Positions 1-64,000 of a stretch of DNA of 64,000 nt are shown piece by piece. The translations under genes and the position numbers were made by a program. Numbering within the stretch: the stretch's first letter is position 1; every line of letters begins with the position of its first letter. Under the pieces are notes generated by a model. That model ran no database searches, was not told where the DNA came from, and worked only from the letters and a program-made list of their open reading frames with translations. This DNA is from Desertivirga xinjiangensis (GTDB lineage Bacteria > Bacteroidota > Bacteroidia > Sphingobacteriales > Sphingobacteriaceae), in the NCBI RefSeq assembly GCF_024436435.1, contig NZ_JAFMZP010000002.1, positions 248,001-312,000 on the forward strand. The letters are read 5' to 3'.

Positions 1-1
1 A

Positions 2-1822
2 GTGAGCTTCAACGGAAGTTATTCCTATGGCTTTAATAATGTCAATTCTTTAAACAGCAGTATTTCTGAGAATACAACTACCCTCGGCAGCATATACTCA
101 ACTAACGAAAGTAATGCCGACAACAATACAAAGAATCATTCTTTCGATTTTGACCTCGAGTACGATATTGACAGTGCAAACTTTTTAAGAATACGACCTT
201 CTATTACTTACAGCAGCTCTTCAAACAGTAGTTTTTCAAAGAATATACAAACAGGGGTGTTCAACCAAACCCATGATGGCAGGAATAGAAGTGAGAACAC
301 TACGCCGAACTTCGGGGGAAGCATTTTTTATCAGCACCTGTTCAAAAAGAAAGGCCGGAACTTTTCCCTCAATTTAAGTTATATGCAAAGTGATCAGGAT
401 AGGGATAATGAGCAGAATGTAAACATATTATATTATGACGATACCGATGCCAACGTCTTGTTGAAGGATTCCCTGGTGCACCGAATGGTACTTCGTAAAA
501 ACCTGAACAACACCTTCAGAGGTAGTACAACCTTCTCTGAACGTTTAGGCACAAAGTCGAGGCTTGATTTTAACGCACAGATAAACCGCAGGTCTTATGA
601 TAACAGTGCGTACACCAATAACCTGGATGCTTCAGGTATTCAAACACCCGTTGATTCATTGACCAATGTGTTTAATTATTCTTTTACAGAAAGCAGGCTT
701 TCCTTAAACTATCGTTTTACTGAAAAGAAATACAATTTTTCGCTTGGCATGACCGGTATCCCAACTCTTTTAGAGGGTACTAAGGTTCACCTCGACGCCA
801 CAACCAGGAGAGGTAATTTTTATCTGATCCCCATAGCACGGTTTGAGTACCAGTTTTCAAGACAGCACCGTTTTAGCCTTAATTATACCGGTAACGCATC
901 CGAACCATCGTTCGATCAAATTCAACCAGTAAGAGATGTGTCGAGGGCTAATAATCCGGTGGTAGGTAACCCCGACTTGAAAGCTGCGTTCAATCATACT
1001 GTTAGTGCTGCTTATAATAACTATATCTCGAATTCCAGGCTTAATTATTCCCTTAACCTGAACGCCAGGTTCGTTGACAATTCAGTGGTCTCTAACATAG
1101 TGAACATTCCTGTTGAAATTCAGGAGGACGGGAAAACTGTGACCAGTTATATCAATGAGACACGCTTTCTCAACATGAACGGTGCATCGACAGTCACGGG
1201 TAACTACAGCATATCGAAATCATTAGCCGACCGGAAATATAGTATCCGCCTGAATGGTAGTGTGGTGAACCGTAAAAGTATCTCTATGAGTAACAACCTG
1301 GAAAACCGTGGTACCACATGGACATTTTCTCAGCGCTTAGGTCCTCAGATCAATCCGAACGAATGGCTCGAGCTTAATCCACATGTCAACTTTGTTTATA
1401 CCAAGGCGGATTTTACACTTCCTGCATCAAGGGACATAAACACAAAGAACTGGGCCTTAAGTGGTGATGGCAGAGTGTATTTCACAAAAACGATCTTGTT
1501 TTCATTTAGTGCAAGTAAGAACTTCGTGAGTGGGATAGACGCAAATGTTACGAACAATCCGTTTATCATTAATACTGCACTGGAGAAACAATTTTTTAAG
1601 CGTAAAAACGGAGCTTTAAGTATCCAGGCTTTTGACCTTCTCAACCAAAATAATTTTATTAATCGCGATATCAATGAAAACGGCTACACAGATACCCGTT
1701 CAAACGCTTTAAGCCGCTACGTATTGCTTAATTTTCGGTGGACGCCTCAAAAATGGACGGGAGCTGCAGCCAGCAGGAATGGCCGTATGATGAACCGGAG
1801 AGGGGACGGTAGTTTTTACTAG
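2..1822 (+). CDS. Outer membrane beta-barrel protein, C-terminal part (truncated by window edge)
   Basis: About 606 residues run from the left edge to a TAG stop at 1820-1822. The reading frame is open at the edge, so the N-terminus (expected signal peptide, CarboxypepD_reg-like domain and plug) is missing. The visible part is rich in Asn, Ser and Tyr, with alternating polar and aromatic strands such as YSIRLNGSV and YVLLNFRWTP, and it resembles the OMP_b-brl_3 barrels of Bacteroidota TonB-receptor-like proteins. The last strand is followed by a short basic, Gly/Arg-rich tail. The cargo cannot be told from this fragment. The gene is convergent with ppx and shares a palindromic terminator with it. 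The family call is good; the function is unknown. Confidence 0.8.
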   Translation: MSFNGSYSYGFNNVNSLNSSISENTTTLGSIYSTNESNADNNTKNHSFDFDLEYDIDSANFLRIRPSITYSSSSNSSFSKNIQTGVFNQTHDGRNRSENTTPNFGGSIFYQHLFKKKGRNFSLNLSYMQSDQDRDNEQNVNILYYDDTDANVLLKDSLVHRMVLRKNLNNTFRGSTTFSERLGTKSRLDFNAQINRRSYDNSAYTNNLDASGIQTPVDSLTNVFNYSFTESRLSLNYRFTEKKYNFSLGMTGIPTLLEGTKVHLDATTRRGNFYLIPIARFEYQFSRQHRFSLNYTGNASEPSFDQIQPVRDVSRANNPVVGNPDLKAAFNHTVSAAYNNYISNSRLNYSLNLNARFVDNSVVSNIVNIPVEIQEDGKTVTSYINETRFLNMNGASTVTGNYSISKSLADRKYSIRLNGSVVNRKSISMSNNLENRGTTWTFSQRLGPQINPNEWLELNPHVNFVYTKADFTLPASRDINTKNWALSGDGRVYFTKTILFSFSASKNFVSGIDANVTNNPFIINTALEKQFFKRKNGALSIQAFDLLNQNNFINRDINENGYTDTRSNALSRYVLLNFRWTPQKWTGAAASRNGRMMNRRGDGSFY

Positions 1823-1860
1823 ATTGATAGGCAAGCCCTCGAGGGCTTGCCTATCAATCT
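1821..1860. terminator. Perfect 40-bp palindrome, bidirectional terminator
   Basis: Positions 1821-1840 and 1841-1860 are exact reverse complements with no spacer (arm starts AGATTGATAG and ends GCAAGCCCTC). It fills the space between two convergent genes. The TAG of the left gene (1820-1822) and the TAG of ppx (1861-1859 on the minus strand) both run into the palindrome ends. No T-tract follows on either side, so termination would rest on the hairpin alone. Confidence 0.75.
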
Positions 1861-2755
1861 AGATATTTTCTGCTTTTTCAGTGATGTTCTTCTCAATCAA
1901 AAGGTTGATAATGCCATCAACCATACCCACCCGGGGAACAAAAATCTGCTTAACTCCGGCGCACTTCATTACCGTAAGGTAAATCTCACAGGCAGGAATG
2001 ATAACGTCGGCTCTATCCTGGTTCAAGCCCAGCACATTGATACGTTCTTTGAGAGAAAAAGACGAGAGATAATTATACATATCCTTCAACTTATTTATTG
2101 GAAGCGGCATGCCTTCTTTTTCTTCTGAAAGTTTAAATAACTTGTTAATATTTCCGCCTGTTCCAATCCCGATAAGGTTCTTATATTTCCTGGTATGTAT
2201 TTTTATCCAATTTTTCATATCCTCCCAGGTTTCTTCGGTATCTGCGTTATCCAGTATCCTGACAGTACCCAGGGGGAATGATTTGGATGACTCAACTACT
2301 CCTTCTACAAAAACGGAAAGCTCAGTACTGCCGCCGCCCACATCAATATACAGGTAGTTCTTTTTCTTATCCAGGGTTTGTTCAATATGTGTAGAATAGA
2401 TAATGTTAGCTTCTTTCTGACCCTCGACGATCTCTAGGTTCAGGTTTGCTTCTTTGCGGATACGTTCAACTATTTCCTTCCCATTTTTCGCCTCACGCAT
2501 TGCCGAAGTAGCACAGGCTACATAATCCTCAACTTTATAAACGTCGATCAGAAGCTTAAAGGCCGTCATGGTCTTAACCAGCTCATCTGCCTTCCTTACA
2601 GAAATTTCTTTATCCAGAAATGCATCATCTCCCAGCCTCAAAGGAACGCGGATCAGTGTGTTCTTTTTAAACGAAGTTTCTTCACCTTTTTCAATTATAT
2701 CGGCAATAAGTAAACGAACGGCATTGGAGCCGATATCAATAGCAGCGTATCTCAA
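1859..2755 (-). CDS. ppx: Ppx/GppA-family exopolyphosphatase
   Basis: A 298-residue protein of the Ppx/GppA branch of the ASKHA (actin/hsp70/sugar kinase) fold, which hydrolyses terminal phosphates of polyphosphate or of pppGpp. The phosphate-binding loops are visible: DIGSN near residues 7-11, ATSAMREAKNG near 82-92, DVGGGSTE at 138-145 and GIGTGGN near 197. At about 300 residues it is the short form, lacking the C-terminal HD-type domain of E. coli Ppx. The start is TTG at 2755, two bases after the ppk1 stop; I see no in-frame ATG between that stop and the conserved MRYAAIDIGSN start. Tight coupling to ppk1 supports a role in polyphosphate turnover rather than only in pppGpp hydrolysis. Confidence 0.92.
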   Translation of the reverse strand: MRYAAIDIGSNAVRLLIADIIEKGEETSFKKNTLIRVPLRLGDDAFLDKEISVRKADELVKTMTAFKLLIDVYKVEDYVACATSAMREAKNGKEIVERIRKEANLNLEIVEGQKEANIIYSTHIEQTLDKKKNYLYIDVGGGSTELSVFVEGVVESSKSFPLGTVRILDNADTEETWEDMKNWIKIHTRKYKNLIGIGTGGNINKLFKLSEEKEGMPLPINKLKDMYNYLSSFSLKERINVLGLNQDRADVIIPACEIYLTVMKCAGVKQIFVPRVGMVDGIINLLIEKNITEKAENI

Positions 2756-2757
2756 TG

Positions 2758-4812
2758 TTAATAGTTTTTATATTTTAAATAAGTATAGATATCGCTTTGC
2801 GCCCTGTAAGCTACTTTGGCTTTATCTTTACGGTAATTATTGTTGTTCAAACTGTTTATTTCCCTTGCTTTTGTATTGTCTTTTAGCTGAATATTGATTA
2901 TTTCTCGTACCTCCCGCCGTACGTTGGGGTCCAGGATAGGAAAGCCCACTTCCACACGATGGTCCAGATTCCGGGTCATAAAATCTGCGGAAGACAAGTA
3001 GATCTTCTCCTCGCCATCGTTTGCGAAGATCCAGACGCGGGCGTGTTCGAGGTACTTATCAATAATACTTATCACTTCGATGTTTTCGCTAAGTCCGGGA
3101 ACTCCCGGTACAAGGCAGCACATTCCACGTATGATCATTTGGATTTTGACTCCTGCCTGACTGGCAATGTAGAGTTTTTCAATCATCTCCTCATCCGCAA
3201 GGCTGTTCATCTTTAGTATCATGTATGCAGGTTTGCCAGATGCTGCATTTTGGATCTCGTTCTCGATCAATCCGTAGATCTTGCTTCTCGTTTCAAGAGG
3301 AGATACGATCAGACAGTTATAATCTTTGTAAAATACTTTTTTTTCAAGTCCTCGGAAAAGCTTTTTGAGTTCTGTTGTAATCTCCTCATTAGTAGTAAAA
3401 AGACTGTGATCACAATACAGTCCCGCAGTTTTTTCATTGAAATTTCCGGTGGCCAAATTGGCGTAGTACATCAGTTTGCCTTTTTCTTTTCGTGTTACAA
3501 GGCAAATCTTTGAATGTACCTTATAGTCGAGCAGTCCATAGTTAACAATGACGCCTTCTTCTTCGAGCCTGTTAGTCCATTTTATATTGTTCTCTTCATC
3601 AAAACGCGCCTTCAGTTCGACAAGGCAGTTCACTCTTTTACCATTCTTAGCTGCGTTGATCAATGCATTTATAATCCTTGAATTTTGCGCCAGCCGGTAT
3701 AGAGTAATACTAATTTCGGTTACCTTGGGGTCAATTGCAGCCTCCCGAAGAAAATGGATAATATAGTCGAAAGATTGATACGGCAGGTTAATGAGGAAAT
3801 CGCGTTTGGCAATCTGGTTAAAAATACTTTTCCTAGCATCCAGACCTTTCACATTTAAAACCGGATCTTTAGGATATTCAAGCTCCTTTCGGCCCACATT
3901 GGGAAAGCTGATAAAATCCTTAAAATTATGATAGCGGTTGCCCGGGATAAGTCCGTCGGCATCTAGCTTCAGTTTATCAACCAGGTAAGTAAGCATATCA
4001 AGCGGCATATTATTATCATATAACAGTCGCATAGGCTTGCCTTTTTTTCTTTTCTGCAAACTTTTGGTCAGCGTAACAATGAATTTCTCACTTACACTAC
4101 GATCCAGTTCGAGCTCTGCATCCCGCGTTAACTGAATGGAATAGGCTTCAATTTCATCGTAATCAAAGATAAAATAGATGTCTTCGAGGCAGTATCTTAT
4201 AATGTCATCAAGCAGAATGATAAACTTGAGGTTATTGGTTTCCGGAAGCACCACAAAGCGTTGAAGGCTTTCTGTAGGGATTTCAATAAGACTGTACTTT
4301 ACCTTCTGGCCAGCTTTTGAAAATTTGACCAGGAAATATATTCCCCTGTCTTTAAGCTCAGGAAAGGGCTTGTCATCTTCCAGCATTACCGGTACAAGGG
4401 TTGAGAGCAGCTTATCTCGGAAATAATTTCTTAAAAATTCACCACGTCCTACGTTCAGCTGTTTATCGTTGATTATAAAGATCTTTTCTTGCGCAAGTTC
4501 CTTAACGATCTCATCCTCATACAAGTGGTTAAAACGTCGCTCCTGTTTCACCACAATGTTCTTTATCTCTTTTAGGATCTTCTTCGGATTATATCCGAAT
4601 AACTCTTTCGCTTTGGTGTTCACATTAGCCAGCCGGCCTAGTGTCGGTACTCTTACCCGATAAAATTCATCGAGATTAGAAGAGAAGATAGCCAGGAAAC
4701 GGATGCGCTCAATTAATGGAACTGTTTTGTCCGCAGCTTCCTGTAATACTCTTTCGTTAAAGTATAACCAGCTAATTTCTCGGTTAGTAAACAGTGTTTT
4801 TTGCCTCGGCAT
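2758..4812 (-). CDS. ppk1: Polyphosphate kinase 1
   Basis: A 684-residue PPK1, which makes polyphosphate reversibly from ATP through a phosphohistidine. The N-terminal domain (about 5-105) opens with the typical REISWLYFNERVLQEA and FSSNLDEFYRVRVP stretches. The catalytic half holds HSK with the autophosphorylated His at 433 and the second conserved His at 590 (LEHARVWIF), followed by NLDHRVEVGFPI. The length is normal for the family. The stop lies two bases before the TTG start of ppx, so synthesis and breakdown enzymes form one operon. The start ATG at 4812 fits the conserved N-terminus; the 77 bp upstream are AT-rich. Confidence 0.97.
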   Translation of the reverse strand: MPRQKTLFTNREISWLYFNERVLQEAADKTVPLIERIRFLAIFSSNLDEFYRVRVPTLGRLANVNTKAKELFGYNPKKILKEIKNIVVKQERRFNHLYEDEIVKELAQEKIFIINDKQLNVGRGEFLRNYFRDKLLSTLVPVMLEDDKPFPELKDRGIYFLVKFSKAGQKVKYSLIEIPTESLQRFVVLPETNNLKFIILLDDIIRYCLEDIYFIFDYDEIEAYSIQLTRDAELELDRSVSEKFIVTLTKSLQKRKKGKPMRLLYDNNMPLDMLTYLVDKLKLDADGLIPGNRYHNFKDFISFPNVGRKELEYPKDPVLNVKGLDARKSIFNQIAKRDFLINLPYQSFDYIIHFLREAAIDPKVTEISITLYRLAQNSRIINALINAAKNGKRVNCLVELKARFDEENNIKWTNRLEEEGVIVNYGLLDYKVHSKICLVTRKEKGKLMYYANLATGNFNEKTAGLYCDHSLFTTNEEITTELKKLFRGLEKKVFYKDYNCLIVSPLETRSKIYGLIENEIQNAASGKPAYMILKMNSLADEEMIEKLYIASQAGVKIQMIIRGMCCLVPGVPGLSENIEVISIIDKYLEHARVWIFANDGEEKIYLSSADFMTRNLDHRVEVGFPILDPNVRREVREIINIQLKDNTKAREINSLNNNNYRKDKAKVAYRAQSDIYTYLKYKNY

Positions 4813-4889
4813 GAATTAAAATAGAACAGCCCCAACTTATATGAGCCGGGACTGCAAAACTGTACAAAATAATGTTAACTTAATATTAA

Positions 4890-5549
4890 CTAATTCTGGT
4901 TAGGTTTACTTTCTGTAATGTCAGAACTTGAGTCGCCAGTATCGGTGTTGTCAGAGTTTGGTGCATTGCTACTGAGCTCAGTTTTAGTTGTCTGAGCAGG
5001 CTTCCTGCTCCGTCTTATCGCAGGCTTGGCGGCGGCCGGTTTCTCTGCTTCCGCTTTTGCTTGTCTCGTTCGCCTTACTACAGGTGTATCTTCCGCATTT
5101 TCTTGTTTGGGTGCAGCAGCTGTTTTTCTCCTTGCAGGTGCAGATTTTTCAGCTGTTGGTGTTGAAGCTGAAGAAGTTGTTGCATTGCTTCTCCTTTTTC
5201 TAACCGGAGCTGCATCGGCAGGCCCCTCCTTAGTTGCAAGAACCTTAGCAACAACTTTGGCTGCCCTTGCTGAGGGCTTAACGTCGGCCTTTTCAGCCAC
5301 AGCTTTTACAAGTTCTTTTTTCTTAGTTTTTTTATTATCCTCTTTGGCGTTCTTTATCTTTTCCGATAGTTTATCCGCCAGCTGCCGGCTCATTTTCCTG
5401 ATGTCTTTAGCTATCCGGTCAGCATCGTGACCAAGACTATTTACAGCGTCCAGGAACTTTTGGGCCATGCCAATTTCAAGTTCCTTTCTCGCTGCCTTTT
5501 TTTGGCTTTTCTTAGCAGGCTTACTCGGTTCGCTCTTCTTTTTCTTCAT
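4890..5549 (-). CDS. Lys/Ala-rich histone H1-like protein with N-terminal helical segment
   Basis: 219 residues. The first 20 are a Lys-rich stretch, residues 22-75 look like an amphipathic helical or coiled segment (MAQKFLDAVNSLG, IRKMSRQLADKLSEKI), and the rest is low-complexity Lys/Ala/Arg/Pro with repeated RR(S/T)R and KPA motifs, ending in an acidic, Ser/Asp-rich tail. The basic tail resembles bacterial H1-like proteins that bind DNA or RNA without sequence specificity; this role is inferred from composition only. It is transcribed away from the yajQ-like gene and sits 77 bp upstream of ppk1 on the same strand. An alternative is a cytoplasmic scaffold protein. The reverse strand has a long hydrophobic shadow frame caused by the Ala/Lys codon bias. 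Confidence 0.75.
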   Translation of the reverse strand: MKKKKSEPSKPAKKSQKKAARKELEIGMAQKFLDAVNSLGHDADRIAKDIRKMSRQLADKLSEKIKNAKEDNKKTKKKELVKAVAEKADVKPSARAAKVVAKVLATKEGPADAAPVRKRRSNATTSSASTPTAEKSAPARRKTAAAPKQENAEDTPVVRRTRQAKAEAEKPAAAKPAIRRSRKPAQTTKTELSSNAPNSDNTDTGDSSSDITESKPNQN

Positions 5550-5654
5550 ACTTATTTTTGTGAGTTGGTTGTTTGTTAGGGCCGCAAAGAACTTGCCCTT
5601 ACTTTCATCTTCGTTTGTGAGCTTGGCTCACGCAGGTTTAATATTCAAAAATAC

Positions 5655-5670
5655 AATTTGTTAACAAATT
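5655..5670. promoter_or_regulatory. 16-bp perfect palindrome in a divergent promoter region
   Basis: AATTTGTTAACAAATT is its own reverse complement and lies between the H1-like gene (minus) and the yajQ-like gene (plus), 106 and 52 bp from their starts. It could be an operator, but with a composition this AT-rich a chance palindrome is also possible. Confidence 0.3.
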
Positions 5671-5721
5671 TGTTTTATTATTAAATATATCGACATATTT
5701 TTAAAGTCTCAAATAATTTGT

Positions 5722-6213
5722 ATGCCATCATTTGATATTGTGAGCAAATTTGACGCTCAGACTCTCGATAATGCAATCAATAACGCGAAGAAAGAAATTC
5801 TTAACCGTTATGATTTTAATGACTCTAAAAGCACTATTGAATTGGATAAAAAATCCAATGAAATAACAATAGTCACTGAGAATGATATGCGTTTGAAAGC
5901 TATCGTGGATTCGATTATTTCCCGTATGGTTAAACAGAATCTGGATCCTAAAGCACTGGATATGGGCAAGGAAGAATATGCTTCGGGGAATATGCTTCGC
6001 AAAGAGATCCTGGTACGGGAGGGGATTGATAAGGAAGTGGCGAAGAAGATCGTGAAAAAAATAAAAGACAGCGGGATTAAAGTGCAGGCTTCTATTATGG
6101 ACGATCAGGTTCGTGTACAAGGAAAGAAAATCGACGATCTCCAGGCGGTTATTTCCGTTTGTCGAGGCGAAGATTTTGGTCAGCCTCTGCAGTATATTAA
6201 TATGAGGTCTTAA
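5722..6213 (+). CDS. yajQ: YajQ-family nucleotide-binding protein
   Basis: 163 residues, matching the full length of YajQ (DUF520) proteins. It starts MPSFDIVSKFD, has the family stretch NRYDFNDSKSTIEL, and ends FGQPLQYINMR, where PLQF(I/Y)N is the typical C-terminus. YajQ folds as two ferredoxin-like domains. Some members bind cyclic di-GMP and act with a transcription factor, and others have been linked to tRNA or nucleotide binding. Nothing here shows which ligand applies. It is monocistronic or followed by the GNAT gene 28 bp downstream on the same strand. Confidence 0.95.
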   Translation: MPSFDIVSKFDAQTLDNAINNAKKEILNRYDFNDSKSTIELDKKSNEITIVTENDMRLKAIVDSIISRMVKQNLDPKALDMGKEEYASGNMLRKEILVREGIDKEVAKKIVKKIKDSGIKVQASIMDDQVRVQGKKIDDLQAVISVCRGEDFGQPLQYINMRS

Positions 6214-6241
6214 TTACTTTGTTTGTTAAATCTACAGCCTT

Positions 6242-6670
6242 ATGCCCGAACTCCTGATCTCAACAGACAAGACGAAACTGAACCTGGCATTAGTTCATAA
6301 ATTTCTGAGCGAAGAATCTTATTGGGCTAAAAACATTCCACTCGAAATCGTCAAGCAATCGGTCGAAAATTCACTTTGCTTTGGCGTTTATCTTGGCGAA
6401 AGTCAGATCGGATTTGCCAGGGTAATTTCAGATTTCAGCACTTTCGCATACCTCGCAGATGTATTTGTTTTATCGCAATACAGAAGAAAAGGTGTTTCTA
6501 AAAAGTTAATGGAGTTTATAAAAGAGCATCCATCCCTACAAGGATTGCGAAGATGGATGCTTGCTACTTCTGATGCCCAGGAGCTGTACCGGCAGTTCGG
6601 ATTCAGGAAACTGTCTAAGCCTGCCAGTATGATGGAGATTGTTGTTAACAACGCTTATTCGGGATCATAA
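6242..6670 (+). CDS. GNAT-family N-acetyltransferase
   Basis: 142 residues with one GNAT fold. The acetyl-CoA loop is VLSQYRRKGVSKKLMEF (about 79-95, the R/Q-x-x-G-x-S/A signature), preceded by the beta-4 strand FAYLADVFV and followed by the C-terminal ELYRQFGFRKL. The protein resembles small cytosolic GNATs of unknown substrate in Bacteroidota. It starts at an ATG 28 bp after the yajQ-like stop, so the two may be cotranscribed. The acceptor substrate cannot be inferred. Confidence 0.9.
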   Translation: MPELLISTDKTKLNLALVHKFLSEESYWAKNIPLEIVKQSVENSLCFGVYLGESQIGFARVISDFSTFAYLADVFVLSQYRRKGVSKKLMEFIKEHPSLQGLRRWMLATSDAQELYRQFGFRKLSKPASMMEIVVNNAYSGS

Positions 6671-6789
6671 GGAAGAGTCTTGCGCGCTCCCAACTCTGTC
6701 CCCCACTCTGTCCATAGAGTTCCGCTGCGCTAACTCTCCAGACAGGAAAGAACCTCAGGAAACGATCATTCATAATTCATCAATCATAT

Positions 6790-8802
6790 TTATACCAACT
6801 GCTTCATCGCCTCCGAAACCTCCGTAACCGGCAGCTGGCAGGTTTTGTCTTTGCAAACAAATATCTTAGTCTGATCTGAAAATTTATCCTCCAGCAGGGG
6901 TAGGGTACCGGTTCTTCCGCCAAGCAATATCTTATTGGGGATGAAGTTTTTTTCCAGTTCCTGCCTTTTCTTTTCTGCCTCTTCACCGGTTATGGCAATT
7001 TCAAAAATACCGGATACCTCATCCATCAACAGCATAGCCCAGTTGGAATACCCTGAACCGTAAGTTCTGATGTGCGGGAATACATTCTGCAGCATCTGGC
7101 GAGCCTGTTCCAAATAGTCGAAGCGGTCAAAGAAATGCCCCAATTTGTATAAATTAATAGCCATTGCAGAATTTGAAGCAGGGATTACATTGTCTAATAT
7201 TTCATGTTTCCGGGCAATAAGTTCTTCGTCAGCCTGAGAGGTATAATACAACATTCCTGTACCGGCATCATAAAAATTCTGCAGCGCATATTCATTAAGC
7301 TTCCGAGCTTCCTGAAGCCATTTTTCCTCGAAGGACGCTTCATATAGTCCGATGAACGCATCGATCACAAAAGCATAATCGTCGAGAAAGGCAATTTGCG
7401 GCGCTTGTTTATTGCCCGTCTTTTTGTAAACGCGTTGTAAGCCTCCCTGAGGAATCATTAAATTATCCTTAATAAAGTTCGCGTTAGCAATAGCAAGGTT
7501 GAGGAATTCAGGTTCGTTGAAAGCCCGGTAGGCATCAGTAAGCCCTTTTAACATCAGGCCGTTCCATGAAGCCAGGATCTTGTTGTCGAGTCCCGGACGG
7601 ATTCGCTTCTCGCGGTAGCTGAATACCCTGGATTTACAAGATGCGATCACCTCTTTTAGTTCATCCACTGATATACCTATTTCCTTGGCCAGGAATTCAT
7701 CATCCTCTTTCCGGATCAGTACGTTGGTATGTTCTTCTTCCCAGTTACCCTCTTCAGTCACGTTGTAATAAATGCCAAATAATTGTGCATCATTACCTAA
7801 AATACTATCAAGTTCAGCTTTTGTGAACGTATAAAATTTGCCTTCCACACCTTCGCTATCGGCATCTAAAGCTGAATAAAAACCACCTTCCGGAGAAGTC
7901 ATTTCCCTTTTAAGCCATGCTATTGTTTCAAACACCACATTCTTGTAAAGCTCTTCAGGTGAATATTGATATGCCTGTGAATATAAGCTCAGTAACTGTC
8001 CATTGTCATACAGCATTTTTTCGAAGTGTGGCACATGCCAGTACCCGTCTACTGAATAACGGGCAAAACCTCCTCCTATATGGTCATAAATGCCTCCGAA
8101 AGCCATTTTTTCAAGGGTAAGTTTGACGATTATATGTGCGGTGTCATCCTTAAGAAGATGCGCATACCGTAGCATAAATAGCCAGTTGTTTGGCATAGGG
8201 AATTTGGGCGCCCGGTTATGACCACCTTCCGAAAGATCGAATGTTTGTTTCCATGGATTAAATATGTCCTTCAGGTCTTCAGTTGAGTACTGAATTTCCT
8301 CATCAGAAAGATTTAGTTTCTCCGAATCTTCAATTCCTTTCGTTAACCTGTCGGCGTAGCCCTTTGCCTCTTCAGGCTTTTGTTGCCAGAATTCAGCCAG
8401 GTTTAGCAGCACGTTTTTCCAGTCGTCCTTTCTGAAATAGGTTCCCCCATAGATTGGCCTTTGATCTGGTAAACACACGCAGTTTAGAGGCCAGCCGCCA
8501 CGGCCGGTCATCAATTGAACCGCCATCATATAGATTTGATCGATGTCGGGCCGTTCTTCCCGGTCAACCTTTATGCAAACAAAATGTTCGTTCATGATAT
8601 CAGCTACAGACTGATCTTCAAAACTTTCATGCTCCATCACATGGCACCAGTGGCAGGCAGAATAACCCACACTTACAAGGATCAGTTTATTCTCGACCCT
8701 GGCCTTTTCTAATGCCTCAATACCCCAGGGATACCAGTCGACCGGGTTGTTTGCATGCTGCAATAAATAGGGCGAGCTTTCTTGACTTAATCTGTTGGAC
8801 AT
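6790..8802 (-). CDS. Thioredoxin domain-containing protein, YyaL/DUF255 (SPATA20-like)
   Basis: 670 residues. The N-terminal third is a DUF255 thioredoxin-like domain beginning [20 protein letters not shown], with a CHWC redox motif at residues 50-53. The C-terminal two thirds form an alpha/alpha six-barrel resembling glycoside hydrolases and N-acylglucosamine 2-epimerases ([29 protein letters not shown]). This family is widespread (YyaL, human SPATA20) and its biochemical role is not settled. No signal peptide is seen, so it should be cytoplasmic. The length is typical for the family. The start ATG at 8802 matches the conserved N-terminus. It stands alone, 66 bp beyond the end of the MocR gene on the same strand. 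Confidence 0.95.
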
Positions 8803-8868
8803 TTGTTGCTGTTTAAGCTACAAACATAGCTCGATTTTATTTGTTGCGCCGAATTTGATTTAGGTGCA

Positions 8869-10305
8869 TTAGATCATGTTTTTTATCAGCCGGCCTAACA
8901 ATGATAATTTATCTCGAATCTCAGGAGTCCAGTTTAATCCGTAGCTCAAACGCATACAATTATAGAACTGGTCCTGCAGGGTAAACATCCTTCCGGGGGT
9001 AATGCTGATTTTGTATTTAAGTGCTGTCTCGAAAAGGTCTACCGTGTTAACTCTTTTGTCGAGCTCTGTCCATAACATAAATCCCCCTTTAGGGCGGGAC
9101 ACCATTGTTCCCTCAGGGAAGAACTCTTCAATAGCGCTCAGGTATTGAAGGCTATTGGCATGTAAAGCCCTCCGAAGGTTACGCAAATGATGTTCGTACC
9201 GGCCATTCTGCATAAAGTCGGCAACAACTTCCTGGTACAGTGAGGGAATACCTATCGTTTGAAGTAACTTTTGGCGAAGGATCTTGTCTTTATACTTCCC
9301 CGGAGCTACCCATCCTACACGATATCCCGGAGCCAGGGTCTTTGAAACGGAACTGCACCAGAGTACCATTCCTTCCTCGTCGTAAGCTTTACACGGAACC
9401 GGACGTTTATCATTGAAAAATATGTCGCCATAAATATCATCCTCTATCAGGGGAATACCTCTGGCGGCAAGCATTTTCACGACTGCTTTTTTATGTTCTT
9501 CCGGCATACAACTTCCGAGAGGATTGCTGAAATTACTGATCAGTGCACAAGCCTGGATTTTGTGCAGTACTGATTTTAACGCATCCGGATCAATGCCTGT
9601 AAGGGGATGAGTAGGCAATTCGATCACTTTAAGTCCGAGAGAATAAGCGATTTGCAACAAGTTAAAGTATACTGGACTTTCAACAGCGATAGTATCGCCA
9701 GGCTTGGTTGTAGCCATCAGTGCATTATAAAAGGCGTTTGATGTACCTGAAGTGGTGATGATATCATCTTCGCGCAGGTTACCTCCCCATACAAATGCCC
9801 AGTGGCAAATATTCTTTCTTAAATTAAAAGAGCCCTGAGGGGTATCGTAAGCCAATCCGCTATCAGGCAGGGTGCGAAGCATTTTTACAACACTTCTGTT
9901 CAGCTTTTCAACCGGCAGGAGGGAAGGATCAGGAACACCAAACGACAGCTGGGTCATTCCAGGTATGCTGAGCGAATCAAACGCCTTTTTTAATAAGTCT
10001 CCAGGCTCCCTGGCCTCTGCCGTGTCGGGAGCGCTGACAGAAGGAACGGATAGTTTCCGCTGCAGAGCGCTACTTACAAAATATCCCGACTTAGGTCGCG
10101 CCTCAATGAACCCTTTTTTTTCCAGTTCCATATATGCCTGCTTAGCGGTGTTAATACTTACCTGGTAAATCTTCTCTACCGTGCGGATGGATGGAAGTTT
10201 GTCACCAACTTTCAGCACCCCGCTACGGATCTGCTGTGCGAGAATATTTGCAATTTTAAGGTAAAGAACTTCTTTTTTTGAAGCAGGATAAGTTTCTGAT
10301 AGCAT
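8869..10305 (-). CDS. MocR-type regulator: GntR HTH fused to class I aminotransferase
   Basis: 478 residues. Residues 10-78 are a GntR winged helix (GDKLPSIRTVEKIYQVSINTAKQAYMELEKKG). From about 110 on, an aminotransferase fold follows, with the PLP Schiff-base Lys at 322 (SSVSKTLAPGYRVGW) and the Asp of EDDIYGD at 289 that pairs with the pyridine nitrogen. MocR proteins sense PLP or PLP-linked amines and usually regulate nearby vitamin B6, GABA or taurine genes. No pdx or gab gene is visible here. The only close neighbour is the small gene 12 bp upstream, likely cotranscribed, so the target is unknown. Confidence 0.95.
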   Translation of the reverse strand: MLSETYPASKKEVLYLKIANILAQQIRSGVLKVGDKLPSIRTVEKIYQVSINTAKQAYMELEKKGFIEARPKSGYFVSSALQRKLSVPSVSAPDTAEAREPGDLLKKAFDSLSIPGMTQLSFGVPDPSLLPVEKLNRSVVKMLRTLPDSGLAYDTPQGSFNLRKNICHWAFVWGGNLREDDIITTSGTSNAFYNALMATTKPGDTIAVESPVYFNLLQIAYSLGLKVIELPTHPLTGIDPDALKSVLHKIQACALISNFSNPLGSCMPEEHKKAVVKMLAARGIPLIEDDIYGDIFFNDKRPVPCKAYDEEGMVLWCSSVSKTLAPGYRVGWVAPGKYKDKILRQKLLQTIGIPSLYQEVVADFMQNGRYEHHLRNLRRALHANSLQYLSAIEEFFPEGTMVSRPKGGFMLWTELDKRVNTVDLFETALKYKISITPGRMFTLQDQFYNCMRLSYGLNWTPEIRDKLSLLGRLIKNMI

Positions 10306-10317
10306 ACCTTTTATCGA

Positions 10318-10716
10318 TCAAGAATTTAACCAATTTACAAGCTGGTACAAAGCCCTTCTGAACCCGTTCTCATTCTCAAAACCAAACAGCTTAGCCAGAT
10401 CTGGCGGATTTTGGCTATTCATCATTTCTGTCATCCTTTCAAAACTATCTTCAAATCCCTCGTACGCACGAATCACAGGAACGATCTGATTTTGATCCAG
10501 GTCATCAACGCATAAGCTAAGAGTAGCTACCTTTTCTCCGTTCATCTCAGCTATGTAAACTGGAATTCCGAAATCTAATCCAATATCCGGTTCCGATCCT
10601 GTTTTATAAAGGGCAATAGCAGCATTGATATCATTTAAGAAAACCTTTCGAAGACGAATAGTGCCAGCAGCAGTCACGAAACTTTCTGTAACTGCATTAA
10701 TAACCATCTTTTCCAT
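10318..10716 (-). CDS. Hypothetical protein cotranscribed with the MocR regulator
   Basis: 132 residues, no recognised family. It has no signal peptide or membrane segment and looks like a small mixed alpha/beta cytosolic protein, with a strand-rich middle (GIPVYIAEMNGEKVATLSLCVDD) and a helical acidic end. It lies 12 bp upstream of the MocR gene in the same direction, so the regulator may be translated from its mRNA. A Bacteroidetes-like -7 box (TAAATTTG on the minus strand, 10757-10750) sits 34 bp before its ATG. Confidence 0.7.
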   Translation of the reverse strand: MEKMVINAVTESFVTAAGTIRLRKVFLNDINAAIALYKTGSEPDIGLDFGIPVYIAEMNGEKVATLSLCVDDLDQNQIVPVIRAYEGFEDSFERMTEMMNSQNPPDLAKLFGFENENGFRRALYQLVNWLNS

Positions 10717-10749
10717 CTGATTAAATTTTTATTGTTAACGGATGAAAAA

Positions 10750-10814
10750 CAAATTTATGAATGGTGTCAAAACGAGTACAGATACAAATATCAATAATTT
10801 ATAGGATACAGATT
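10750..10814 (-). promoter_or_regulatory. Candidate promoter with GATACARAT direct repeats upstream of the MocR operon
   Basis: On the minus strand TAAATTTG (10757-10750) fits the Bacteroidetes -7 consensus TAnnTTTG; the nearest upstream TTTG is 27 bp away, longer than usual. Two direct repeats, GATACAAAT at 10781 and GATACAGAT at 10805, lie upstream 24 bp apart and cover the -33 zone. MocR regulators commonly bind direct repeats, so autoregulation is plausible but not shown. Confidence 0.3.
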
Positions 10815-10889
10815 CGCTTCAGCACATATATACCTTTGCAATGTTCTGAAAGCACAGATCTCTAAATCAGGAGCGAAGAGAGGGGTATT

Positions 10890-12899
10890 TCAAGGGTTTG
10901 CTGGTAATGAAAAATAGAATATTGAGCCTTGACCAGGTTCACTTTCTACCCATATTTTCCCATGATGACTCTTTATCAGTTCTGAGGATAGGTATAATCC
11001 GATACCAAATCCGGATATGAATTTTGTATCAGCACCGGTTACTCTGTAAAAGCGCTCAAACAGCTTGTCGAGATCTCTTTCGTTTATTCCAATTCCATTA
11101 TCCCGGACACTTGTTGTAATGGTATCGTCCGTGTGATGACAGGAAATTTCGATTCGGTTGCCGTTGGGTGAATATTTAACAGCGTTGCCAATGAGATTAC
11201 TGATCACTTGACTGATTTTTTCCCTATCTGCATAGAGAGGGATTGCAACAGTATTCTCGAAGATGATCTGGTGATGCGGGGAATGCATTTTATGAGCCTC
11301 TACCTCCTCATCGATCAATTCTGTTAAATTAAACCATTCTTTGTGTAAATGGATTTTTCCTGAATCAAAGCGGGTTACATCAAGAAATCCATTAATGAGC
11401 GAGTGCATTTTCCCCGTTTGGACAAGTGCTTTTTCTGAAATTTGATGATAGAATTGCTTACCCTCTTTTTCGGCTCTCTGATGGATCAATTGCAAAAAGG
11501 CTTTTACCGAAGTTAATGGGGTTTTCAATTCATGACTTACAATCCCGATGAAGTCATTTTTTCGCTGTTCATCCCGCTTCCGTTCAGTGATATCCTGGAC
11601 GGTGCCGTTAAGTCGGATGGGGCGTCGGTTTTCATCAAATGAGGCTTTACCTTTTGCTCTTACTGTTCTGACTGAGCCATTCTCCGGATGAATAATGGTG
11701 TAATCAATTTCATAGTTTCCGCCGCTTTCATAATCCAAAGCCTGCCTGATGGCTTTCTCCACCCGGGGACGGTCTTGCTTGTCTATCGTCGCAGTGGCTA
11801 AAGAAAGGTCAACTTGATCATCCGGGTTTAATCCAAACCAGGATTTCAGCTGATCATTCCCAGTAAACTTGCCTGTAGCGGGGTTAAAGTCAAACGTGCC
11901 AAGTTCAGCGGCTTCAATGGCCCGGTTAAGCATATCCTGGATAAGATGATGCTCTCTTTTGGTCTTAACCTGCTCAGTGATTTCCTGAAGGATGACAATA
12001 ATCCCAGTTGTTTCGCCTTTTGTATTTTTAATTGGCTGATAAATGGAGTTGACATATGCCTCCCTGAGTCCCTCTTCAGGGCTATGTAACAAAATCCTTA
12101 ATTCCTCGTTATTTCGACCAACGCCGGTTTCATAAACCTGGTCCAGCCACTTAAGAACGATTTGATCTTTAAGTTCAGGCCTGGCGATAAAATGTGGTTT
12201 TCCTTCCACTTCTTCCCTTGTGCGTCCCCAGATTTTTAAGATCACATCATTGACTACTTCAATAAGCATCTCTTTTCCCCGAAATACACATATCCCGATA
12301 GGAGCTTGTTCAATGATCTCCTTCAATTGTGCCTGGCTTTCAGACAGAAGGTTGTTTAAGTTATTTAACTCTTCATTGCTGGCCGAAAGTTCTTCATTTA
12401 TCGTCTCCAAATCTTCGTTGGCAGCTCCAAGCTCCTCATTGATGGCTGCAAGTTGCTTAATAAGGATGAATTCACGCTGCTCGCCCTCTTCAATCGTTTT
12501 TTGCTGAAAATGCAGCTCGGTTACTTCGCGCGCTGTATGTAATATGCAATACGTTTGACCATTTTCGTCCAGTATGGGCAGGTACCTGAAATCAAAATAG
12601 GAGGTTCTTACTTCTCCATCTACCTGGATACTGACCGGAGCCTCTTTTGCTTCGTAAATTTTACCGGTTCTCCAGACATGCTGAAGCAAGGCGGCAAAAC
12701 GCTGATGTTTTATTTCAGAAACAGCGTGCTCGAGGGCCTTTCCAATCACGGTCTTTTCCCTACCCCAGATCCGGAGCATAGCGTCATTTGCGTATTGAAT
12801 TTCCAGATCTTCTGAAATATAGATGGCTGCAGCTTCGGCGCTGAAGCTTAGAATTTCAAGTAATTGTTCGTTTGTGAGACGAGAAAAGGAGTTCAGCAT
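10890..12899 (-). CDS. Cytoplasmic sensor histidine kinase with three PAS domains
   Basis: 669 residues with no membrane segment. Order: PAS 1 (about 15-130), a coiled coil (135-195) built on repeated NEEL motifs, PAS 2 (195-312), PAS 3 with its PAC segment (325-440), HisKA with phospho-acceptor His456 (GIVSHELKTPLTSVK), and a HATPase domain ending with the G box DTKFISGFGIGLYLSSELI. The NEEL coiled coil is typical of CheB/CheR-PAS-type kinases. No response regulator is adjacent, so it is an orphan kinase. The signal is presumably cytosolic (redox, small ligand). A strong promoter followed by a hairpin terminator lies about 150-240 bp upstream and may form a leader (reported separately). Confidence 0.95.
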   Translation of the reverse strand: MLNSFSRLTNEQLLEILSFSAEAAAIYISEDLEIQYANDAMLRIWGREKTVIGKALEHAVSEIKHQRFAALLQHVWRTGKIYEAKEAPVSIQVDGEVRTSYFDFRYLPILDENGQTYCILHTAREVTELHFQQKTIEEGEQREFILIKQLAAINEELGAANEDLETINEELSASNEELNNLNNLLSESQAQLKEIIEQAPIGICVFRGKEMLIEVVNDVILKIWGRTREEVEGKPHFIARPELKDQIVLKWLDQVYETGVGRNNEELRILLHSPEEGLREAYVNSIYQPIKNTKGETTGIIVILQEITEQVKTKREHHLIQDMLNRAIEAAELGTFDFNPATGKFTGNDQLKSWFGLNPDDQVDLSLATATIDKQDRPRVEKAIRQALDYESGGNYEIDYTIIHPENGSVRTVRAKGKASFDENRRPIRLNGTVQDITERKRDEQRKNDFIGIVSHELKTPLTSVKAFLQLIHQRAEKEGKQFYHQISEKALVQTGKMHSLINGFLDVTRFDSGKIHLHKEWFNLTELIDEEVEAHKMHSPHHQIIFENTVAIPLYADREKISQVISNLIGNAVKYSPNGNRIEISCHHTDDTITTSVRDNGIGINERDLDKLFERFYRVTGADTKFISGFGIGLYLSSELIKSHHGKIWVESEPGQGSIFYFSLPANP

Positions 12900-13046
12900 T
12901 AATTATATATTTCGAAGGTACAGAACATTTGCTTGTCAGCCAATACCAGCTTAAGTATACGCAAAGAGGTCGTAAAGGTTTAATTAAGGATAAACACCTC
13001 AGAGATTCAGAAGAGTTCGGGCTTAAGCCGCCTCTCTCTCGAGCAT

Positions 13047-13084
13047 AAAAAAAGGTCTTCAAACGGGGAGGATGAAGACCTTTT
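13047..13084 (-). terminator. Intrinsic terminator on the minus strand, upstream of the PAS kinase
   Basis: Stem arms 13050-13061 and 13073-13084 (12 bp, AAAAGGTCTTCA and its complement) enclose an 11-nt loop. Read on the minus strand the hairpin is followed by seven T (complement of 13047-13053), a classic intrinsic terminator. No coding gene lies just upstream on that strand, so it can only end a short RNA or act as an attenuator for the kinase gene that starts at 12899. Confidence 0.75.
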
Positions 13085-13107
13085 AACTAACCAATTATAA
13101 ACCGATA

Positions 13108-13137
13108 CAAATATATGTATATTGTTAATATTTCAAA
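13108..13137 (-). promoter_or_regulatory. Bacteroidetes-type promoter TTTG-N18-TATATTTG
   Basis: On the minus strand, TTTG (13137-13134) is followed after 18 bp by TATATTTG (13115-13108), a full match to the -33/-7 consensus. The transcript should start near 13101 and would meet the terminator hairpin only about 20 nt later, giving an RNA of roughly 50-55 nt, or reading through into the PAS kinase gene. Confidence 0.6.
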
Positions 13138-13341
13138 GGATTTTAATAAAATTTATAACTTTTTTAATTATTGATATTGTTTAATGATAAAAAGAAAATT
13201 TTTAATGCCATTTCCCCAATTTATTTGTCAATCCTTAAAATATTTACCTTGCATAGATCAACATAAATTTCTAGCTTAGTATTGCTTGCGCAGGCGTGCC
13301 CCGTGTGCCATAACTGCTGTTCAAAACCCTTATCCTATACA

Positions 13342-14019
13342 TTGAAAAAAATAGTTAAAATATTTCTTTCCTCAGTTTTGTGTATAATCCTGCTTGTCCT
13401 TGTATATGCAGGTTCTGCTTATGTCTTGTCTCGTGTGGGAACCAGCAGAGAAGCTTCCGGATCAAATGATGTAGCCATATATATTCTTACCAACGATGTC
13501 CATACTGATGTAGCAGTGCCAATTAAAAGTCCGTACAAGGATTGGAGCCGGGAGATAAAGTTTTTGAACACATTGAAAAAGGACACAGCATTTAAGTATG
13601 TAGCTATGGGATGGGGGGATAAAGGCTTTTATCTCGAAACTCCAACATGGGAAGATTTGAAAGCAAGTACTGCATTTAAAGCAGCTTTTAGCCTAAGTAC
13701 TTCAGCCATCCACACCACGTTTTATAAAACTTTGAAAGAGGATAATACCTGTGTTAAGATAGATATCAGTGCACATCAGTATCAGCGGCTCGTAACATAT
13801 ATCGAGAATAGTTTTAAACGAGATCCGAAGGGGCATTTCATGTTCATCCCAACAACAGCTAATTACGGAAATGACGATGCTTTTTATGACGCTGTGGGTA
13901 GTTACAGTCTTTTTCACACCTGCAATACCTGGGCGAATAATGCTTTAAAAAGCTGCGGACAGAAAGCAAGCTTTTGGACTCCATTTGACACGGGAATATT
14001 TTATCAGTATAAAAATTGA
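13342..14019 (+). CDS. TIGR02117/DUF2459 family protein
   Basis: About 225 residues. A Lys-rich start and one N-terminal membrane segment (FLSSVLCIILLVLVYAG) are followed by the DUF2459 domain, with the family signatures NDVHTDVAVP, VAMGWGDKGFYLETPTW and SLFHTCNTWANNALKSCG. The Cys and His residues in these blocks resemble a cysteine peptidase-like site, but no activity is established. I prefer the TTG at 13342, because it gives a clean signal anchor; the frame also extends 60 bp upstream to a TTG at 13282, which adds an unlikely Cys-rich segment. It probably acts at the periplasmic face of the inner membrane. Confidence 0.82.
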   Translation: MKKIVKIFLSSVLCIILLVLVYAGSAYVLSRVGTSREASGSNDVAIYILTNDVHTDVAVPIKSPYKDWSREIKFLNTLKKDTAFKYVAMGWGDKGFYLETPTWEDLKASTAFKAAFSLSTSAIHTTFYKTLKEDNTCVKIDISAHQYQRLVTYIENSFKRDPKGHFMFIPTTANYGNDDAFYDAVGSYSLFHTCNTWANNALKSCGQKASFWTPFDTGIFYQYKN

Positions 14020-14140
14020 AATCGGTTATAGCCTTGAAGAAATCAAAATGGAGATCATTTTGGTGGTGTATAACCAACCTGAAATATTTCTACTATTTTG
14101 GCTGGTGTGATGGTAGAGAAGTAATATAACTGAATATACA

Positions 14141-14536
14141 ATGAATCCGGATATCGAAAACTATAACAGTACTCAAACCGACGAGGAAGCGGCGGTGTGC
14201 CACACATTATACCAGCTAATTAACAAAGGATTACCTGAAGCCGAAAGCAAGATCTGGCACAGGCATCCTGTGTGGTTCCTGGACGGAAATCCAATTGTGG
14301 GATACAGTAAATTAAAAGGCGGTATTCGATTGTTGTTTTGGAGTGGTCGATCTTTCAATGAACCCAACCTGCAACCAGAAGGGACCTTCAAAGCAGCAGA
14401 AGCCCGTTATACTAATGCTGAACAAATTAACCAGCAAGATCTAAAGCGATGGCTTGAAAAAGCACGGGACATCCAATGGGATTATAAAAACATAGTGAAG
14501 CGTAAAGGTGTGCTGGAACCCCTCAGAGGACTTTAA
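14141..14536 (+). CDS. DUF1801 domain-containing protein
   Basis: 131 residues resembling the DUF1801/YdhG family: an N-terminal helix pair, then the strand-rich core WHRHPVWFLDGNPIVGYSKLKGGIRLLFWSG and a C-terminal helix. The fold is a small alpha/beta sandwich, of unknown function, found widely in soil Bacteroidota. No signal peptide is present. It is transcribed alone, between the TIGR02117-type gene and the hybrid kinase. Confidence 0.85.
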   Translation: MNPDIENYNSTQTDEEAAVCHTLYQLINKGLPEAESKIWHRHPVWFLDGNPIVGYSKLKGGIRLLFWSGRSFNEPNLQPEGTFKAAEARYTNAEQINQQDLKRWLEKARDIQWDYKNIVKRKGVLEPLRGL

Positions 14537-14679
14537 TACATTTGCGTTGTACCACAAGAGCAGTATTCCCTGTTTGACTTGCAGAATCATTTACGTATCG
14601 TCTAATTTATGCCGTAAATTATTTTACAATAAGGAAACAAAGCCATATTAATCACCGTAGAACGGACAAAGAAAATGGC

Positions 14680-16626
14680 GTGTTAAGAATTAATAGGCAC
14701 TATAATCACACTCCTATAGAGGAGGCCCAGGTTGAAATATTGAAGTGGGGAACAATAGCTTTTATTGTAAGTCATATCAATATTGCTATTTCCCTTTTGT
14801 TTGGTGATGATATGACCGCAATTCCGCTTTTAATTGTGGTCACAATTCTGAACATTCTACTCTATTTTAAGATACTGAAGAGTGGCTGGATCGTGCCGGC
14901 TACACACATTCGGATTTTATTCACCCTTTTTCCTATTTGGCTTAATTTTTTTGTATTTCAGGATTTTCTTGCAACACTAACGGACTTCTTACTGTTTTTC
15001 GAGATCCTGATCTTTGGGTTTTTTAGTTTGAAGAATCGCTGGACCTTTCTATATTCCCTTGCAGCGTTCATTCCGTCGATTCTATTGTTAAGCACGACAG
15101 ATCATTCAAGTGCAGTAAGTATCATACAGTCTGAACATTCGATGATAGCCTATATAGTCAATATAGCTTGCCATGCTTCTTTCGTCGTATTCGCCTGTTA
15201 CCATATTATAAGATCTTTTAAAGATTCTCTCATACGGGTGGAATCACAGGCACTCGAGATTCAGGAAAAATCAGAGGAGGTTCAGGTGCAGACTGAAGAA
15301 TTACAGGCGCAATCCGAGCACTTGCAGGAAATAAATGACAGTTTGAATCATCACGCAGAGGAGTTGTACAGGCAATCCATTTACCTAAAGGAAATAAACG
15401 ATAGTCTTGACAAGCAAACACGCGAAGCGGTGCTGGCCCGTGAGGCTGCAGAGAAGGCGACCCAGGCTAAAAGTGTATTCCTGGCTACAATGAGTCACGA
15501 AATTCGAACTCCCATGAATGGAGTGATTGGTATGGCTGGCCTGCTTGCCGAAACAACATTAACATCCGAACAGGAAGAATATGTGAGATCCATCAGAGTG
15601 AGTGGCGATGCGCTTTTGGCTGTCATTAACGACATCCTGGACATCTCTAAAATTGAATCTGGGAACATGGAGCTTGATGAATACGGATTCGACCTGAGGA
15701 AATGCGTGGACGATGTGATTGATCTATTTGCCGGAAAAGCTGCAGATCAGGGATTGGACCTTACGTACGAAATTGAAGACGGGATACCAGCACAAATCTT
15801 AGGTGATGGTTTAAGACTAAGGCAAGTTTTGATCAACCTGATAAGCAATGCCCTGAAATTTACCCATAAAGGCGGTGTGTTTTTAAAAATAAGTTCGGAG
15901 GGGGAGGTTGAGAATCGCAAAATTAATTTCATCGTGCGTGATTCAGGAATAGGAATTCACCCGGATAAACTATCCAGGTTGTTTAAAACCTTCTCTCAGG
16001 TAGATTCATCAACAACGCGTAAATATGGGGGAACAGGCCTGGGCCTGGTCATCAGCCAAAGACTCGTGAACTTAATGGGCGGAGCTATTTCGGTCGACAG
16101 TGAACCAGGGCTTGGAACTACCTTTAGCTTCAGCATACGAACCAAAGAAAGCGCTTCTAGCAACCTTAGCGTCGCCAGGCCAGTGGTAGTTGATAAAAAC
16201 AAAACCGTTTTGCAGGAAAACCTCGCTGAAAGATACCCCTTAAACATCCTGATAGCAGAAGATAACCTGATTAATCAGAAGCTGGCATTGATGATCCTGA
16301 AAAAACTGGGTTATGCTGCTGCCATAGCTAATAATGGGAGAGAGGCGATAGATATGTCGGAGGGAGGTGGTTTTGATGTTATTTTAATGGATATACTAAT
16401 GCCGGAAATAGATGGTCTCGAAGCCTGCAGAGCTATCAGGAAGAAAAATATGAGACAGCCTTTTATTGTGGCTATGACAGCCAATGTAATGCCTGAAGAT
16501 CGCGACGAGTGCGTTAAGGCAGGAATGGATCATTATATTTCGAAGCCAATAAATCTTGAGCTACTAATAGAAGTTTTAAAAGAAGCCGCTCAGAAGGTTA
16601 ATTTACCTGCTGAGCAGTCCGCTTAA
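14680..16626 (+). CDS. Membrane-bound hybrid sensor histidine kinase/response regulator
   Basis: 648 residues from a GTG start. Five or six hydrophobic segments fill residues 20-180 without an obvious periplasmic sensor domain. A long coiled coil (185-262, repeated [17 protein letters not shown] units) leads to HisKA with His273 ([13 protein letters not shown]), a HATPase domain (N box [10 protein letters not shown] boxes DSGIGI and GTGLGL), and a C-terminal receiver whose phospho-acceptor is Asp571 ([13 protein letters not shown]). With no HPt domain inside, a separate HPt or direct signalling is expected. The stop codon overlaps the stop of the convergent DUF1398 gene. An ATG at 14675 is out of frame, which is why GTG is chosen. 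Confidence 0.93.
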
Positions 16627-17018
16627 ACTTTCTGCGGGATTTTCTCTACGAGAACTTGATTTCCTGCCTTATCATAATAGGTGCAGGTCATTTGTTCCAT
16701 GGATACTGCCCATTTTTCAACACCCAGGCGAGTACTCAGTTTGCTAAACGTCGGATAATCGATTTCTCCTTGCTGGTGCGCTTTGAGATCTGATTTGAAT
16801 TGTTCCTTATTGCAATTATCTGCAATTGTCAGGGCCTCATACCTTGCCGGGGAGATGGTTGTGTAGCCATTAGTACCAGAAAAGATGGTGTGTCCGTCGT
16901 TAACGAAGGTTTCATAATAGCTTACACCAAGAGATTTAATATCCTGTATGTAAGCAGGAAAGTCCGCACCCGATTTTACTTTGCTGTGTGCCGCTTTGAT
17001 TTGTTCTAATGAAATCAT
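16623..17018 (-). CDS. DUF1398 family protein
   Basis: 131 residues matching the DUF1398 (YbcV-like) family: [30 protein letters not shown], then [14 protein letters not shown] and a C-terminal [18 protein letters not shown]. Many members are annotated phage-related by old transfer, but no phage gene is near. The function is unknown. The stop overlaps that of the convergent hybrid kinase, so transcription of the two collides over a very short distance. Confidence 0.88.
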
Positions 17019-17140
17019 TGCTTTCTGATTTAATTGTTAAACGATTGGTTGAGCACAAGTCAGCATATATCTGCCTTGCGTTCAATTACCATACAAATCT
17101 CCGCCAAACGCAGGCGTTGCTATTGTAAAAAATCGTTTTT

Positions 17141-17905
17141 CTACAGAAACCGTTTGAAATTTTCGGGGGTATCACCTGTGAATTGCTTAAAGGATTTGAT
17201 AAAATGAGCCAGGTCGAAAAAATTATTTTCGTAACAGATCTCCGAAAGCGATTTGGTAGGGTTCAGGTCAGCCAGAAGGGCATTAAAACGGATGATCGAT
17301 GCGAACTTCTTAGGACTGGCACCCACGACTTTTCTGAAGCGTTTTTCAAAAGGACTTTGACTGATGAACAGCTTGTCAAGAAGTTCCTGGATCCTGATAG
17401 TTCCACGGCTTTGGTAGATAAGTTTTATTGCTTCTGCGATCAGGTTGTCCGATCGTTTGTCTTTCAATCTCGACAGTAAAAACCGCTCCACAGTATTTAT
17501 TTTTTGACTGTCGGTTTTAGCAAGCACTAGTTTTTCCTCTACCTCCCCAATGCTGCTCCTATCAAAAATATCCTCGAGAGAAACACTGAGATTGAAAAGC
17601 TCGTTTGCCGGATGGGAAGTAAAGTGCGTAAAGCCTGTTTCCGTAAAAAAGACCAGGATAGTTCCTATGTTTGCCGAGTTTTTAAATACTTTGTATCTGT
17701 CAGAAATCCCTGTGATGCCCGCTGCACTAAGTGTTCGTTCGTGCTGATCCTTCATAACCGTGAGCTGCCCGCTGTATTGAAAGCCAATTACAAGTCCTGA
17801 GCTCGGAAAAACTTTATACTCGCTTTCCAACTGATTTTCCGACACTACAAAGTACTTGATGTAGGGGCGTAACTTTTCGGTTGGCGAGTACTTGTCAAAC
17901 TTCAC
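17141..17905 (-). CDS. AraC-family transcriptional regulator (DUF6597-type N-terminus)
   Basis: 254 residues. The N-terminal half (about 1-140) starts KYSPTEKLRPYIKYFVV, a DUF6597-like sensor domain; the C-terminal 100 residues hold the two AraC helix-turn-helix units (IRIQELLDKLFISQSPFEKRFRKVVGASPKKF and LSEICYENNFFDLAHFIKSFKQFTGDTPENF). The second HTH is well conserved, so DNA binding is likely. It is transcribed away from the DUF2306 side, with no obvious target next to it. A second regulator of the same type lies at 32284-33078. Confidence 0.93.
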   Translation of the reverse strand: MKFDKYSPTEKLRPYIKYFVVSENQLESEYKVFPSSGLVIGFQYSGQLTVMKDQHERTLSAAGITGISDRYKVFKNSANIGTILVFFTETGFTHFTSHPANELFNLSVSLEDIFDRSSIGEVEEKLVLAKTDSQKINTVERFLLSRLKDKRSDNLIAEAIKLIYQSRGTIRIQELLDKLFISQSPFEKRFRKVVGASPKKFASIIRFNALLADLNPTKSLSEICYENNFFDLAHFIKSFKQFTGDTPENFKRFL

Positions 17906-17953
17906 GGAAACTTAGCAATTAATATGTTAAAGATAGGAACATCTGATCGTTTT

Positions 17954-18604
17954 TCAGTGAAATGATGAGATTGACTGAATGCTCCTAGTCTGACAGTCGC
18001 TGAAGCTATTGTTGTAATACTCAACGAACAGCAAATTGGGAATCCAGCTGAGAAGGGCAATGATAAGATAATTATGTTCGAACTGCACCCCGTTACCGAG
18101 AACCGTAAATAGCCAGATATAAAAGCGCAATGTAACTGCCGCAAAGGCAAGTGCATAACTTCTCCTCATCATCCTTGTGTGAGCTTCGTACTGTCTCTTT
18201 TTCACAGCTAAATAAGCTGCCATGGTAAAAATGATCCACAAGGTGTTTTGAAGAAGAAATGAAGTAAAGACCCCGGTACCTCTGTCAATAAAGAATGTCA
18301 TCACATAGGCGCCCGGTACAGCAAAAAGCAAGACCCCAAACACATAGAGTTTTCCTAAGACGCGATGGAGTTTTGGATATCTCTTGCGAAGCGGCAGGAA
18401 CTGGATAGATCCAGCAAGCAAAATAAGAGCGCTTCCAAATATGTGCGCATGAAAGGCAGGCAAATACCAGCCACTGGCTATTGCCTGCTGCTTTAGTTTT
18501 AAAAAGCCGGTATCTGGTTTTAAGTCGATGTATTCCAGCGTAGAGACACTTAAAATCACTACCCAAAAGAAAGCAATCCACCATAGAAAGCGTTTCCATC
18601 TCAT
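17954..18604 (-). CDS. DUF2306 family integral membrane protein
   Basis: 216 residues with about seven hydrophobic segments. It has the DUF2306 hallmarks: FHAHIFGSALILLAGSIQFLP (His-rich segment), YPKLHRVLGKLYVFGVLL and EAHTRMMRRSYALAFAAVTLR. The conserved His residues suggest a metal- or haem-binding membrane protein, but no function is established. The ATG overlaps the stop of the WG-repeat gene by four bases (18601-18604), so the two are translationally coupled. Confidence 0.88.
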   Translation of the reverse strand: MRWKRFLWWIAFFWVVILSVSTLEYIDLKPDTGFLKLKQQAIASGWYLPAFHAHIFGSALILLAGSIQFLPLRKRYPKLHRVLGKLYVFGVLLFAVPGAYVMTFFIDRGTGVFTSFLLQNTLWIIFTMAAYLAVKKRQYEAHTRMMRRSYALAFAAVTLRFYIWLFTVLGNGVQFEHNYLIIALLSWIPNLLFVEYYNNSFSDCQTRSIQSISSFH

Positions 18605-20430
18605 TTCAGGACAGCCAGTTTTTTATCAAAAGTCTGAAGTTTCTTGTCTATCCAGTTAATGTTATAGCGGTCTATTTCGGTCAGCTGATCATCAACGTTT
18701 GAATGTTTTGGTTTGTATTCCATCATGTTCATTTCAAACATGTCAATCCAGCTCTTGTCCTCAAACTTAAAATCATAGTCAGCATAGATCTCCATTTTTA
18801 TATACTCCAGCATGCCTTTGGTTGGAGAAATAAGCTTTTTATCGCCATATCGAAAACAGCCCTTAAGATATCTGTCGTCAATTTTTACATATTTACTAAA
18901 GCTAAAGATCCGTTTATTCGGGAGTTCGTTCATTTTTCCGTTTTCCAACCTATAATAGTGATAAAAGGGCATGGCTTGCAGATACTTTCCCTGTATCTTG
19001 ACATCAAAAGAATGGTCTGTCTTTATCTCCACCTCTGTGTCTGATAACGCTGCGGCGCGAATCTCATTACATTCTATGTCTACCGGATAATCAGAACTGA
19101 TGTCGAAACTGTGGATCTGGTTATTCTTCTTATCCACCATCATCACTTTTTCAGTGTCGTAAAAGTCTGACCTGCCACCTATGTAGTTATCCCGGATGGA
19201 ATAAAAAATGGTTTCCAGCCAATCAGCAGGCTGAATCTTTTTAGTAAGCCTTATGTCTATCCAGTCACTGATTTCAAAGAACTCAACTTTCTTTCGTAGA
19301 GGATTCTTGAAATGAGTCATTTGATACATGATTTTCCAGTCAACCAAATGCGAAGGAGCCAGGTAGAGGCAACCATGTATTTCGCGCGAATTGTACTCAA
19401 GCAAATTCTGAATCTGATTTTCAGAAACGCGATACCGGTTTGCCTGTTTACTTACTTTGTTCATTATATCGTCAACCCTGATCGTACTATCTTTTTCACT
19501 GATACTATAATCTTTGTTCAGCCAATAATAGTCCTGTCCATGATTCAGCACAGCGATGTGAGTAGAATCATGGATGGGAATGATCTGGTCGTTGTCTACG
19601 GGCACCACTAGTTTTCCTTCGAGGTTGTAGAATCCCCGTTTCCCATCCTTTTCTACCTCAATCAGGCCTTCAAACGTCCCCCCAATATTGTGGATTAAGC
19701 TATAATCGGGAGGGACGATCTCTTTCATCTCCGCATCAACTAAACCCATGCTGTACTCTGGCTTTGGACCATTCCCGTAGATTACTGCATTAACATTCCA
19801 CTCTCCTTTTACCACGTAAAAGTAGGATCGGCCATCCACGTAGCTAAACCAAAGTACGGAATCATATTTCGTTTTCAGCTGTTCTGCCGTTTTGAAGGCA
19901 GCCAGCGTTTGCGGACTATAGATTTCGTCTGCCTGGTACATCTTTGCTCTGATGGCATTTTCGTAAGCAACGAAGTCACCGAAAAGCTCTTCTCCATTAA
20001 TTTTAATAACCTTAAAAGTGTTTGCACCGTCCTTTCGTATATCCAGGTTCAGCTCCGACTCAAAGTCGGGTAAAGATTCGTGACTTAATACCATATTGAC
20101 CTTTACGTGACTTAGTCGCTCATTGATCATTTTTATCTCAGGATCAGTGAAAGAAATTGCCGTTTTGTAAAGAGGTTTAAAACGAGCATCGAGTCCGGTC
20201 TTTCCGCTTAATAAATTAAGAAGACGAGCTAATTCTTTTCTGGGCTGCTGTACATCAAAGTGTATCCGTACTGATTCTATAGGTTTGGAATTAAGGTCAT
20301 TGACCAGTACTTCTAAAAAGGCTTGAATTTCGTTTTCCTCCGGCTTATTGAGGTATTGCTTCCCGAAAAGAAAGCCTGCAAGAACAACAACCAGGATGCT
20401 AGCTGCAATAATAAGCCTGTTTTTTGACAT
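18601..20430 (-). CDS. Hypothetical protein with WG-repeat-like segment
   Basis: 609 residues. An N-terminal membrane anchor (LIIAASILVVVLAGFLFG) is followed by a long, soluble, probably periplasmic region. Around residues 220-290 lies a WG-repeat-like segment (LIEVEKDGKRGFYNLEGKLVVP and the preceding GLVDAEMKEIVPPDYSLI). The rest matches nothing I recognise. WG repeats are presumed to mediate binding. The gene is coupled by a 4-bp overlap to the DUF2306 membrane protein, suggesting that the two work together at the envelope. Confidence 0.78.
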   Translation of the reverse strand: MSKNRLIIAASILVVVLAGFLFGKQYLNKPEENEIQAFLEVLVNDLNSKPIESVRIHFDVQQPRKELARLLNLLSGKTGLDARFKPLYKTAISFTDPEIKMINERLSHVKVNMVLSHESLPDFESELNLDIRKDGANTFKVIKINGEELFGDFVAYENAIRAKMYQADEIYSPQTLAAFKTAEQLKTKYDSVLWFSYVDGRSYFYVVKGEWNVNAVIYGNGPKPEYSMGLVDAEMKEIVPPDYSLIHNIGGTFEGLIEVEKDGKRGFYNLEGKLVVPVDNDQIIPIHDSTHIAVLNHGQDYYWLNKDYSISEKDSTIRVDDIMNKVSKQANRYRVSENQIQNLLEYNSREIHGCLYLAPSHLVDWKIMYQMTHFKNPLRKKVEFFEISDWIDIRLTKKIQPADWLETIFYSIRDNYIGGRSDFYDTEKVMMVDKKNNQIHSFDISSDYPVDIECNEIRAAALSDTEVEIKTDHSFDVKIQGKYLQAMPFYHYYRLENGKMNELPNKRIFSFSKYVKIDDRYLKGCFRYGDKKLISPTKGMLEYIKMEIYADYDFKFEDKSWIDMFEMNMMEYKPKHSNVDDQLTEIDRYNINWIDKKLQTFDKKLAVLK

Positions 20431-20528
20431 GATAAGGTTTTTAAATCTATTATAAAGAGGCTAAAATAATAAATCTTTTTTATGGGAAAAGCATGCTGGC
20501 TTGCCCTTCCGAACAATACAAAACTATT

Positions 20529-20560
20529 TGTAAATCAGGTAGAAATGTGCTTGATTTACA
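20529..20560. promoter_or_regulatory. Inverted repeat upstream of the methyltransferase pseudogene
   Basis: TGTAAATCA (20529-20537) and TGATTTACA (20552-20560) form 9-bp arms around a 14-nt loop, between divergent genes and about 85 bp before the pseudogene start. It may be an operator or a leader hairpin. It does not look like a known SAM or B12 riboswitch, being too short. Confidence 0.3.
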
Positions 20561-20644
20561 GCTTTTAAAATGAGTATATTTACAAAGTCAGCCGTTTAAA
20601 ACACTCAAAGGTGTGCCAAATAGAATCTCCGAAAAATACACGAC

Positions 20645-21579
20645 ATGAATAATCGAATAGCCACATTACTCGGAAATGAATTTTTCTTAAGCGACGGAGG
20701 TCTTGAAACGGACCTGTTTTTTAATAAGGGTATTGACCTGCCTCACATGGCAGCATTCACGCTTACGACAAGGCAGGGGGGAGGGAGATTCTGGAAAACT
20801 ACTATGCCGACTACCTCAAGCTGGCACGTCGTTAATATGTGAACTTTATTCTTGAAACGCCCACATGGCTGCAATAAAGACTGGGGGATAAACTAGGATA
20901 TACACCAACGGATTTGGACAGGCTAAACAAAACTGCGGTAGAGCACATGAAAGCTATGCGGCAAGCATTTGAAACGGACAGATCCCGGATCATCATCAGC
21001 GGAAACATCGGACCAAGGGGCGATGGGTATAAACCCTCAGATATGTTAAATGTTGCCGAAGCCGAAAGTTATCATTCAGATCAGATAGCCACATTCAAAG
21101 ATGCTGAGGCCGATCTGGTTTCTGCATTTACTATGAACTATTTGGAGGAAGCATTGGGGGGAGTAAACGCCGCAAGGGTAAAGGAAATCCCTGTTGTGAT
21201 TTCCTTTACCCTTGAAACCGATGGTCGATTACCCGATGGAGGAACATTTGAAAATGCGATTGAAACTCTTGACCGCACAACTGGTAATTATCCGCTTTAC
21301 TATATGGTAAATTGTGCGCATCCACTTCACTTTAAAAATAAGCTTGGCTCAGAGAAAACCCTAAAAAGGGTTAAAGGACTTAGGGCGAACTCTTCTACGA
21401 AAAGCCATGAGGAACTCGATAACTCAGTAGAAATTGATAAAGGAGACATGGATCTGCTTGCCAGAGAATATCTGGATTTAAGAAATTCGATGCCCGCGCT
21501 TTCTGTTATAGGCGGTTGTTGTGGTACCGACCATACCCATATTGAACGTATTTGTGAATCGCTTTTAGCGAAGGCCTGA
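20645..21579 (+). pseudogene. Homocysteine S-methyltransferase family, disrupted
   Basis: The N-terminus MNNRIATLLGNEFFLSDGGLETDL and the long C-terminal part (SGNIGPRGDGYKPS, VNCAHP, GLRANSSTKSH, GGCCGTDH) are clearly one homocysteine methyltransferase, with the zinc Cys residues intact. Between them the gene is broken. After about codon 41 the frame must shift, and the restored frame then meets TAA at 20833-20835 and TAA at 20875-20877 before reopening. Wobbly sequence around both stops suggests small indels as well. No intact product can be made from one frame, though a 221-residue C-terminal part remains open from 20914. Family members methylate homocysteine using S-methylmethionine or SAM. 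Sequencing error is an alternative, but three lesions in 120 bp favour real decay. Confidence 0.85.
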
Positions 21580-21625
21580 TAACCTTTAACCATTCCACTT
21601 CCATGGATCGATTAGGTTGCGCCTG

Positions 21626-22831
21626 TCAATAAAGAAACCCAAATAAATAAATCGGTATTTTGTTCATAAAACCAGTTTCTATATCATCTGCGATCACAAA
21701 GCTGTTCGGGACATTCTGTATTTGTTTCGCTGATTTTTTCTTACCCCCAACCTCAAATGTAAAAAGCTTTTCGTTCTCTCTTACAGAAATATCTCCTTCG
21801 GCAGGCAGATACGCTTCGGCTCTGTAGTTCGTTAGCTGATTCAGGATAAACGTTTCCCTTAGTGTGCCTACATCAGGAGACGTTTTTAACGCATATGAAA
21901 AGTTGGTGTTTGCCAGATAGATCTTATCTGGCTTTTGCAATAAGCTGATACCCTTGCCATCCCGGTTGAGAAAGTGAAGTAAACCAGCTTTTTCAAGTGC
22001 GTGAAGGTATTCTTTAATGGTGTTGCGCCCAATACCCAATTTCTCGGCTATAGCTGATATGTTGGCGGTAAAAGGAACAGACTCTGCTAATATTCCGAGT
22101 AATTTCTTAATCTTGAAAATATGTTCGGCAGTATACCCTGCTATATAAGCTAAATCCTCACTTAAGGTAACTTCCATCGTTTGTACCAGCCTCGTTTCAA
22201 AACTTTCCTGGTTCAAGCCTTTACTAAAGGGAAAGTATCCTTTCTTTAAATAGTCGGTAAATAGTGACAGTGGTTTAAATAAACCTGTTAATTGGGCCGC
22301 GTGTTCAAGATGGTTTTCGAGAAGATCAGTCAAACTTATCGGGAGATAATTAATGTTATGAAAGAAGGAAAGATACTCTCTGAAAGAAAGACCTGCTAAT
22401 TCATAGCTCGATACTCGTCTGCTCAGATCGGCTTCGCCACGGTATAGATCAAGTGCAGACGAGGAGGTGAAAATAACTTGCAGATCGGGAAGTCCATCAT
22501 AAATGATCTTAATTTGCCTCGACCAATCTTTCATTTTATGCACTTCATCTACCAGCAAGGTTCGACCTCCTAATTGGTGAAACTGTTGGGCCAGATCATA
22601 GAGGTTATTGTTATAAAACCAGGGATGGTCTAGTGTAACATAAAGGTTTTTGCTTGTGTCTTTTAAGTTATACTTGAGGTGTTGAAGCAAGAGCGTAGTT
22701 TTGCCAACTCCTCTGAGTCCTTTTACACCCACAAACCTCTCCTGCCATTGAACCTGGTGAAATAGATAGCGGTTAAATTGGTTATTAACTTTTTGGAGCA
22801 AAGTTGCCTGATATTGAAATAATTTTTCCAT
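21626..22831 (-). CDS. AAA ATPase with DUF4143-type C-terminal domain
   Basis: About 401 residues. The P-loop is GLRGVGKTTLL and Walker B is RTLLVDEVHKM, followed by the sensor FTSSSALDL. The C-terminal part has a helix-turn-helix-like segment (ISAIAEKLGIGRNTIKEYLHAL) and the DUF4143 nuclease-like region (FEVGGKKKSAKQI). Such genes are common, often strain-variable and of unclear role; defence, addiction and DNA repair have all been suggested. I choose the internal ATG at 22831 (MEKLFQYQ), because the 25 residues before it are hydrophobic and overlap the promoter. An operator-like inverted repeat covers the promoter. Confidence 0.85.
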   Translation of the reverse strand: MEKLFQYQATLLQKVNNQFNRYLFHQVQWQERFVGVKGLRGVGKTTLLLQHLKYNLKDTSKNLYVTLDHPWFYNNNLYDLAQQFHQLGGRTLLVDEVHKMKDWSRQIKIIYDGLPDLQVIFTSSSALDLYRGEADLSRRVSSYELAGLSFREYLSFFHNINYLPISLTDLLENHLEHAAQLTGLFKPLSLFTDYLKKGYFPFSKGLNQESFETRLVQTMEVTLSEDLAYIAGYTAEHIFKIKKLLGILAESVPFTANISAIAEKLGIGRNTIKEYLHALEKAGLLHFLNRDGKGISLLQKPDKIYLANTNFSYALKTSPDVGTLRETFILNQLTNYRAEAYLPAEGDISVRENEKLFTFEVGGKKKSAKQIQNVPNSFVIADDIETGFMNKIPIYLFGFLY

Positions 22832-22892
22832 AATATTGATTTGAGGCCAAATCAAATATAGTATAAAAATGGTTTGGAGTGAAATCAATATT
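22832..22892 (-). promoter_or_regulatory. Promoter with nested inverted repeats for the ATPase gene
   Basis: On the minus strand TATATTTG (22860-22853) matches the -7 consensus, with a TTTC 20 bp upstream as a weak -33. TTGATTTG (22836-22843) and CAAATCAA (22848-22855) form perfect 8-bp arms over the predicted start point, and AATATTGATTT (22832-22842) pairs with AAATCAATATT (22882-22892). Such a layout suggests a repressor site. Coordinates may be off by one base. Confidence 0.5.
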
Positions 22893-22906
22893 AGATGCAG
22901 ACACAT

Positions 22907-23334
22907 TGGATGGAAAGCAATCAGGAAGTACTTTGTTTTATTTTTCGTACTTATTTGCTTACTCCATCACTTAATTTCTATCATAAAAATATCTTTAATG
23001 TGCAAGGGGGAATAGTATTTAACGTGTCGAAATGAATAATAGCAAATTTAACTGGAGGTCTTCAGCAGCATCGCGACAATGTTTCACGATTTAGATGATG
23101 TAACTCTTTATAGAAACAGCTATATCTAAAATATAACTGATGGAAGAAAATGTTTCGGGTTAGGGCTTAAAGCTACAATTAGCAGGTAAGAATTTTAGGT
23201 TTTTTAAAACACGCGGCACGCGTGTGCTTTGCTCTTTTGCCGAACCGCATGTGCGCCTCAAGTGCTGTTTTCTCAAATAAAACCTATATTAGAAGCCAAT
23301 ATTAATCATTATCACAGTATAACGCTGTATTTTC
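22907..23334. other. Noncoding region of about 430 bp
   Basis: It lies upstream of the secreted nuclease gene and has no credible gene. A GC-rich inverted repeat with 7-bp arms (ACACGCG at 23209-23215, CGCGTGT at 23219-23225) stands out from the AT-rich surroundings; its role is unknown. Confidence 0.5.
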
Positions 23335-23991
23335 ATGGCTCTTAATAAGTTTGCATTATCTCTTGGTTTTTTCTTTCTTGCTACAAATCTTGCTCTTTGT
23401 CAAACTATCCTTACCGGCAAGGTTGTCAGCGTTTCAGATGGCGACACCTTTACCATCCTGATAAGCGGAAACCAGCAGGTTAAAGTCAGGCTGCATGGCG
23501 TGGACTGCCCCGAGAAGAACCAGGACTTTGGGACAAAAGCAAAAGACTTTACATCGGCCAACATCTTCGCAAAATCAATTAAAGTCCAATCTAAAGGAAA
23601 AGACCGCTATGGCCGCACCATCGGCGTTGCTATGTTGCCAAATGGCTCAACGCTTAACGAGAATCTGCTAAAGGCTGGTTTTGCCTGGCACTATAAGCAA
23701 TACGACAAGTCGGAAAAATATGCTCTTCTCGAACAGCAGGCAAGGATTGCCAAAAAAGGCCTGTGGTCTCATCCCAAACCCCAGGAACCCTGGGAGTTCA
23801 GAAGATCCGGAAGGAGAAAAAGTTCAGGAAAAACGACACCAGCTTCAAGTTCATCAAAAAATAAATCGCAGGTAACCAATGTAGGCAAGCAATCGTCCGT
23901 TTGTGGCGCAGCAACTAAAACAAGCGGGAAACCTTGTCAACGAAAAGTTGAGGGAGGAGGAAGGTGCTGGCAGCACAGTCAGGGTGCCTGA
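23335..23991 (+). CDS. Secreted thermonuclease-family (SNase) protein with C-terminal Cys/His motif
   Basis: 218 residues. A signal peptide (residues 1-22, ending ATNLALCQ) precedes a staphylococcal nuclease domain (about 25-150) with the catalytic pattern SVSDGDTF, VRLHGVDCPEKNQ and GKDRYGRTIGV, all expected residues present. A Ser/Lys-rich linker then leads to a compact tail VCGAATKTSGKPCQRK followed by GRCWQH, a probable zinc-binding Cys/Cys/Cys/His knuckle. The enzyme should hydrolyse DNA or RNA outside the cytoplasm using calcium. The tail may bind nucleic acid or another partner. The gene appears monocistronic. Confidence 0.92.
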   Translation: MALNKFALSLGFFFLATNLALCQTILTGKVVSVSDGDTFTILISGNQQVKVRLHGVDCPEKNQDFGTKAKDFTSANIFAKSIKVQSKGKDRYGRTIGVAMLPNGSTLNENLLKAGFAWHYKQYDKSEKYALLEQQARIAKKGLWSHPKPQEPWEFRRSGRRKSSGKTTPASSSSKNKSQVTNVGKQSSVCGAATKTSGKPCQRKVEGGGRCWQHSQGA

Positions 23992-24205
23992 TGCTACTCC
24001 CCCCCGGACACCAAAAACTGGATGCAGAGTAGCTGCTACCTGTCTTTCTTCTGCTGGCCGAAAAAAAAGCCGGTTATATCTAATGGTCCTGATAATAGTA
24101 CTGATTGGGTATTGATCTTAGGGTTTGTCAACCCGGTTTCTGCCTCTCTGCAACCAACCCAATCAACTTCCCAAACTTTTAATCTCAAAACCACAAACCT
24201 TGTAA

Positions 24206-24234
24206 TTTTACACAAGTACCTGCGACTAACTTTG
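24206..24234 (+). promoter_or_regulatory. Promoter of the ECF sigma/membrane protein pair
   Basis: TAACTTTG (24227-24234) fits the Bacteroidetes -7 consensus, with TTTT 17 bp upstream as a partial -33. The ATG at 24248 lies about 13 bp after the box, so the 5' UTR would be very short. Confidence 0.45.
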
Positions 24235-24247
24235 AAAACAAATCCTG

Positions 24248-24739
24248 ATGGAAAAAGAATTTATCGAAATGATAAATGCGCACCGCGGAATCTTGTATAA
24301 GGTTTGCAACCTGTATTGCAATGATCCGGAAGACAAAAAAGACCTTTTCCAGGAGATGGTACTGCAGCTTTGGCGCTCTATCAAAACCTTTCGGAAAGAT
24401 TCACGGGTTTCAACCTGGATGTACCGTGTGGCGCTCAATACTGCAATAACTAATTTCAGAAAGGAAAGCCGTAAGCCCGAACGGTTTTGCATTTCCGAAA
24501 ATGAATTGCAGATCCCCGACATTAGTGACCTCGCCCTGCAAAGCGAAAATCTTAACCTTTTAAAAAAGGCAATAGACCAATTAAATGCCATTGAAAAAGC
24601 CATCATCATGCTTTACCTGGATGAAAAAAGCTACGATGAAATAGCCTGCATTATAGGAGTAACACGGAGCAATGTAGGAGTCAAAATCAACCGGATCAAG
24701 AGTAAACTGGAATCAATTATTAAAAAACAAGAGTTATGA
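24248..24739 (+). CDS. ECF RNA polymerase sigma-70 factor
   Basis: 163 residues with sigma region 2 (DKKDLFQEMVLQLWRSIKTFRKDSRVSTWMYRVALNTAI) and region 4 (LDEKSYDEIACIIGVTRSNVGVKINRIKSKL) joined by a short linker. The length and composition are normal for ECF factors. Unlike the other two sigma genes in the window it is not followed by a FecR gene; the next gene overlaps it by four bases (ATGA) and encodes a membrane protein that may hold the sigma factor inactive. The regulon is unknown. Confidence 0.93.
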   Translation: MEKEFIEMINAHRGILYKVCNLYCNDPEDKKDLFQEMVLQLWRSIKTFRKDSRVSTWMYRVALNTAITNFRKESRKPERFCISENELQIPDISDLALQSENLNLLKKAIDQLNAIEKAIIMLYLDEKSYDEIACIIGVTRSNVGVKINRIKSKLESIIKKQEL

Positions 24740-25392
24740 ACTTAGAAGAAATGAAAACAGCCTGGCAGGAATACGATGTAAAACTGCAATCAGCACAAGT
24801 AATAAACCAAAAGCTGATAAACAGTATGATCAAAGAGCGCTCATCTTCCCGCTTATCAAAAGTAAAAAAACAATACGTGGCCTTGCTCAGCTTTATGGTG
24901 TTTTGGGTTGTTGTTGATCTTGCAGTTCTAATTGGAAACCCCTTTGACTACACACAAACCGTAGAATATATCCCAATTGGGATCCGCTGTCTCTGCATGG
25001 TCTTGCTTGTACTGGCTTTAACCAGATTTATTCATAGCTTGACTAAGATAGAGATCGGCGCAGATTCCATAGTAGTAAACCTGCAGAAAGTAATTCGAAT
25101 CGTAAGCCAATACGAACGCCCCGGCAGGCTATTGGCTCTTACTCTGAGTCTGATGCTGCTTTCTTCCGCAGTTCTGTTCCCGCTATCATTTTTGCCCAGA
25201 AAGATTGAACTTATGGGTTTCTGGGGTGGCCTTACAGACACGATGATCCCGATAACAATCTCCATAATCGTCATCGTCATCGCACACCTTCTGGGTGCGT
25301 TCAAATCCCGGCAGGGAGAGAAGTTTCAGGAAGATCTGAAAGAATTGATGGAGCTGAAGGGATTATCGGAGGAGTTAGGTAAAGACGAATAG
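24736..25392 (+). CDS. Hypothetical membrane protein, possible anti-sigma factor
   Basis: 218 residues. A soluble N-terminal helical segment (about 1-45, MNLEEMKTAWQEYDVKL) is followed by four hydrophobic segments (about 47-65, 78-98, 130-150, 165-185) and a charged, helical C-terminus. The N-terminal motif resembles the cytosolic start of many proteins encoded next to ECF factors in Bacteroidota. The 4-bp overlap with the sigma gene supports a regulatory partner. No zinc-binding HxxxCxxC motif is seen, so it is not a ZAS-type anti-sigma factor. Confidence 0.75.
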   Translation: MNLEEMKTAWQEYDVKLQSAQVINQKLINSMIKERSSSRLSKVKKQYVALLSFMVFWVVVDLAVLIGNPFDYTQTVEYIPIGIRCLCMVLLVLALTRFIHSLTKIEIGADSIVVNLQKVIRIVSQYERPGRLLALTLSLMLLSSAVLFPLSFLPRKIELMGFWGGLTDTMIPITISIIVIVIAHLLGAFKSRQGEKFQEDLKELMELKGLSEELGKDE

Positions 25393-25541
25393 TATTCGGG
25401 AATATTTGCGGTCACCATGCATGATCGTTTCTAGGATAAAAGAGATCAGTTAGTCTATCCTTTATTCCTCTGTTTCAATCTTCATTTCTATTGAGGAAGG
25501 TCCCTCACTACTACCGCTTTTTATAGCAGGTTGGAAACTTA

Positions 25542-25582
25542 CTACTTGTCGTTAATAGTTCAAAACAATTAACGACAAGTAG
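25542..25582. terminator. Bidirectional hairpin between convergent genes
   Basis: CTACTTGTCGTTAAT (25542-25556) and its exact complement (25568-25582) form a 15-bp stem with an 11-nt loop, 150 bp after the membrane protein gene and 10 bp after the end of the beta-propeller lipoprotein gene. No good T-tract is present. Confidence 0.65.
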
Positions 25583-25592
25583 CTATTCCGTA

Positions 25593-27020
25593 TCAGTTCT
25601 TAGTAATAAACAGATCATATCCGCTTGCAGCAGGATAAACGTTGCCTCCAAAGCTAAAAGGTGAATAATAGGTTCCGGCAAGGATCTTGTAACCTTTTTT
25701 ATCGATTGCTATCCGTTTTGCTTCTCCGCTTATCGTGCCCAGGTTTTCAGCGCTCTCCGGTAACCCAGAAGCAGAGTACACAGCAGTGAACCCTTGAATG
25801 TTGCTTGTACTGCTTAGCTTGATATCCCCAATGGTTGCTGCAGTATCATAGTATCCTGTAAAATGCAATTTGCCATCGTTCTCAACAAGATCAAAAATAT
25901 ACTGAGCCCCGGGCAATCCCACTTGTGAAGCCCATATAAGAGAGCCATTACCGTTATAACGAGTCAGAAAAGAAGAACCGTGCTGCATAGCCGAAGTAAA
26001 TGAGTGAGAACCGATGCTAATTTGTTCCCGGAAGCTTCCCCCGATGTAAATATCTCCATCCTTATCGACAGCAAGTCCGGGACAGTTTTCAGTAGATGGT
26101 CCCCCAAAGGTGCGTACCCATATCACCTCTCCATCTTCGTCGAATCTCGCCAGGAAGACATCCTGATCGCCATTGTTCGTAAGTGAAAAAGAGCCGATCT
26201 TTTTCTGCCCCTCAAAAGACCCAGCAATTAGCAAATCTCCATTCGGCGCAAACTGCATATTAGAAGGGTAAATTGAACCATGTGTGGTATAGTCCCCGGG
26301 AATAACCCCATATACTTTTCCCCAGTCGAGTGTCCCGGTCTGGTCATAACAGGCGATAAAAAATCCCGACTGATCGTTCACCCCCATGCGGGTATCACTG
26401 AAATAAATATCGTGAAAGAAGTAGCCCGTAACATAAACCTTTCCAGAAGCTGATACCATGATTGAAGTAGGTCTCTCAAACCCAGTACCTGAAATCTGTT
26501 TTACCCATCGCACTTTGCCTTCACGATCCAGACTCGCTAGAAACATATCCGTCATGTTAGGCATTCCGCTCGAGTTATTTAACCTTTTCAGCTCAAGCGA
26601 CATATCACCTATGCGGGTGAGGCCCCGGAAAGTCCCTCCTACGAAAACGTTCCCTTCAGCATCGGCAGCCAGCGTATAACCTTTTTCTTCATGGCTCCCG
26701 CCGAGGAGAGTGGCCCAGATCATTTTTCCGTTTTCATTAAACTTAGCAACATAGGCATCATGATCACCATTTGCCTTGAGGCGAAGGCCCGGACTCATGT
26801 CAAAAAAGAAGCCAGCCCCTCGAACTTTGGTAGAGCTGGTTATGTAAAAATTGTTGGAATTGTCCTGAGCAAGATCCATGTCATAATTTGCCTCGGAGGA
26901 CTGAATGAAAAAACGTTCTTTGAATTGATCCCGCTTCTCGTCTCCTGAATCTTTTTTACAGGACGCGAGGACACTTGTCAAGGTAAGAATAGTGAAGTAG
27001 AATAATTTAGAATGTTTCAT
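25593..27020 (-). CDS. SBBP-repeat beta-propeller lipoprotein
   Basis: 475 residues. A lipoprotein signal (LTLTSVLASC, Cys at about 21) is followed by six or so SBBP-like repeats, each with the pattern D..GN.Y..GSF and a following DxFLARFDExGxVxWxR, typical of beta-propeller repeats of the secreted Bacteroidota type. I choose the ATG at 27020 (MKHSKLF) over the frame start three codons upstream because it gives a standard signal. It should sit on the outer membrane or cell surface and bind something unknown. A hairpin and a -7 box (TATTTTTG, 27045-27038) lie just upstream. Confidence 0.88.
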   Translation of the reverse strand: MKHSKLFYFTILTLTSVLASCKKDSGDEKRDQFKERFFIQSSEANYDMDLAQDNSNNFYITSSTKVRGAGFFFDMSPGLRLKANGDHDAYVAKFNENGKMIWATLLGGSHEEKGYTLAADAEGNVFVGGTFRGLTRIGDMSLELKRLNNSSGMPNMTDMFLASLDREGKVRWVKQISGTGFERPTSIMVSASGKVYVTGYFFHDIYFSDTRMGVNDQSGFFIACYDQTGTLDWGKVYGVIPGDYTTHGSIYPSNMQFAPNGDLLIAGSFEGQKKIGSFSLTNNGDQDVFLARFDEDGEVIWVRTFGGPSTENCPGLAVDKDGDIYIGGSFREQISIGSHSFTSAMQHGSSFLTRYNGNGSLIWASQVGLPGAQYIFDLVENDGKLHFTGYYDTAATIGDIKLSSTSNIQGFTAVYSASGLPESAENLGTISGEAKRIAIDKKGYKILAGTYYSPFSFGGNVYPAASGYDLFITKN

Positions 27021-27051
27021 ATAAAGCAAAATTCTTACAAAAATAAAAGAT

Positions 27052-27090
27052 AAAAAAAAGCATGACAGCCGAATTTTCGGACGCCCTGCT
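27052..27090 (-). terminator. Imperfect hairpin with T8 tract, upstream of the propeller lipoprotein
   Basis: On the minus strand an interrupted stem (AGCA...CCGA / TCGG...TGCT, 27090-27059) is followed by eight T (complement of 27052-27059). No gene lies directly upstream on this strand, so it would end an untranslated RNA or insulate the promoter. The stem has several mismatches. Confidence 0.4.
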
Positions 27091-27311
27091 TTATTTAATA
27101 ACCATAATAGAACTAACTGGCTATTGCTTAATCAGGTTAGCGCTTATGCGAGTGCAGCCTTGTCGCCTGGTTCTTAAAAAGCTTAAAAAAATCCCCCAGA
27201 TACCCGGGAAATTAATCTTTCTTTTATTTTTTTATTTCCAGGTTTCATTTCTATAAATTCTTTCTGCATATTTATACCATTAATAAACCTCGAACCCTAA
27301 AACAGTTGAAA

Positions 27312-28067
27312 ATGAACGCCTCAGCCTTAAAGCAATCCCTAGCCATACTAGTGCTGGCAATCCTTTTTGTTTCTTGCGAAAAACCTGAAACTCCCGCCAA
27401 AGCTGAAACTCCCAATGAAAATGGAACCGTTAAACCAGCAAATGGCAGCATATCATATTTTGCAAAAGCTTCAGGTACAGCCCCAAAAGGATCAAAGACA
27501 AAGACCGCACAAGTTTTAGCAGACTCAACCTATGTGCAGTGGTCTTCTGCATCTATTTTCGTTGAAAAAATATCATTTGTTGGCCGAAATGGCAGTTTGC
27601 TTGATACAACAATTTGGGTAAGGAAAAACCTGGACATTCTTAATACAGATGTTTTGACGGGAGTGTTCAGCTTACCCGCAGGATCCTATCGGGACGTGAA
27701 AGTCAAATTGTTCCTTAGAAAAGCAAATTATCCAGAGTTAGCTTTCAATCTTGGAGGAACATTTATAAGTTACCAGGGAACTCGTGATAGTCTGATAGTG
27801 GCAAGTTCATTGCCCTTTGAAGCAGATTTGGCGGTCAACGACATTATTATTAATGCTTCTGATAGCTATAAAGTAGTGTTCAACTTTAATCTCGACAAAG
27901 TATTAGCAGGGATTTCGATGGGCACGCTCCAATCATTAAATCCCCATGTCACAGAAGGTAAAAGAATCTATACAATCTGGAAGGGTGGACCTCAGGACGT
28001 ACCATTTTTCAACCAGGTTGCTGAAAATTGGCAGACTGTGGCAAGCGCTGTGATTTCCAAACAGTAA
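27312..28067 (+). CDS. Lipoprotein, DUF4382-like
   Basis: About 251 residues with a lipobox (LAILFVSC) at the N-terminus and a Pro/Thr/Glu-rich linker. The body (about 65-250) has the pattern of DUF4382-like domains: ASIFVEKISFVG, then a long LDIL..VLTGVFSLPAGSYRDVKVKL block and a strand-rich C-terminus. Function unknown; periplasmic or surface location is expected. The ATG at 27312 is preferred to the TTG at 27306. It is the first of several genes in the same direction (28076, 28305, 28732). Confidence 0.82.
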   Translation: MNASALKQSLAILVLAILFVSCEKPETPAKAETPNENGTVKPANGSISYFAKASGTAPKGSKTKTAQVLADSTYVQWSSASIFVEKISFVGRNGSLLDTTIWVRKNLDILNTDVLTGVFSLPAGSYRDVKVKLFLRKANYPELAFNLGGTFISYQGTRDSLIVASSLPFEADLAVNDIIINASDSYKVVFNFNLDKVLAGISMGTLQSLNPHVTEGKRIYTIWKGGPQDVPFFNQVAENWQTVASAVISKQ

Positions 28068-28075
28068 TTTATCAC

Positions 28076-28273
28076 ATGGAAAATCTATATCCTCCTCAAC
28101 CTGGTGATATTAATGAAGAGATAAGCAAGCCTAGTGCGGCCTTTAAAAAGGAGGTAGTAAAAGTTTTTTTCCTTTGCGTGCTGTTTTTGTTATGGTACCT
28201 GGTCCTTCTGGCTGCAACCGTGGGTATTGCCTTTTTAATTGGCTTCCTGGCCGTACTGCTCGCCATGAGGTGA
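28076..28273 (+). CDS. Small membrane protein, hypothetical
   Basis: 65 residues. A short polar N-terminus (MENLYPPQPGDIN) is followed by two close hydrophobic segments covering about 28-64. It lies 8 bp after the preceding lipoprotein and is probably cotranscribed with it. Nothing in it identifies a function. Confidence 0.5.
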   Translation: MENLYPPQPGDINEEISKPSAAFKKEVVKVFFLCVLFLLWYLVLLAATVGIAFLIGFLAVLLAMR

Positions 28274-28304
28274 TATCAGCCTGTTTAACCAATTATACCA
28301 GGAA

Positions 28305-28658
28305 TTGAGTAATGCTTATACTCAATTACCTTTTGACGTTATTAACGGGCTGGTGTCCCGGATTCTCGAAAAGGAAAAGCAGATGAAAGAGCGGATGCAT
28401 GAAATACTTAAGGACGAAAGTATCCTACAAATCCCCGCCTTTAAGAATGATTTAGATGTAATCCGGCGGTTATGTGATAGCAATCATTCATATTTCGCGG
28501 AAGGCGGATACCTTAATGAAGAGCTCGACCTGCTGAATGAAGCTTCCAACGCATTTGTAAATTTCAGTACCGGTTATAACTATGAGCTTAAGAAGCTCGC
28601 GCTGGAATGTCAGGTCAAATTTCTAAAGCCTGAAGCCGCCGGAATTCAGACTGGATAG
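28305..28658 (+). CDS. Hypothetical all-helical protein
   Basis: 117 residues from a TTG start, though the helical, polar sequence extends upstream without any stop back to 28269, so the true start could be elsewhere. It appears all-helical (VSRILEKEKQMKERMHEIL, EELDLLNEASNAFVNF) with no signal peptide. No family recognised. It follows the small membrane protein by about 30 bp and may act with it. Confidence 0.5.
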   Translation: MSNAYTQLPFDVINGLVSRILEKEKQMKERMHEILKDESILQIPAFKNDLDVIRRLCDSNHSYFAEGGYLNEELDLLNEASNAFVNFSTGYNYELKKLALECQVKFLKPEAAGIQTG

Positions 28659-28731
28659 ATGAAATACATACCATAATGTTGCGTTTTTCTGTCGCTTGCC
28701 GTATCGTAAAAGAACATAGATTCTAACATAC

Positions 28732-29259
28732 ATGAATAAAACCCTGCATCTGCTTTCAATCCTGGCACTGCTTTTTGTCGGATTCATTTCAGGTTGTCAG
28801 AAGTCTGACAAAAAAGCCCCATGTGAAGAACTTATTAGTGAGGCTGCCCCGACCTATATTTTTGTCAAAGTTGTTGATAAGCAAACAGGAGCGAACATCA
28901 TAGCGTCAAACAACCTGACAAGCAACGAAGTGAAAGTTACAGTTGGACAAACTACGGAACAACTTGCACCGCAAAACTGGCGTATCACTACAAACGCCAG
29001 TACTTCACCCTATTACAGCGTTCTGCAGCTACTGGCCTTGCCGGCAGGAGAGGGGCAGTATATCCGTAAAATTACGCTGGGGAACTTTGGTGATATAACG
29101 CTGAATTATAAAGTCAGCAAAAAAGAAAACACCAGTGACTCACCCTGTAGTTCCCAATATTACTATTCCGTTTCTGAAGTCAGCATTACAGATCATCCCT
29201 TTGAGCTCTTAAAGATCCAGGGCCAGGATGTTCCAAATTTTCTGGTTGTTGCCTTGTAA
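28732..29259 (+). CDS. Hypothetical lipoprotein
   Basis: 175 residues with a lipobox (FVGFISGC, Cys at about 22) and a strand-rich body containing a Cys pair (PCEEL and SPCSSQYYY), possibly a disulfide. No family recognised. It likely forms a Greek-key or carboxypeptidase-regulatory-like fold (TYIFVKVVDKQTGANI), but this is a weak impression. It is transcribed in the same direction as the Crp-like gene that follows 71 bp downstream. Confidence 0.65.
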   Translation: MNKTLHLLSILALLFVGFISGCQKSDKKAPCEELISEAAPTYIFVKVVDKQTGANIIASNNLTSNEVKVTVGQTTEQLAPQNWRITTNASTSPYYSVLQLLALPAGEGQYIRKITLGNFGDITLNYKVSKKENTSDSPCSSQYYYSVSEVSITDHPFELLKIQGQDVPNFLVVAL

Positions 29260-29329
29260 TGATAGGAGAACAGCTTTCCTGAAGTATTACTCAGGGTCAA
29301 ACTTCAATAACCAGATCTTATTCAGAGCG

Positions 29330-29914
29330 ATGAGTCCGAAAAGTATACCCAATATCCTTGCAGGTATCCGGAAATATTATCCGGTTCCCGAAGCCTCTAT
29401 GGCTCAACTGGTGTCATATCTGGAGCATGGAGATTACCTCCGGGGTGATTTGCTCATTCGTAAAGGCGTTAGAAACAGGTATGTTTACTTTATCGAAAAC
29501 GGCTGTACCCGGACGTATATCATAGCCAAAGGAAAAGACATCACCAATTGGTTTAGCTGTGAAGGGGATATTACTTTTTCTTCGTCATCACTTTACCATG
29601 ACGCACCTCCTTTTGAATACGTTGAGGTCTTAGAAAAATCTACCATATTTACAATCAGTATTGAAAACCTGGAAAAACTATTATTGTCAGACATTCATCT
29701 AACCAACTGGTCTAGAACTATTCACCAGGAAGTACTATTAAAAATGCAAACGCTCCGGCTCGACAGGCTATCCCTGTCAGCCAAAGAACGTTATGATAAA
29801 TTCTGCAGGGAAAATCCGGTTTTGTTAAACCGTGTAAATCTGGGCCATATCGCTTCCTATCTTGGAATTTCCCAGCAATATCTTAGTAACCTCAGAGGCG
29901 ATCACCGATTTTAA
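29330..29914 (+). CDS. Crp/Fnr-family transcriptional regulator
   Basis: 194 residues. A cyclic-nucleotide-binding-like beta roll (about 25-130) contains GDYLRGDLLIRKGVRNRYVYFIENGCTR, followed by a long dimer helix and a short helix-turn-helix (VNLGHIASYLGISQQYLSNLRGD). The frame extends upstream to 29228 but the ATG at 29330 gives the conserved start. Bacteroidota members of this family often regulate stress or redox genes and may not bind cAMP. No obvious target is adjacent. Confidence 0.88.
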   Translation: MSPKSIPNILAGIRKYYPVPEASMAQLVSYLEHGDYLRGDLLIRKGVRNRYVYFIENGCTRTYIIAKGKDITNWFSCEGDITFSSSSLYHDAPPFEYVEVLEKSTIFTISIENLEKLLLSDIHLTNWSRTIHQEVLLKMQTLRLDRLSLSAKERYDKFCRENPVLLNRVNLGHIASYLGISQQYLSNLRGDHRF

Positions 29915-29972
29915 GATAGATTAAAAAAACTTCTTGTCGCTAAGCTTAAATTTGCCGGAGCAATAATATTCA

Positions 29973-30566
29973 ATGAAATCAGAACTAGAAAAATGTCTTG
30001 CAGGCGAGCAATTTAATACTTCCGATCCAGAGATACAGGTTATAATTCACCGCGCCAGAAGTCTTACAAAAGAATACAATCAAACCGCCAGTACAGATAG
30101 TGTGAAACGGCAGGACTTATTGTCTATGCTGTTTGATCGTCTTGGAAGCAACGTAAATGTCGACACCCCATTCTACTGCGACTATGGAAGACATATTTCT
30201 ATAGGGAGTAATGTTATTATCAATATTAACTGCACTTTCGTAGATTGTAACAGGATCGAGATCGGCAACAACGTGCTGATCGCTTCCAACGTACAAATCT
30301 ACACTGCTACACACCCTGTGGGGATTAATGAAAGGTTGGTAGAGGGATGGGTGGAAGGACATGAGAATCCCTTTTTTCGTACATATGCACTACCCGTAAA
30401 GATAGAAGATAATGTATGGATCGGCGGGGGCGTTGTCATCCTGCCCGGAGTAACCATTGGCAAAAACACAGTAATAGGTGCAGGAAGTGTGGTAACCAAG
30501 TCTATTCCCGAAAACAGCGTCGCTTACGGAAACCCTTGTCGCGTGGTGCGCTCAATAGATAAGTAA
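29973..30566 (+). CDS. Sugar O-acetyltransferase (LacA/Maa-like, left-handed beta helix)
   Basis: 197 residues with an N-terminal Mac-like helical domain and hexapeptide repeats (IGSNVIININCTFVDCN, IGNNVLIASNVQIYTATHP, VWIGGGVVILPGVTIG, NTVIGAGSVVTKSIP). The active-site His is in TATHP. Such enzymes acetylate maltose, galactosides or other small sugars using acetyl-CoA. The start ATG fits the family. The stop overlaps the ATG of the HAD gene by one base (TAATG), so the two are coupled. Confidence 0.94.
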   Translation: MKSELEKCLAGEQFNTSDPEIQVIIHRARSLTKEYNQTASTDSVKRQDLLSMLFDRLGSNVNVDTPFYCDYGRHISIGSNVIININCTFVDCNRIEIGNNVLIASNVQIYTATHPVGINERLVEGWVEGHENPFFRTYALPVKIEDNVWIGGGVVILPGVTIGKNTVIGAGSVVTKSIPENSVAYGNPCRVVRSIDK

Positions 30567-31204
30567 TGGAAGTTAAAGCAGTAATATTCGACCTCGATGG
30601 CACAATAGCCAACACCCTTCCACTTTGCATTTCAGCATTCAGAGCGGCGATAGAACCTTTAATCCGGCGCTCCTTGTCTGATGATGAGATTATAGCAACC
30701 TTCGGTCCATCCGAGGAAGGCACCATAATGGCTTTGGCGCCTGATTTTTATGATGAAGGTGTATCTGCTTATCTACGAAACTACCAGGATTTGCATCACA
30801 ACTGTCCCCATCCCTTCGAAGGCATGCCCGGGATATTGGAAACACTAACAAGAAAAAATATCCCGATTGCAATGGTCACGGGGAAAGGGAAGCACAGCGC
30901 TGATATATCTCTTAGACATTTTTCACTCACCAAATACTTTTCGATCATTGAAACCGGTTCACCCGCGGGCCCAGGAAAAGTGCAGGGCATTCGGGCGGTA
31001 CTAAATAAGTGGAACAACATCAATAAAAACAATGTGATCTATGTGGGTGATGCACCCAGCGATATCACAGCCTGTCGGGAAGCCGGTGTTCCGGTTGTGG
31101 CTGCGGCCTGGGCGAGCACAGCCCAACCGGAAGTGCTAAGGTCAATGAAGCCGGATGAGTTGTTTCTAACCGTTGACGACTTTAAGGCCTGGCTCAATTG
31201 TTAG
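30566..31204 (+). CDS. HAD-superfamily hydrolase (phosphoglycolate phosphatase-like)
   Basis: 212 residues with the HAD motifs: I, FDLDGTIANTL with the nucleophilic Asp; II, AMVTGKGKHS; III, the Lys in GPGKVQG; IV, VIYVGDAPSDITACREAG. The cap between I and II is of the helical C1 type, as in Gph and beta-phosphoglucomutase. The substrate is unknown. Translational coupling to the O-acetyltransferase suggests a shared sugar phosphate pathway, but this is an inference. Confidence 0.92.
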   Translation: MEVKAVIFDLDGTIANTLPLCISAFRAAIEPLIRRSLSDDEIIATFGPSEEGTIMALAPDFYDEGVSAYLRNYQDLHHNCPHPFEGMPGILETLTRKNIPIAMVTGKGKHSADISLRHFSLTKYFSIIETGSPAGPGKVQGIRAVLNKWNNINKNNVIYVGDAPSDITACREAGVPVVAAAWASTAQPEVLRSMKPDELFLTVDDFKAWLNC

Positions 31205-31255
31205 ATCAGTATTGCTTGCAAATTATTATGATTAATTATTGCGGAGTTGGTGAAA

Positions 31256-32203
31256 TTACTTGTCAATCCATGCAACCCGTTGTACCGAATGATGGGCTGA
31301 GGAGATGATTTTCTCATATAACGCAGGTTTTCTCGCGTTCTTATAACGATATCCTCCCGACAGTGCAAGCAACTCATGGTCCAATTCTGCAAGGGCAAAC
31401 TCATTTCCAAGACTTCTGCATTCCGCAATAATTTCACCAAACGGATTTAGTATCATTGAACAGCCGTTTTTCAGCTGATCATCATCCATCCCAATGGGAT
31501 TAGAGAAAACAACAAATACTCCGTTATCATATGCACGTGCTGGCAGCCATTTCATCAGCCAATTGCGCCCTTTGTCTCCATCAAATTCCGAGCGAAGTAT
31601 TTCCGCATTCGTTGCTTTGTTCAGCCAGAGAGAAGCGTCAACGAAACCGGCTCCAGGCCTTGGAGAAGGAGTGCACATGGTAACGTGCGGCATAAAAACA
31701 ATCTCTGCACCCATAAGTACGGTGGCTCTGACATTCTCTATAATGTTGTTGTCGTAGCATATTAGAATGCCGCACTTCCATCCCTTAATATCAAAAACAG
31801 TATAGCTGTCGCCCGGCAGGAGAGCAGGGTTTATAAAAGGATGTAATTTGCGGTGCTTCGCAATTAGGCCATTACCATCGACGCATACATAAGCCTTATA
31901 GAGATTATCCTGTTCGTCTTTCTCAAACAATCCCGCTAAGATGATAATATTGTTTTTCTTCGCCATGGCAACCAGTGCAGATACCGTCGGCCCGTTGGGA
32001 ATGCTTTCAGACAAGTTAAGCAGTTCCTGTTTATTTAATTTTCTTGCAAAACTATAGCCCGTAACAGAGCATTCATGAAACGAAATTACCTCTGCACCGG
32101 CGGCGGAAGCCTGTTCAACCATTTTATTTATCACCGAAAGGTTGTAGTTTTTATCGCCACTCGCATTCTCGAACTGTGCAGTTGCTATCTTTAAATTTTT
32201 CAT
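31256..32203 (-). CDS. Nitrilase-superfamily carbon-nitrogen hydrolase
   Basis: 315 residues with the Glu-Lys-Cys triad of the nitrilase fold: Glu in FHECSVTGYSF (about 45), Lys in KHRKLHPF, and Cys in CGILICYDNNI. It resembles beta-ureidopropionase or N-carbamoylputrescine amidase relatives. The substrate is unknown. I choose ATG 32203 (MKNLKIATAQFENASG) over the TTG at 32218. It lies 80 bp after the AraC gene on the same strand and probably shares an operon with it and the small secreted peptide. Confidence 0.92.
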   Translation of the reverse strand: MKNLKIATAQFENASGDKNYNLSVINKMVEQASAAGAEVISFHECSVTGYSFARKLNKQELLNLSESIPNGPTVSALVAMAKKNNIIILAGLFEKDEQDNLYKAYVCVDGNGLIAKHRKLHPFINPALLPGDSYTVFDIKGWKCGILICYDNNIIENVRATVLMGAEIVFMPHVTMCTPSPRPGAGFVDASLWLNKATNAEILRSEFDGDKGRNWLMKWLPARAYDNGVFVVFSNPIGMDDDQLKNGCSMILNPFGEIIAECRSLGNEFALAELDHELLALSGGYRYKNARKPALYEKIISSAHHSVQRVAWIDK

Positions 32204-32283
32204 ATTTTTTTTCGCCAAAGTTATCTCTGGGAGAAGTATGCGTATTGGAAATTTCCGACAAAAACTATCTCTTTCAGCAGCGA

Positions 32284-33078
32284 TTAGTGGCAGAAAAGGT
32301 TTAAAGCGAGGGGGTCTGCACCCGAAAGATAGCTTAACGGCGTTGTACCTGTCATGGCTCTGAAATGATTGTTAAGGTGCGCCTGATCATAATAACCTGC
32401 GTGTAATGCACATCTCGTTGGAGAGTGGTCATGCCCCGAGCTTCTTAAGAGCTTAAGGAAGTGTGTCATCCGAAGGATCCCGCTAAACTGCTTTGGAGAT
32501 ATTCCAATCTCATAGTGGAACCGTCTCTGTAATTGGCGCTCAGTGGTCGGCAGATGACGGAGAAGCTCTTTCCCCCTGATGTTTCCATGATGCAAACGAA
32601 TCAGGTCAATACAGCCGCTAACAATCTTGTCGGCTAATATGGATTTATTCTGGATTTGAGTTAAGAAGTCCTCGAATTCAGCAATGATGCCGTTACAATT
32701 GCCAGCTTTGTTATTCATAGCCTTAATTGCATCATATGCAGGAAACAAATCACTAAAATGAAAAATCCGGTTCTTCAGTTTGGATGCGTTTAGTGAAGTC
32801 AGTACCGCAAGGGCATAGGGTTGCAGAACGGCAATGATCATTCCGGAGCAATCCAGTGCGGGTATGTCAATATACTTGTCAAAAATTCCGTATACCAGAA
32901 GCTCTCCCATTTTCCCGGGTCCGTCAGGGAAATAAGGCAAAGCTGAGTCTTCCTTTGGTATGATAATACCGGGACTACCGTCAGTAAAAAAACGCATGGG
33001 TCCTTTATAACTTCCCGGATGGTAGATGAGGTAATGGCGTACTAAATGACTGACTTCTTGTGATGGTGCTATCTGCAT
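32284..33078 (-). CDS. AraC-family transcriptional regulator (DUF6597-type N-terminus)
   Basis: 264 residues. The N-terminal half starts SQEVSHLVRHYLIYHP, a DUF6597-like sensor; the C-terminal part has AraC helix-turn-helix segments (LLRHLPTTERQLQRRFHYEIGISPKQFSGILRM, then HAGYYDQAHLNNHFRAMTGTTPLSYL). It probably controls the nitrilase gene downstream. A paralogue is at 17141-17905. The ATG at 33078 lies 5 bp after the stop of the small secreted-peptide frame. Confidence 0.93.
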   Translation of the reverse strand: MQIAPSQEVSHLVRHYLIYHPGSYKGPMRFFTDGSPGIIIPKEDSALPYFPDGPGKMGELLVYGIFDKYIDIPALDCSGMIIAVLQPYALAVLTSLNASKLKNRIFHFSDLFPAYDAIKAMNNKAGNCNGIIAEFEDFLTQIQNKSILADKIVSGCIDLIRLHHGNIRGKELLRHLPTTERQLQRRFHYEIGISPKQFSGILRMTHFLKLLRSSGHDHSPTRCALHAGYYDQAHLNNHFRAMTGTTPLSYLSGADPLALNLFCH

Positions 33079-33083
33079 AAGTT

Positions 33084-33248
33084 TTAATGTAAACTAATAG
33101 CTCTATCTAATTCGCGAATAGTATCGTATAATTTACTTGACGAAGGTTGATACGGTTTTGAAACATACCTGTCGCTGCTTGTCTGGCTTTTAACAGCACC
33201 TATCGAAACCAGGTAGAATAAAATTAGGGTAATGGCCTTGTTTTCCAT
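33084..33248 (-). CDS. Small secreted peptide, 54 residues
   Basis: The frame from ATG 33248 to TAA 33084 encodes 54 residues: a signal-peptide-like N-terminus (MENKAITLILFYLVSIGAV, then KSQ) and a polar tail (SSDRYVSKPYQPSSSKLYD). The stop is five bases before the AraC ATG, a spacing typical of operon partners. There is no recognisable family and no independent codon evidence; it could be a chance frame, but the signal peptide and position argue for it. Confidence 0.5.
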   Translation of the reverse strand: MENKAITLILFYLVSIGAVKSQTSSDRYVSKPYQPSSSKLYDTIRELDRAISLH

Positions 33249-33408
33249 AAATATTCGACAAATGATGTTTTCAATTGTTACAGAGCATCAGAATGTGCAC
33301 TAGTATTTACATGATTGGACACATGCGCGACGTGTGTACACGGGCAAACACTCCTGGTCTTGTCTTTTTTGTTAACATTAAATAATGATTAGCTTAATGC
33401 TGTCAGAA

Positions 33409-33416
33409 TAATTTTG
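33409..33416 (+). promoter_or_regulatory. -7 box of the first PUL sigma gene
   Basis: TAATTTTG matches TAnnTTTG exactly and ends 10 bp before the ATG, so the mRNA should have a very short leader. No TTTG at the usual distance upstream is seen. Confidence 0.4.
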
Positions 33417-33426
33417 TTTTTGAGTT

Positions 33427-34023
33427 ATGTCTGATAATTTTTCCGGTATCTCTGAAGAAAATCGCTTGTTTTCCTTGTTATGTGAAGGGAATAAAGAGGC
33501 TTTTGATAAGATCTATAAGCTTTATTGGAAAAAGTTGTTTGTATACCTGGTAAAGGTGATCCAGGACAAAGAAGCAGCGCAGGATATCGTTCAGGAGATT
33601 TTTGTTTCCTTATGGCTGCGCAGGGATAGCATTCCACACTCTACCACACTAGCAGGTTACCTTTTTACGGCAGCCCGCTTCAAAGGTATCAGCCATATAC
33701 AAGCCTCTGCTAACAAAACCAAACATCTGGACAATCTCATAAAATATTATTCTGAGCAGCGTGATGTGGTTAATGAAGAATATGCCGCCAAAGAACTAAA
33801 TCTAGTATTGAATAAGGAAATCGAAAAGCTACCACCCAAAATGAGGGAAGTATTCGTCTTAAGCCGAAAGGAAAATTTAAGCTACAAGGAAATATCTGAA
33901 AAACTGAATATTTCAGACAAAACTGTTAAAAAGCAGATTAACAATGCCTTAAAGCACTTTAAATTAATCCTCAATGAAGGCTCCTTTTACCAGATATTAG
34001 TGCTAGGGTCTTACCTGCTTTAG
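33427..34023 (+). CDS. ECF RNA polymerase sigma-70 factor (FecI-like) of the polysaccharide locus
   Basis: 198 residues with sigma region 2 (DKIYKLYWKKLFVYLVKVIQDKEAAQDIVQEIFVSLW) and region 4 (MREVFVLSRKENLSYKEISEKLNISDKTVKKQINNALKHF). It resembles the Bacteroidales-type FecI family. It is directly followed by fecR and susC, so it should drive the susC-susD operon when the receptor signals through FecR. Confidence 0.95.
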   Translation: MSDNFSGISEENRLFSLLCEGNKEAFDKIYKLYWKKLFVYLVKVIQDKEAAQDIVQEIFVSLWLRRDSIPHSTTLAGYLFTAARFKGISHIQASANKTKHLDNLIKYYSEQRDVVNEEYAAKELNLVLNKEIEKLPPKMREVFVLSRKENLSYKEISEKLNISDKTVKKQINNALKHFKLILNEGSFYQILVLGSYLL

Positions 34024-34136
34024 CCCTATTGACAAAAAATCTTACCAATTGCCTGAAATTTCCTTCTTTTGCTCTAAATATTTTTTTCAAATGGGTCTAC
34101 TACCAAAGGCTATTTTTGGAGATATTTATAATAAAC

Positions 34137-35090
34137 ATGGATAGAAAAGAGCTGGACCAACTCCTAAAGCGTTATTCCGAGGGTAAGTGTACCGCGCAGG
34201 AAAAGATCATTTTAGAACAATGGTTTGATGCTCAATCTAATGCCGGTAGTTGGGATTTTGAAGAAAAGGAGGAGACCCATACAGAAGAAATCATCAAAAA
34301 ACGTATCGACAGGCGATTAGAATCTCGCAAAACTCAATGGGGGATAATATTTAAGGCCGCCGCTGTTCTGCTCCTTGTTTCCAGTATCATATTCTTTAAC
34401 AGAACTAAGATCTATAATGCAGTTAACCCCGTTGTTTATATCGAAAAACACTCTTCAGAAGATCAGCAGATAAAAATCACCTTAAGCGATGGCTCGAAGG
34501 TCTGGTTAAATGAAAACAGTAAGTTAAAATACCCCGAAAAGTTTAATGGCGAGGTAAGAGAGGTGACGCTTGAAGGCGAGGCATATTTTGATATACAGCA
34601 CGACAAAGAAAAGCCCTTCATTGTAAAATCCTTACACACTACCACGCAGGTTTTAGGTACAGCTTTTAATATAAGAGCATATCCTTTCCTGAGCAATGTA
34701 AGTGTAGCTGTAACGAGAGGAAAGGTACGGGTATCTGAGCAAAGCGCTGGTGGTGCATCAGAAAGCACTGTTCTTTTACCTAATGACCAGGTTAGCGTCG
34801 ACCGGACAACCGGCACTCTAAGAAAGATCAGGGTTGATTCCTCCGGTGTTACAAGCTGGCAGAAAGGATATATCACCTTTAATGCGGAGCGGCTGGCTGA
34901 CATTAGTGCTATGCTGGAAAGTGAATATCCTGTGAAGATTCGTTTCAGGCAGGAAGAACTGAAGGACTACAGGCTGACTGCAGGCTTTAGCAGCAAAGAA
35001 CGCATAGAGGATATTTTAGAGATCCTCGCCCGTATCAATAGCTTGTCATATCAAATTGACGGTAATACCGTGTACTTTACCCGCAATTAG
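34137..35090 (+). CDS. FecR-family anti-sigma regulator
   Basis: About 317 residues. A cytosolic helical N-terminus (MDRKELDQLLKRYSEGKCTAQEK) and one transmembrane segment (FKAAAVLLLVSSIIFF) precede the FecR domain (LSDGSKVWLNENSKLKYP, VTLEGEAYFDIQHDKEKPFIV) and a C-terminal DUF4974 domain. It should bind the STN domain of SusC in the periplasm and hold the sigma factor inactive until signalled. The frame continues upstream to 34029, but ATG 34137 gives the family start. Confidence 0.93.
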   Translation: MDRKELDQLLKRYSEGKCTAQEKIILEQWFDAQSNAGSWDFEEKEETHTEEIIKKRIDRRLESRKTQWGIIFKAAAVLLLVSSIIFFNRTKIYNAVNPVVYIEKHSSEDQQIKITLSDGSKVWLNENSKLKYPEKFNGEVREVTLEGEAYFDIQHDKEKPFIVKSLHTTTQVLGTAFNIRAYPFLSNVSVAVTRGKVRVSEQSAGGASESTVLLPNDQVSVDRTTGTLRKIRVDSSGVTSWQKGYITFNAERLADISAMLESEYPVKIRFRQEELKDYRLTAGFSSKERIEDILEILARINSLSYQIDGNTVYFTRN

Positions 35091-35238
35091 GCCCCGACCC
35101 AGCAATCAGGTTTAGATCTGGATATCTAAAAATAAAAATCTGAATATCAGTATTTTATATTTTTTCTATAGTTTTTTAACCACCTGCCTACTACCTAGCC
35201 CTGCTTGTGGCGATATATCTGTAAACACGTTACACAAT

Positions 35239-35340
35239 ATGGCACAATCAAGCACATATCCACCGGGGAAATTCATCACCCAACATTATCAAAAGGCAAA
35301 TACCGAAAAATTTGATGACATTTTTCTCTCACTGATATGA
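35239..35340 (+). CDS. Possible 33-residue leader frame overlapping susC
   Basis: The frame starts at ATG 35239 (MAQSSTYPPGKFITQHYQK) and ends at TGA 35338-35340, which overlaps the susC ATG at 35337 in the ATGA arrangement of translational coupling. It is the only short frame in the 246-bp gap. No family is recognised and it may be chance; an upstream inverted repeat (35111-35117/35124-35130) also lies here. Confidence 0.3.
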   Translation: MAQSSTYPPGKFITQHYQKANTEKFDDIFLSLI

Positions 35341-38300
35341 AAATTTTACACCGTATACTTTTGGTTGTTTTGATTGGATCTTGTTCTTTAATGGCGCCCG
35401 AATCTAAAGGACAAACAGCTTCTGGCTCAAAGATCAGTGTTGATATTAAAGATCAAAGCCTTAAGTCTGCTTTATCGATCATTCAAAAGGCATCAGGCCT
35501 GCAAGTAACCTATAACGAAGATTTGGTTGCTGCCTATAAAAAAGTGGATCTTACCTTAACTAATGTCTCTCTTACCACGGTTATGGACCGCTTATTACAA
35601 AGCACCGCATTAAAATATCAGATTACAGGGAACAAGATCATTATCCTGCCTAAACAAGAAAACAGGCCGGCACTTCAGGGAAAACATTTTATCAGCGGCA
35701 AAGTAGTTGATGAAAGGAACGAGCCTCTGCCCGGGGCTACTGTTAAGATCGCAGAGTTAAACAGCAGTATCTCCACCGATAGTGAAGGATTATTTAAAAT
35801 AGAGGCTGATGAGGGAGTTTATACACTTGGAGTAAGCTTTTTGTCTTATGAAAGCAAAACAATTCAAAACGTTAGCACCGGTCCCAGGGAGATCCTCATT
35901 GTATTGCAATCAAGTAGTCAGCAATTACAAAATGTAGTAGTAACGGCATTGGGCATAAAGCGTGAAGAAAAAAGTTTAGGCTACGCGGTCACTAAAATAG
36001 AAGGAGAGGAGATTTCAAAAACAGCTCCTAACAACTGGGTAAATGCTTTATCGGGCAAAGTGCCGGGCCTGAATATTTCAAAAGCCGGTACCGGGCCTGG
36101 AGGGTCGGTAAGGATCACGCTGCGGGGACAAAACTCACTGGACCTGGATAAAGGAGAGCCTCTGATCGTCATCGATGGTGTACCCGTAACGAGCGGAATG
36201 ATCGGGAATAATGGGATAAGTTATGGGGCCACCGGCAACACTGAAACCCCGGTGGATTACGGCAACGCCCTAAGCGATATCAATCCGGAAGATATACATG
36301 ATGTAACCATCTTACGGGGGCCTTCGGCAGCAGCCCTTTATGGATCACGGGCGGCTTCGGGCGCTATACTGATCACCACGAAATCTAACAATCAAAAGAA
36401 AGACCGGATTGCAGTTGCATTTACTAGTAGCGTAACCTTTGATGACGTTCTGCATTATCCTGATTTTCAGTATGAATTTGGCTCTGGTAATGCAGGCAAA
36501 CATCTTTATTATTCCTTTGGTGCCAGTCCCGACGGTCCCAGCACTCACTCTTCACGATCCTTCGGACCAAAGTTTGAAGGCCAGCAATTTTACCAGTATG
36601 ATCCTGAGACCCAAACAACAGGAACCGCAAAAACACCCTGGCTTGCAGATAAAAACTATGTTAAAGACGCATTTAACAGGGGAGTGACTTATAATAATAC
36701 GGTCTCGGTGACAGGCGGAGATACTAAAAATGCGGTACGGTTCTCTTATAACGACCTCCGCAATGAACATATCTTGCCCAATACAGGCTACTCATTTAAC
36801 AGGCTTTCTTTTTCGAGCAACAGCAAGCTAAACAAGTTCCAGCTAAGCACCAGGGTTAATTACTACCATAAAGGAAGTGATAACCTGCCGCTGTCGGGCT
36901 ATAACTCCAATACTTATATGTATGCTCTGATGTACGGTGCTGCAAACATTCCATTTAGCTGGAACTCCAATTATTGGGCCCCGGGTAAAGAAGGAATTGA
37001 TCAAAACAACCGGCTGAACCCGGCAATTGATAATCCTTATTTCACCTTGTATGAAAGTTTGAACACAGTAGATTACGATCGCATTTTTGGGAGTATAACG
37101 GCTGTTTATTCTTTTAATAAAAAGATGAATTTACAGCTGAGGGGTGGTACTGATCAAAGTACATCGTTCAGAACCTTCAGCAGACCATACAGTAGTGTGC
37201 GTTTTGCGGTTGGACGCTACCAGGAGCAGCATGTGGTTTCCAGGGAACAAAATTTTGATTTTCTATATAAATATGATGAAAAGCTTTCAAAGAATGTTGG
37301 GCTGGTTTTCTCAGCCGGGGGAAGTGTCACCTACCAGCAGACAAACAACACTTCTACGCTGGCCGAACGCTTAAGCTACCCGGCAATGTACACCCTGGCA
37401 AATGCAAAGGACCGGCCACTTGTTGATCCCGAAAGGTCAAAAAAAGAGGTACAAAGCTTATACGGCCTAACCCAGCTTTCCTACAAAACATTTGCGTTTC
37501 TGGACCTTTCAGGAAGGAACGACTGGTCGAGCGCACTTCCTAAAGAAAATTGTTCCTATTTTTACTATTCAGCATCGGGGAGCCTTGTTGTCTCGGAAAT
37601 GCTGAAACTCGCCAATAAAAACGTACTTTCCTTTCTAAAGCTAAGAGGATCAATTGCACAGGTGGGTAATGATACTAGCCCTTATAGAACTACCCTGTAC
37701 TATACTAACTCTGATTTCGGAGGGAGTTATAATAACCCAACCGTATTGCCGGGAGGCAAAAATTTAAAACCTGAGATCATTACCAATCGGGAGGCAGGGG
37801 CAGACATACGGTTTCTTAATAGTCGCTTAAACCTTGATCTTACCTATTACAATTCAAATAGCGAAAATCAGATCCTCGAAGTGCCTATTGATCCGGCAAC
37901 TGGTTACCAGCGCCGGGTGTTTAATGCCGCATTAATAAACAATACCGGCTGGGAACTTGCGCTTAGCAGCAGTCCGCTCTCAAAGAACAGCAACCTGAAA
38001 TGGAAGACTACAATTACGTGGTCCACAAACAGAAGTGAAATCAGGGAACTATCTCCCGGAGTGGAATCTATCATTATGGCTACAGGCCCCAGGGGCTATA
38101 TTGAAGCAAGGGTGGGCGGAGCAATAGGCGATATCTATGGTTCAGGCTATCTACGTTCTCCGGATGGGCAGATTGTGAACGACGCCAGTGGATACCCCAT
38201 CGTAGATACTGAAAATATGAAATTTATCGGTTCTGCCGTCCCGGACTGGAAAGCTGGAATTCAAAACCAGCTTAGCTTTAAAAACTGGAGTTTCGGGTTC

Positions 38301-38774
38301 TTGTTTGACGGGCAGAAAGGCGGTGATATTTACTCCTTCTCAAACTCTGTTCTAGCCGGGAACGGAAAACTGACCAGCACCTTGCCCGGTCGTTATGAGG
38401 GTTTAATAGGAGAGGGAGTGCAGCAAAATGCTGACGGTTCTTATCGTCCGAACGATGTTCTTGCCGATGCGGCCGGCTATTATAATGCAAAATACCTGAG
38501 AGATAATGTGGAAGCAAATACTTTTGATGCGTCCTATATTAAATTGCGGGAAGCTAATTTAGAGTTCCGCTTCAGTCCAAAGACGCTGAAGGCTCTGCAT
38601 GTCCGGGGCGCTTCACTTAGCATTTACGGACGGGATCTTTTGCTATTCACCACATTCCCTTTATACGATCCGGAAATAGCTACGCTAAACAGGAATCGTA
38701 TAGAACCCGGTTTTGAAACCGGACAGTTTCCTTCAACCAGAAGTTTTGGCACAACCCTTAAAGTATCTTTTTAA
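35337..38774 (+). CDS. SusC/RagA-family TonB-linked outer membrane receptor with STN domain
   Basis: 1145 residues. Signal peptide, STN signalling domain (about 33-105, ISVDIKDQSLKSALSIIQ to ITGNKIIIL), carboxypeptidase-regulatory-like domain (FISGKVVDERNEPLPGATV), TonB box, plug with the SusC signature (LRGPSAAALYGSRAASGAILITTK) and a 22-strand barrel, ending GTTLKVSF. It imports glycan fragments captured by SusD, using TonB energy. The STN domain shows that it signals to FecR/sigma. Length is normal. It begins 247 bp after fecR and is followed closely by susD. Confidence 0.96.
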   Translation: MKILHRILLVVLIGSCSLMAPESKGQTASGSKISVDIKDQSLKSALSIIQKASGLQVTYNEDLVAAYKKVDLTLTNVSLTTVMDRLLQSTALKYQITGNKIIILPKQENRPALQGKHFISGKVVDERNEPLPGATVKIAELNSSISTDSEGLFKIEADEGVYTLGVSFLSYESKTIQNVSTGPREILIVLQSSSQQLQNVVVTALGIKREEKSLGYAVTKIEGEEISKTAPNNWVNALSGKVPGLNISKAGTGPGGSVRITLRGQNSLDLDKGEPLIVIDGVPVTSGMIGNNGISYGATGNTETPVDYGNALSDINPEDIHDVTILRGPSAAALYGSRAASGAILITTKSNNQKKDRIAVAFTSSVTFDDVLHYPDFQYEFGSGNAGKHLYYSFGASPDGPSTHSSRSFGPKFEGQQFYQYDPETQTTGTAKTPWLADKNYVKDAFNRGVTYNNTVSVTGGDTKNAVRFSYNDLRNEHILPNTGYSFNRLSFSSNSKLNKFQLSTRVNYYHKGSDNLPLSGYNSNTYMYALMYGAANIPFSWNSNYWAPGKEGIDQNNRLNPAIDNPYFTLYESLNTVDYDRIFGSITAVYSFNKKMNLQLRGGTDQSTSFRTFSRPYSSVRFAVGRYQEQHVVSREQNFDFLYKYDEKLSKNVGLVFSAGGSVTYQQTNNTSTLAERLSYPAMYTLANAKDRPLVDPERSKKEVQSLYGLTQLSYKTFAFLDLSGRNDWSSALPKENCSYFYYSASGSLVVSEMLKLANKNVLSFLKLRGSIAQVGNDTSPYRTTLYYTNSDFGGSYNNPTVLPGGKNLKPEIITNREAGADIRFLNSRLNLDLTYYNSNSENQILEVPIDPATGYQRRVFNAALINNTGWELALSSSPLSKNSNLKWKTTITWSTNRSEIRELSPGVESIIMATGPRGYIEARVGGAIGDIYGSGYLRSPDGQIVNDASGYPIVDTENMKFIGSAVPDWKAGIQNQLSFKNWSFGFLFDGQKGGDIYSFSNSVLAGNGKLTSTLPGRYEGLIGEGVQQNADGSYRPNDVLADAAGYYNAKYLRDNVEANTFDASYIKLREANLEFRFSPKTLKALHVRGASLSIYGRDLLLFTTFPLYDPEIATLNRNRIEPGFETGQFPSTRSFGTTLKVSF

Positions 38775-38777
38775 TAT

Positions 38778-40247
38778 ATGAAAAACGTATCTGCATTTTT
38801 CTATACGCTATTGTCGATCCTGACAATGGTGAGCACCAGTTCGTGCACGAAAAATTTTGACGATATAAACACCGATCCTAACAGGCTGACAGCAGTAGCC
38901 CCGGGAACTTTACTGGCCCCAGCACAGTTCGATGGTATGTGGCTCATCACAAAACGGGCCCACCGGATAAATAATGAATTGATGCAGTATTCCGTGGAAA
39001 TAGGTTCATTGAACGATTTCACCAGGTATGTATTCAGAGAGAACGAATTTGATGCCATCTGGTCTACCCTTTACCGCCGGGCGAATGACATGCATGAGAT
39101 GTATCAGCTGGCTGAAAAGATCAATGACGCAAACAATATGGGAGCTGCCCTCGTGATGAGGGCCTGGCTGGTATCGAATCTGACCGATATGTTTGGCGAA
39201 ATTCCCTATACAGAGGCCTTCAGAGGGAAAGAAGAATTATACTATCCAAAATTTGATTCTCAGCAATCCATCTACGCAAGCCTGCTTACCGACCTGAAGA
39301 GAGCCAACGACCTTTTTTCCGAAACCAAACCTTTTGACAGTTCAGATCTCATTTACAATAACGACCCGGTGAAATGGAAGAGATTTGCGAATTCATTGCG
39401 CCTCCGCTTATTAATGCGCGTTTCCGGAAAGGAAGAAATGGATGCCCCTGCCCAGATCAACGAGATGTTTAGCAATCCAGATAAGTTTCCATTATTTGGA
39501 AGTAATGACGATGAAGCCATGTTGAGATATACTGGGGTAAAACCCTTCATCAATCAGTTCTTTGAAATGTCCGACTCTGAATTCAATGGAAACAAAAGAA
39601 TGGGTAAGCACTTAATGGACCTCATGAATTCTACGGTAGACGGCAGACGATTCAGGTATGCTACAAAAAACACGGCGGGAGCCTATGTAGGTATTCCCAG
39701 CGGATATACAGAACAGGAGGGCGTGGAAATGGCTGCAAACAATGGCATCGGTACCTCAAGATATGCTACCACCCTCAAAGCGGATGATTACCCTTTGCCC
39801 ATTTTGACTTGGTCGGAGGTTAACTTTTGCTTAAGCGAGGCAGCACTTAAAGGCTGGATCGCGGCCGATGCACAAACGTATTACAATAAAGGTATAGAAG
39901 CATCCTGGCGTCAGTGGCGCTGTACCTGGGACGGAACAGCAGGCACAAATTACCTGAACCGGTCAACAGTACGATTTACGGGGGCAACTGCTACCATGGA
40001 AAGGCTGATGAATCAAAAATACATCGCGATGTTCTTCTCGGGCTTCGAAGCATGGTATGATTACAGGAGAACTGGTTTGCCAAATCTTCCTATAGGACCG
40101 GCTGTGGAAAATGACAGGATCTTGCCGAGAAGATTCGAATATCCGCTTATTGTCAAGGCTACCAATAAGGAAAATTATGAGGAGGTTTCTTCAAGGATCG
40201 GCGGCGATAACCTGAGAGTAGATGTTTGGTGGGCACAAAAGCAGTAA
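38778..40247 (+). CDS. SusD/RagB-family glycan-binding lipoprotein
   Basis: 489 residues, of the SusD-like-2 type. A lipobox ends STSSCTKNF (Cys near 23), followed by the typical INTDPNRLTAVAPGTLLAPAQ and TPR-like helices (WLVSNLTDMFGEIPYTEAF), and it ends with EAWYDYRRTGLPNLP. The protein forms the surface lid of the SusC transporter. It lies 3 bp after susC. The sugar-binding site cannot be predicted from sequence. Confidence 0.95.
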   Translation: MKNVSAFFYTLLSILTMVSTSSCTKNFDDINTDPNRLTAVAPGTLLAPAQFDGMWLITKRAHRINNELMQYSVEIGSLNDFTRYVFRENEFDAIWSTLYRRANDMHEMYQLAEKINDANNMGAALVMRAWLVSNLTDMFGEIPYTEAFRGKEELYYPKFDSQQSIYASLLTDLKRANDLFSETKPFDSSDLIYNNDPVKWKRFANSLRLRLLMRVSGKEEMDAPAQINEMFSNPDKFPLFGSNDDEAMLRYTGVKPFINQFFEMSDSEFNGNKRMGKHLMDLMNSTVDGRRFRYATKNTAGAYVGIPSGYTEQEGVEMAANNGIGTSRYATTLKADDYPLPILTWSEVNFCLSEAALKGWIAADAQTYYNKGIEASWRQWRCTWDGTAGTNYLNRSTVRFTGATATMERLMNQKYIAMFFSGFEAWYDYRRTGLPNLPIGPAVENDRILPRRFEYPLIVKATNKENYEEVSSRIGGDNLRVDVWWAQKQ

Positions 40248-40278
40248 GCCTTAAAACTATAAGCGCCAACAAAGTACT

Positions 40279-41190
40279 ATGTTCTCCAAGTTATCCATTA
40301 TTTTCATGTTCTCTTCGGTAAGCAGATTTACGGCCTTCCTGGTAGTTGTGACTATAACGTCTTCTCTTTTTTCTTGTAAAAAAGAGAAGGAAGAAGTGTC
40401 CGTTAGCCAGCACGAAGTATTCAAAATACTGTCATACAATGTTTATGAAGGCTTTAGGGGGGATCAGCAAAACATAGCAAACTTTAAAGCCTGGATAGAT
40501 ACCGTTAAACCGGATGTAATTGCACTGCAGGAAATGAAGTACTTTACGAAGGCGAGCCTGAAGAGCTTTGCCTTGGAAATGGGCTATCCCCACACCCTGA
40601 TGTTCCATGAAAGCGGACTTCCGGTAGCACTGGTTTCACGTTATCCAATTACCGATGTCAAGCAGGTGCCGTCAGACCTTCACCTGATACAGGCCAAAGT
40701 GCTGGATTACAACCTTATGGTGGTTCACTTGAGCCCGCTCACTTACGAGAAAAGAAGACAGGAAATCGAGCTGGTGCTTGAACGATGCAGAGATTTAGCA
40801 AAAGACGAAAAAACGCTGATCATGGGCGATTTTAATAATATGTCTCCGCAGGATGCGACTTTTTACAACAACTCTGAAAAGATGGCTTTAGTGAGGCTGA
40901 GCGAAGCCAACAACCCGGAGGTAAAGATCCTGAATAATGGGAATATCGACTACTCAACCATTCAGGCGCTAATGGATAACGGCTTTTATGATTCGTGGAA
41001 AATGTTCAGAAACTCGTACGAAAAGAGTGCGCCCACAAAGTTACGGTCACATAACAATTACACGCGGATAGACTATATCTGGTTGAATGAGCCACTATTA
41101 AACGACTACCTCAAATCCTACTTTATAAAAGACTCTTTTACCCATTACCTCTCTGATCATTACCCGATGGTTCTGCTCTTAAAAAAATAA
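40279..41190 (+). CDS. Endonuclease/exonuclease/phosphatase-fold enzyme (EEP), lipoprotein
   Basis: 303 residues. The N-terminus has a lipoprotein-like signal (ITSSLFSC, Cys near 34). The EEP catalytic blocks are complete: LSYNVYEG (metal Asn), ALQEM (Glu), VVHLSP, MGDFNNMSP, TRIDYIW and SDHYP (catalytic His). EEP enzymes are metal-dependent phosphodiesterases or phosphatases, including sphingomyelinase and inositol phosphatase types. In this glycan locus the substrate is probably a phospho-sugar or phosphoglycan, inferred from context only. A paralogue follows 1 bp downstream. Confidence 0.9.
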   Translation: MFSKLSIIFMFSSVSRFTAFLVVVTITSSLFSCKKEKEEVSVSQHEVFKILSYNVYEGFRGDQQNIANFKAWIDTVKPDVIALQEMKYFTKASLKSFALEMGYPHTLMFHESGLPVALVSRYPITDVKQVPSDLHLIQAKVLDYNLMVVHLSPLTYEKRRQEIELVLERCRDLAKDEKTLIMGDFNNMSPQDATFYNNSEKMALVRLSEANNPEVKILNNGNIDYSTIQALMDNGFYDSWKMFRNSYEKSAPTKLRSHNNYTRIDYIWLNEPLLNDYLKSYFIKDSFTHYLSDHYPMVLLLKK

Positions 41191-41191
41191 A

Positions 41192-42088
41192 ATGACAAAG
41201 AAATACACGCTTTTTACTGGCCTGCTACTGATCTTGTTTACCGGGCTTTTTGCCGGAAATTCCAAGCAAAACACGCAGGTTAAAAAAGATCAAACACCTA
41301 AACCTTCGTTTAAGATCCTTTCATATAATGTTTACGAAGGATTCAGAAAAGATAGCATTTACATCAAAGCATTCCAAAAATGGGTGAAAGAAAAAGACCC
41401 CGACGTAGTAGCCTTCCAGGAATTAAACGGATTCTCCAAGGAGAAGCTGATAGCGATGGCAAAAAATGCAGGCTACCGGTATACGGTTTTACAAAAACGA
41501 GCGGGCTTCCCCTTAGCTCTCATGTCAAAATACCCTGTTTCCAATGTAAGAAAAGTCACAGAAGGAATGCAGCACGGTCTTCTCTACGGGAAAGTATTAA
41601 ACTATCATCTCTTTATTACTCATTTAGACCCTAGGGCTTATGAAAAGCGGATTTCCGAAGTAGACACCTTGCTAAAGTACCTCCATCTTATTCCTAAAAA
41701 TGAAAAGATCCTGCTAATGGGCGATTTCAATAATATGTCACCCTTAGACAAAAAGGATTACGATAATCCTGCGAAAATGAAACTCGTACTCAACTCAGAG
41801 AAAAACAACCTCGAAACCAGGATCACCAGGAATGGAGAAATTGACTATACGGCCATTCAAAAATTACTAGATGCCGGCCTGTACGATTCCTGGCGCCTAT
41901 TCCACCAGGAGTATGAAAAAAGTGCACCTACCAAGATCAGGAATCATAACAATTATACACGCATCGATTACATCTACATAAACGCTGCGCTGAAAAATGA
42001 TTGCATCGCCGCAGAGCTCGTAAAAGACGATCTCACCGACGTGCTGTCCGATCATTATCCGATGCTGATTACCCTTAAAAACAGATAA
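41192..42088 (+). CDS. EEP-fold enzyme, secreted paralogue
   Basis: 298 residues, clearly homologous to its neighbour along the whole length (SYNVYEGF, MGDFNNMSPLD, IDYIYINAALK, SDHYPMLI). Here the signal peptide is a conventional cleavable one (FTGLLLILFTGLFAG) without lipobox, so the two copies probably differ in place: lipid-anchored and soluble periplasmic or secreted. All catalytic residues are present. The gene starts one base after its paralogue. Confidence 0.9.
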   Translation: MTKKYTLFTGLLLILFTGLFAGNSKQNTQVKKDQTPKPSFKILSYNVYEGFRKDSIYIKAFQKWVKEKDPDVVAFQELNGFSKEKLIAMAKNAGYRYTVLQKRAGFPLALMSKYPVSNVRKVTEGMQHGLLYGKVLNYHLFITHLDPRAYEKRISEVDTLLKYLHLIPKNEKILLMGDFNNMSPLDKKDYDNPAKMKLVLNSEKNNLETRITRNGEIDYTAIQKLLDAGLYDSWRLFHQEYEKSAPTKIRNHNNYTRIDYIYINAALKNDCIAAELVKDDLTDVLSDHYPMLITLKNR

Positions 42089-42091
42089 TAG

Positions 42092-43201
42092 ATGATGAAG
42101 TTTAATATAAAAAAGATCACACTAATACTGGTCCTAAGCTTTGCAGGCTCCCAGGTATTTGCCCAAAAAACAAATAACTTAAAGTATATAAGCGCCCAAT
42201 CCCTTACTATATCCGGAAAGGGGATCTCTACCACCAATACTTACGATCGTGTAGATACAGCTAAATATAAAGGTTTACCACCCAGAGTAGCGCAGTTGTT
42301 AACTAATTCTGCTGGTTTAGCCATTCGTTTTACCACTAACAGTACCGTTATTTCGGCCAAATGGTGTGTTACCCGTAGCAGACCGTCGACCGTTGTGATG
42401 CCTGTGACACAAAAGGGGGTCGACCTGTATATTAAAAACGGAAACCAATGGCAGTTTGCCGGCATTGGCAAGGCAACGGTAAATAATGGCTGTAACGAGG
42501 AGATCATTATTAGCCGGATGGATAATTCTGAAAAAGAATGCTTGCTGTATTTACCCCTATTTGATGCGGTAACCGGTGTTGAAATAGGAATTGATAGAAA
42601 AGCAGAGATCAAGGCAGCAGCCGAACCTTTCGCCAAAAAGGTATTGATCTATGGTTCAAGCATCGTACATGGAACCGGTGCCAGCAGGCCGGGTATGGCC
42701 TATCCGGCACGCTTATCCCGCTTAACAGGCATTAACTTCATTAACCTGGGAGTAACCGGCAGTGCCAAAATGGAACCTGAAGTGGCCGATATGATCGCTC
42801 AAATAGATGCCGATGCTTATATCCTGGATTGTGTACCTAACACTAATCCCGATCTGATCAAAGAGCGTACGGCTTACCTGGTGAACACCATCAGGAAGAA
42901 ACAGCCTGGAAAGCCCATTATTGTGATGCAAAGCGTAGTCCGGGAAAGCGGCTATTGGGATAAGGTTTTAGGCCAGCAGGTTAAAAATCAGAACATTAAC
43001 ATCCAGCAGGAAGTGCTCGCCTTATTACAAAAGGATGTAAAAGATCTGTATTTCATCACTTCAGAAAACATGCTCGGTACTGATCACGAGGGTACCGTGG
43101 ATGGCGTACATCCAAGCGATCTGGGGTACGACCGCATGGTAAGGTACCTGCAACCTCTAATCACTGAAGTTTTAAGTAAGTACGATATAAAAGCACAATA
43201 A
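42092..43201 (+). CDS. GxDLY/SGNH-family esterase
   Basis: 369 residues with a signal peptide (ending SQVFAQ). Residues about 40-165 form the N-terminal beta-sandwich with the GVDLY motif (GxDLY domain), and 185-365 are an SGNH hydrolase with the blocks YGSSIVHGTG (nucleophile Ser), LGVTGSAK, PNTNPD and DGVHPSDLGY (catalytic Asp and His). Such proteins deacylate sugars or lipids; the acyl group here is unknown. It lies 3 bp after the second EEP gene, so it belongs to the operon. Confidence 0.92.
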   Translation: MMKFNIKKITLILVLSFAGSQVFAQKTNNLKYISAQSLTISGKGISTTNTYDRVDTAKYKGLPPRVAQLLTNSAGLAIRFTTNSTVISAKWCVTRSRPSTVVMPVTQKGVDLYIKNGNQWQFAGIGKATVNNGCNEEIIISRMDNSEKECLLYLPLFDAVTGVEIGIDRKAEIKAAAEPFAKKVLIYGSSIVHGTGASRPGMAYPARLSRLTGINFINLGVTGSAKMEPEVADMIAQIDADAYILDCVPNTNPDLIKERTAYLVNTIRKKQPGKPIIVMQSVVRESGYWDKVLGQQVKNQNINIQQEVLALLQKDVKDLYFITSENMLGTDHEGTVDGVHPSDLGYDRMVRYLQPLITEVLSKYDIKAQ

Positions 43202-43225
43202 AATTATTTCTCAAAAATTAGCGTT

Positions 43226-44716
43226 ATGAAAAAATTATTTCTTGTTGGATGTATAGCACTGTCGTTTATAGGGACGCAGGCACAAACTCCTAAAAGCTGG
43301 ACCTATAACTTTGGAACGGCCGAAGCAGATCTTTCTCCAGTTTCGGCAGGCGGAATTTTGTCAGCAAATGATGGGGTGAGCGGGCACACCCATGCTTCCT
43401 TGCCTGCGCCGGCTGATGGGCAAATTGCGAGAGTTTGGACCGGAAACCAAAATGCTGCAGGCTATACTTTGAATAACTCTGAAGTTCCGGGTTTCGGTTC
43501 AGGAAGCAGGTTACGGTTTTTGACTGCTCCTACATCTTCAACCAGTAAGTTCTCCATATTAAATATTGCAAGTGGTGCTACTCCGGGGCTACTAAGTGTT
43601 AAGTTTAAGTTGCGGTTTCATGCAGGTGTAGCGGCAGATTATAGATTTGCTATCGGTGGTGATGCTGGTACTGTCAATTGGACTACAAAACATGGTAGCT
43701 CTCAATTCTCTAATCAATTCAATTTTAACGATATAAATGCTCTTCCTGCATTTTTACTTATGCATTGGAAACTGACCGGCTCAAGCTATAAGTTATTGAT
43801 AAGAGAGCAGAAAAGTACGAGTACATTGACAAATTTGGATGGATATAAAGAACATGAGGTAGAATTTAAAAATGGCGAGAACTACGACATCGAGATATAT
43901 TCAAATAATACCTCAAATACTGACAACTCCAGCTATATAAAGAACAAGGTAACTTATACGGTTGCTGCGCGCTCAAGTCAAATATGGGTAAACGGTCAAC
44001 AATTATTATACAGCGCTAATCAACCTAATTTCACCCCAACAACGGATAGTTACAACCTGGCTGCCGGAGATCCGCTTAATGCCTTCATGTTTTTAGGCTA
44101 CAATAATGCTGATAACAAAGCTCTGGCTTATTTAGACGATTTCGTTTACGCTAATTACATTACAGACTTAGTAACCTTACCTGTGAAACTCTCTTCATTC
44201 ACCGCCACAAAACAACATAATGGCGTTAAACTAAACTGGTCTACAGCCTCAGAGCAGGATAATTCTCATTTCGATGTATTACGTTCGGCAAACGGGAAAG
44301 ATTTTACGGCGATAGGTGTGGTGCAGGGAAGTGGCACAAGCAACATCAATAAGAATTACAACTACATAGACCACAATTCCCTTAGCGGCACCTCTTACTA
44401 TCAGTTAAGACAGGTTGATTTCAATGGTAGATCTTCGGTATCTGATGTGCTTGCTGTTGAAAATAGATTAAATGCAACTGAGTCAGTCCTGTCTTTTAAA
44501 GATCAAAACCTTGAGTTGGTTTTGGATGCTACTAAAGCAGGAGAGGGTTTCGTGAGAATAGCTGACTTAGCTGGTAAAACTGTTTTGAAGAGGAGCCTCA
44601 CTATACAAAAAGGAAACAATACCCTTCAGGTGCCAGTGCAACTGGAAAAGGGAATATATGTAGTTTCTTTAAGTACTCTAGATGGTGTGGTGACCAAAAA
44701 AATTGCATATTTATAA
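43226..44716 (+). CDS. T9SS-exported surface protein with C-terminal sorting domain
   Basis: 496 residues. Signal peptide (GTQAQ), an N-terminal region (25-320) of strand-rich, lectin-like appearance that I do not recognise, then a linker, VKLSSFTATKQHNGVKLNWSTASEQDNSHF as a fibronectin-like repeat, and a C-terminal type A sorting tail (FVRIADLAGKTVLKRS, TVQV, GIYVVSL, KKIAYL). It is expected to be exported by the type IX secretion system and to be anchored to the surface. In this operon it may bind the substrate. No catalytic motif is visible. Confidence 0.85.
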   Translation: MKKLFLVGCIALSFIGTQAQTPKSWTYNFGTAEADLSPVSAGGILSANDGVSGHTHASLPAPADGQIARVWTGNQNAAGYTLNNSEVPGFGSGSRLRFLTAPTSSTSKFSILNIASGATPGLLSVKFKLRFHAGVAADYRFAIGGDAGTVNWTTKHGSSQFSNQFNFNDINALPAFLLMHWKLTGSSYKLLIREQKSTSTLTNLDGYKEHEVEFKNGENYDIEIYSNNTSNTDNSSYIKNKVTYTVAARSSQIWVNGQQLLYSANQPNFTPTTDSYNLAAGDPLNAFMFLGYNNADNKALAYLDDFVYANYITDLVTLPVKLSSFTATKQHNGVKLNWSTASEQDNSHFDVLRSANGKDFTAIGVVQGSGTSNINKNYNYIDHNSLSGTSYYQLRQVDFNGRSSVSDVLAVENRLNATESVLSFKDQNLELVLDATKAGEGFVRIADLAGKTVLKRSLTIQKGNNTLQVPVQLEKGIYVVSLSTLDGVVTKKIAYL

Positions 44717-44727
44717 TTTGTTTAAAT

Positions 44728-44761
44728 GAAATTAAGCAGGGCGGAAGCCCTGCCTAATTTC
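44728..44761. terminator. Intercistronic hairpin between the T9SS gene and GH92
   Basis: A 15-bp stem with one mismatch (GAAATTAAGCAGGGC, 44728-44742, and 44747-44761) and a GGAA loop lies 12 bp after the T9SS stop. It has no T-tract, so it could be a partial terminator or an mRNA-stabilising hairpin that lowers GH92 expression relative to the upstream genes. Confidence 0.6.
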
Positions 44762-44776
44762 AATATCCTTAACGCA

Positions 44777-46855
44777 ATGGCTCGTTTACTTTGTTTAAAA
44801 AATTCGCTTCTCTTGTTCTTGGTATGCTGCTTTGGTAATCTTCAGGCCCAAAACACCTCTCCGGATATCGCAAGCCTGGTAAACGTCTTTTTGGGAACAT
44901 CAGGGGATCACGGTCAACTATCGCCTGCTGCCAGTTATCCATTCAGTATGTTAAGCATCGGGCCTCAAACTTATCCCAAGCTACATGCCGGGTATGAATA
45001 TGAGGCTAAACGATTCCTTGGTTTTACGCACAACAGGTTCGAAGGAGTAGGCTGTCAGGGCAGTGGAGGGAATATTTTGATTAAACCTTTTATTGGGACA
45101 TCAAGCCAGCCTGACCTGGTTAAGTTAGATCAATCTGCAAGCCCTGGTTACTACCAGGTCTCCTTTACAAATAAAATTAAGGCCGAAATGTCCGTCTATG
45201 GTAAGTCGGGCATGCATCGTTACCAATTCCCGGAAGGACAAGAAACTAATGGTTTTTTTATAGACCTTTCTCACTCCCTGGCTAACAAGTTTGTGGCAGA
45301 ACAGCACCAGGTAAAGGGTAATAGCATCAGTGGCTGGGTACAAGCCCGTACCACATGTAATGCAGGTACTTATAAAATCTATTACTACCTTGAGTTCCCC
45401 CGGAATGTGCTCTTCAAAGAGCAAAATGCTCACCAGCTGATCGCTGAGTTTCCTTCCAAATTGAGAAATGCCGAAATCAGGGTAGCGCTGTCATCAGTGA
45501 GTGAGGCCTATGCCAGGGCATCCTTATATACCGGAAGTTTTGATGAAATGAAGGCCATGTCGCGTAAAGCCTGGAACCAGGAGCTAAGTAAGATCAGGGT
45601 GGACGGAGACATCTCCAGGAAAAAGCTGTTTTACTCGCTTTTATATAGAACATTGCAATCTCCATACAACCTGTCTGAAGAGGACGGCACATTCAGAGCT
45701 ACAGATGGCAGCATTCAAAAATCAAGGGAGACCATGTACAATGGCTGGGCTATCTGGGACAATTACCGTACGCAACTGCCCTTGCTGTCTGTAGGCTGGC
45801 CAGAAAAGTACCAGGGAATGGTGTCATCACTTGCCAGGCTTTATGAATCAGGCAAAAAGGATTTCGCAACGAATACCGAACCGAGTAATACCGTCAGGAC
45901 CGAACATGCCATTGTTGTCCTGCTGGATTCTTACCGTAAGGGTTATAAGATAGATTTCGAAAAGATAGCAGACTCTTTAATAAAGGACGCCGACCGCTTA
46001 GATTTCTCCAAACCAGACAAAGCACTCGAATCAAGTTACGATAACTGGGCCCTGTCAGAGATCTTAGCGATCATTAAAAGACCGGAATTAAGCAGTATAT
46101 ATAAAGCAAAGGCGCTGCAATACAAAGACTACTGGAATAAAGATTTTAAAGACATTACCAAAAAAGATGTAGATAAAGTGCAGGCCAGGGGATTGTACCA
46201 GGGCACAATATGGCAGTACCGCTGGTTCGTTCCTTTTGATATGAAGGGGCTGATCGAACTTTCCGGCGGCATGAATAATTATACGAAGCAACTGGATTAC
46301 TTCTTTGAAAATGACCTGTACAACCATGCTAATGAGCCCGATCTGCAAGCCCCACTAATGTATAATGTTACCACAACTCCGGCAAAGTCACAAGAGCTGA
46401 TGCACCGCTTCGCTGTGGATACGGTTATCCAATATTACTTTAATGAAAATAGCAGGGGAATAGACCCCTTTGTAGATGTGGTTTATAAAAATCAGCCGAA
46501 AGCCTACATCAGAACAATGGATGATGACGGAGGCGCTATGTCTGCATGGTATGTGCTGACTGCTTGTGGTTTCATGCCCGCTTGTCCCGGCTGGCCTGTC
46601 TATTACTTAAACGTACCGCTTTTCAAAACAGCTTCTTTTACCTTGCCAGGCAACAAGTCGTTTGAGGTAAGCGTAGAGAACTACGCAGCTGACAGTAAAT
46701 ACATCAAAAAGGTTATTTTGAATGGTAAAGTGCTCGACCGTAATTATATTACACATGAGGAGATCCGGAATGGCGGGACTCTTAAAATTGTTGCTTCCAC
46801 CCGCCTGGAGGATACGATGATAATAAGCAAACCATGGATTTCGAAAGTAGAGTAA
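44777..46855 (+). CDS. GH92-family alpha-mannosidase
   Basis: 692 residues. A signal peptide (residues 1-25, ending GNLQAQ) precedes the GH92 N-terminal domain (VFLGTSGDHGQLSPAASYPFSM and GFTHNRFEGVGCQGSGG) and the (alpha/alpha)6 catalytic domain with NEPDLQAPLMYN (catalytic acid Glu) and DDDGGAMSAWYVLTACGF (Asp pair). GH92 enzymes are calcium-dependent exo-alpha-mannosidases; some members cleave mannosyl phosphodiesters. The sequence is somewhat divergent and shorter than the usual 740 residues. I choose ATG 44777, because the frame start at 44726 lies in the preceding hairpin. Confidence 0.92.
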   Translation: MARLLCLKNSLLLFLVCCFGNLQAQNTSPDIASLVNVFLGTSGDHGQLSPAASYPFSMLSIGPQTYPKLHAGYEYEAKRFLGFTHNRFEGVGCQGSGGNILIKPFIGTSSQPDLVKLDQSASPGYYQVSFTNKIKAEMSVYGKSGMHRYQFPEGQETNGFFIDLSHSLANKFVAEQHQVKGNSISGWVQARTTCNAGTYKIYYYLEFPRNVLFKEQNAHQLIAEFPSKLRNAEIRVALSSVSEAYARASLYTGSFDEMKAMSRKAWNQELSKIRVDGDISRKKLFYSLLYRTLQSPYNLSEEDGTFRATDGSIQKSRETMYNGWAIWDNYRTQLPLLSVGWPEKYQGMVSSLARLYESGKKDFATNTEPSNTVRTEHAIVVLLDSYRKGYKIDFEKIADSLIKDADRLDFSKPDKALESSYDNWALSEILAIIKRPELSSIYKAKALQYKDYWNKDFKDITKKDVDKVQARGLYQGTIWQYRWFVPFDMKGLIELSGGMNNYTKQLDYFFENDLYNHANEPDLQAPLMYNVTTTPAKSQELMHRFAVDTVIQYYFNENSRGIDPFVDVVYKNQPKAYIRTMDDDGGAMSAWYVLTACGFMPACPGWPVYYLNVPLFKTASFTLPGNKSFEVSVENYAADSKYIKKVILNGKVLDRNYITHEEIRNGGTLKIVASTRLEDTMIISKPWISKVE

Positions 46856-46879
46856 TAAAAAAAGAATGATAAAAAGAAA

Positions 46880-46912
46880 TGCCGGCATAACATCATTCGA
46901 TTTATGCCGGCA
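46880..46912. terminator. Hairpin terminator at the end of the PUL
   Basis: An 11-bp stem TGCCGGCATAA (46880-46890) and its complement (46902-46912) with an 11-nt loop lies 25 bp after the GH92 stop and before the EamA gene. There is no T-tract on the plus strand. Confidence 0.65.
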
Positions 46913-46977
46913 AAAATCCGTTCATCTAATACAACCAGCTCTCTATTATTTTTTATTTATGCTTAGTTTCGCGGGAT

Positions 46978-47892
46978 ATGCGCAATGCCGTCAATTTAAG
47001 CCTGAAACACCTGTTTCTGGTTCTCTTTATCGTTCTGATTTGGGGAATTAATTTTATTGCTGTCTATGTGGGACTAGAAAGTTTTCCCCCTTTCCTGTTG
47101 TCTGCTATCCGCTTCGGGCTTTCGGCCTTGCCCTGGGTGTTTATGCTGCCCAAACCCGATGCTCCATTAAAATTTGTTTTAGGCTACGGTCTGTTCAATT
47201 TCGCTATGCAATTCGGGCTGCTTTTCAGTGGAATTCATCTCGGTTTGTCTCCGGGACTCGCTTCGCTTCTTCTTCAGATTTCAGTATTCTTTTCTATGGG
47301 CCTGGCATTTATATTCTTTAAGGACAAACCAAGCGTTCTGAAAATATGTGGTTCGCTGATATCCTTCGTTGGAATTGGCATTGTTGCTGCACATATTAAG
47401 GGGGGTGCCACCTTTATTGGCCTTGTACTTACCTTGCTTGCTGCGTTCTCCTGGGCGGCCGGCAATATGTTCACAAAAAAAGTTAACGCCCAATCCCCAC
47501 TTTCGCTTGTGGTCTGGGGAAATCTGATCGCTTTTCCCTTTATGGTAGTGCTCTCTTTGGTCTTGGAAGGGCCTGCTTTAATTGAGCACTCACTGCATAA
47601 GGCGTCCTGGGAAACTATTGCTGCAGTTTTCTATATCGTTTATATTTCCACACATATTGGCTACGGTGCCTGGGGATTTCTTTTGAAGTCTTACTCTCCG
47701 TCAGCCGTGGTTCCTTTTACCCTCCTGATCCCGGTTGTAGGCTTTTTTAGTTCAGCAGTATTTCTAGGCGAAGACCTGCCTTCCTGGAAACTTTTAGCCT
47801 CCTTGTTTATTATCGGCGGACTTGTTTTTGGCTTGCTTGAGCGGCAGATACGTTCGCTTTTGCGGATCCTGGCTCCTGAAAAAGCAGGTTAA
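46978..47892 (+). CDS. EamA-family drug/metabolite transporter
   Basis: 304 residues with ten hydrophobic segments in two five-helix EamA repeats, typical for the family (WGINFIAVYVGLESFPPFLLSAIRFGLSALP; the second repeat has SWAAGNMFTKKVN). It resembles the YedA/RhaT group of amino-acid or metabolite exporters. The substrate is unknown. The ATG at 46978 follows a terminator, so it should have its own promoter. Confidence 0.92.
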   Translation: MRNAVNLSLKHLFLVLFIVLIWGINFIAVYVGLESFPPFLLSAIRFGLSALPWVFMLPKPDAPLKFVLGYGLFNFAMQFGLLFSGIHLGLSPGLASLLLQISVFFSMGLAFIFFKDKPSVLKICGSLISFVGIGIVAAHIKGGATFIGLVLTLLAAFSWAAGNMFTKKVNAQSPLSLVVWGNLIAFPFMVVLSLVLEGPALIEHSLHKASWETIAAVFYIVYISTHIGYGAWGFLLKSYSPSAVVPFTLLIPVVGFFSSAVFLGEDLPSWKLLASLFIIGGLVFGLLERQIRSLLRILAPEKAG

Positions 47893-47976
47893 CCCAGGCG
47901 TACTATCCGGATAGAATACCGTCTGCCGGATCTTAAGAACTACATTCTTTCAAGAGAAAACCATAATTAACCCTTC

Positions 47977-48243
47977 TCAAGACTTACTCAGGTATTCTCT
48001 CAATGTGCTTTCAATCTTTCCGCAACCTACCAGAAAGGGTTTGTCATCAATGCTGATATTAAATCCCTGACCTACCACTGTATATGCTCCTGATACTTTG
48101 CCGAGCGGGGTTGATATATTAAAATTGCCCGATGATGGGTCGCCATTAAAAGTTCCGCCCGCCTGAGCTATTGCAGATTGTGCTTTTTGAATCAAATAAT
48201 CAGCCGAGCCCTGAAACTCGATTGTAAAGTTGCATTTAGACAT
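47977..48243 (-). CDS. Small conserved hypothetical protein
   Basis: 88 residues beginning MSKCNFTIEFQGSADYLIQKAQSAI, a strand-helix-strand layout with repeats GGTFNGDPSSGNFNIST and YTVVGQGFNISI. I recognise this as a common small Bacteroidota cytosolic protein, but no function is known to me. I choose ATG 48243 instead of the frame start at 48267. It lies convergent with the EamA gene. Confidence 0.75.
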   Translation of the reverse strand: MSKCNFTIEFQGSADYLIQKAQSAIAQAGGTFNGDPSSGNFNISTPLGKVSGAYTVVGQGFNISIDDKPFLVGCGKIESTLREYLSKS

Positions 48244-48393
48244 AGGATTTGTTTTATTACACAACATTAAGAAGGTAAAATAGTTCTCACACTTTAAATC
48301 CCTAAATGACGACGTAAAGGACGCGCTGCTTCGATTAATTTGGTTTATCGTTTATAATAATAATGCTCAATTAATATATTATTTATATCACTT

Positions 48394-48942
48394 ATGGAGC
48401 TTTGCGGCGATATCATGGGTGAAAATGTTGACCTGGTTAATTTTGAGTTACTCTACAATCGTTGGAGTGGACTTCTCCATCAGTATGCTTTTTATATTGT
48501 TAGGGATGAGGAGGTAGCCGGAAGCCTGGTCAATGATCTGTTTGTGCAATTGTGGTTCAAGCAAACCAAGCCCGAAAATCTAAAGGGGTATTTGTTCAGG
48601 GCAATTAAAAATGCATCGATCAATTACCTGGCTACCAGGCAAAACTATCCCCTTACCTTATTAGACCAGGAAGAGCTCACTACAATTTCTGACCTTTCAT
48701 CTATAAGCCCCGAATCTGACCATGCTGACAAGCTATCGATGTTGCAGAATTTAATAAGCCAGCTTCCTCAAAAGCGACAGCTGGTTTTTAGAATGCATCG
48801 TATAGAGGGCTTTAGCTATGCCGAAATTGCTGAACTTTTACAAATATCGGTAAGGACGGTCGAAGATCATTTGTCGAAAGCGATGCAGTTCATTCATACT
48901 CATTCAAAACCTTTTCTTTGCAGAAAGTTAACCGAAGCTTAA
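48394..48942 (+). CDS. ECF RNA polymerase sigma-70 factor (FecI-like) of the phosphatase locus
   Basis: 182 residues with region 2 (LLYNRWSGLLHQYAFYIVRDEEVAGSLVNDLFVQLWF) and region 4 (KRQLVFRMHRIEGFSYAEIAELLQISVRTVEDHLSKAM). It is followed by fecR and a TonB receptor with an STN domain, the same cell-surface signalling layout as in the first locus. Confidence 0.94.
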   Translation: MELCGDIMGENVDLVNFELLYNRWSGLLHQYAFYIVRDEEVAGSLVNDLFVQLWFKQTKPENLKGYLFRAIKNASINYLATRQNYPLTLLDQEELTTISDLSSISPESDHADKLSMLQNLISQLPQKRQLVFRMHRIEGFSYAEIAELLQISVRTVEDHLSKAMQFIHTHSKPFLCRKLTEA

Positions 48943-49000
48943 TATTTCCAGCCCGTATTTCCTGCCGCCAAAACTGTCTTACAGTTGAACGCAAATACAT

Positions 49001-50047
49001 ATGGACAACACACTTTGGGCATGTATCATTAAAAGATTATCCAACGAGGAAACGGCAGAGTCAACGGCTTTGCTTGACAGCTGGTTAAATCAGGATCTCA
49101 GAAATAAGCAAGAATACGACGAAATAAAAGCCGTATGGGAGCTGGGAGGCACGTTGGCGGTGAAAGGTCTGAACAATTTTTCGGATGTAAAGGCCCGCAT
49201 ACAAACCAGCGAGGAGCCGAATGAAACCCGGCCTCTTCGACGCAATCTCTGGAGTTACGGCCTGGCCGCAGCCATTTCCGCAGTGTTTCTTTTGACTGCA
49301 TTTTTTCAATTTTATAAAACAGGTAAAAAAGAAGCTGCCAGGGAGCAATGGATCGTTAAAAAAGCCGGTGCATCAAAAATCCATTTGGTGTTGCCCGATA
49401 GTACTGAGGTTTGGCTAAACGCCGGAAGTGAAATAAGCTTCCGTAGAGCATTCAGCGATCATAAGCTTCGCTTGGTAAAATTGAGTGGCGAGGGATATTT
49501 TGACGTAAGTCATAACCCATCGCGACCTTTCATAGTACAAAGCGGTCTGGTAAAAACCACCGTGTATGGTACAAGCTTCAACATAAGAGCATACCAGAAC
49601 GAGCGTATTTATTCGGTATCTGTAAACTCTGGAAAAGTAGGCGTCTCTACACCCGTAAATTCCTCTTCAAAACTAAAAGGATCACCTTCAGAAAAGCAAA
49701 GTGTCATGTTCTTAACACCAGGACAGAAATTGCTTTATAGTAAGTGGAATAAGCAGGTGTCCATGTCTGAGATCAGGACGGCCGATGTCAACTCATGGTT
49801 GGAAGGCGAATTAATATTTGATCAGACTCCGCTTAACGAAGTTTTCAGAACCCTTGAAAGACAATACAACCTTGAGATCGTGTCGGATGATCAGCGACTG
49901 GAGGGATGTACCCTTACTGCAAGGTTTAAAAATAAATCTATTGCTGAAGTGCTTAAAACACTAAAGCTTGCTACGAATATACGGTCGAAATATGTTGGAC
50001 AAACCATTTATATAGAAGGAGGAGCAGCATGCGGTAGTACCAAATAA
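49001..50047 (+). CDS. FecR-family anti-sigma regulator
   Basis: 348 residues. A cytosolic helical N-terminus, one membrane segment (about 85-105, YGLAAAISAVFLLTAFFQFY), the FecR domain (HLVLPDSTEVWLNAGSEISF, LSGEGYFDVSHNPSRPFIV) and a C-terminal DUF4974 domain (IFDQTPLNEVFRTLERQYNLEI). It should transmit the signal from the TonB receptor to the sigma factor. The sequence is distinct from the first fecR. Confidence 0.94.
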   Translation: MDNTLWACIIKRLSNEETAESTALLDSWLNQDLRNKQEYDEIKAVWELGGTLAVKGLNNFSDVKARIQTSEEPNETRPLRRNLWSYGLAAAISAVFLLTAFFQFYKTGKKEAAREQWIVKKAGASKIHLVLPDSTEVWLNAGSEISFRRAFSDHKLRLVKLSGEGYFDVSHNPSRPFIVQSGLVKTTVYGTSFNIRAYQNERIYSVSVNSGKVGVSTPVNSSSKLKGSPSEKQSVMFLTPGQKLLYSKWNKQVSMSEIRTADVNSWLEGELIFDQTPLNEVFRTLERQYNLEIVSDDQRLEGCTLTARFKNKSIAEVLKTLKLATNIRSKYVGQTIYIEGGAACGSTK

Positions 50048-50052
50048 AAAAG

Positions 50053-50073
50053 CCGCTTCCTGGAAGGAAGCGG
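50053..50073. terminator. Hairpin between fecR and the TonB receptor
   Basis: A 9-bp stem CCGCTTCCT (50053-50061) and complement (50065-50073) with a GGA loop follows the fecR stop by 5 bp. It may be a terminator separating the sigma-fecR unit from the receptor operon. Confidence 0.55.
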
Positions 50074-50151
50074 ACTCTGTTACAGCCATTTGCCGGCAAG
50101 CTGCTGGCTGTTTAATAATTTAAATCGGAAAAATTTAAACAAAACAAATTT

Positions 50152-53100
50152 ATGAAAAAAATTAATGAGGCCTCAGGCCTTATGAAAATACTTATGCGTA
50201 TAAGCCTGTTAATCAGTATTATTTTTGTGACCGGTCTCCAGTTGCTTGCTGCCTCTGTAGTTAATGGACAAAGTGCATTAGACCAGCCGATCTCAATCAG
50301 CATCAGGAATGCTGCATTTGCCGACTTGCTGAAAGCGATTGAAACAAAAACGGGTGTGAGCTTTGTGTACACCAATAATGAAAGGGTAGAAGGTGCCGTA
50401 TCTGTTTCCAGCCAGACCAAAACAGCTAGAGCGATTTTATTTCCCTTGTTGAAGAGTAATAATCTAAAATTAATTGAAGAAGGCTCAACAGTAATAATAA
50501 AAAAGACTGCACGAACAACAACCGCCCCGAAGACAGGAGCAGTGGTTGGTTATGTTAAAGATATTTCCAGCAATCAAACCTTACCCTATGCAACAATTAT
50601 ACTTAAAGAAAATAACCGAAAAATCCTCACAGATTTGAACGGCTACTTCGTCCTAAATAACCTGAAAGCCGGTAATGCGGTATTGCTAGTAACTTATATC
50701 GGTTATGAAACAGCAGAATTTCCTGTGGATATTAAAGGCGGTGAAACAATAAGAATAGAGCTGAAGCTGAAAAGTCGGAGTAATGAAATGGATGGGATTA
50801 CCATCACAGGTATCCGGCGTGGCGAAGCCGTTGCTCTGAGCAATATGCGGAACGCCGATAATATTAAATATGTATTATCACAGGAGCAGATTGAGCGTTT
50901 TCCAGATGCTACCGTGGGCGAGGCTGCTCAACGGGTTCCTGGTATTGCAATGGATTATAGTTATGGCTTGCCAAGGAATATCATCATCAGGGGATTAGAT
51001 CAGAGCATGGGATCTGTTACCTTAAATGGAAACAGGTTACCTTCTACACAAACCAACTCTCGTGATATTGACCTGAATGGGATCCTTTCATCAACAGTGG
51101 AAGCGATCGAAGTGAATAAAACACTAACTCCTGATATGGATGCCGACGGAACATCGGGTTCTGTGAATATCATTTCTAAGACTCCAAAGCCAGGATCGCA
51201 GCAAATTCGGGTAAAAGGCTCGTTCGGGAATAACTTTCTTTTAGGTAAGCAAAACTTTGATGGGTCCTTCGAATACGGCCGAAGGGATAATAAATGGGCG
51301 TACCAGATCGGGTTGAATTACAGCAATACTTACCGGGGGGAAGATCGGGTGCAAAAAGATTACGATACTTATGAGATCAACGGGGAGGAAAAGATCAAAT
51401 TGTCGAACCTTGAATTGGAAGGTTCAGATCTCCACAGACAAAACCTGGGTTTACAGGCCGAACTAAGCTTCTTCCCTTCAGAAAAAACACAAATATACGG
51501 AAGAACGTCATACAATAAATTCTATGAACTGCAAACCAGGGGAACCAAAAGTTTCGAAATAGGTGAGTATACGGATGAAAATACTGCCGGCGACATTACT
51601 ATCGGATCTGCCGGTTCTCCGAGAGATTACCACCGTGATCTGTTTAGCTTGTCTGTTGGCGCTAAAACAAACATAAATAACTGGAAGGCCGACATTGATC
51701 TGACTTATGGCAGTGGTTTATACGATCAGCCGATCTATTATGATGGGTATTTTACTTACAACGGCTTGAACGCTGGCCTCGATATGAGCGACCCAAGAGC
51801 TCCTCAGTTTAACTTCACTAATGGCGACATAAAAAATGCGGCTAACTATACAACTTCTTCCTATGTGAACAGGCATCAGATCGCCCATGACAGGGACGGA
51901 CAAGGCTCTTTCAATATTCAGCGAACTTTCGAGCTTAGTCAGAAGAATAAGTTTTTGTTTAAGTTCGGCGGACGCTACAGGTATAAGGAAGACGACCATA
52001 CCAGGGATTATTTCCAGCATAAATTGAAAGCTGGTACAGTATCCATGCAGGACTTTTTGTCGGACTATTCCCGCACAGATTATTTCAATGGTAAATACGA
52101 CCTGTCGGGAGCCATAGCCAACGGCTACCTGATGGAAGACTATTATCAGAATAACTTATCCTTGTTCGAAACCGATGAAACCTATGTAAGGCAGAATACT
52201 GATCCGGATTCCTACCGGGGTAAAGAAACTATGGGTGCAGGATATGCAATGGGTAAACTTACGCTCAACAAACTTGACATCATTACCGGGCTTAGATATG
52301 AAAGAACTGGATTTAATTATAAGGGAAATGTGGTATCTTTTGATGACCAAGGGAAGTATGTTAGCACGATAAAGGTAAATACTAAGTCTTCTTTCGACGG
52401 ATTTTTCCCTAGCTTAAACCTGAAATATGCCCTTGATCAGCGCACAAACCTGAGAGCAGCCGTAACAAAGTCGCTTTCCCGCCCGGGATATTATGATCTG
52501 GTGCCATGGCAGGAAGTCGAAGTCAGGCGAAAAAGAATGAAGCAAGGAAATCCAGACCTTGACCAGGCAACTTCAGTCAATGTTGATTTTCTATTCGAGC
52601 ATTATCTTAAATCGCTTGGATTAATCTCCGGTGGTGTATTCTATAAAAATATTGACAATTATATTTATGAGAGTGTGTATACCCAGCAGGGAGGACAGTT
52701 TGATCAGTACCAGGTGACGCAAACGGTAAATGGTGCTAATGCGCATGTATATGGCTACGAAATTGCCTGGCAGCAGCAGCTAACGTTTTTACCCGGATTT
52801 TTAAACGGTTTTGGAATCTATGGAAACTATACTCAAATACAGTCGAAATTTAAGGTGCCGGGTTTAGTGAGCGACCGAACTGTTCGTTTGCCATCCATGA
52901 GGCCAAAAGTAGGTAACGCGTCCCTGTCTTATGAGAAATTTGGTTTTTCAGGACGTTTGTCACTTAACTTTTTCGATACGTTCATCAACGAACTTGCAGA
53001 AGAACAAGCTAATGACCTGATGGAAAAAAGCCGGGCGCAGTTAGACTTTTCTGCTTCTCAGCGTATCAACAGGAAATTTACGGTCTTTATCGGAATCAGC

Positions 53101-53208
53101 AACATCAACAATGCACAAACCATTATAGACTATGGTGACGGACGTCCTAACGACCACAAATATTATTCTGCATGGGCTAACGCAGGTTTCAAATACAGCC
53201 CTTTTTAA
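50152..53208 (+). CDS. TonB-dependent receptor with STN domain (phosphatase-linked)
   Basis: 1018 residues. Signal peptide, STN domain (about 45-115, ISISIRNAAFADLLKAIETKTGVSFVYTN), a CarboxypepD_reg domain (VVGYVKDISSNQTLPYATIIL), a plug with PDATVGEAAQRVPGIAMDY and VNKTLTPDMDADGTSGSVNI, and a barrel ending WANAGFKYSPF. The plug and barrel resemble the TonB-Xanth-Caul type (TIGR01782) rather than SusC, and no SusD follows. The next gene, 13 bp downstream, encodes a purple acid phosphatase-like enzyme, so the cargo is probably an organophosphate. Confidence 0.93.
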   Translation: MKKINEASGLMKILMRISLLISIIFVTGLQLLAASVVNGQSALDQPISISIRNAAFADLLKAIETKTGVSFVYTNNERVEGAVSVSSQTKTARAILFPLLKSNNLKLIEEGSTVIIKKTARTTTAPKTGAVVGYVKDISSNQTLPYATIILKENNRKILTDLNGYFVLNNLKAGNAVLLVTYIGYETAEFPVDIKGGETIRIELKLKSRSNEMDGITITGIRRGEAVALSNMRNADNIKYVLSQEQIERFPDATVGEAAQRVPGIAMDYSYGLPRNIIIRGLDQSMGSVTLNGNRLPSTQTNSRDIDLNGILSSTVEAIEVNKTLTPDMDADGTSGSVNIISKTPKPGSQQIRVKGSFGNNFLLGKQNFDGSFEYGRRDNKWAYQIGLNYSNTYRGEDRVQKDYDTYEINGEEKIKLSNLELEGSDLHRQNLGLQAELSFFPSEKTQIYGRTSYNKFYELQTRGTKSFEIGEYTDENTAGDITIGSAGSPRDYHRDLFSLSVGAKTNINNWKADIDLTYGSGLYDQPIYYDGYFTYNGLNAGLDMSDPRAPQFNFTNGDIKNAANYTTSSYVNRHQIAHDRDGQGSFNIQRTFELSQKNKFLFKFGGRYRYKEDDHTRDYFQHKLKAGTVSMQDFLSDYSRTDYFNGKYDLSGAIANGYLMEDYYQNNLSLFETDETYVRQNTDPDSYRGKETMGAGYAMGKLTLNKLDIITGLRYERTGFNYKGNVVSFDDQGKYVSTIKVNTKSSFDGFFPSLNLKYALDQRTNLRAAVTKSLSRPGYYDLVPWQEVEVRRKRMKQGNPDLDQATSVNVDFLFEHYLKSLGLISGGVFYKNIDNYIYESVYTQQGGQFDQYQVTQTVNGANAHVYGYEIAWQQQLTFLPGFLNGFGIYGNYTQIQSKFKVPGLVSDRTVRLPSMRPKVGNASLSYEKFGFSGRLSLNFFDTFINELAEEQANDLMEKSRAQLDFSASQRINRKFTVFIGISNINNAQTIIDYGDGRPNDHKYYSAWANAGFKYSPF

Positions 53209-53221
53209 TTTTTAGAAAAGT

Positions 53222-54493
53222 ATGATAAAAAAAGTTTTTCTGATGGTTCTGATCTTGCATGGAACCCTTTCAATCAAGGCTCAGTTGTATAAAGCTTCGG
53301 CCGTTCCAGACCGCATTATTCTTACCTGGTCGGCCGACCCGACAAGCACCCAGTCTGTAACCTGGCGTACAGATACCACTGTGAACAAAGCTTATGCACA
53401 GGTACTGATCGAAGGAAGTTCACCTGATCTTGACAAGGGGAGTGCCCAGGAAATCGCTGCACTTACCTCCGCTTTGCAAGGGGATACTTATGAGAAAGCC
53501 CATTACCACAGTGCCACTTTTACCGGTCTGAAGCCCGATCAGCTTTACGCTTACAGAGTAGGAGATGGCAAGATTTGGAGCGAGTGGTTTCAATTCAAAA
53601 CTGCACCGGCCGTTACCAAACCCTTCTCCTTTATTTATCTGGGAGATGCGCAAAACGACATCAAATCCAAGTGGTCGCGTGTGATCAGAAGAGCCTTTGC
53701 TACCCACGGCGATGCCCGCTTCATCGTCCATGCCGGCGATCTCATTAATCGCTCAAATAATGATAATGAGTGGGGCGAGTGGCATTTTGGCGGAGGTTTT
53801 ATTAATGGGATGATCCCCAGTATTCCTTCTTCAGGCAATCACGAATATTTCAGGGACGCGCAGAAAAACTTAACGCTTGACCCGCACTGGAGAATGCAGT
53901 ATACCCTGCCTGAAAATGGCCCGGCCGGCCTGGAAGAATCTGTATATTATATAGATTATTCCAATGTACGGATCATATCATTGAACTCGCAGATGATCGT
54001 GCTGGATTCAACGTCGATGAAAAAACAAGCTAAATGGCTGGAAGGTGTGTTGAAGAATAATCCCAAGCAGTGGACGATGATCACTTACCATCACCCGATC
54101 TACTCAACGGCGAAAGGCCGGGACAATAAAGAGTTCAGGGACTTGTTTAAGCCGCTATTCGACAAATACCATGTCGATATCCTGATGCAGGGACATGACC
54201 ATACTTACAGCCGCGGTCAAAACTTGCCCACCGGGGTGTCCGGAAAAGTGGGTGGGCCGATGTATGTGGTTTCTGTAGCCGGACCCAAGATGTACAAGAT
54301 CGACGTTTCACCCCGTTGGATGGATGTTTTTGCAGAAAACACTCAGCTGTTTCAGATCATCTCAGTCGACAATAATGAGCTACTGTATACAGCGTATAAA
54401 GCGTCGGGAGAGGTGTTTGATTCCTTCAAGCTTAAGAAAACAAGCAAGGATAAGGCAGCTGTCTTTACTGACCTGAATAAAAAAAGCCAATAA
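53222..54493 (+). CDS. Purple acid phosphatase-like metallophosphoesterase
   Basis: 423 residues with a signal peptide (ending SIKAQ), an N-terminal fibronectin-like PAP domain (residues 25-125, IILTWSADPTSTQSVTW), and the metallophosphoesterase core: YLGDAQND, HAGDLIN, SSGNHEYF, TYHHPIY, QGHDHTYSR, which carry the expected metal ligands. It should release phosphate from esters in the periplasm or at the surface. The end of the operon is marked by a hairpin at 54505-54549. Confidence 0.95.
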   Translation: MIKKVFLMVLILHGTLSIKAQLYKASAVPDRIILTWSADPTSTQSVTWRTDTTVNKAYAQVLIEGSSPDLDKGSAQEIAALTSALQGDTYEKAHYHSATFTGLKPDQLYAYRVGDGKIWSEWFQFKTAPAVTKPFSFIYLGDAQNDIKSKWSRVIRRAFATHGDARFIVHAGDLINRSNNDNEWGEWHFGGGFINGMIPSIPSSGNHEYFRDAQKNLTLDPHWRMQYTLPENGPAGLEESVYYIDYSNVRIISLNSQMIVLDSTSMKKQAKWLEGVLKNNPKQWTMITYHHPIYSTAKGRDNKEFRDLFKPLFDKYHVDILMQGHDHTYSRGQNLPTGVSGKVGGPMYVVSVAGPKMYKIDVSPRWMDVFAENTQLFQIISVDNNELLYTAYKASGEVFDSFKLKKTSKDKAAVFTDLNKKSQ

Positions 54494-54504
54494 AAAACCA
54501 TTTA

Positions 54505-54549
54505 TAGTTCTAACAAACCTTAGTCTTTGATTAGGGTTTGTTAAAACTA
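54505..54549 (+). terminator. Terminator of the phosphatase operon
   Basis: A 21-bp stem with a few wobble pairs (TAGTTCTAACAAACC, 54505-54519, and its partner 54529-54549) closes a TTT loop, starting 11 bp after the phosphatase stop. No clear T-tract follows. Confidence 0.65.
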
Positions 54550-54622
54550 TTCATAGCTAGTGTATTCTTTTTCGAAACGCAGGCGACCAGAATTCAGACA
54601 GGCAAGCCTCCTTAAAATAATT

Positions 54623-54660
54623 TTATTTAAACTTTCAATAAGTTTTGAAAGTTTAAATAA
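54623..54660. promoter_or_regulatory. 16-bp inverted repeat, probable GbsR operator
   Basis: TTATTTAAACTTTCAA (54623-54638) and its exact complement (54645-54660) enclose six bases. It covers the -33 TTTG (54644-54647) of the promoter below. A related site with the shared core TTTTGAAAGTT lies at 55206-55228. Confidence 0.6.
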
Positions 54661-54675
54661 ATACCCCTACATTTG
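54644..54675 (+). promoter_or_regulatory. Promoter TTTG-N20-TACATTTG, predicted leaderless
   Basis: TTTG 54644-54647 and TACATTTG 54668-54675 match the Bacteroidetes consensus exactly with 20 bp spacing. The ATG of the GbsR gene begins at 54680, about where transcription would start, so the mRNA may be leaderless. Confidence 0.6.
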
Positions 54676-54679
54676 AATC

Positions 54680-55186
54680 ATGGAATTAGCAGAAGCAAAG
54701 CAAAAGTTCATCGAGGCATGGGGGAAACTGGGATCAGAGTGGGGGATTAACCGCACGATGGCACAGGTGCATGCGCTACTGTTGATCTCTCCGGAAGCAC
54801 TTACCACCGAAGAAATAATGGAAGCGCTGAGCATCTCAAGAGGAAATGCCAACATGAACTTACGCGACCTGATAGGATGGGGGCTGGTGGAGAAGCAGCA
54901 TAAGGCGGGAGAGCGAAAAGAGTATTTCTTTGCAGATAAAGATACCTGGAACATTGCCCGCCAGGTAGCCAAGGAGCGTAAGAAAAGAGAATTAGACCCC
55001 GTGTTAAGGGTGCTGGACGAATTGTCGAAAGTAAAAGGCGACGAGAAAGACATCGAATATAAAACCTTCAACAAATCAGTAACGGATATCAATAAGCTGG
55101 CTAAAAATGTGGATAAAACCCTGGAGACCATGCTAAAGGCGGAAGAGAACTGGTTCTGGGGTTCAATCTTTAAAATATTCAAATAG
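54680..55186 (+). CDS. GbsR/MarR-family transcriptional regulator
   Basis: 168 residues matching the GbsR family: WGKLGSEWGINRTMAQVHALLLIS, then the winged-helix segment LTTEEIMEALSISRGNANMNLRDLIGWGLVEKQ and a coiled C-terminal tail with RKEYFFADKD. GbsR-type proteins are repressors that sense choline or unknown small ligands. Here it leads a seven-gene operon and has a clear operator over its own promoter, so it most likely represses itself and the operon. The start ATG agrees with the conserved N-terminus. Confidence 0.94.
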   Translation: MELAEAKQKFIEAWGKLGSEWGINRTMAQVHALLLISPEALTTEEIMEALSISRGNANMNLRDLIGWGLVEKQHKAGERKEYFFADKDTWNIARQVAKERKKRELDPVLRVLDELSKVKGDEKDIEYKTFNKSVTDINKLAKNVDKTLETMLKAEENWFWGSIFKIFK

Positions 55187-55205
55187 AATATTTTTTTGAT
55201 ATATA

Positions 55206-55223
55206 TTTCAAAATTTTTTGAAA
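55206..55223. promoter_or_regulatory. Second GbsR-like operator upstream of the DCC1 gene
   Basis: TTTCAAAA (55206-55213) and TTTTGAAA (55216-55223) form 8-bp arms around TT, with the continuation GTTCAAG shared in part with the first operator. It lies between the regulator and the rest of the operon. Confidence 0.45.
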
Positions 55224-55252
55224 GTTCAAGATTTACAAACAAGTTTAACGCT

Positions 55253-56080
55253 ATGACGACGCTTAAAAATCATCTTATCCTCTTCGATGCGGAATGTCCT
55301 ATGTGCCGGGTGTATACCCGGGCCTTTGTAGAAAGTGGCATGCTTGACCGGCAGGGAAGGGCTGCTTACCAGGAAATTAACGAGCAGGCCTGTCCGGTAC
55401 TAGACCGCCAACGGGCAGCAAACGAAATTGCCCTGGTAAACCTGGAGACAGGCGAGGTTACTTACGGAGTCCAAAGTTTGTTTACTGTATTCGCTGCACC
55501 CTTCCCAGTACTTAAACCCTTGTTTCTTTTTCTGCCTTTCGTTTGGCTAATGAGCAGGCTTTACGCCTTTATATCCTATAACCGGAGGGTGATCGTTCCT
55601 GCATCTATAACAAGCGAAGGCGACTTTAATATACAACCCTCCTTTAGGCTAGATTATCGAATTGCCTATTTACTGGTCAGCTGTCTGTTTACCGCAAAAA
55701 TCTTGTCTGATTACTCCCTATTATTAAAAGGACTTATTCCCGCCGGAAATCCTTTCCGCGAATACATGATCTGCGGCGGACAACTACTTTTTCAGGGAAT
55801 AATCATAGGAGTTCTAGATAGGAGCAAGCGCTGGGAATATCTGGGAAATATGATGACCATCTCTTTTGCAGGAGCGCTTTTATTGTTGCCCGCCCTGCTG
55901 CTTGCACCATGGCTAAATCTTTCTTCTGCGTTTTATGGAGGCTGGTTCTTGGGAGTAGCCGCTCTGATGTTGCTGGAACATATCCGCCGGAGCAAATTAC
56001 TCCAACTCGGCTACGGCATGAGCTTTAGCTGGGCACTGTACCGCGTATTGGTTCTATTATTTATTCTTATCACCACCTGA
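55253..56080 (+). CDS. DCC1-like thiol-disulfide oxidoreductase fused to a membrane domain
   Basis: 275 residues. The N-terminal half is a DCC1/DUF393 domain with the redox motif CPMC in LFDAECPMCRVYTRAF (near 13-27). The C-terminal half has about four hydrophobic segments (LVSCLFTAKILSDYSLLLKG, GALLLLPALLLAPWL and others). I choose ATG 55253 (MTTLKNHLILFDAE) instead of 55196. The enzyme is probably on the inner membrane and reduces or oxidises thiols. Its partner genes suggest that it acts in lipid or cell-envelope modification. Confidence 0.85.
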   Translation: MTTLKNHLILFDAECPMCRVYTRAFVESGMLDRQGRAAYQEINEQACPVLDRQRAANEIALVNLETGEVTYGVQSLFTVFAAPFPVLKPLFLFLPFVWLMSRLYAFISYNRRVIVPASITSEGDFNIQPSFRLDYRIAYLLVSCLFTAKILSDYSLLLKGLIPAGNPFREYMICGGQLLFQGIIIGVLDRSKRWEYLGNMMTISFAGALLLLPALLLAPWLNLSSAFYGGWFLGVAALMLLEHIRRSKLLQLGYGMSFSWALYRVLVLLFILITT

Positions 56081-56081
56081 C

Positions 56082-57008
56082 ATGAAGTACCGTAAAATCA
56101 TACTCGCCGGAGGTAACGGTTACCTTGGCGGCGTACTCGCCCGATTTTATAAAGATCTTGCTGAAGAAGTCATCATCCTGAGTCGTAAGCCGGCTCCACG
56201 GGACAAAAACGTAACAACCCTGCTTTGGGACGGGAGGAGCAAAGGAGACTGGGTCGATAGTTTAAACGGGGCCGACCTCCTCCTGAACCTTTGTGGAAAG
56301 AACGTAAACTGCAGGTATACAGAAAAGAACAGGAAGGAGATCTACAGTTCAAGATTGGTTCCTACAGCTCTTTTCGGAGAAGTAGTTGCAGAACTCGACA
56401 ATCCTCCCGAACTCTGGATTAACATAACTTCTGCAACCATTTACAGGCACGCGGAGGACCGGCCACAGGATGAAGAAAACGGAGAAATGGGTTACGGATT
56501 TTCTGTTGACGTCTGTCAGAAGTGGGAGAAAATATTTTTTAAGACCACTACACCTCGTACAAGGAAGATTGCTTTGCGAATGGGAATCGTACTGGGGAAC
56601 AAAGACGGCGCTTTCCCTCGCTTGCTTAACCTCGTGAACCTTGGCCTGGGAGGTAAGCAAGGCGACGGAGGACAATATGTTTCCTGGGTACATGAACAAG
56701 ATGCTGCGAGATGTACCCAATGGCTAATGGACCATAAGGAGCTAAGCGGGGTGTTTAATTGCACCGCTCCCGGACCTGTAAAGAACGCAGAATTCATGAC
56801 TGCCATCCGCAAAGCTCGCGGAATTCCCTTTGGCTTAAACGCGCCCGCCTGGTTGCTGGGAGCAGGAGCCGTGCTCATAGGAACAGAAACAGAACTGATT
56901 CTGAAAAGCAGGTGGGTATTGCCAACACGGCTTACTGAAAGCGGCTATACTTTCCTTTTTCCCGAAATCGCCCCTGCAGTTCACGACATTTTAAGCACCA
57001 CACTCTGA
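56082..57008 (+). CDS. TIGR01777-family NAD(P)-dependent epimerase
   Basis: 308 residues with the Rossmann GGNGYLGGVLARFY near the N-terminus, the loop LLLNLCGKNVN, WINITSATIYRH and the C-terminal DUF1731 domain (WLLGAGAVLIGTETELILKSRWVLPTRLTESGY). Homologues are often called SulA-like without evidence. The substrate is unknown. The gene starts one base after the DCC1 stop. Confidence 0.93.
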   Translation: MKYRKIILAGGNGYLGGVLARFYKDLAEEVIILSRKPAPRDKNVTTLLWDGRSKGDWVDSLNGADLLLNLCGKNVNCRYTEKNRKEIYSSRLVPTALFGEVVAELDNPPELWINITSATIYRHAEDRPQDEENGEMGYGFSVDVCQKWEKIFFKTTTPRTRKIALRMGIVLGNKDGAFPRLLNLVNLGLGGKQGDGGQYVSWVHEQDAARCTQWLMDHKELSGVFNCTAPGPVKNAEFMTAIRKARGIPFGLNAPAWLLGAGAVLIGTETELILKSRWVLPTRLTESGYTFLFPEIAPAVHDILSTTL

Positions 57009-57009
57009 T

Positions 57010-57474
57010 ATGCCCCTGATCACACTAGAAACCAAAATTAAAGCACCACGGGAAGTCTGCTTCGACCTTGCCAGAAGCATTGACCTGCATCAGGAAACCA
57101 TGCAACATACCAACGAAACCGCCATTGCAGGAGTAACAAGCGGGCTTATCGGTCTAGATGAAACAGTAACCTGGTGCGCACGGCATTTCGGGGTACAAAT
57201 GGAACTAACAAGTAAGATCACTCAATGCATCTTCCCACAGGTCTTCATTGACGAAATGCTTAACGGGCCATTTAAAAAGCTGCAACATACACATCGTTTC
57301 GAAGCAAAGGAGGATTATACCCTTATGGTGGATGAGTTTCAGTATGAATCTCCTCTCGGCCTGCTTGGACGCCTGGCCGACAGGCTCTTTCTTAAAAAGT
57401 ATATGAAAAGTCTACTGCAGCAGAGAAACGCCCGGATCAAACAAAAAGCAGAAATAACACTCAAAGAATCTTAA
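57010..57474 (+). CDS. SRPBCC-family protein
   Basis: 154 residues, beginning with the SRPBCC pattern PLITLETKIKAPREVCFDLARSIDLHQETM and continuing ETVTWCARHFGVQMELTSKITQC and FEAKEDYTLMVDEFQYESPLG. The fold encloses a hydrophobic pocket that binds lipids or other apolar ligands. It directly follows the epimerase, a pair often seen together (TIGR01777 + SRPBCC). No enzymatic residues are evident. Confidence 0.92.
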   Translation: MPLITLETKIKAPREVCFDLARSIDLHQETMQHTNETAIAGVTSGLIGLDETVTWCARHFGVQMELTSKITQCIFPQVFIDEMLNGPFKKLQHTHRFEAKEDYTLMVDEFQYESPLGLLGRLADRLFLKKYMKSLLQQRNARIKQKAEITLKES

Positions 57475-57475
57475 T

Positions 57476-57994
57476 ATGAGACCAGAAGAAGCACAACTAA
57501 GAAGGAAAATCAAAGCCTGGATTACCTTTTTTATCATCGCTCTAATCTTAAGTGGCATTACCGCGTTTCCAATCGAAAGCCAGCTGTCAGTGGTAATGAA
57601 GTTCCGGGATCGTTTTCCCCTGTCGCTGCAGAATTGGCTCAGTACCATTTACAGTGCGGTAAAAACAACAAACACTAACTATCCCTACCTCGCTTATGGA
57701 ACCGATTGGCTGGCCTTTGCTCATATCGTAATAGCCACTGCCTTTATCGGTCCATTGAGAGATCCCCTCAGAAATATCTGGGTGATACAGTTCGGTATGA
57801 TTGCCTGTGTTATGATATTTCCGCTCGCGCTCATCGCAGGTCCGATAAGAGGAATTCCTATGTTCTGGCAGCTTATCGACTGCTCCTTCGGCCTGCTCGG
57901 AATCATTCCTCTCTACGTTTGCTACAGATACATTAAAACCTTAGAATCAATACAAGTTAGACCCTTATCCCAAACCCATGAATACAAACACTGA
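57476..57994 (+). CDS. Hypothetical integral membrane protein
   Basis: 172 residues with four hydrophobic segments (around 15-35, 75-92, 105-125 and 130-150). The motifs YLAYGTDWLAFAHIVIA and RIGPIRGIPMFW-like blocks recall uncharacterised membrane proteins next to TIGR01777 genes. No function can be given. Its last 17 bases overlap the start of the next gene. Confidence 0.75.
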   Translation: MRPEEAQLRRKIKAWITFFIIALILSGITAFPIESQLSVVMKFRDRFPLSLQNWLSTIYSAVKTTNTNYPYLAYGTDWLAFAHIVIATAFIGPLRDPLRNIWVIQFGMIACVMIFPLALIAGPIRGIPMFWQLIDCSFGLLGIIPLYVCYRYIKTLESIQVRPLSQTHEYKH

Positions 57995-58889
57995 GAACTT
58001 TACGTTAATAAAAGGCTTTTTCCTTTCCAATCTTTTTGGCTTTTCTTTGATCGGCATCAGCAAGTTGTTGCTATTACATCCCGGAGTGTTCGTCTATACA
58101 GAGTTCGTCGTTATCCCATTGCTGATGGGAGTGATAAGCGCCTGGTGCTGGAAAGACCTTGATTTAAAGGGTAAACAACTAACAACTCTATCCTGTCTGA
58201 ACGGCATCATCGCCATTGTTCTAAGTGCTTTTATTCTTGACGAAGGCGTCATCTGCCTCATTATTGTTTCTCCGCTCATCTTTGCATTTATCGTTACAGG
58301 CGTATTCACAGGAAAGGCGATGTTTCGTAAGAACAATAAAAACCTGAACATAAGCATCTTTTCGCTGCTTTTGCTGCTATTTGTAGCCGACTCTCTTGCT
58401 ACCCATCATCACGAAAATATGGTATCTGATGTGATGCTGATCAATGCGCCCGCAAAAGAAGTGTGGAAACATGTGGTAGCATTTGAGAAAATAGAAGAGA
58501 AGAACAAGTTCTGGCTTTTTCGTATGGGAATGCCTTCGCCAGTACAGGCAACCGTCGACGGCTATTACCAGGGAGCAGGAAGGAAATGTATCTTCAGTAA
58601 CGGCTATATATTCGATGAAAAAATTACCGTGTATAAGCCAGGGCAGGATCTGACATTCGAGATCGTCAGTCAGCCGCAGGATCCCGAAATTATGGGGCAC
58701 ATTGACATCCTGCGCGGACAATTCCTTCTGAAGGATAATGGTGATGGTACTACTACCTTAACCGGCAATAGCTGGTACCGGCTCTATGTATTCCCCCTCT
58801 GGTATTATGATACTTGGGCAGAAAGTATCACAAGGAACGTGCATTTGCGTGTAATGGATCATATCAAAGTCCTCAGCGAAAAAAGATGA
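57978..58889 (+). CDS. Membrane-anchored SRPBCC protein
   Basis: 303 residues. Four or five hydrophobic segments fill residues 10-135 (LFGFSLIGISKLLLLHPGVF, LIIVSPLIFAFIVTGVF, SIFSLLLLLFVADS). The C-terminal half is an SRPBCC/START-like domain (INAPAKEVWKHVVAFEKI, EKITVYKPGQDLTFEIV, GNSWYRLYVFPLWYY). A lipid pocket at the outer face of the membrane is expected. Overlap with its neighbours supports one polycistronic unit. Confidence 0.85.
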   Translation: MNTNTENFTLIKGFFLSNLFGFSLIGISKLLLLHPGVFVYTEFVVIPLLMGVISAWCWKDLDLKGKQLTTLSCLNGIIAIVLSAFILDEGVICLIIVSPLIFAFIVTGVFTGKAMFRKNNKNLNISIFSLLLLLFVADSLATHHHENMVSDVMLINAPAKEVWKHVVAFEKIEEKNKFWLFRMGMPSPVQATVDGYYQGAGRKCIFSNGYIFDEKITVYKPGQDLTFEIVSQPQDPEIMGHIDILRGQFLLKDNGDGTTTLTGNSWYRLYVFPLWYYDTWAESITRNVHLRVMDHIKVLSEKR

Positions 58890-59323
58890 TCTTTGAATTT
58901 ATTGTAAAGAGGTTCGGTTTTCTAAAAAGGATTCCCTTACTACCACAGCTTTTCGACGCATTGCTGCGGGTTCAGGCATTAATCGCCAAACCCGAACTTC
59001 TTAGCTGGCTGGATAGCCTGGAGAAAGAGTTGCAGAGCTGGCCAGGTGTAAGTATCAGCATGCATAAATATGGCGGCTCGCAGTTCAATTACCAGGGGAG
59101 GGAGATTGCACACCTGCATAGTAATGGCTTGCTCGACGTACGGTATAGCCTCAAGATCAAACAAGAATTGCTTACTGAAGGTAGGATCTCCGAACACCAT
59201 GTACTTCCCCACACTGGCTGGGTAAGTTTTCAACTCAGGTCAGAAGAAGACTTGAAGTATGCCCTTAGGTTGATTGAGATAAGCTGTTCAATGAAGATAG
59301 GGCACTGTAGTTCCAGCCTTTAA
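58886..59323 (+). CDS. DUF5519 (luciferase-like domain) protein
   Basis: 145 residues. The ATG at 58886 overlaps the previous stop in ATGA form, so the start is well supported. The DUF5519 pattern is SISMHKYGGSQFNYQGREIAHLHSN-like, then VRYSLKIKQELLTEGRISEHHVLPHTGWVSFQL. The family is named luciferase domain for remote similarity; no light reaction is implied. It is probably the last gene of the operon. Function unknown. Confidence 0.85.
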   Translation: MIFEFIVKRFGFLKRIPLLPQLFDALLRVQALIAKPELLSWLDSLEKELQSWPGVSISMHKYGGSQFNYQGREIAHLHSNGLLDVRYSLKIKQELLTEGRISEHHVLPHTGWVSFQLRSEEDLKYALRLIEISCSMKIGHCSSSL

Positions 59324-59425
59324 GAACCTTTTCGATGAGATGTAATTTGCGCTTCGGTAAACATCGTGTGCTAGTTAACCAAAATAAGCATGAGAAACAT
59401 TTTTTTACCCAATCCGATATTTTCA

Positions 59426-59433
59426 TAATTTTG
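59426..59433 (+). promoter_or_regulatory. -7 box, possible promoter of the PhyH gene
   Basis: TAATTTTG matches TAnnTTTG, with TTTT 19 bp upstream as a weak -33. It lies 165 bp before the chosen ATG. Confidence 0.3.
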
Positions 59434-59597
59434 CTTCATGAGAATGACTGTAATGTTATAATATCCTTCCTCGAATATATTTTGCGAATAGCACAGTAAC
59501 ACTACTGTCTAAGCAAGATTCCTATTGCATTATTTTTTTATTAACAATGTTTTCACGCGTGCAACCGAGCCGTGTGGAGGCCTCAATTTTTTATTAC

Positions 59598-60377
59598 ATG
59601 TCATCCCTTTTAAGTAAAACAGAAGTTGAACAATTCATTCAAGATGGATTTGTTCGTATTGATAACGCGTTTTCTGCCGAAGTGGCCAATGCTGCTTTAG
59701 ATATTTTATGGAAAGATATTCCTTTTGATCGTTCAAACCAGGAAAGCTGGATAGAGCCTGTCATTCGCTTAGGAATGTATTCGCAGGAGCCATTTATACA
59801 GTCAATAAATACTCCCGCTTTATACGCGATATTTGACCAGCTTATCGGCGCGAATAAATGGATACCGTGCAGAAGCGTTGGTGCATTCCCAGTTAGATTT
59901 CCTGCCAGCAAACAACCAAATGATACCGGTAAACATGTAGATGTGAGTTTCCCGGGGGGTGACCCAGGAAATTATTTTGAATGGCGTGCCAATATCAGGT
60001 CAATGGGCAGAGCATTACTTATGTTAATTCTATATTCGGATGTAAGTAACGACGATGCGCCGACCGTGATCTTTAAAAAGTCGCATATTGACGTTGCAAA
60101 GTTGCTTTATCCTGAGGGCGACAAAGGCTTGTCATTTATGGAACTGGCAGCCAGGTTGGACGACTTGCCAAAACACGATGAAGTATTGGCTACAGGTAAA
60201 GCCGGTACAATATATCTTTGCCATCCTTTTCTGGTACATTCAGCGCAGTCCCACAAAGGCGTCAATCCCAGGTTTATGGCCCAACCGCCGCTATTGCTTC
60301 GGGGTGAATTAAACCTTACCGATTCAGAAATAGGCTTTTCGCCGGTTGAGCGAGCCATTCGTATGGCAATTGATTAG
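59598..60377 (+). CDS. Phytanoyl-CoA dioxygenase (PhyH) family protein
   Basis: 259 residues of a cupin-type Fe(II)/2-oxoglutarate dioxygenase. The His-x-Asp ligands are in GKHVDVSFPG, and the distal His and the 2-oxoglutarate-binding Arg in FLVHSAQSHKGVNPRFM. I choose ATG 59598 (MSSLLSKTEVEQFIQDGF) as the family start; a frame extension of 17 residues to 59547 looks unlikely. The substrate is unknown; members act on acyl-CoA, ectoine or sugar-like compounds. It stands alone. Confidence 0.88.
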   Translation: MSSLLSKTEVEQFIQDGFVRIDNAFSAEVANAALDILWKDIPFDRSNQESWIEPVIRLGMYSQEPFIQSINTPALYAIFDQLIGANKWIPCRSVGAFPVRFPASKQPNDTGKHVDVSFPGGDPGNYFEWRANIRSMGRALLMLILYSDVSNDDAPTVIFKKSHIDVAKLLYPEGDKGLSFMELAARLDDLPKHDEVLATGKAGTIYLCHPFLVHSAQSHKGVNPRFMAQPPLLLRGELNLTDSEIGFSPVERAIRMAID

Positions 60378-60598
60378 CCATTTAGAAAGAGACCCGACTG
60401 AGCCCGATATTCCATCGGGCTCAGTCCATTAAGTTCAATTTTATTCTTTCCTTGTTGCAATAGCAGTCGTAGTTTTTTACGAAGCAAAACAGTAAGATCT
60501 GTCTCTTGAACGAATTTAGAAAAATCATATATTGCTGCTCGATAACATTATATACTGAATAGCCTAAGAAGAAAAAATAAAAACTTAAAAATAAAATT

Positions 60599-61027
60599 AT
60601 GAGAAGCCTCAATCCCTGGATCAACTTCAATGGCAACGCCGAAGAAGCATTTAGCTTTTATAAATCAGTTTTTGGCGGTGAGTTCGCAAAGATCGTTCGC
60701 TTCAAGGATCTTTCGGGTCCCGAATTTCAGGTTCCTGAACACGAAGCAAATAAGATAATGTACATTGGTTTACCTATCGGCAAGCACAATGTATTAATAG
60801 CCAATGATGTTCCGGAATTTATGGGAAGAGTAAACGAAAATGAAAACAGGTCTAAAATAGTTGTGAGCACAGAAAGCCGTGATGAAGCCGACAAAATATT
60901 TAACGGATTATCAGCAGGAGGTGAGGTTGAAGGCCCCATGGCCGACAGTCCCTGGGGTACATACGCCGGGATGTTTAGAGACAAGTATGGTATTGAATGG
61001 ATTGTAGAATTTGACCCGGGCTTATAA
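60599..61027 (+). CDS. VOC-family (PhnB/glyoxalase-like) protein
   Basis: 142 residues. The start MRSLNPWINFNGNAEEAFSFYKSVFGG is typical of the PhnB-like VOC group, followed by HNVLIANDVPEF and GMFRDKYGIEWIVEF. The family has a metal or small-molecule pocket; most PhnB-like proteins have no known activity despite methyltransferase names. It ends at a terminator shared with the convergent nuclease gene. Confidence 0.92.
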   Translation: MRSLNPWINFNGNAEEAFSFYKSVFGGEFAKIVRFKDLSGPEFQVPEHEANKIMYIGLPIGKHNVLIANDVPEFMGRVNENENRSKIVVSTESRDEADKIFNGLSAGGEVEGPMADSPWGTYAGMFRDKYGIEWIVEFDPGL

Positions 61028-61115
61028 CTTTTTAAAATAATAAACCTTAGCGTTTAAGAAAGCTTAATGAAATGACATACATCTCAACTTTTTTCCGGAA
61101 GAAGTACTAAGCGAC

Positions 61116-61138
61116 AAAGCCACCTGGTTGGTGGCTTT
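61116..61138. terminator. Bidirectional terminator
   Basis: AAAGCCACC (61116-61124) and GGTGGCTTT (61130-61138) form a 9-bp stem with a 5-nt loop between the convergent VOC and Rpn-family genes. T residues in the stem base help on both strands. Confidence 0.7.
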
Positions 61139-61143
61139 TGCGT

Positions 61144-62025
61144 TTACAATCGCTCAATTTCGTCGATTGACATGCCTGTAGCTTTAGCTATGTCTGCCAC
61201 AGGAACATTTAGAGCTTTAAAATTGCGGGCAATATTTTCTATTGCCAGCGCTGCTTTGGCTCTTTCGTCCTCGATAGTCTTTTCAATCGCTTTCTCTACC
61301 GCAAAATCAAGCTGGTTTTGCCGGTCCCATTTGTCTTTTAAACTAGTTTCGTATGCCATTCGTTCCTCCTTTGTTAATGCTGCAACCTCTGCTATTTTGA
61401 ATAATCTTTTAAATATAGGTTTCGTTATAAACGAGGGAATATCCACAAATTTACTCAAATGCTTAATTATAAACAACCATTGCTCCAGACCGGTTTTAAC
61501 ATCTTCTTCTGCTTTCTCGAACGCAGCCAGCTGGATGTAAATAAAGCCGAGTTTGTGATAAAATTCTTTTCCGGTTTCATTGTCCATCAGACTTACCCGG
61601 CGGATATACTGCCCTGGAAGACTATCCTCAAAAGAGAACCGGTCCATCACCGCTATCAGGTAAACTGGAGGTAACTCGTATTTCCACAAGTCGACGGCTC
61701 CTTTAGGGGCAATATCGCTGATAAAACGTGAGGAGTAATACAGGCATCTATCTTTGAAGAATCTTTGGTCGGTAGATTGCAACTCTACCAGAAAGTAGTT
61801 CCCTTGATTATCTATGCAGGAGATATCCAAAATCACTTTAGCCGTATTCTTATCTTCCCCCTGATGCTCATTCTTGAGGAAAACCAGGTCTGTGATCTCG
61901 TGTTTGCCTATGAAAATCTCATTCAGGAAAGCTATCAAAAGAGGTTTGTTGGGCTCGCATCCGAATAATTTTTTAAAGCCAAAGTCGCTGGTGGCATCAA
62001 TATACTTGCCTGGAGGTATTAGCAT
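61144..62025 (-). CDS. Rpn-family recombination-promoting nuclease
   Basis: 293 residues of the PD-(D/E)XK nuclease family. It opens DATSDFGFKKLFGCEPNKPLL, has the core LDISCIDNQGNYFLVELQS (with the Asp and Glu of the active site) and ends in a helical tail with GMSIDEIERL. Rpn proteins (often called putative transposases) cleave DNA and increase recombination; some have been tied to phage defence. No terminal repeats or target duplication are seen, so it is not an intact IS element. ATG 62025 is chosen over 62031. Confidence 0.9.
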   Translation of the reverse strand: MLIPPGKYIDATSDFGFKKLFGCEPNKPLLIAFLNEIFIGKHEITDLVFLKNEHQGEDKNTAKVILDISCIDNQGNYFLVELQSTDQRFFKDRCLYYSSRFISDIAPKGAVDLWKYELPPVYLIAVMDRFSFEDSLPGQYIRRVSLMDNETGKEFYHKLGFIYIQLAAFEKAEEDVKTGLEQWLFIIKHLSKFVDIPSFITKPIFKRLFKIAEVAALTKEERMAYETSLKDKWDRQNQLDFAVEKAIEKTIEDERAKAALAIENIARNFKALNVPVADIAKATGMSIDEIERL

Positions 62026-62070
62026 GATCAAAGTTCAGGCTGCAAAATACAAGCTGGTGTTATGGAGCAC

Positions 62071-62086
62071 CATGACGGTGGTCATG
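62071..62086. promoter_or_regulatory. Inverted repeat in the divergent Rpn/macroglobulin promoter region
   Basis: CATGAC (62071-62076) and GTCATG (62081-62086) form perfect 6-bp arms around GGTG. It could be an operator for either divergent gene; short arms make chance possible. Confidence 0.25.
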
Positions 62087-62180
62087 AAATTTATTGTTTT
62101 GCAACAATACCAGCATACTAGCAACATCTTTTTAACCTTTCGTAAAATTTGTTAAATTTCGCTTCCCTTATCCCAACCTG

Positions 62181-64000
62181 ATGAGTAAATACTTTACACT
62201 GTTACTTTTACTTGTAACCAATTATGCCGCCTTTGCTCAAAAATCACTGCATAAGAGCAGGGAGAGCAGCTACCTCACCTATATCTATCCGCTGAACGAG
62301 GAAACTGTAAAAAGCCTTCTGAAGAATAAAGCTCTGGATGAGCGTGTTCTGAAGAACCCGGTCGATTCTTTCAGAACGAAAAGCACCTATAAAGATCATT
62401 TGCCTCCGGGCAACTACCTGAAAGTTTTTGCCGAGAAAAATTTGCTGCACTATTCACTGTTGGAAAAAAGAACGGCTTCCCTTAAGTTGCTGCATAACGG
62501 AAAAGACCTGCAGTTCATTTTGCTGGACCGCGAAGGAAATGAAGTGGAAGATGCCGAAGTGACCGTAAACGACCGCAGGATCGCCTACGACAGGCAGGGC
62601 GGATTATGGAGGGCTGGTTTCCCTAAAAAAGAGCAAAACCTGCTACGGGTGTTTTACCAGGGAGTGGCCAACTATTCAATAGTTGAGTACAAGAAAGACT
62701 CCAAACCTTTTTCTCAATACACAGCCTGGGTGTTGCGGAAGAGCCCGCTTAAATACGTGTATATTCCAACAAGAAGTCTCTACTATAGAATCAAGAACGG
62801 AAACGCCGGCTACCGCTCAAACGCGAGCCAGCAACAGCTCGCTTCAGGATATATAGTTTTTAACAAACCCATCTATAAGCCACTCGATACCGTAAAACTG
62901 AAAGCCTTCCTGTTGCATCGAAAATCGCATAAGCCGGTCGATAAGGAGATGGAAGTACGTTTGTCAGGCAACAACAAGAACAAAGTGCTGGGAACGCTGA
63001 AGCCGGTAAACAAAGGTTCCTATAATTTTGAATTTCCACTTCACGACAGTTTGAAGCTCGAGCTTGACCGTAACTATTCCATCAGCTTATATCATAAAAA
63101 CAAGCTCTTCCAGGCCGGCAGTATCCGATATGAAGAATACGAACTGAAATCCATCACCTTCAACATGAGGGGTGCGGAAAAAGAGCATAGCAGGAGACAA
63201 GCGAACTCGCTTTATTTCAAAGCAACAGACGAGAATGGCCTCAACGTCCTCGACGGTCGCGTAGAACTCCATATCCTTACACGCTCAGCATCCCCGCTTG
63301 ACAAAGAAAGCGTTTTCGTTCCTGATACCCTGTGGAAGCATCAGTTCAGGCTGGATCCACTCGGGGAAACAAAGATCCTTCTGCCAGATCATATTTTTCC
63401 GGATGCTGATATTACCTATGCAGCTGAAGCTACTTTTTTAAACAGCAATAATGAAAGCAGAAATGCTCAGGAAGAGTTTGACTTCAGTCCTGAACCGGAT
63501 GAGGATCTCCGGTTTGAACTCAGGGCCGATAGTCTTCATGTAAGTTTTGCCGCCGAAAAGGGCATAAAAAAAGCAGAGGTACGGGTTGCTGCAAGCAATA
63601 CTGAGGGTGATACAATCGAGACCTTTATGCTAACTATCCCCGGCGCTTTTAAAATTGATCCCAACGCCGAAGAATATGAATTTGAGGGGAAAGATATCCT
63701 TGACTGGTTTGATTTTGAAGACCAGGATCCGCGGATTAATGCCAGCAGCCGTCGTACCGCCGACTCTCTTTTTGTGCAGGTTGCTAACCCCCACAGGATT
63801 TCTTTCTGGTACACTGTCCTGAATGGTAAAAAAGTGGTCGACAGAGGCAGGGCTATTGATCTGGACTACAGGGTAGCCTGGAAAGGAGGTGGAAAGGCCG
63901 ACTTCAGGTACAGCTTTATTTGGGGCGGCGAAACTAAAGAGCAGAGTGTGCAGGCTCAGTTCGCCGAAAAGGAGCTATTGCTGGATGTTCAGCAGCCTTT
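62181..64000 (+). CDS. Alpha-2-macroglobulin family protein, N-terminal part (truncated by window edge)
   Basis: The frame opens at ATG 62181 and stays open to the window end (606 codons). A signal peptide (MSKYFTLLLLLVTNYAAFAQ) precedes a macroglobulin-like region with the MG2 signature FNKPIYKPLDTVKLKAFLL near residue 230, followed by further strand-rich MG-like domains. The family in Bacteroidota usually exceeds 1800 residues, often with a thioester or a DUF-type tail, which lies outside this window. These proteins are envelope protease inhibitors or surface proteins; the role here is inferred from the family. Confidence 0.88.
   Translation, partial: MSKYFTLLLLLVTNYAAFAQKSLHKSRESSYLTYIYPLNEETVKSLLKNKALDERVLKNPVDSFRTKSTYKDHLPPGNYLKVFAEKNLLHYSLLEKRTASLKLLHNGKDLQFILLDREGNEVEDAEVTVNDRRIAYDRQGGLWRAGFPKKEQNLLRVFYQGVANYSIVEYKKDSKPFSQYTAWVLRKSPLKYVYIPTRSLYYRIKNGNAGYRSNASQQQLASGYIVFNKPIYKPLDTVKLKAFLLHRKSHKPVDKEMEVRLSGNNKNKVLGTLKPVNKGSYNFEFPLHDSLKLELDRNYSISLYHKNKLFQAGSIRYEEYELKSITFNMRGAEKEHSRRQANSLYFKATDENGLNVLDGRVELHILTRSASPLDKESVFVPDTLWKHQFRLDPLGETKILLPDHIFPDADITYAAEATFLNSNNESRNAQEEFDFSPEPDEDLRFELRADSLHVSFAAEKGIKKAEVRVAASNTEGDTIETFMLTIPGAFKIDPNAEEYEFEGKDILDWFDFEDQDPRINASSRRTADSLFVQVANPHRISFWYTVLNGKKVVDRGRAIDLDYRVAWKGGGKADFRYSFIWGGETKEQSVQAQFAEKELLLDVQQP

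Follow-up and report, generated by a model that had tools for sequence, protein, structure and literature searches.

We describe here a nine-gene operon in the 64,000-nt stretch of DNA that was analyzed (the window), from a relative of Pedobacter, and propose that it is a new PUL variant, probably dedicated to a mannosyl-phosphodiester glycan. The operon, its domain content, the Gln/Asp pair of its GH92 enzyme, the grouping of that enzyme with CcMan5 and the recurrence of the core genes were all computed directly.

Organization of the operon

According to the ORF calls, nine consecutive plus-strand genes occupy 33427-46855 (Table 1), separated in order by gaps of 5, 246, 3, 31, 1, 3, 24 and 9 bp; the true start of FecR may differ from the listed TTG. 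SusC adjoins SusD, and the glycan enzymes are co-directional with them, as in a PUL. An earlier note on this DNA had placed the limits at 33409-46912, which are correct to about 60 bp, and had read the locus as a sigma-FecR-SusC-SusD core followed by two EEP enzymes, an SGNH esterase, a T9SS protein and a GH92. Pfam and NCBIfam matches confirm each of these labels, with Exo_endo_phos E-values of 1.5e-17 and 9.5e-16 for the two EEPs. A lipobox-like SSC was read by eye in SusD. The next gene, EamA (46978), lies 122 bp past the GH92 end, and a simple scan of 46800-47020 gave no terminator-like site.

All nine genes recur in identical order in locus L039, at 47-74% identity to the window, and eight of the nine recur in Pedobacter sp. 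ASV28 (L111), whose fetched stretch begins within FecR. The nine-gene set is therefore no chance grouping. In neither L039 nor L111 is the operon followed by the EamA gene of the window, and in L039 it is not preceded by the window's AraC and CN-hydrolase genes.

Table 1. Genes of the operon and two active-site codons of the GH92 enzyme (window coordinates)
Feature	Position	Strand	Basis
ECF sigma factor, FecI type	33427..34023	+	TIGR02985, 9.2e-43
FecR-type anti-sigma factor	34029..35090	+	FecR + FecR_C
SusC/RagA TonB-dependent importer, N-terminal STN signalling domain	35337..38774	+	TIGR04056, 1.1e-162
SusD-like surface binding lipoprotein	38778..40247	+	PF12771 (SusD-like_2), 8.8e-111
EEP1, EEP-fold (phosphodiesterase/phosphatase/nuclease) enzyme	40279..41190	+	Exo_endo_phos (PF03372)
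EEP2, paralogue of EEP1	41192..42088	+	Exo_endo_phos (PF03372)
SGNH esterase	42092..43201	+	GxDLY + Lipase_GDSL_3
Secreted protein with T9SS sorting tail	43226..44716	+	TIGR04183, 2.3e-6
GH92, Gln (CcMan5) type, predicted alpha-mannosyl-phosphodiester hydrolase	44726..46855	+	PF07971 2.5e-87, TIGR01180
Codon of Gln492, place of the GH92 general-acid Glu	46199..46201	+	Position computed from ORF start
Codon of Asp601, aligned with general base (BT3130 Asp637)	46526..46528	+	Alignment

Gln replaces the general-acid Glu in the GH92 enzyme

The last gene product matches both the N and the catalytic domain of GH92 over cut-off (PF07971, 294 bits, cut-off 24.6; PF17678, 134 bits), as well as TIGR01180 (283 bits, cut-off 249.6). 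The general-acid Glu of a classical GH92 alpha-mannosidase is replaced by Gln492, while the base Asp601 is retained. The numbering of the base was checked against the 102-residue Glu-Asp spacing given in PMC5930347. Gln occupies the acid position in 51/51 family orthologues read, and Glu in 15/15 other GH92s (one of 16 was unreadable at this residue and was left out). Gln was likewise found in 80/80 named loci, L178 being read by alignment after a regex had missed it. The residue is Gln at chain position 536 of CcMan5 and Glu at chain position 519 of BT3130. Together with the Gln, the Asp triplet and the NEPD motif are aligned and kept in 51/51 orthologues at 47-69% identity.

In an ordinary GH92, this exchange is severe: the E598Q mutant of AnGH92A is completely inactive on mannosides and mannan (PMC12858847). 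The Gln clade therefore probably cuts bonds with a leaving group that needs no acid catalyst, such as phosphate. The dead mutant would also fit a clade that is non-catalytic, serving as a binding protein, or that cuts another activated bond. We consider this very unlikely, as loss of activity should have let these positions drift, and they are kept throughout the orthologues. Moreover, the actinobacterial CcMan5 carries the Gln too and is active, its target being Man-PO4-Man phosphodiesters (PMC5930347).

In single-sequence searches of the PDB, the best match of the window GH92 was CcMan5 (2xsg/4aq0; 3.2e-62), narrowly before BT3130 (1.7e-61), and a 12-sequence GH92 profile gave 2.7e-89 and 1.4e-87, respectively. 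Plain identity was 31.2% over 565 aligned residues for CcMan5 versus 30.8% over 595 for BT3130. CcMan5 is no closer than BT3130 by identity; the link to CcMan5 depends on trees and motifs. The motifs ANE-x-DLQAP and TMD-x-D-x-G are common to both enzymes. In trees, CcMan5 is the sister of the Gln clade that includes the window GH92, apart from the Glu-type GH92s. The FastTree set held 25 of the 111 distinct Gln sequences (the window and 24 chosen at random) and all 78 Glu sequences; the split uniting the Gln clade with CcMan5 to the exclusion of the 78 had a support of 0.998, and of 0.988 after removal of three active-site motif regions, with a long branch for CcMan5 in the FastTree tree. The same split received a UFBoot of 100 in an IQ-TREE analysis of 34 sequences (10 Gln, two references and 22 Glu), in which sequences near the Gln clade were taken first and the others at random. 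Thus the earlier suggestion of a mannosyl-phosphodiester target gains support for the chemistry of the last step, and the window GH92 is quite likely to cut such a bond.

Accompanying enzymes

EEP2 is 47% identical to EEP1. By eye, EEP1 has a lipobox-like Cys in the window, L039 and L111, and EEP2 has a signal peptide without a lipobox. The columns N54, E85, H150, D184, N186, D265 and S292-D293-H294 are invariant in 11/11 sequences, matching the Asn, Glu, His, Asp-x-Asn, Asp and Ser-Asp-His that go with the fold in the EEP superfamily. These residues, which we take to be catalytic, are complete in EEP1 and the same in EEP2. Among the solved folds listed, those nearest to the EEP1 model are DNA nucleases of the ExoIII/NExo/APE1 type (Z ~24, ~20% identity), and Foldseek placed TDP2 (tyrosyl-DNA phosphodiesterase) beside them; no sphingomyelinase-like or sugar-phosphatase fold was among the best 50 of each of Foldseek and VIA. 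Because nucleases dominate the listed fold matches, the match says little about the substrate. PDB entry 4lhs matches the SGNH protein over nearly its full length (7.8e-114); it is listed as 'Uncharacterized protein' and gives no substrate clue. The T9SS protein ends in a type A sorting tail (TIGR04183, 27.5 bits, cut-off 23; PF18962 at 24.4 is below its cut-off of 27). Its N-terminal part (residues 1-316/321) matches a domain fused to the EEP2 domain in L301 and L303, two of the 12 core genomes described below. A PDB sequence search with this protein gave no match, and its AlphaFold model, built with three sequences, had a mean pLDDT of 48.4.

Recurrence of the core and surroundings of Gln-type GH92s

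SusD adjoins EEP1 in 12 of 400 genomes of the order, the 12 being all those with an EEP1 match of at least 50%. Ten of them hold a Gln-clade GH92, which lies 1.2-9.7 kb off in six and far away in four; G104 and G623 have none. The absence and the distance of the clade GH92 in these genomes indicate that the EEP/SGNH core can do its work without it. A single genus (g13) supplies most of the 12. As 19 of at least 35 g13 genomes carry the clade GH92 in any case, its presence in 8/10 of the g13 core genomes is no clear excess. We rejected wide conservation of the locus as one block, because among the 51 orthologous GH92 loci read L039 was the only other one with the full set.

Gln-GH92 carriers number 52 among 201 family genomes, window included. 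Most Gln-GH92s stand in a different context. Examples are Pedobacter, with a PIG-L-domain protein, SSF and DUF2911 nearby, and Mucilaginibacter, where the neighbours are DUF218, a 291-aa gene without a name, SusCD and GDPD. Locus L144 of Mucilaginibacter galii has EEP2-SGNH immediately before DUF218, an unnamed 309-aa gene, SusC, SusD, GH92 and GDPD; the Pfam-scanned counterparts in L044 and L045 share 52% and 73% identity with its DUF218 and GDPD. Around distant EEP2 relatives, the neighbours, chosen by eye, include sulfatases, SASA esterases, GH30 or an alpha-fucosidase-family gene in four of eight stretches (L100, L102, L103, L104).

The earlier note had combined the action of some GH92s on mannosyl phosphodiesters with the phosphate-ester cleavage of EEP enzymes. 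An EEP or GDPD gene lies within 6 kb of 25/111 Gln-GH92s versus 2/64 Glu-GH92s (p = 4e-4), and of 9/34 versus 1/31 after collapsing at 70% identity (p = 0.014). Loci L100-L109 were not counted here (the presence of EEPs had been the reason to choose L100-L108); identical proteins were also excluded, as were Glu-GH92s from any locus that holds a Gln-GH92 too. For EEP alone, detected by a custom HMM whose training set comprised 20 EEP genes of 11 genomes, none from the window, the counts were 7/111 versus 0/64 (p = 0.049), and after collapsing 6/62 versus 0/41 (p = 0.08) and 5/34 versus 0/31 (p = 0.05). A first count, which kept the Glu-GH92s of Gln-containing clusters as controls, gave 7/111 versus 1/78 (p = 0.14). 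Among the PF03372 matches listed for the 52 carrier genomes, an EEP lies within ~5 kb in at least three (G000, G109, G084); another three (G099, G162, G189) have one 9-11 kb away. The excess near Gln-GH92s thus holds for EEP or GDPD taken together and is borderline for EEP alone, and we do not regard EEP as a general partner of Gln-GH92.

Proposed mechanism and alternative readings

By analogy with the ECF-sigma/FecR family, a ligand at SusC would be sensed via the STN domain and release the sigma factor from FecR, turning the operon on. EEP1, a probable outer-membrane lipoprotein, would cut phosphodiester links outside the cell, where the T9SS surface protein likely binds the polymer on behalf of an EEP. 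SusCD would bring the pieces in, and periplasmic EEP2 and the SGNH esterase may strip phosphate and acyl groups. Finally, GH92 would free mannose from Man-alpha-1-phosphate caps without an acid catalyst, with Asp601 activating water. We infer every activity, topology and step order in this scheme. On the whole we lean towards a phosphorylated glycan as the substrate of the entire locus, and give slightly better than an even chance to a glycan utilization locus for a polymer with alpha-mannose linked through C1 to phosphate.

The earlier note had offered fungal phosphomannan or a mannosylated phospholipid as possible targets. The second finds neither support nor contradiction here. As to the first, GH125 gave no match in the window's own genome (G000) and GH76 matches there are weak (best 4.3e-7), so this strain is unlikely to live on yeast mannan. 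That the glycan is fungal phosphomannan appears doubtful to us. A true fungal alpha-mannan locus, in which yeast phosphomannan is eaten, GH92 uncaps Man-P-6-Man and the EEPs take the remaining phosphate, is rather unlikely. Fungal alpha-mannan PULs have linked GH76/GH125 backbone enzymes; Pfam and NCBIfam gave no GH76, GH125 or GH38 within 33427-46855, and G109, the other sample genome seen with the full locus, equally lacks GH125 and has weak GH76 (4.6e-5). Such a locus would nevertheless fit the known CcMan5 substrate (PMC5930347). GH125 is also present in 49/52 Gln-GH92 genomes versus 78/149 others of the 201 family genomes, and strong GH76 (a threshold of 1e-20 set by us) in 41/52 versus 46/149, in counts that ignore relatedness.

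The phosphate side of the locus permits two further readings. A Pus-type SusCD locus that scavenges phosphorus or nucleic acids, with the EEPs as secreted nucleases or phosphatases and GH92 as a side activity, is unlikely in our view: the ECF-sigma/FecR pair and the STN-bearing SusC point to induction by a ligand, not by phosphate starvation, and the sulfatase, esterase and glycosidase neighbours of distant EEP2 relatives also speak against it. The nuclease-like fold of EEP1 would suit it, little as that match tells about substrate, and loci of SusCD with phosphodiesterases are known in Flavobacterium (PMC8115612). There is also a small chance of a phosphoglycolipid or glycerophospho-glycan locus, where Gln-GH92s throughout Bacteroidota would cut Man-1-phospho-glycerol- or inositol-like links and GDPD or EEP act on the other side of the phosphate. 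The gene set of M. galii and the presence of GDPD within 6 kb of 18/111 Gln-GH92s versus 2/64 Glu-GH92s (p = 0.012) favor it, but the GDPD excess is lost after collapsing at 70% identity (4/34 versus 1/31, p = 0.36, not significant) and the window locus has no GDPD.

Returning to the mannosyl-phosphodiester reading, we tentatively suggest that Bacteroidota may hold an entire unrecognized GH92 branch that traded its acid for Gln and is specialized for sugar-1-phosphodiesters. SusCD import systems, with EEP, GDPD, SGNH and long DUF218 proteins as partners, would have been built around it for the uptake of glycans with phosphodiester links. If true, the window locus would be a founding example of a 'phosphoglycan utilization locus'. 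Sugars joined by phosphodiesters are present on the surfaces of fungi and bacteria. With Gln492, a characterized distant relative and a short operon, a single enzyme assay could put the idea to the test. Members of the clade would be candidate uncapping enzymes for making mannose-6-phosphate glycans on therapeutic proteins, a task for which the enzyme now employed is presumably CcMan5. Uncapping by an enzyme for this purpose is described in PMC9705852 and PMC5992200.

Comparison with known systems

The open-access papers searched described no SusCD system for phosphodiester-linked sugars, and literature listings held nothing on point for EEPs in mannan PULs. The yeast alpha-mannan PULs of Bacteroides thetaiotaomicron and the GH76 locus of Salegentibacter have SusCD and GH92 in common with the window, whereas the window lacks GH76/GH125/GH38 and has ECF-sigma/FecR control and two EEPs. 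A term search of the Salegentibacter paper (PMC9213526) found neither phosphatase nor phosphate. The Pus loci of Flavobacterium combine SusCD with phosphodiesterases, as the window locus combines SusCD with EEPs; PUSI and PUSII hold phosphoesterases rather than CAZymes and are switched on when phosphate is depleted (PMC8115612). Unlike them, the window locus has a GH92, an SGNH esterase and its own ECF sigma/FecR. The classical GH92 enzymes BT3130 (31% identity) and BT3990 resemble the window GH92 in domains and base Asp but retain the acid Glu. CcMan5 of Cellulosimicrobium cellulans shares with it the Gln, the motifs and the tree position. Whereas CcMan5 is actinobacterial and 31% identical, the window GH92 belongs to a SusCD operon with EEPs and an SGNH esterase.

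Organization of the operon

The earlier note described a sigma-FecR-SusC-SusD core followed by two EEP-fold enzymes, an SGNH esterase, a T9SS protein and a GH92 enzyme. This arrangement was borne out by ORF calls and domain searches, which placed nine genes in a single tight operon. The relative L039, which has the same operon, lacks as flanking genes the downstream EamA, upstream AraC and CN-hydrolase genes of the window, and the operon of L111 (Pedobacter sp. ASV28) is not flanked by EamA.

Features of the window and of related loci
Feature	Position	Strand	Remark
Nine-gene operon	33427-46855	+	ECF sigma, FecR, SusC, SusD, two EEP, SGNH, T9SS-tail protein, GH92
SusC of the operon		+	bears STN signalling domain
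SGNH esterase of the operon		+	GxDLY type
T9SS-tail protein of the operon		+	T9SS sorting tail
Second sigma-FecR-TonB-receptor unit	48394-54493		directly downstream of the operon
Purple acid phosphatase	53222-54493		closes the second unit
822-833-aa protein, SSF transporter, DUF2911 protein	L049, L051, L052, L054, L056, L061, L067, L068		ahead of the Gln-GH92
SASA esterase-EEP protein	L104:4487-7174		single protein, 895 aa
SusCD-EEP locus L107	own genome, C22:225200-245100		two EEP genes, BACON-DUF5689 protein
Mannosidase-rich regions	own genome, C19:531833-560184 and C20:4644-8342		6/7 of its Glu-type GH92 genes

A Gln clade within GH92

Searched as a single sequence or as a 12-sequence profile, the window GH92 had CcMan5, the Cellulosimicrobium cellulans enzyme (PDB 2xsg/4aq0), as its top solved-structure match and the classical alpha-mannosidase BT3130 as a close second. 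Gln492 of the window enzyme aligns with a Gln at chain position 536 of CcMan5 and with a conserved Glu at chain position 519 of BT3130. In the published numbering the BT3130 pair is Glu535 and Asp637, a spacing of 102 residues, and Man-PO4-Man phosphodiester linkages are named as the target of CcMan5 (PMC5930347). Since the aligned BT3130 chain residues are likewise 102 apart, the numbering is fixed and the Glu at position 519 is the general acid. In an Aspergillus GH92, the E598Q mutant is described as completely without activity (PMC12858847). The window enzyme retains the general base, Asp601. Because a phosphate leaving group requires no protonation, Gln can occupy the general-acid place; the primary paper on CcMan5 (Tiels 2012) reportedly accounts for the Gln of that enzyme. 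Judged by these residues, the window GH92 differs from an ordinary mannosidase.

Orthologues of at least 48% identity were present in 52 of 201 family genomes, the window's own included, and the next matches dropped to 33%. Gln is present in every one of the 51 orthologues besides the window enzyme, and Glu in all 15 readable non-orthologues, among them the seven others of the window's genome. An alignment of 211 GH92s of at least 550 aa (window, L039-L089 and L100-L249, duplicates counted) contained 132 Gln, 79 Glu and no other residue, and Gln was found in 80/80 named loci. The Gln clade and CcMan5 were split from all 78 Glu-type sequences with FastTree support of 0.998, or 0.988 once three active-site motif regions were taken out, and were joined with UFBoot 100 on 34 sequences. 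Kinship to CcMan5 rests on trees and motifs because plain identity to the window GH92 is no nearer for CcMan5 (31.2%) than for BT3130 (30.8%). On alignment and phylogeny, then, Gln is a clade marker within GH92. Among the best 80 of 239 relatives, the named genera were Pedobacter, Mucilaginibacter, Chitinophaga, Pontibacter, Rufibacter, Hymenobacter, Niastella and others.

Neighbours of Gln-type GH92 genes

An EEP or GDPD gene on the same strand within 6 kb accompanied 25/111 distinct Gln-GH92s and 2/64 Glu-GH92s (p 4e-4), the 64 controls coming from 60 chosen regions, with 40 of these in genomes where a Gln-GH92 is present too. The counts were 17/62 versus 1/41 after collapse at 80% identity (p 0.001) and 9/34 versus 1/31 at 70% (p 0.014). 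For EEP only they were 7/111 versus 0/64 (p 0.049), and 6/62 versus 0/41 (p 0.08) and 5/34 versus 0/31 (p 0.05) when collapsed; GDPD only (18/111 versus 2/64, p 0.012) lost significance at the 70% collapse. The excess near Gln-GH92s is moderate in size, and kinship was handled only roughly.

Long DUF218 genes (414-436 aa) also lie beside the Gln-GH92 in L044, L045, L047, L048, L055, L060, L069, L078-L081 and L083; of 17 such genes listed across 31 genomes, 10 are within 9 kb of the Gln-GH92. The three-gene set tabulated for eight loci includes an 822-833-aa protein with a PIG-L domain in L049, the sole one scanned. In the second sigma unit of the window, sigma and FecR were assigned from translations and SusD was not found. 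Its purple acid phosphatase might complete phosphate removal. In L086, a phosphatase gene 52% identical to it, accompanied by a separate sigma-FecR-SusCD set, shares a 20-kb stretch with a Gln-GH92.

The EEP1 core and its linkage to GH92

EEP1 had a match of at least 50% identity in 12 of 400 genomes of the order, own included. A SusD homologue stands immediately before it in all 12 core stretches, and SGNH is visible in 10. A separate EEP2 follows in six loci and is a fusion domain in two (L301, L303); no EEP2 lies between EEP1 and SGNH in four (L307, L308, L309, L311).

Ten of the 12 core genomes hold a Gln-clade GH92 (53-72% identity, window aside), with Gln read directly in five (the window's own G000, G109, G163, G698 with L111, and G782 with L144) and the others assigned by identity. 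It lies 1.2-9.7 kb from EEP1 in G000, G109, G698, G684, G769 and G782, and is distant in G622, G704, G163 and G800. G104 and G623 had no Gln-clade GH92, their top full-length matches being about 30%; the EEP1 core can evidently function without GH92. Against the base rate of 52/201, 10/12 gives a binomial value of 5e-5 with kinship ignored. Ten core genomes belong to one genus, g13, in which 19 of at least 35 genomes carry the clade anyway, so that its mere presence does not stand out clearly within that genus. Close EEP1-GH92 linkage is a better argument than mere co-presence. In Mucilaginibacter galii (L144), EEP2-SGNH adjoin another kind of Gln-GH92 run, one that includes a separate SusCD, a DUF218 gene and a GDPD, a second joining of different build.

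EEP enzymes and the T9SS protein

EEP1 and EEP2 are 47% identical, and both keep all invariant residues of an 11-sequence alignment. Because a lipobox-like Cys was seen by eye in EEP1 of the window, L039 and L111 and was absent from their EEP2s, we infer that EEP1 would be membrane-anchored and EEP2 periplasmic. The predicted EEP1 model (pLDDT 82.6) aligns to ExoIII, NExo and APE1 with Z about 24 at about 20% identity; these matches identify an EEP fold without indicating which phosphate would be cut.

The N-domain of the window T9SS protein probably serves EEP as a binding domain. The best clue is in L301 and L303, where a domain 36-37% identical to its residues 1-316/321 is fused to a following EEP2 domain. 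In Chitinophaga L113 and L114, the second gene past the Gln-GH92 encodes a long protein with an N-terminal EEP domain; that of L113 (1245 aa) ends in a stretch sharing 28% identity with the C-terminal part of the window T9SS protein. L104 shows a further joining of acyl-ester and EEP functions. Among EEP2 relatives from other families (30-36% identity), 4/8 stretches contain sulfatases, SASA esterases, GH30 or a fucosidase-family gene, surroundings that fit trimming of decorated glycans. L107 is perhaps a scavenging locus of a different kind.

The glycan substrate

Fungal phosphomannan would be a candidate as the known substrate of CcMan5, and across the family Gln-GH92 co-occurs with GH125 (49/52 carriers versus 78/149 other genomes) and with strong GH76 (41/52 versus 46/149). 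However, the window's genome has no GH125 match and its GH76 is no better than 4.3e-7, and in G109, the other full-locus genome among the 201, there is again no GH125 match and GH76 reaches 4.6e-5. Because these two strains show no GH125 match and are weak in GH76, we prefer the broader reading, a mannosyl-phosphodiester glycan of whatever source, to phosphomannan. The C19 and C20 regions form a separate, mannosidase-rich part of the window's genome, which has no GH125 match as a whole.

Comparison with known systems

Among the open-access papers searched, none was found to describe this gene set or to place a GH92 of the CcMan5 type in Bacteroidota. This silence is weak evidence of novelty, since subscription papers, including the Bt yeast-mannan paper, were mostly outside the search. 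PULs, GH92 and CcMan5 are already known, and Pus loci combine SusCD with phosphodiesterases (PMC8115612).
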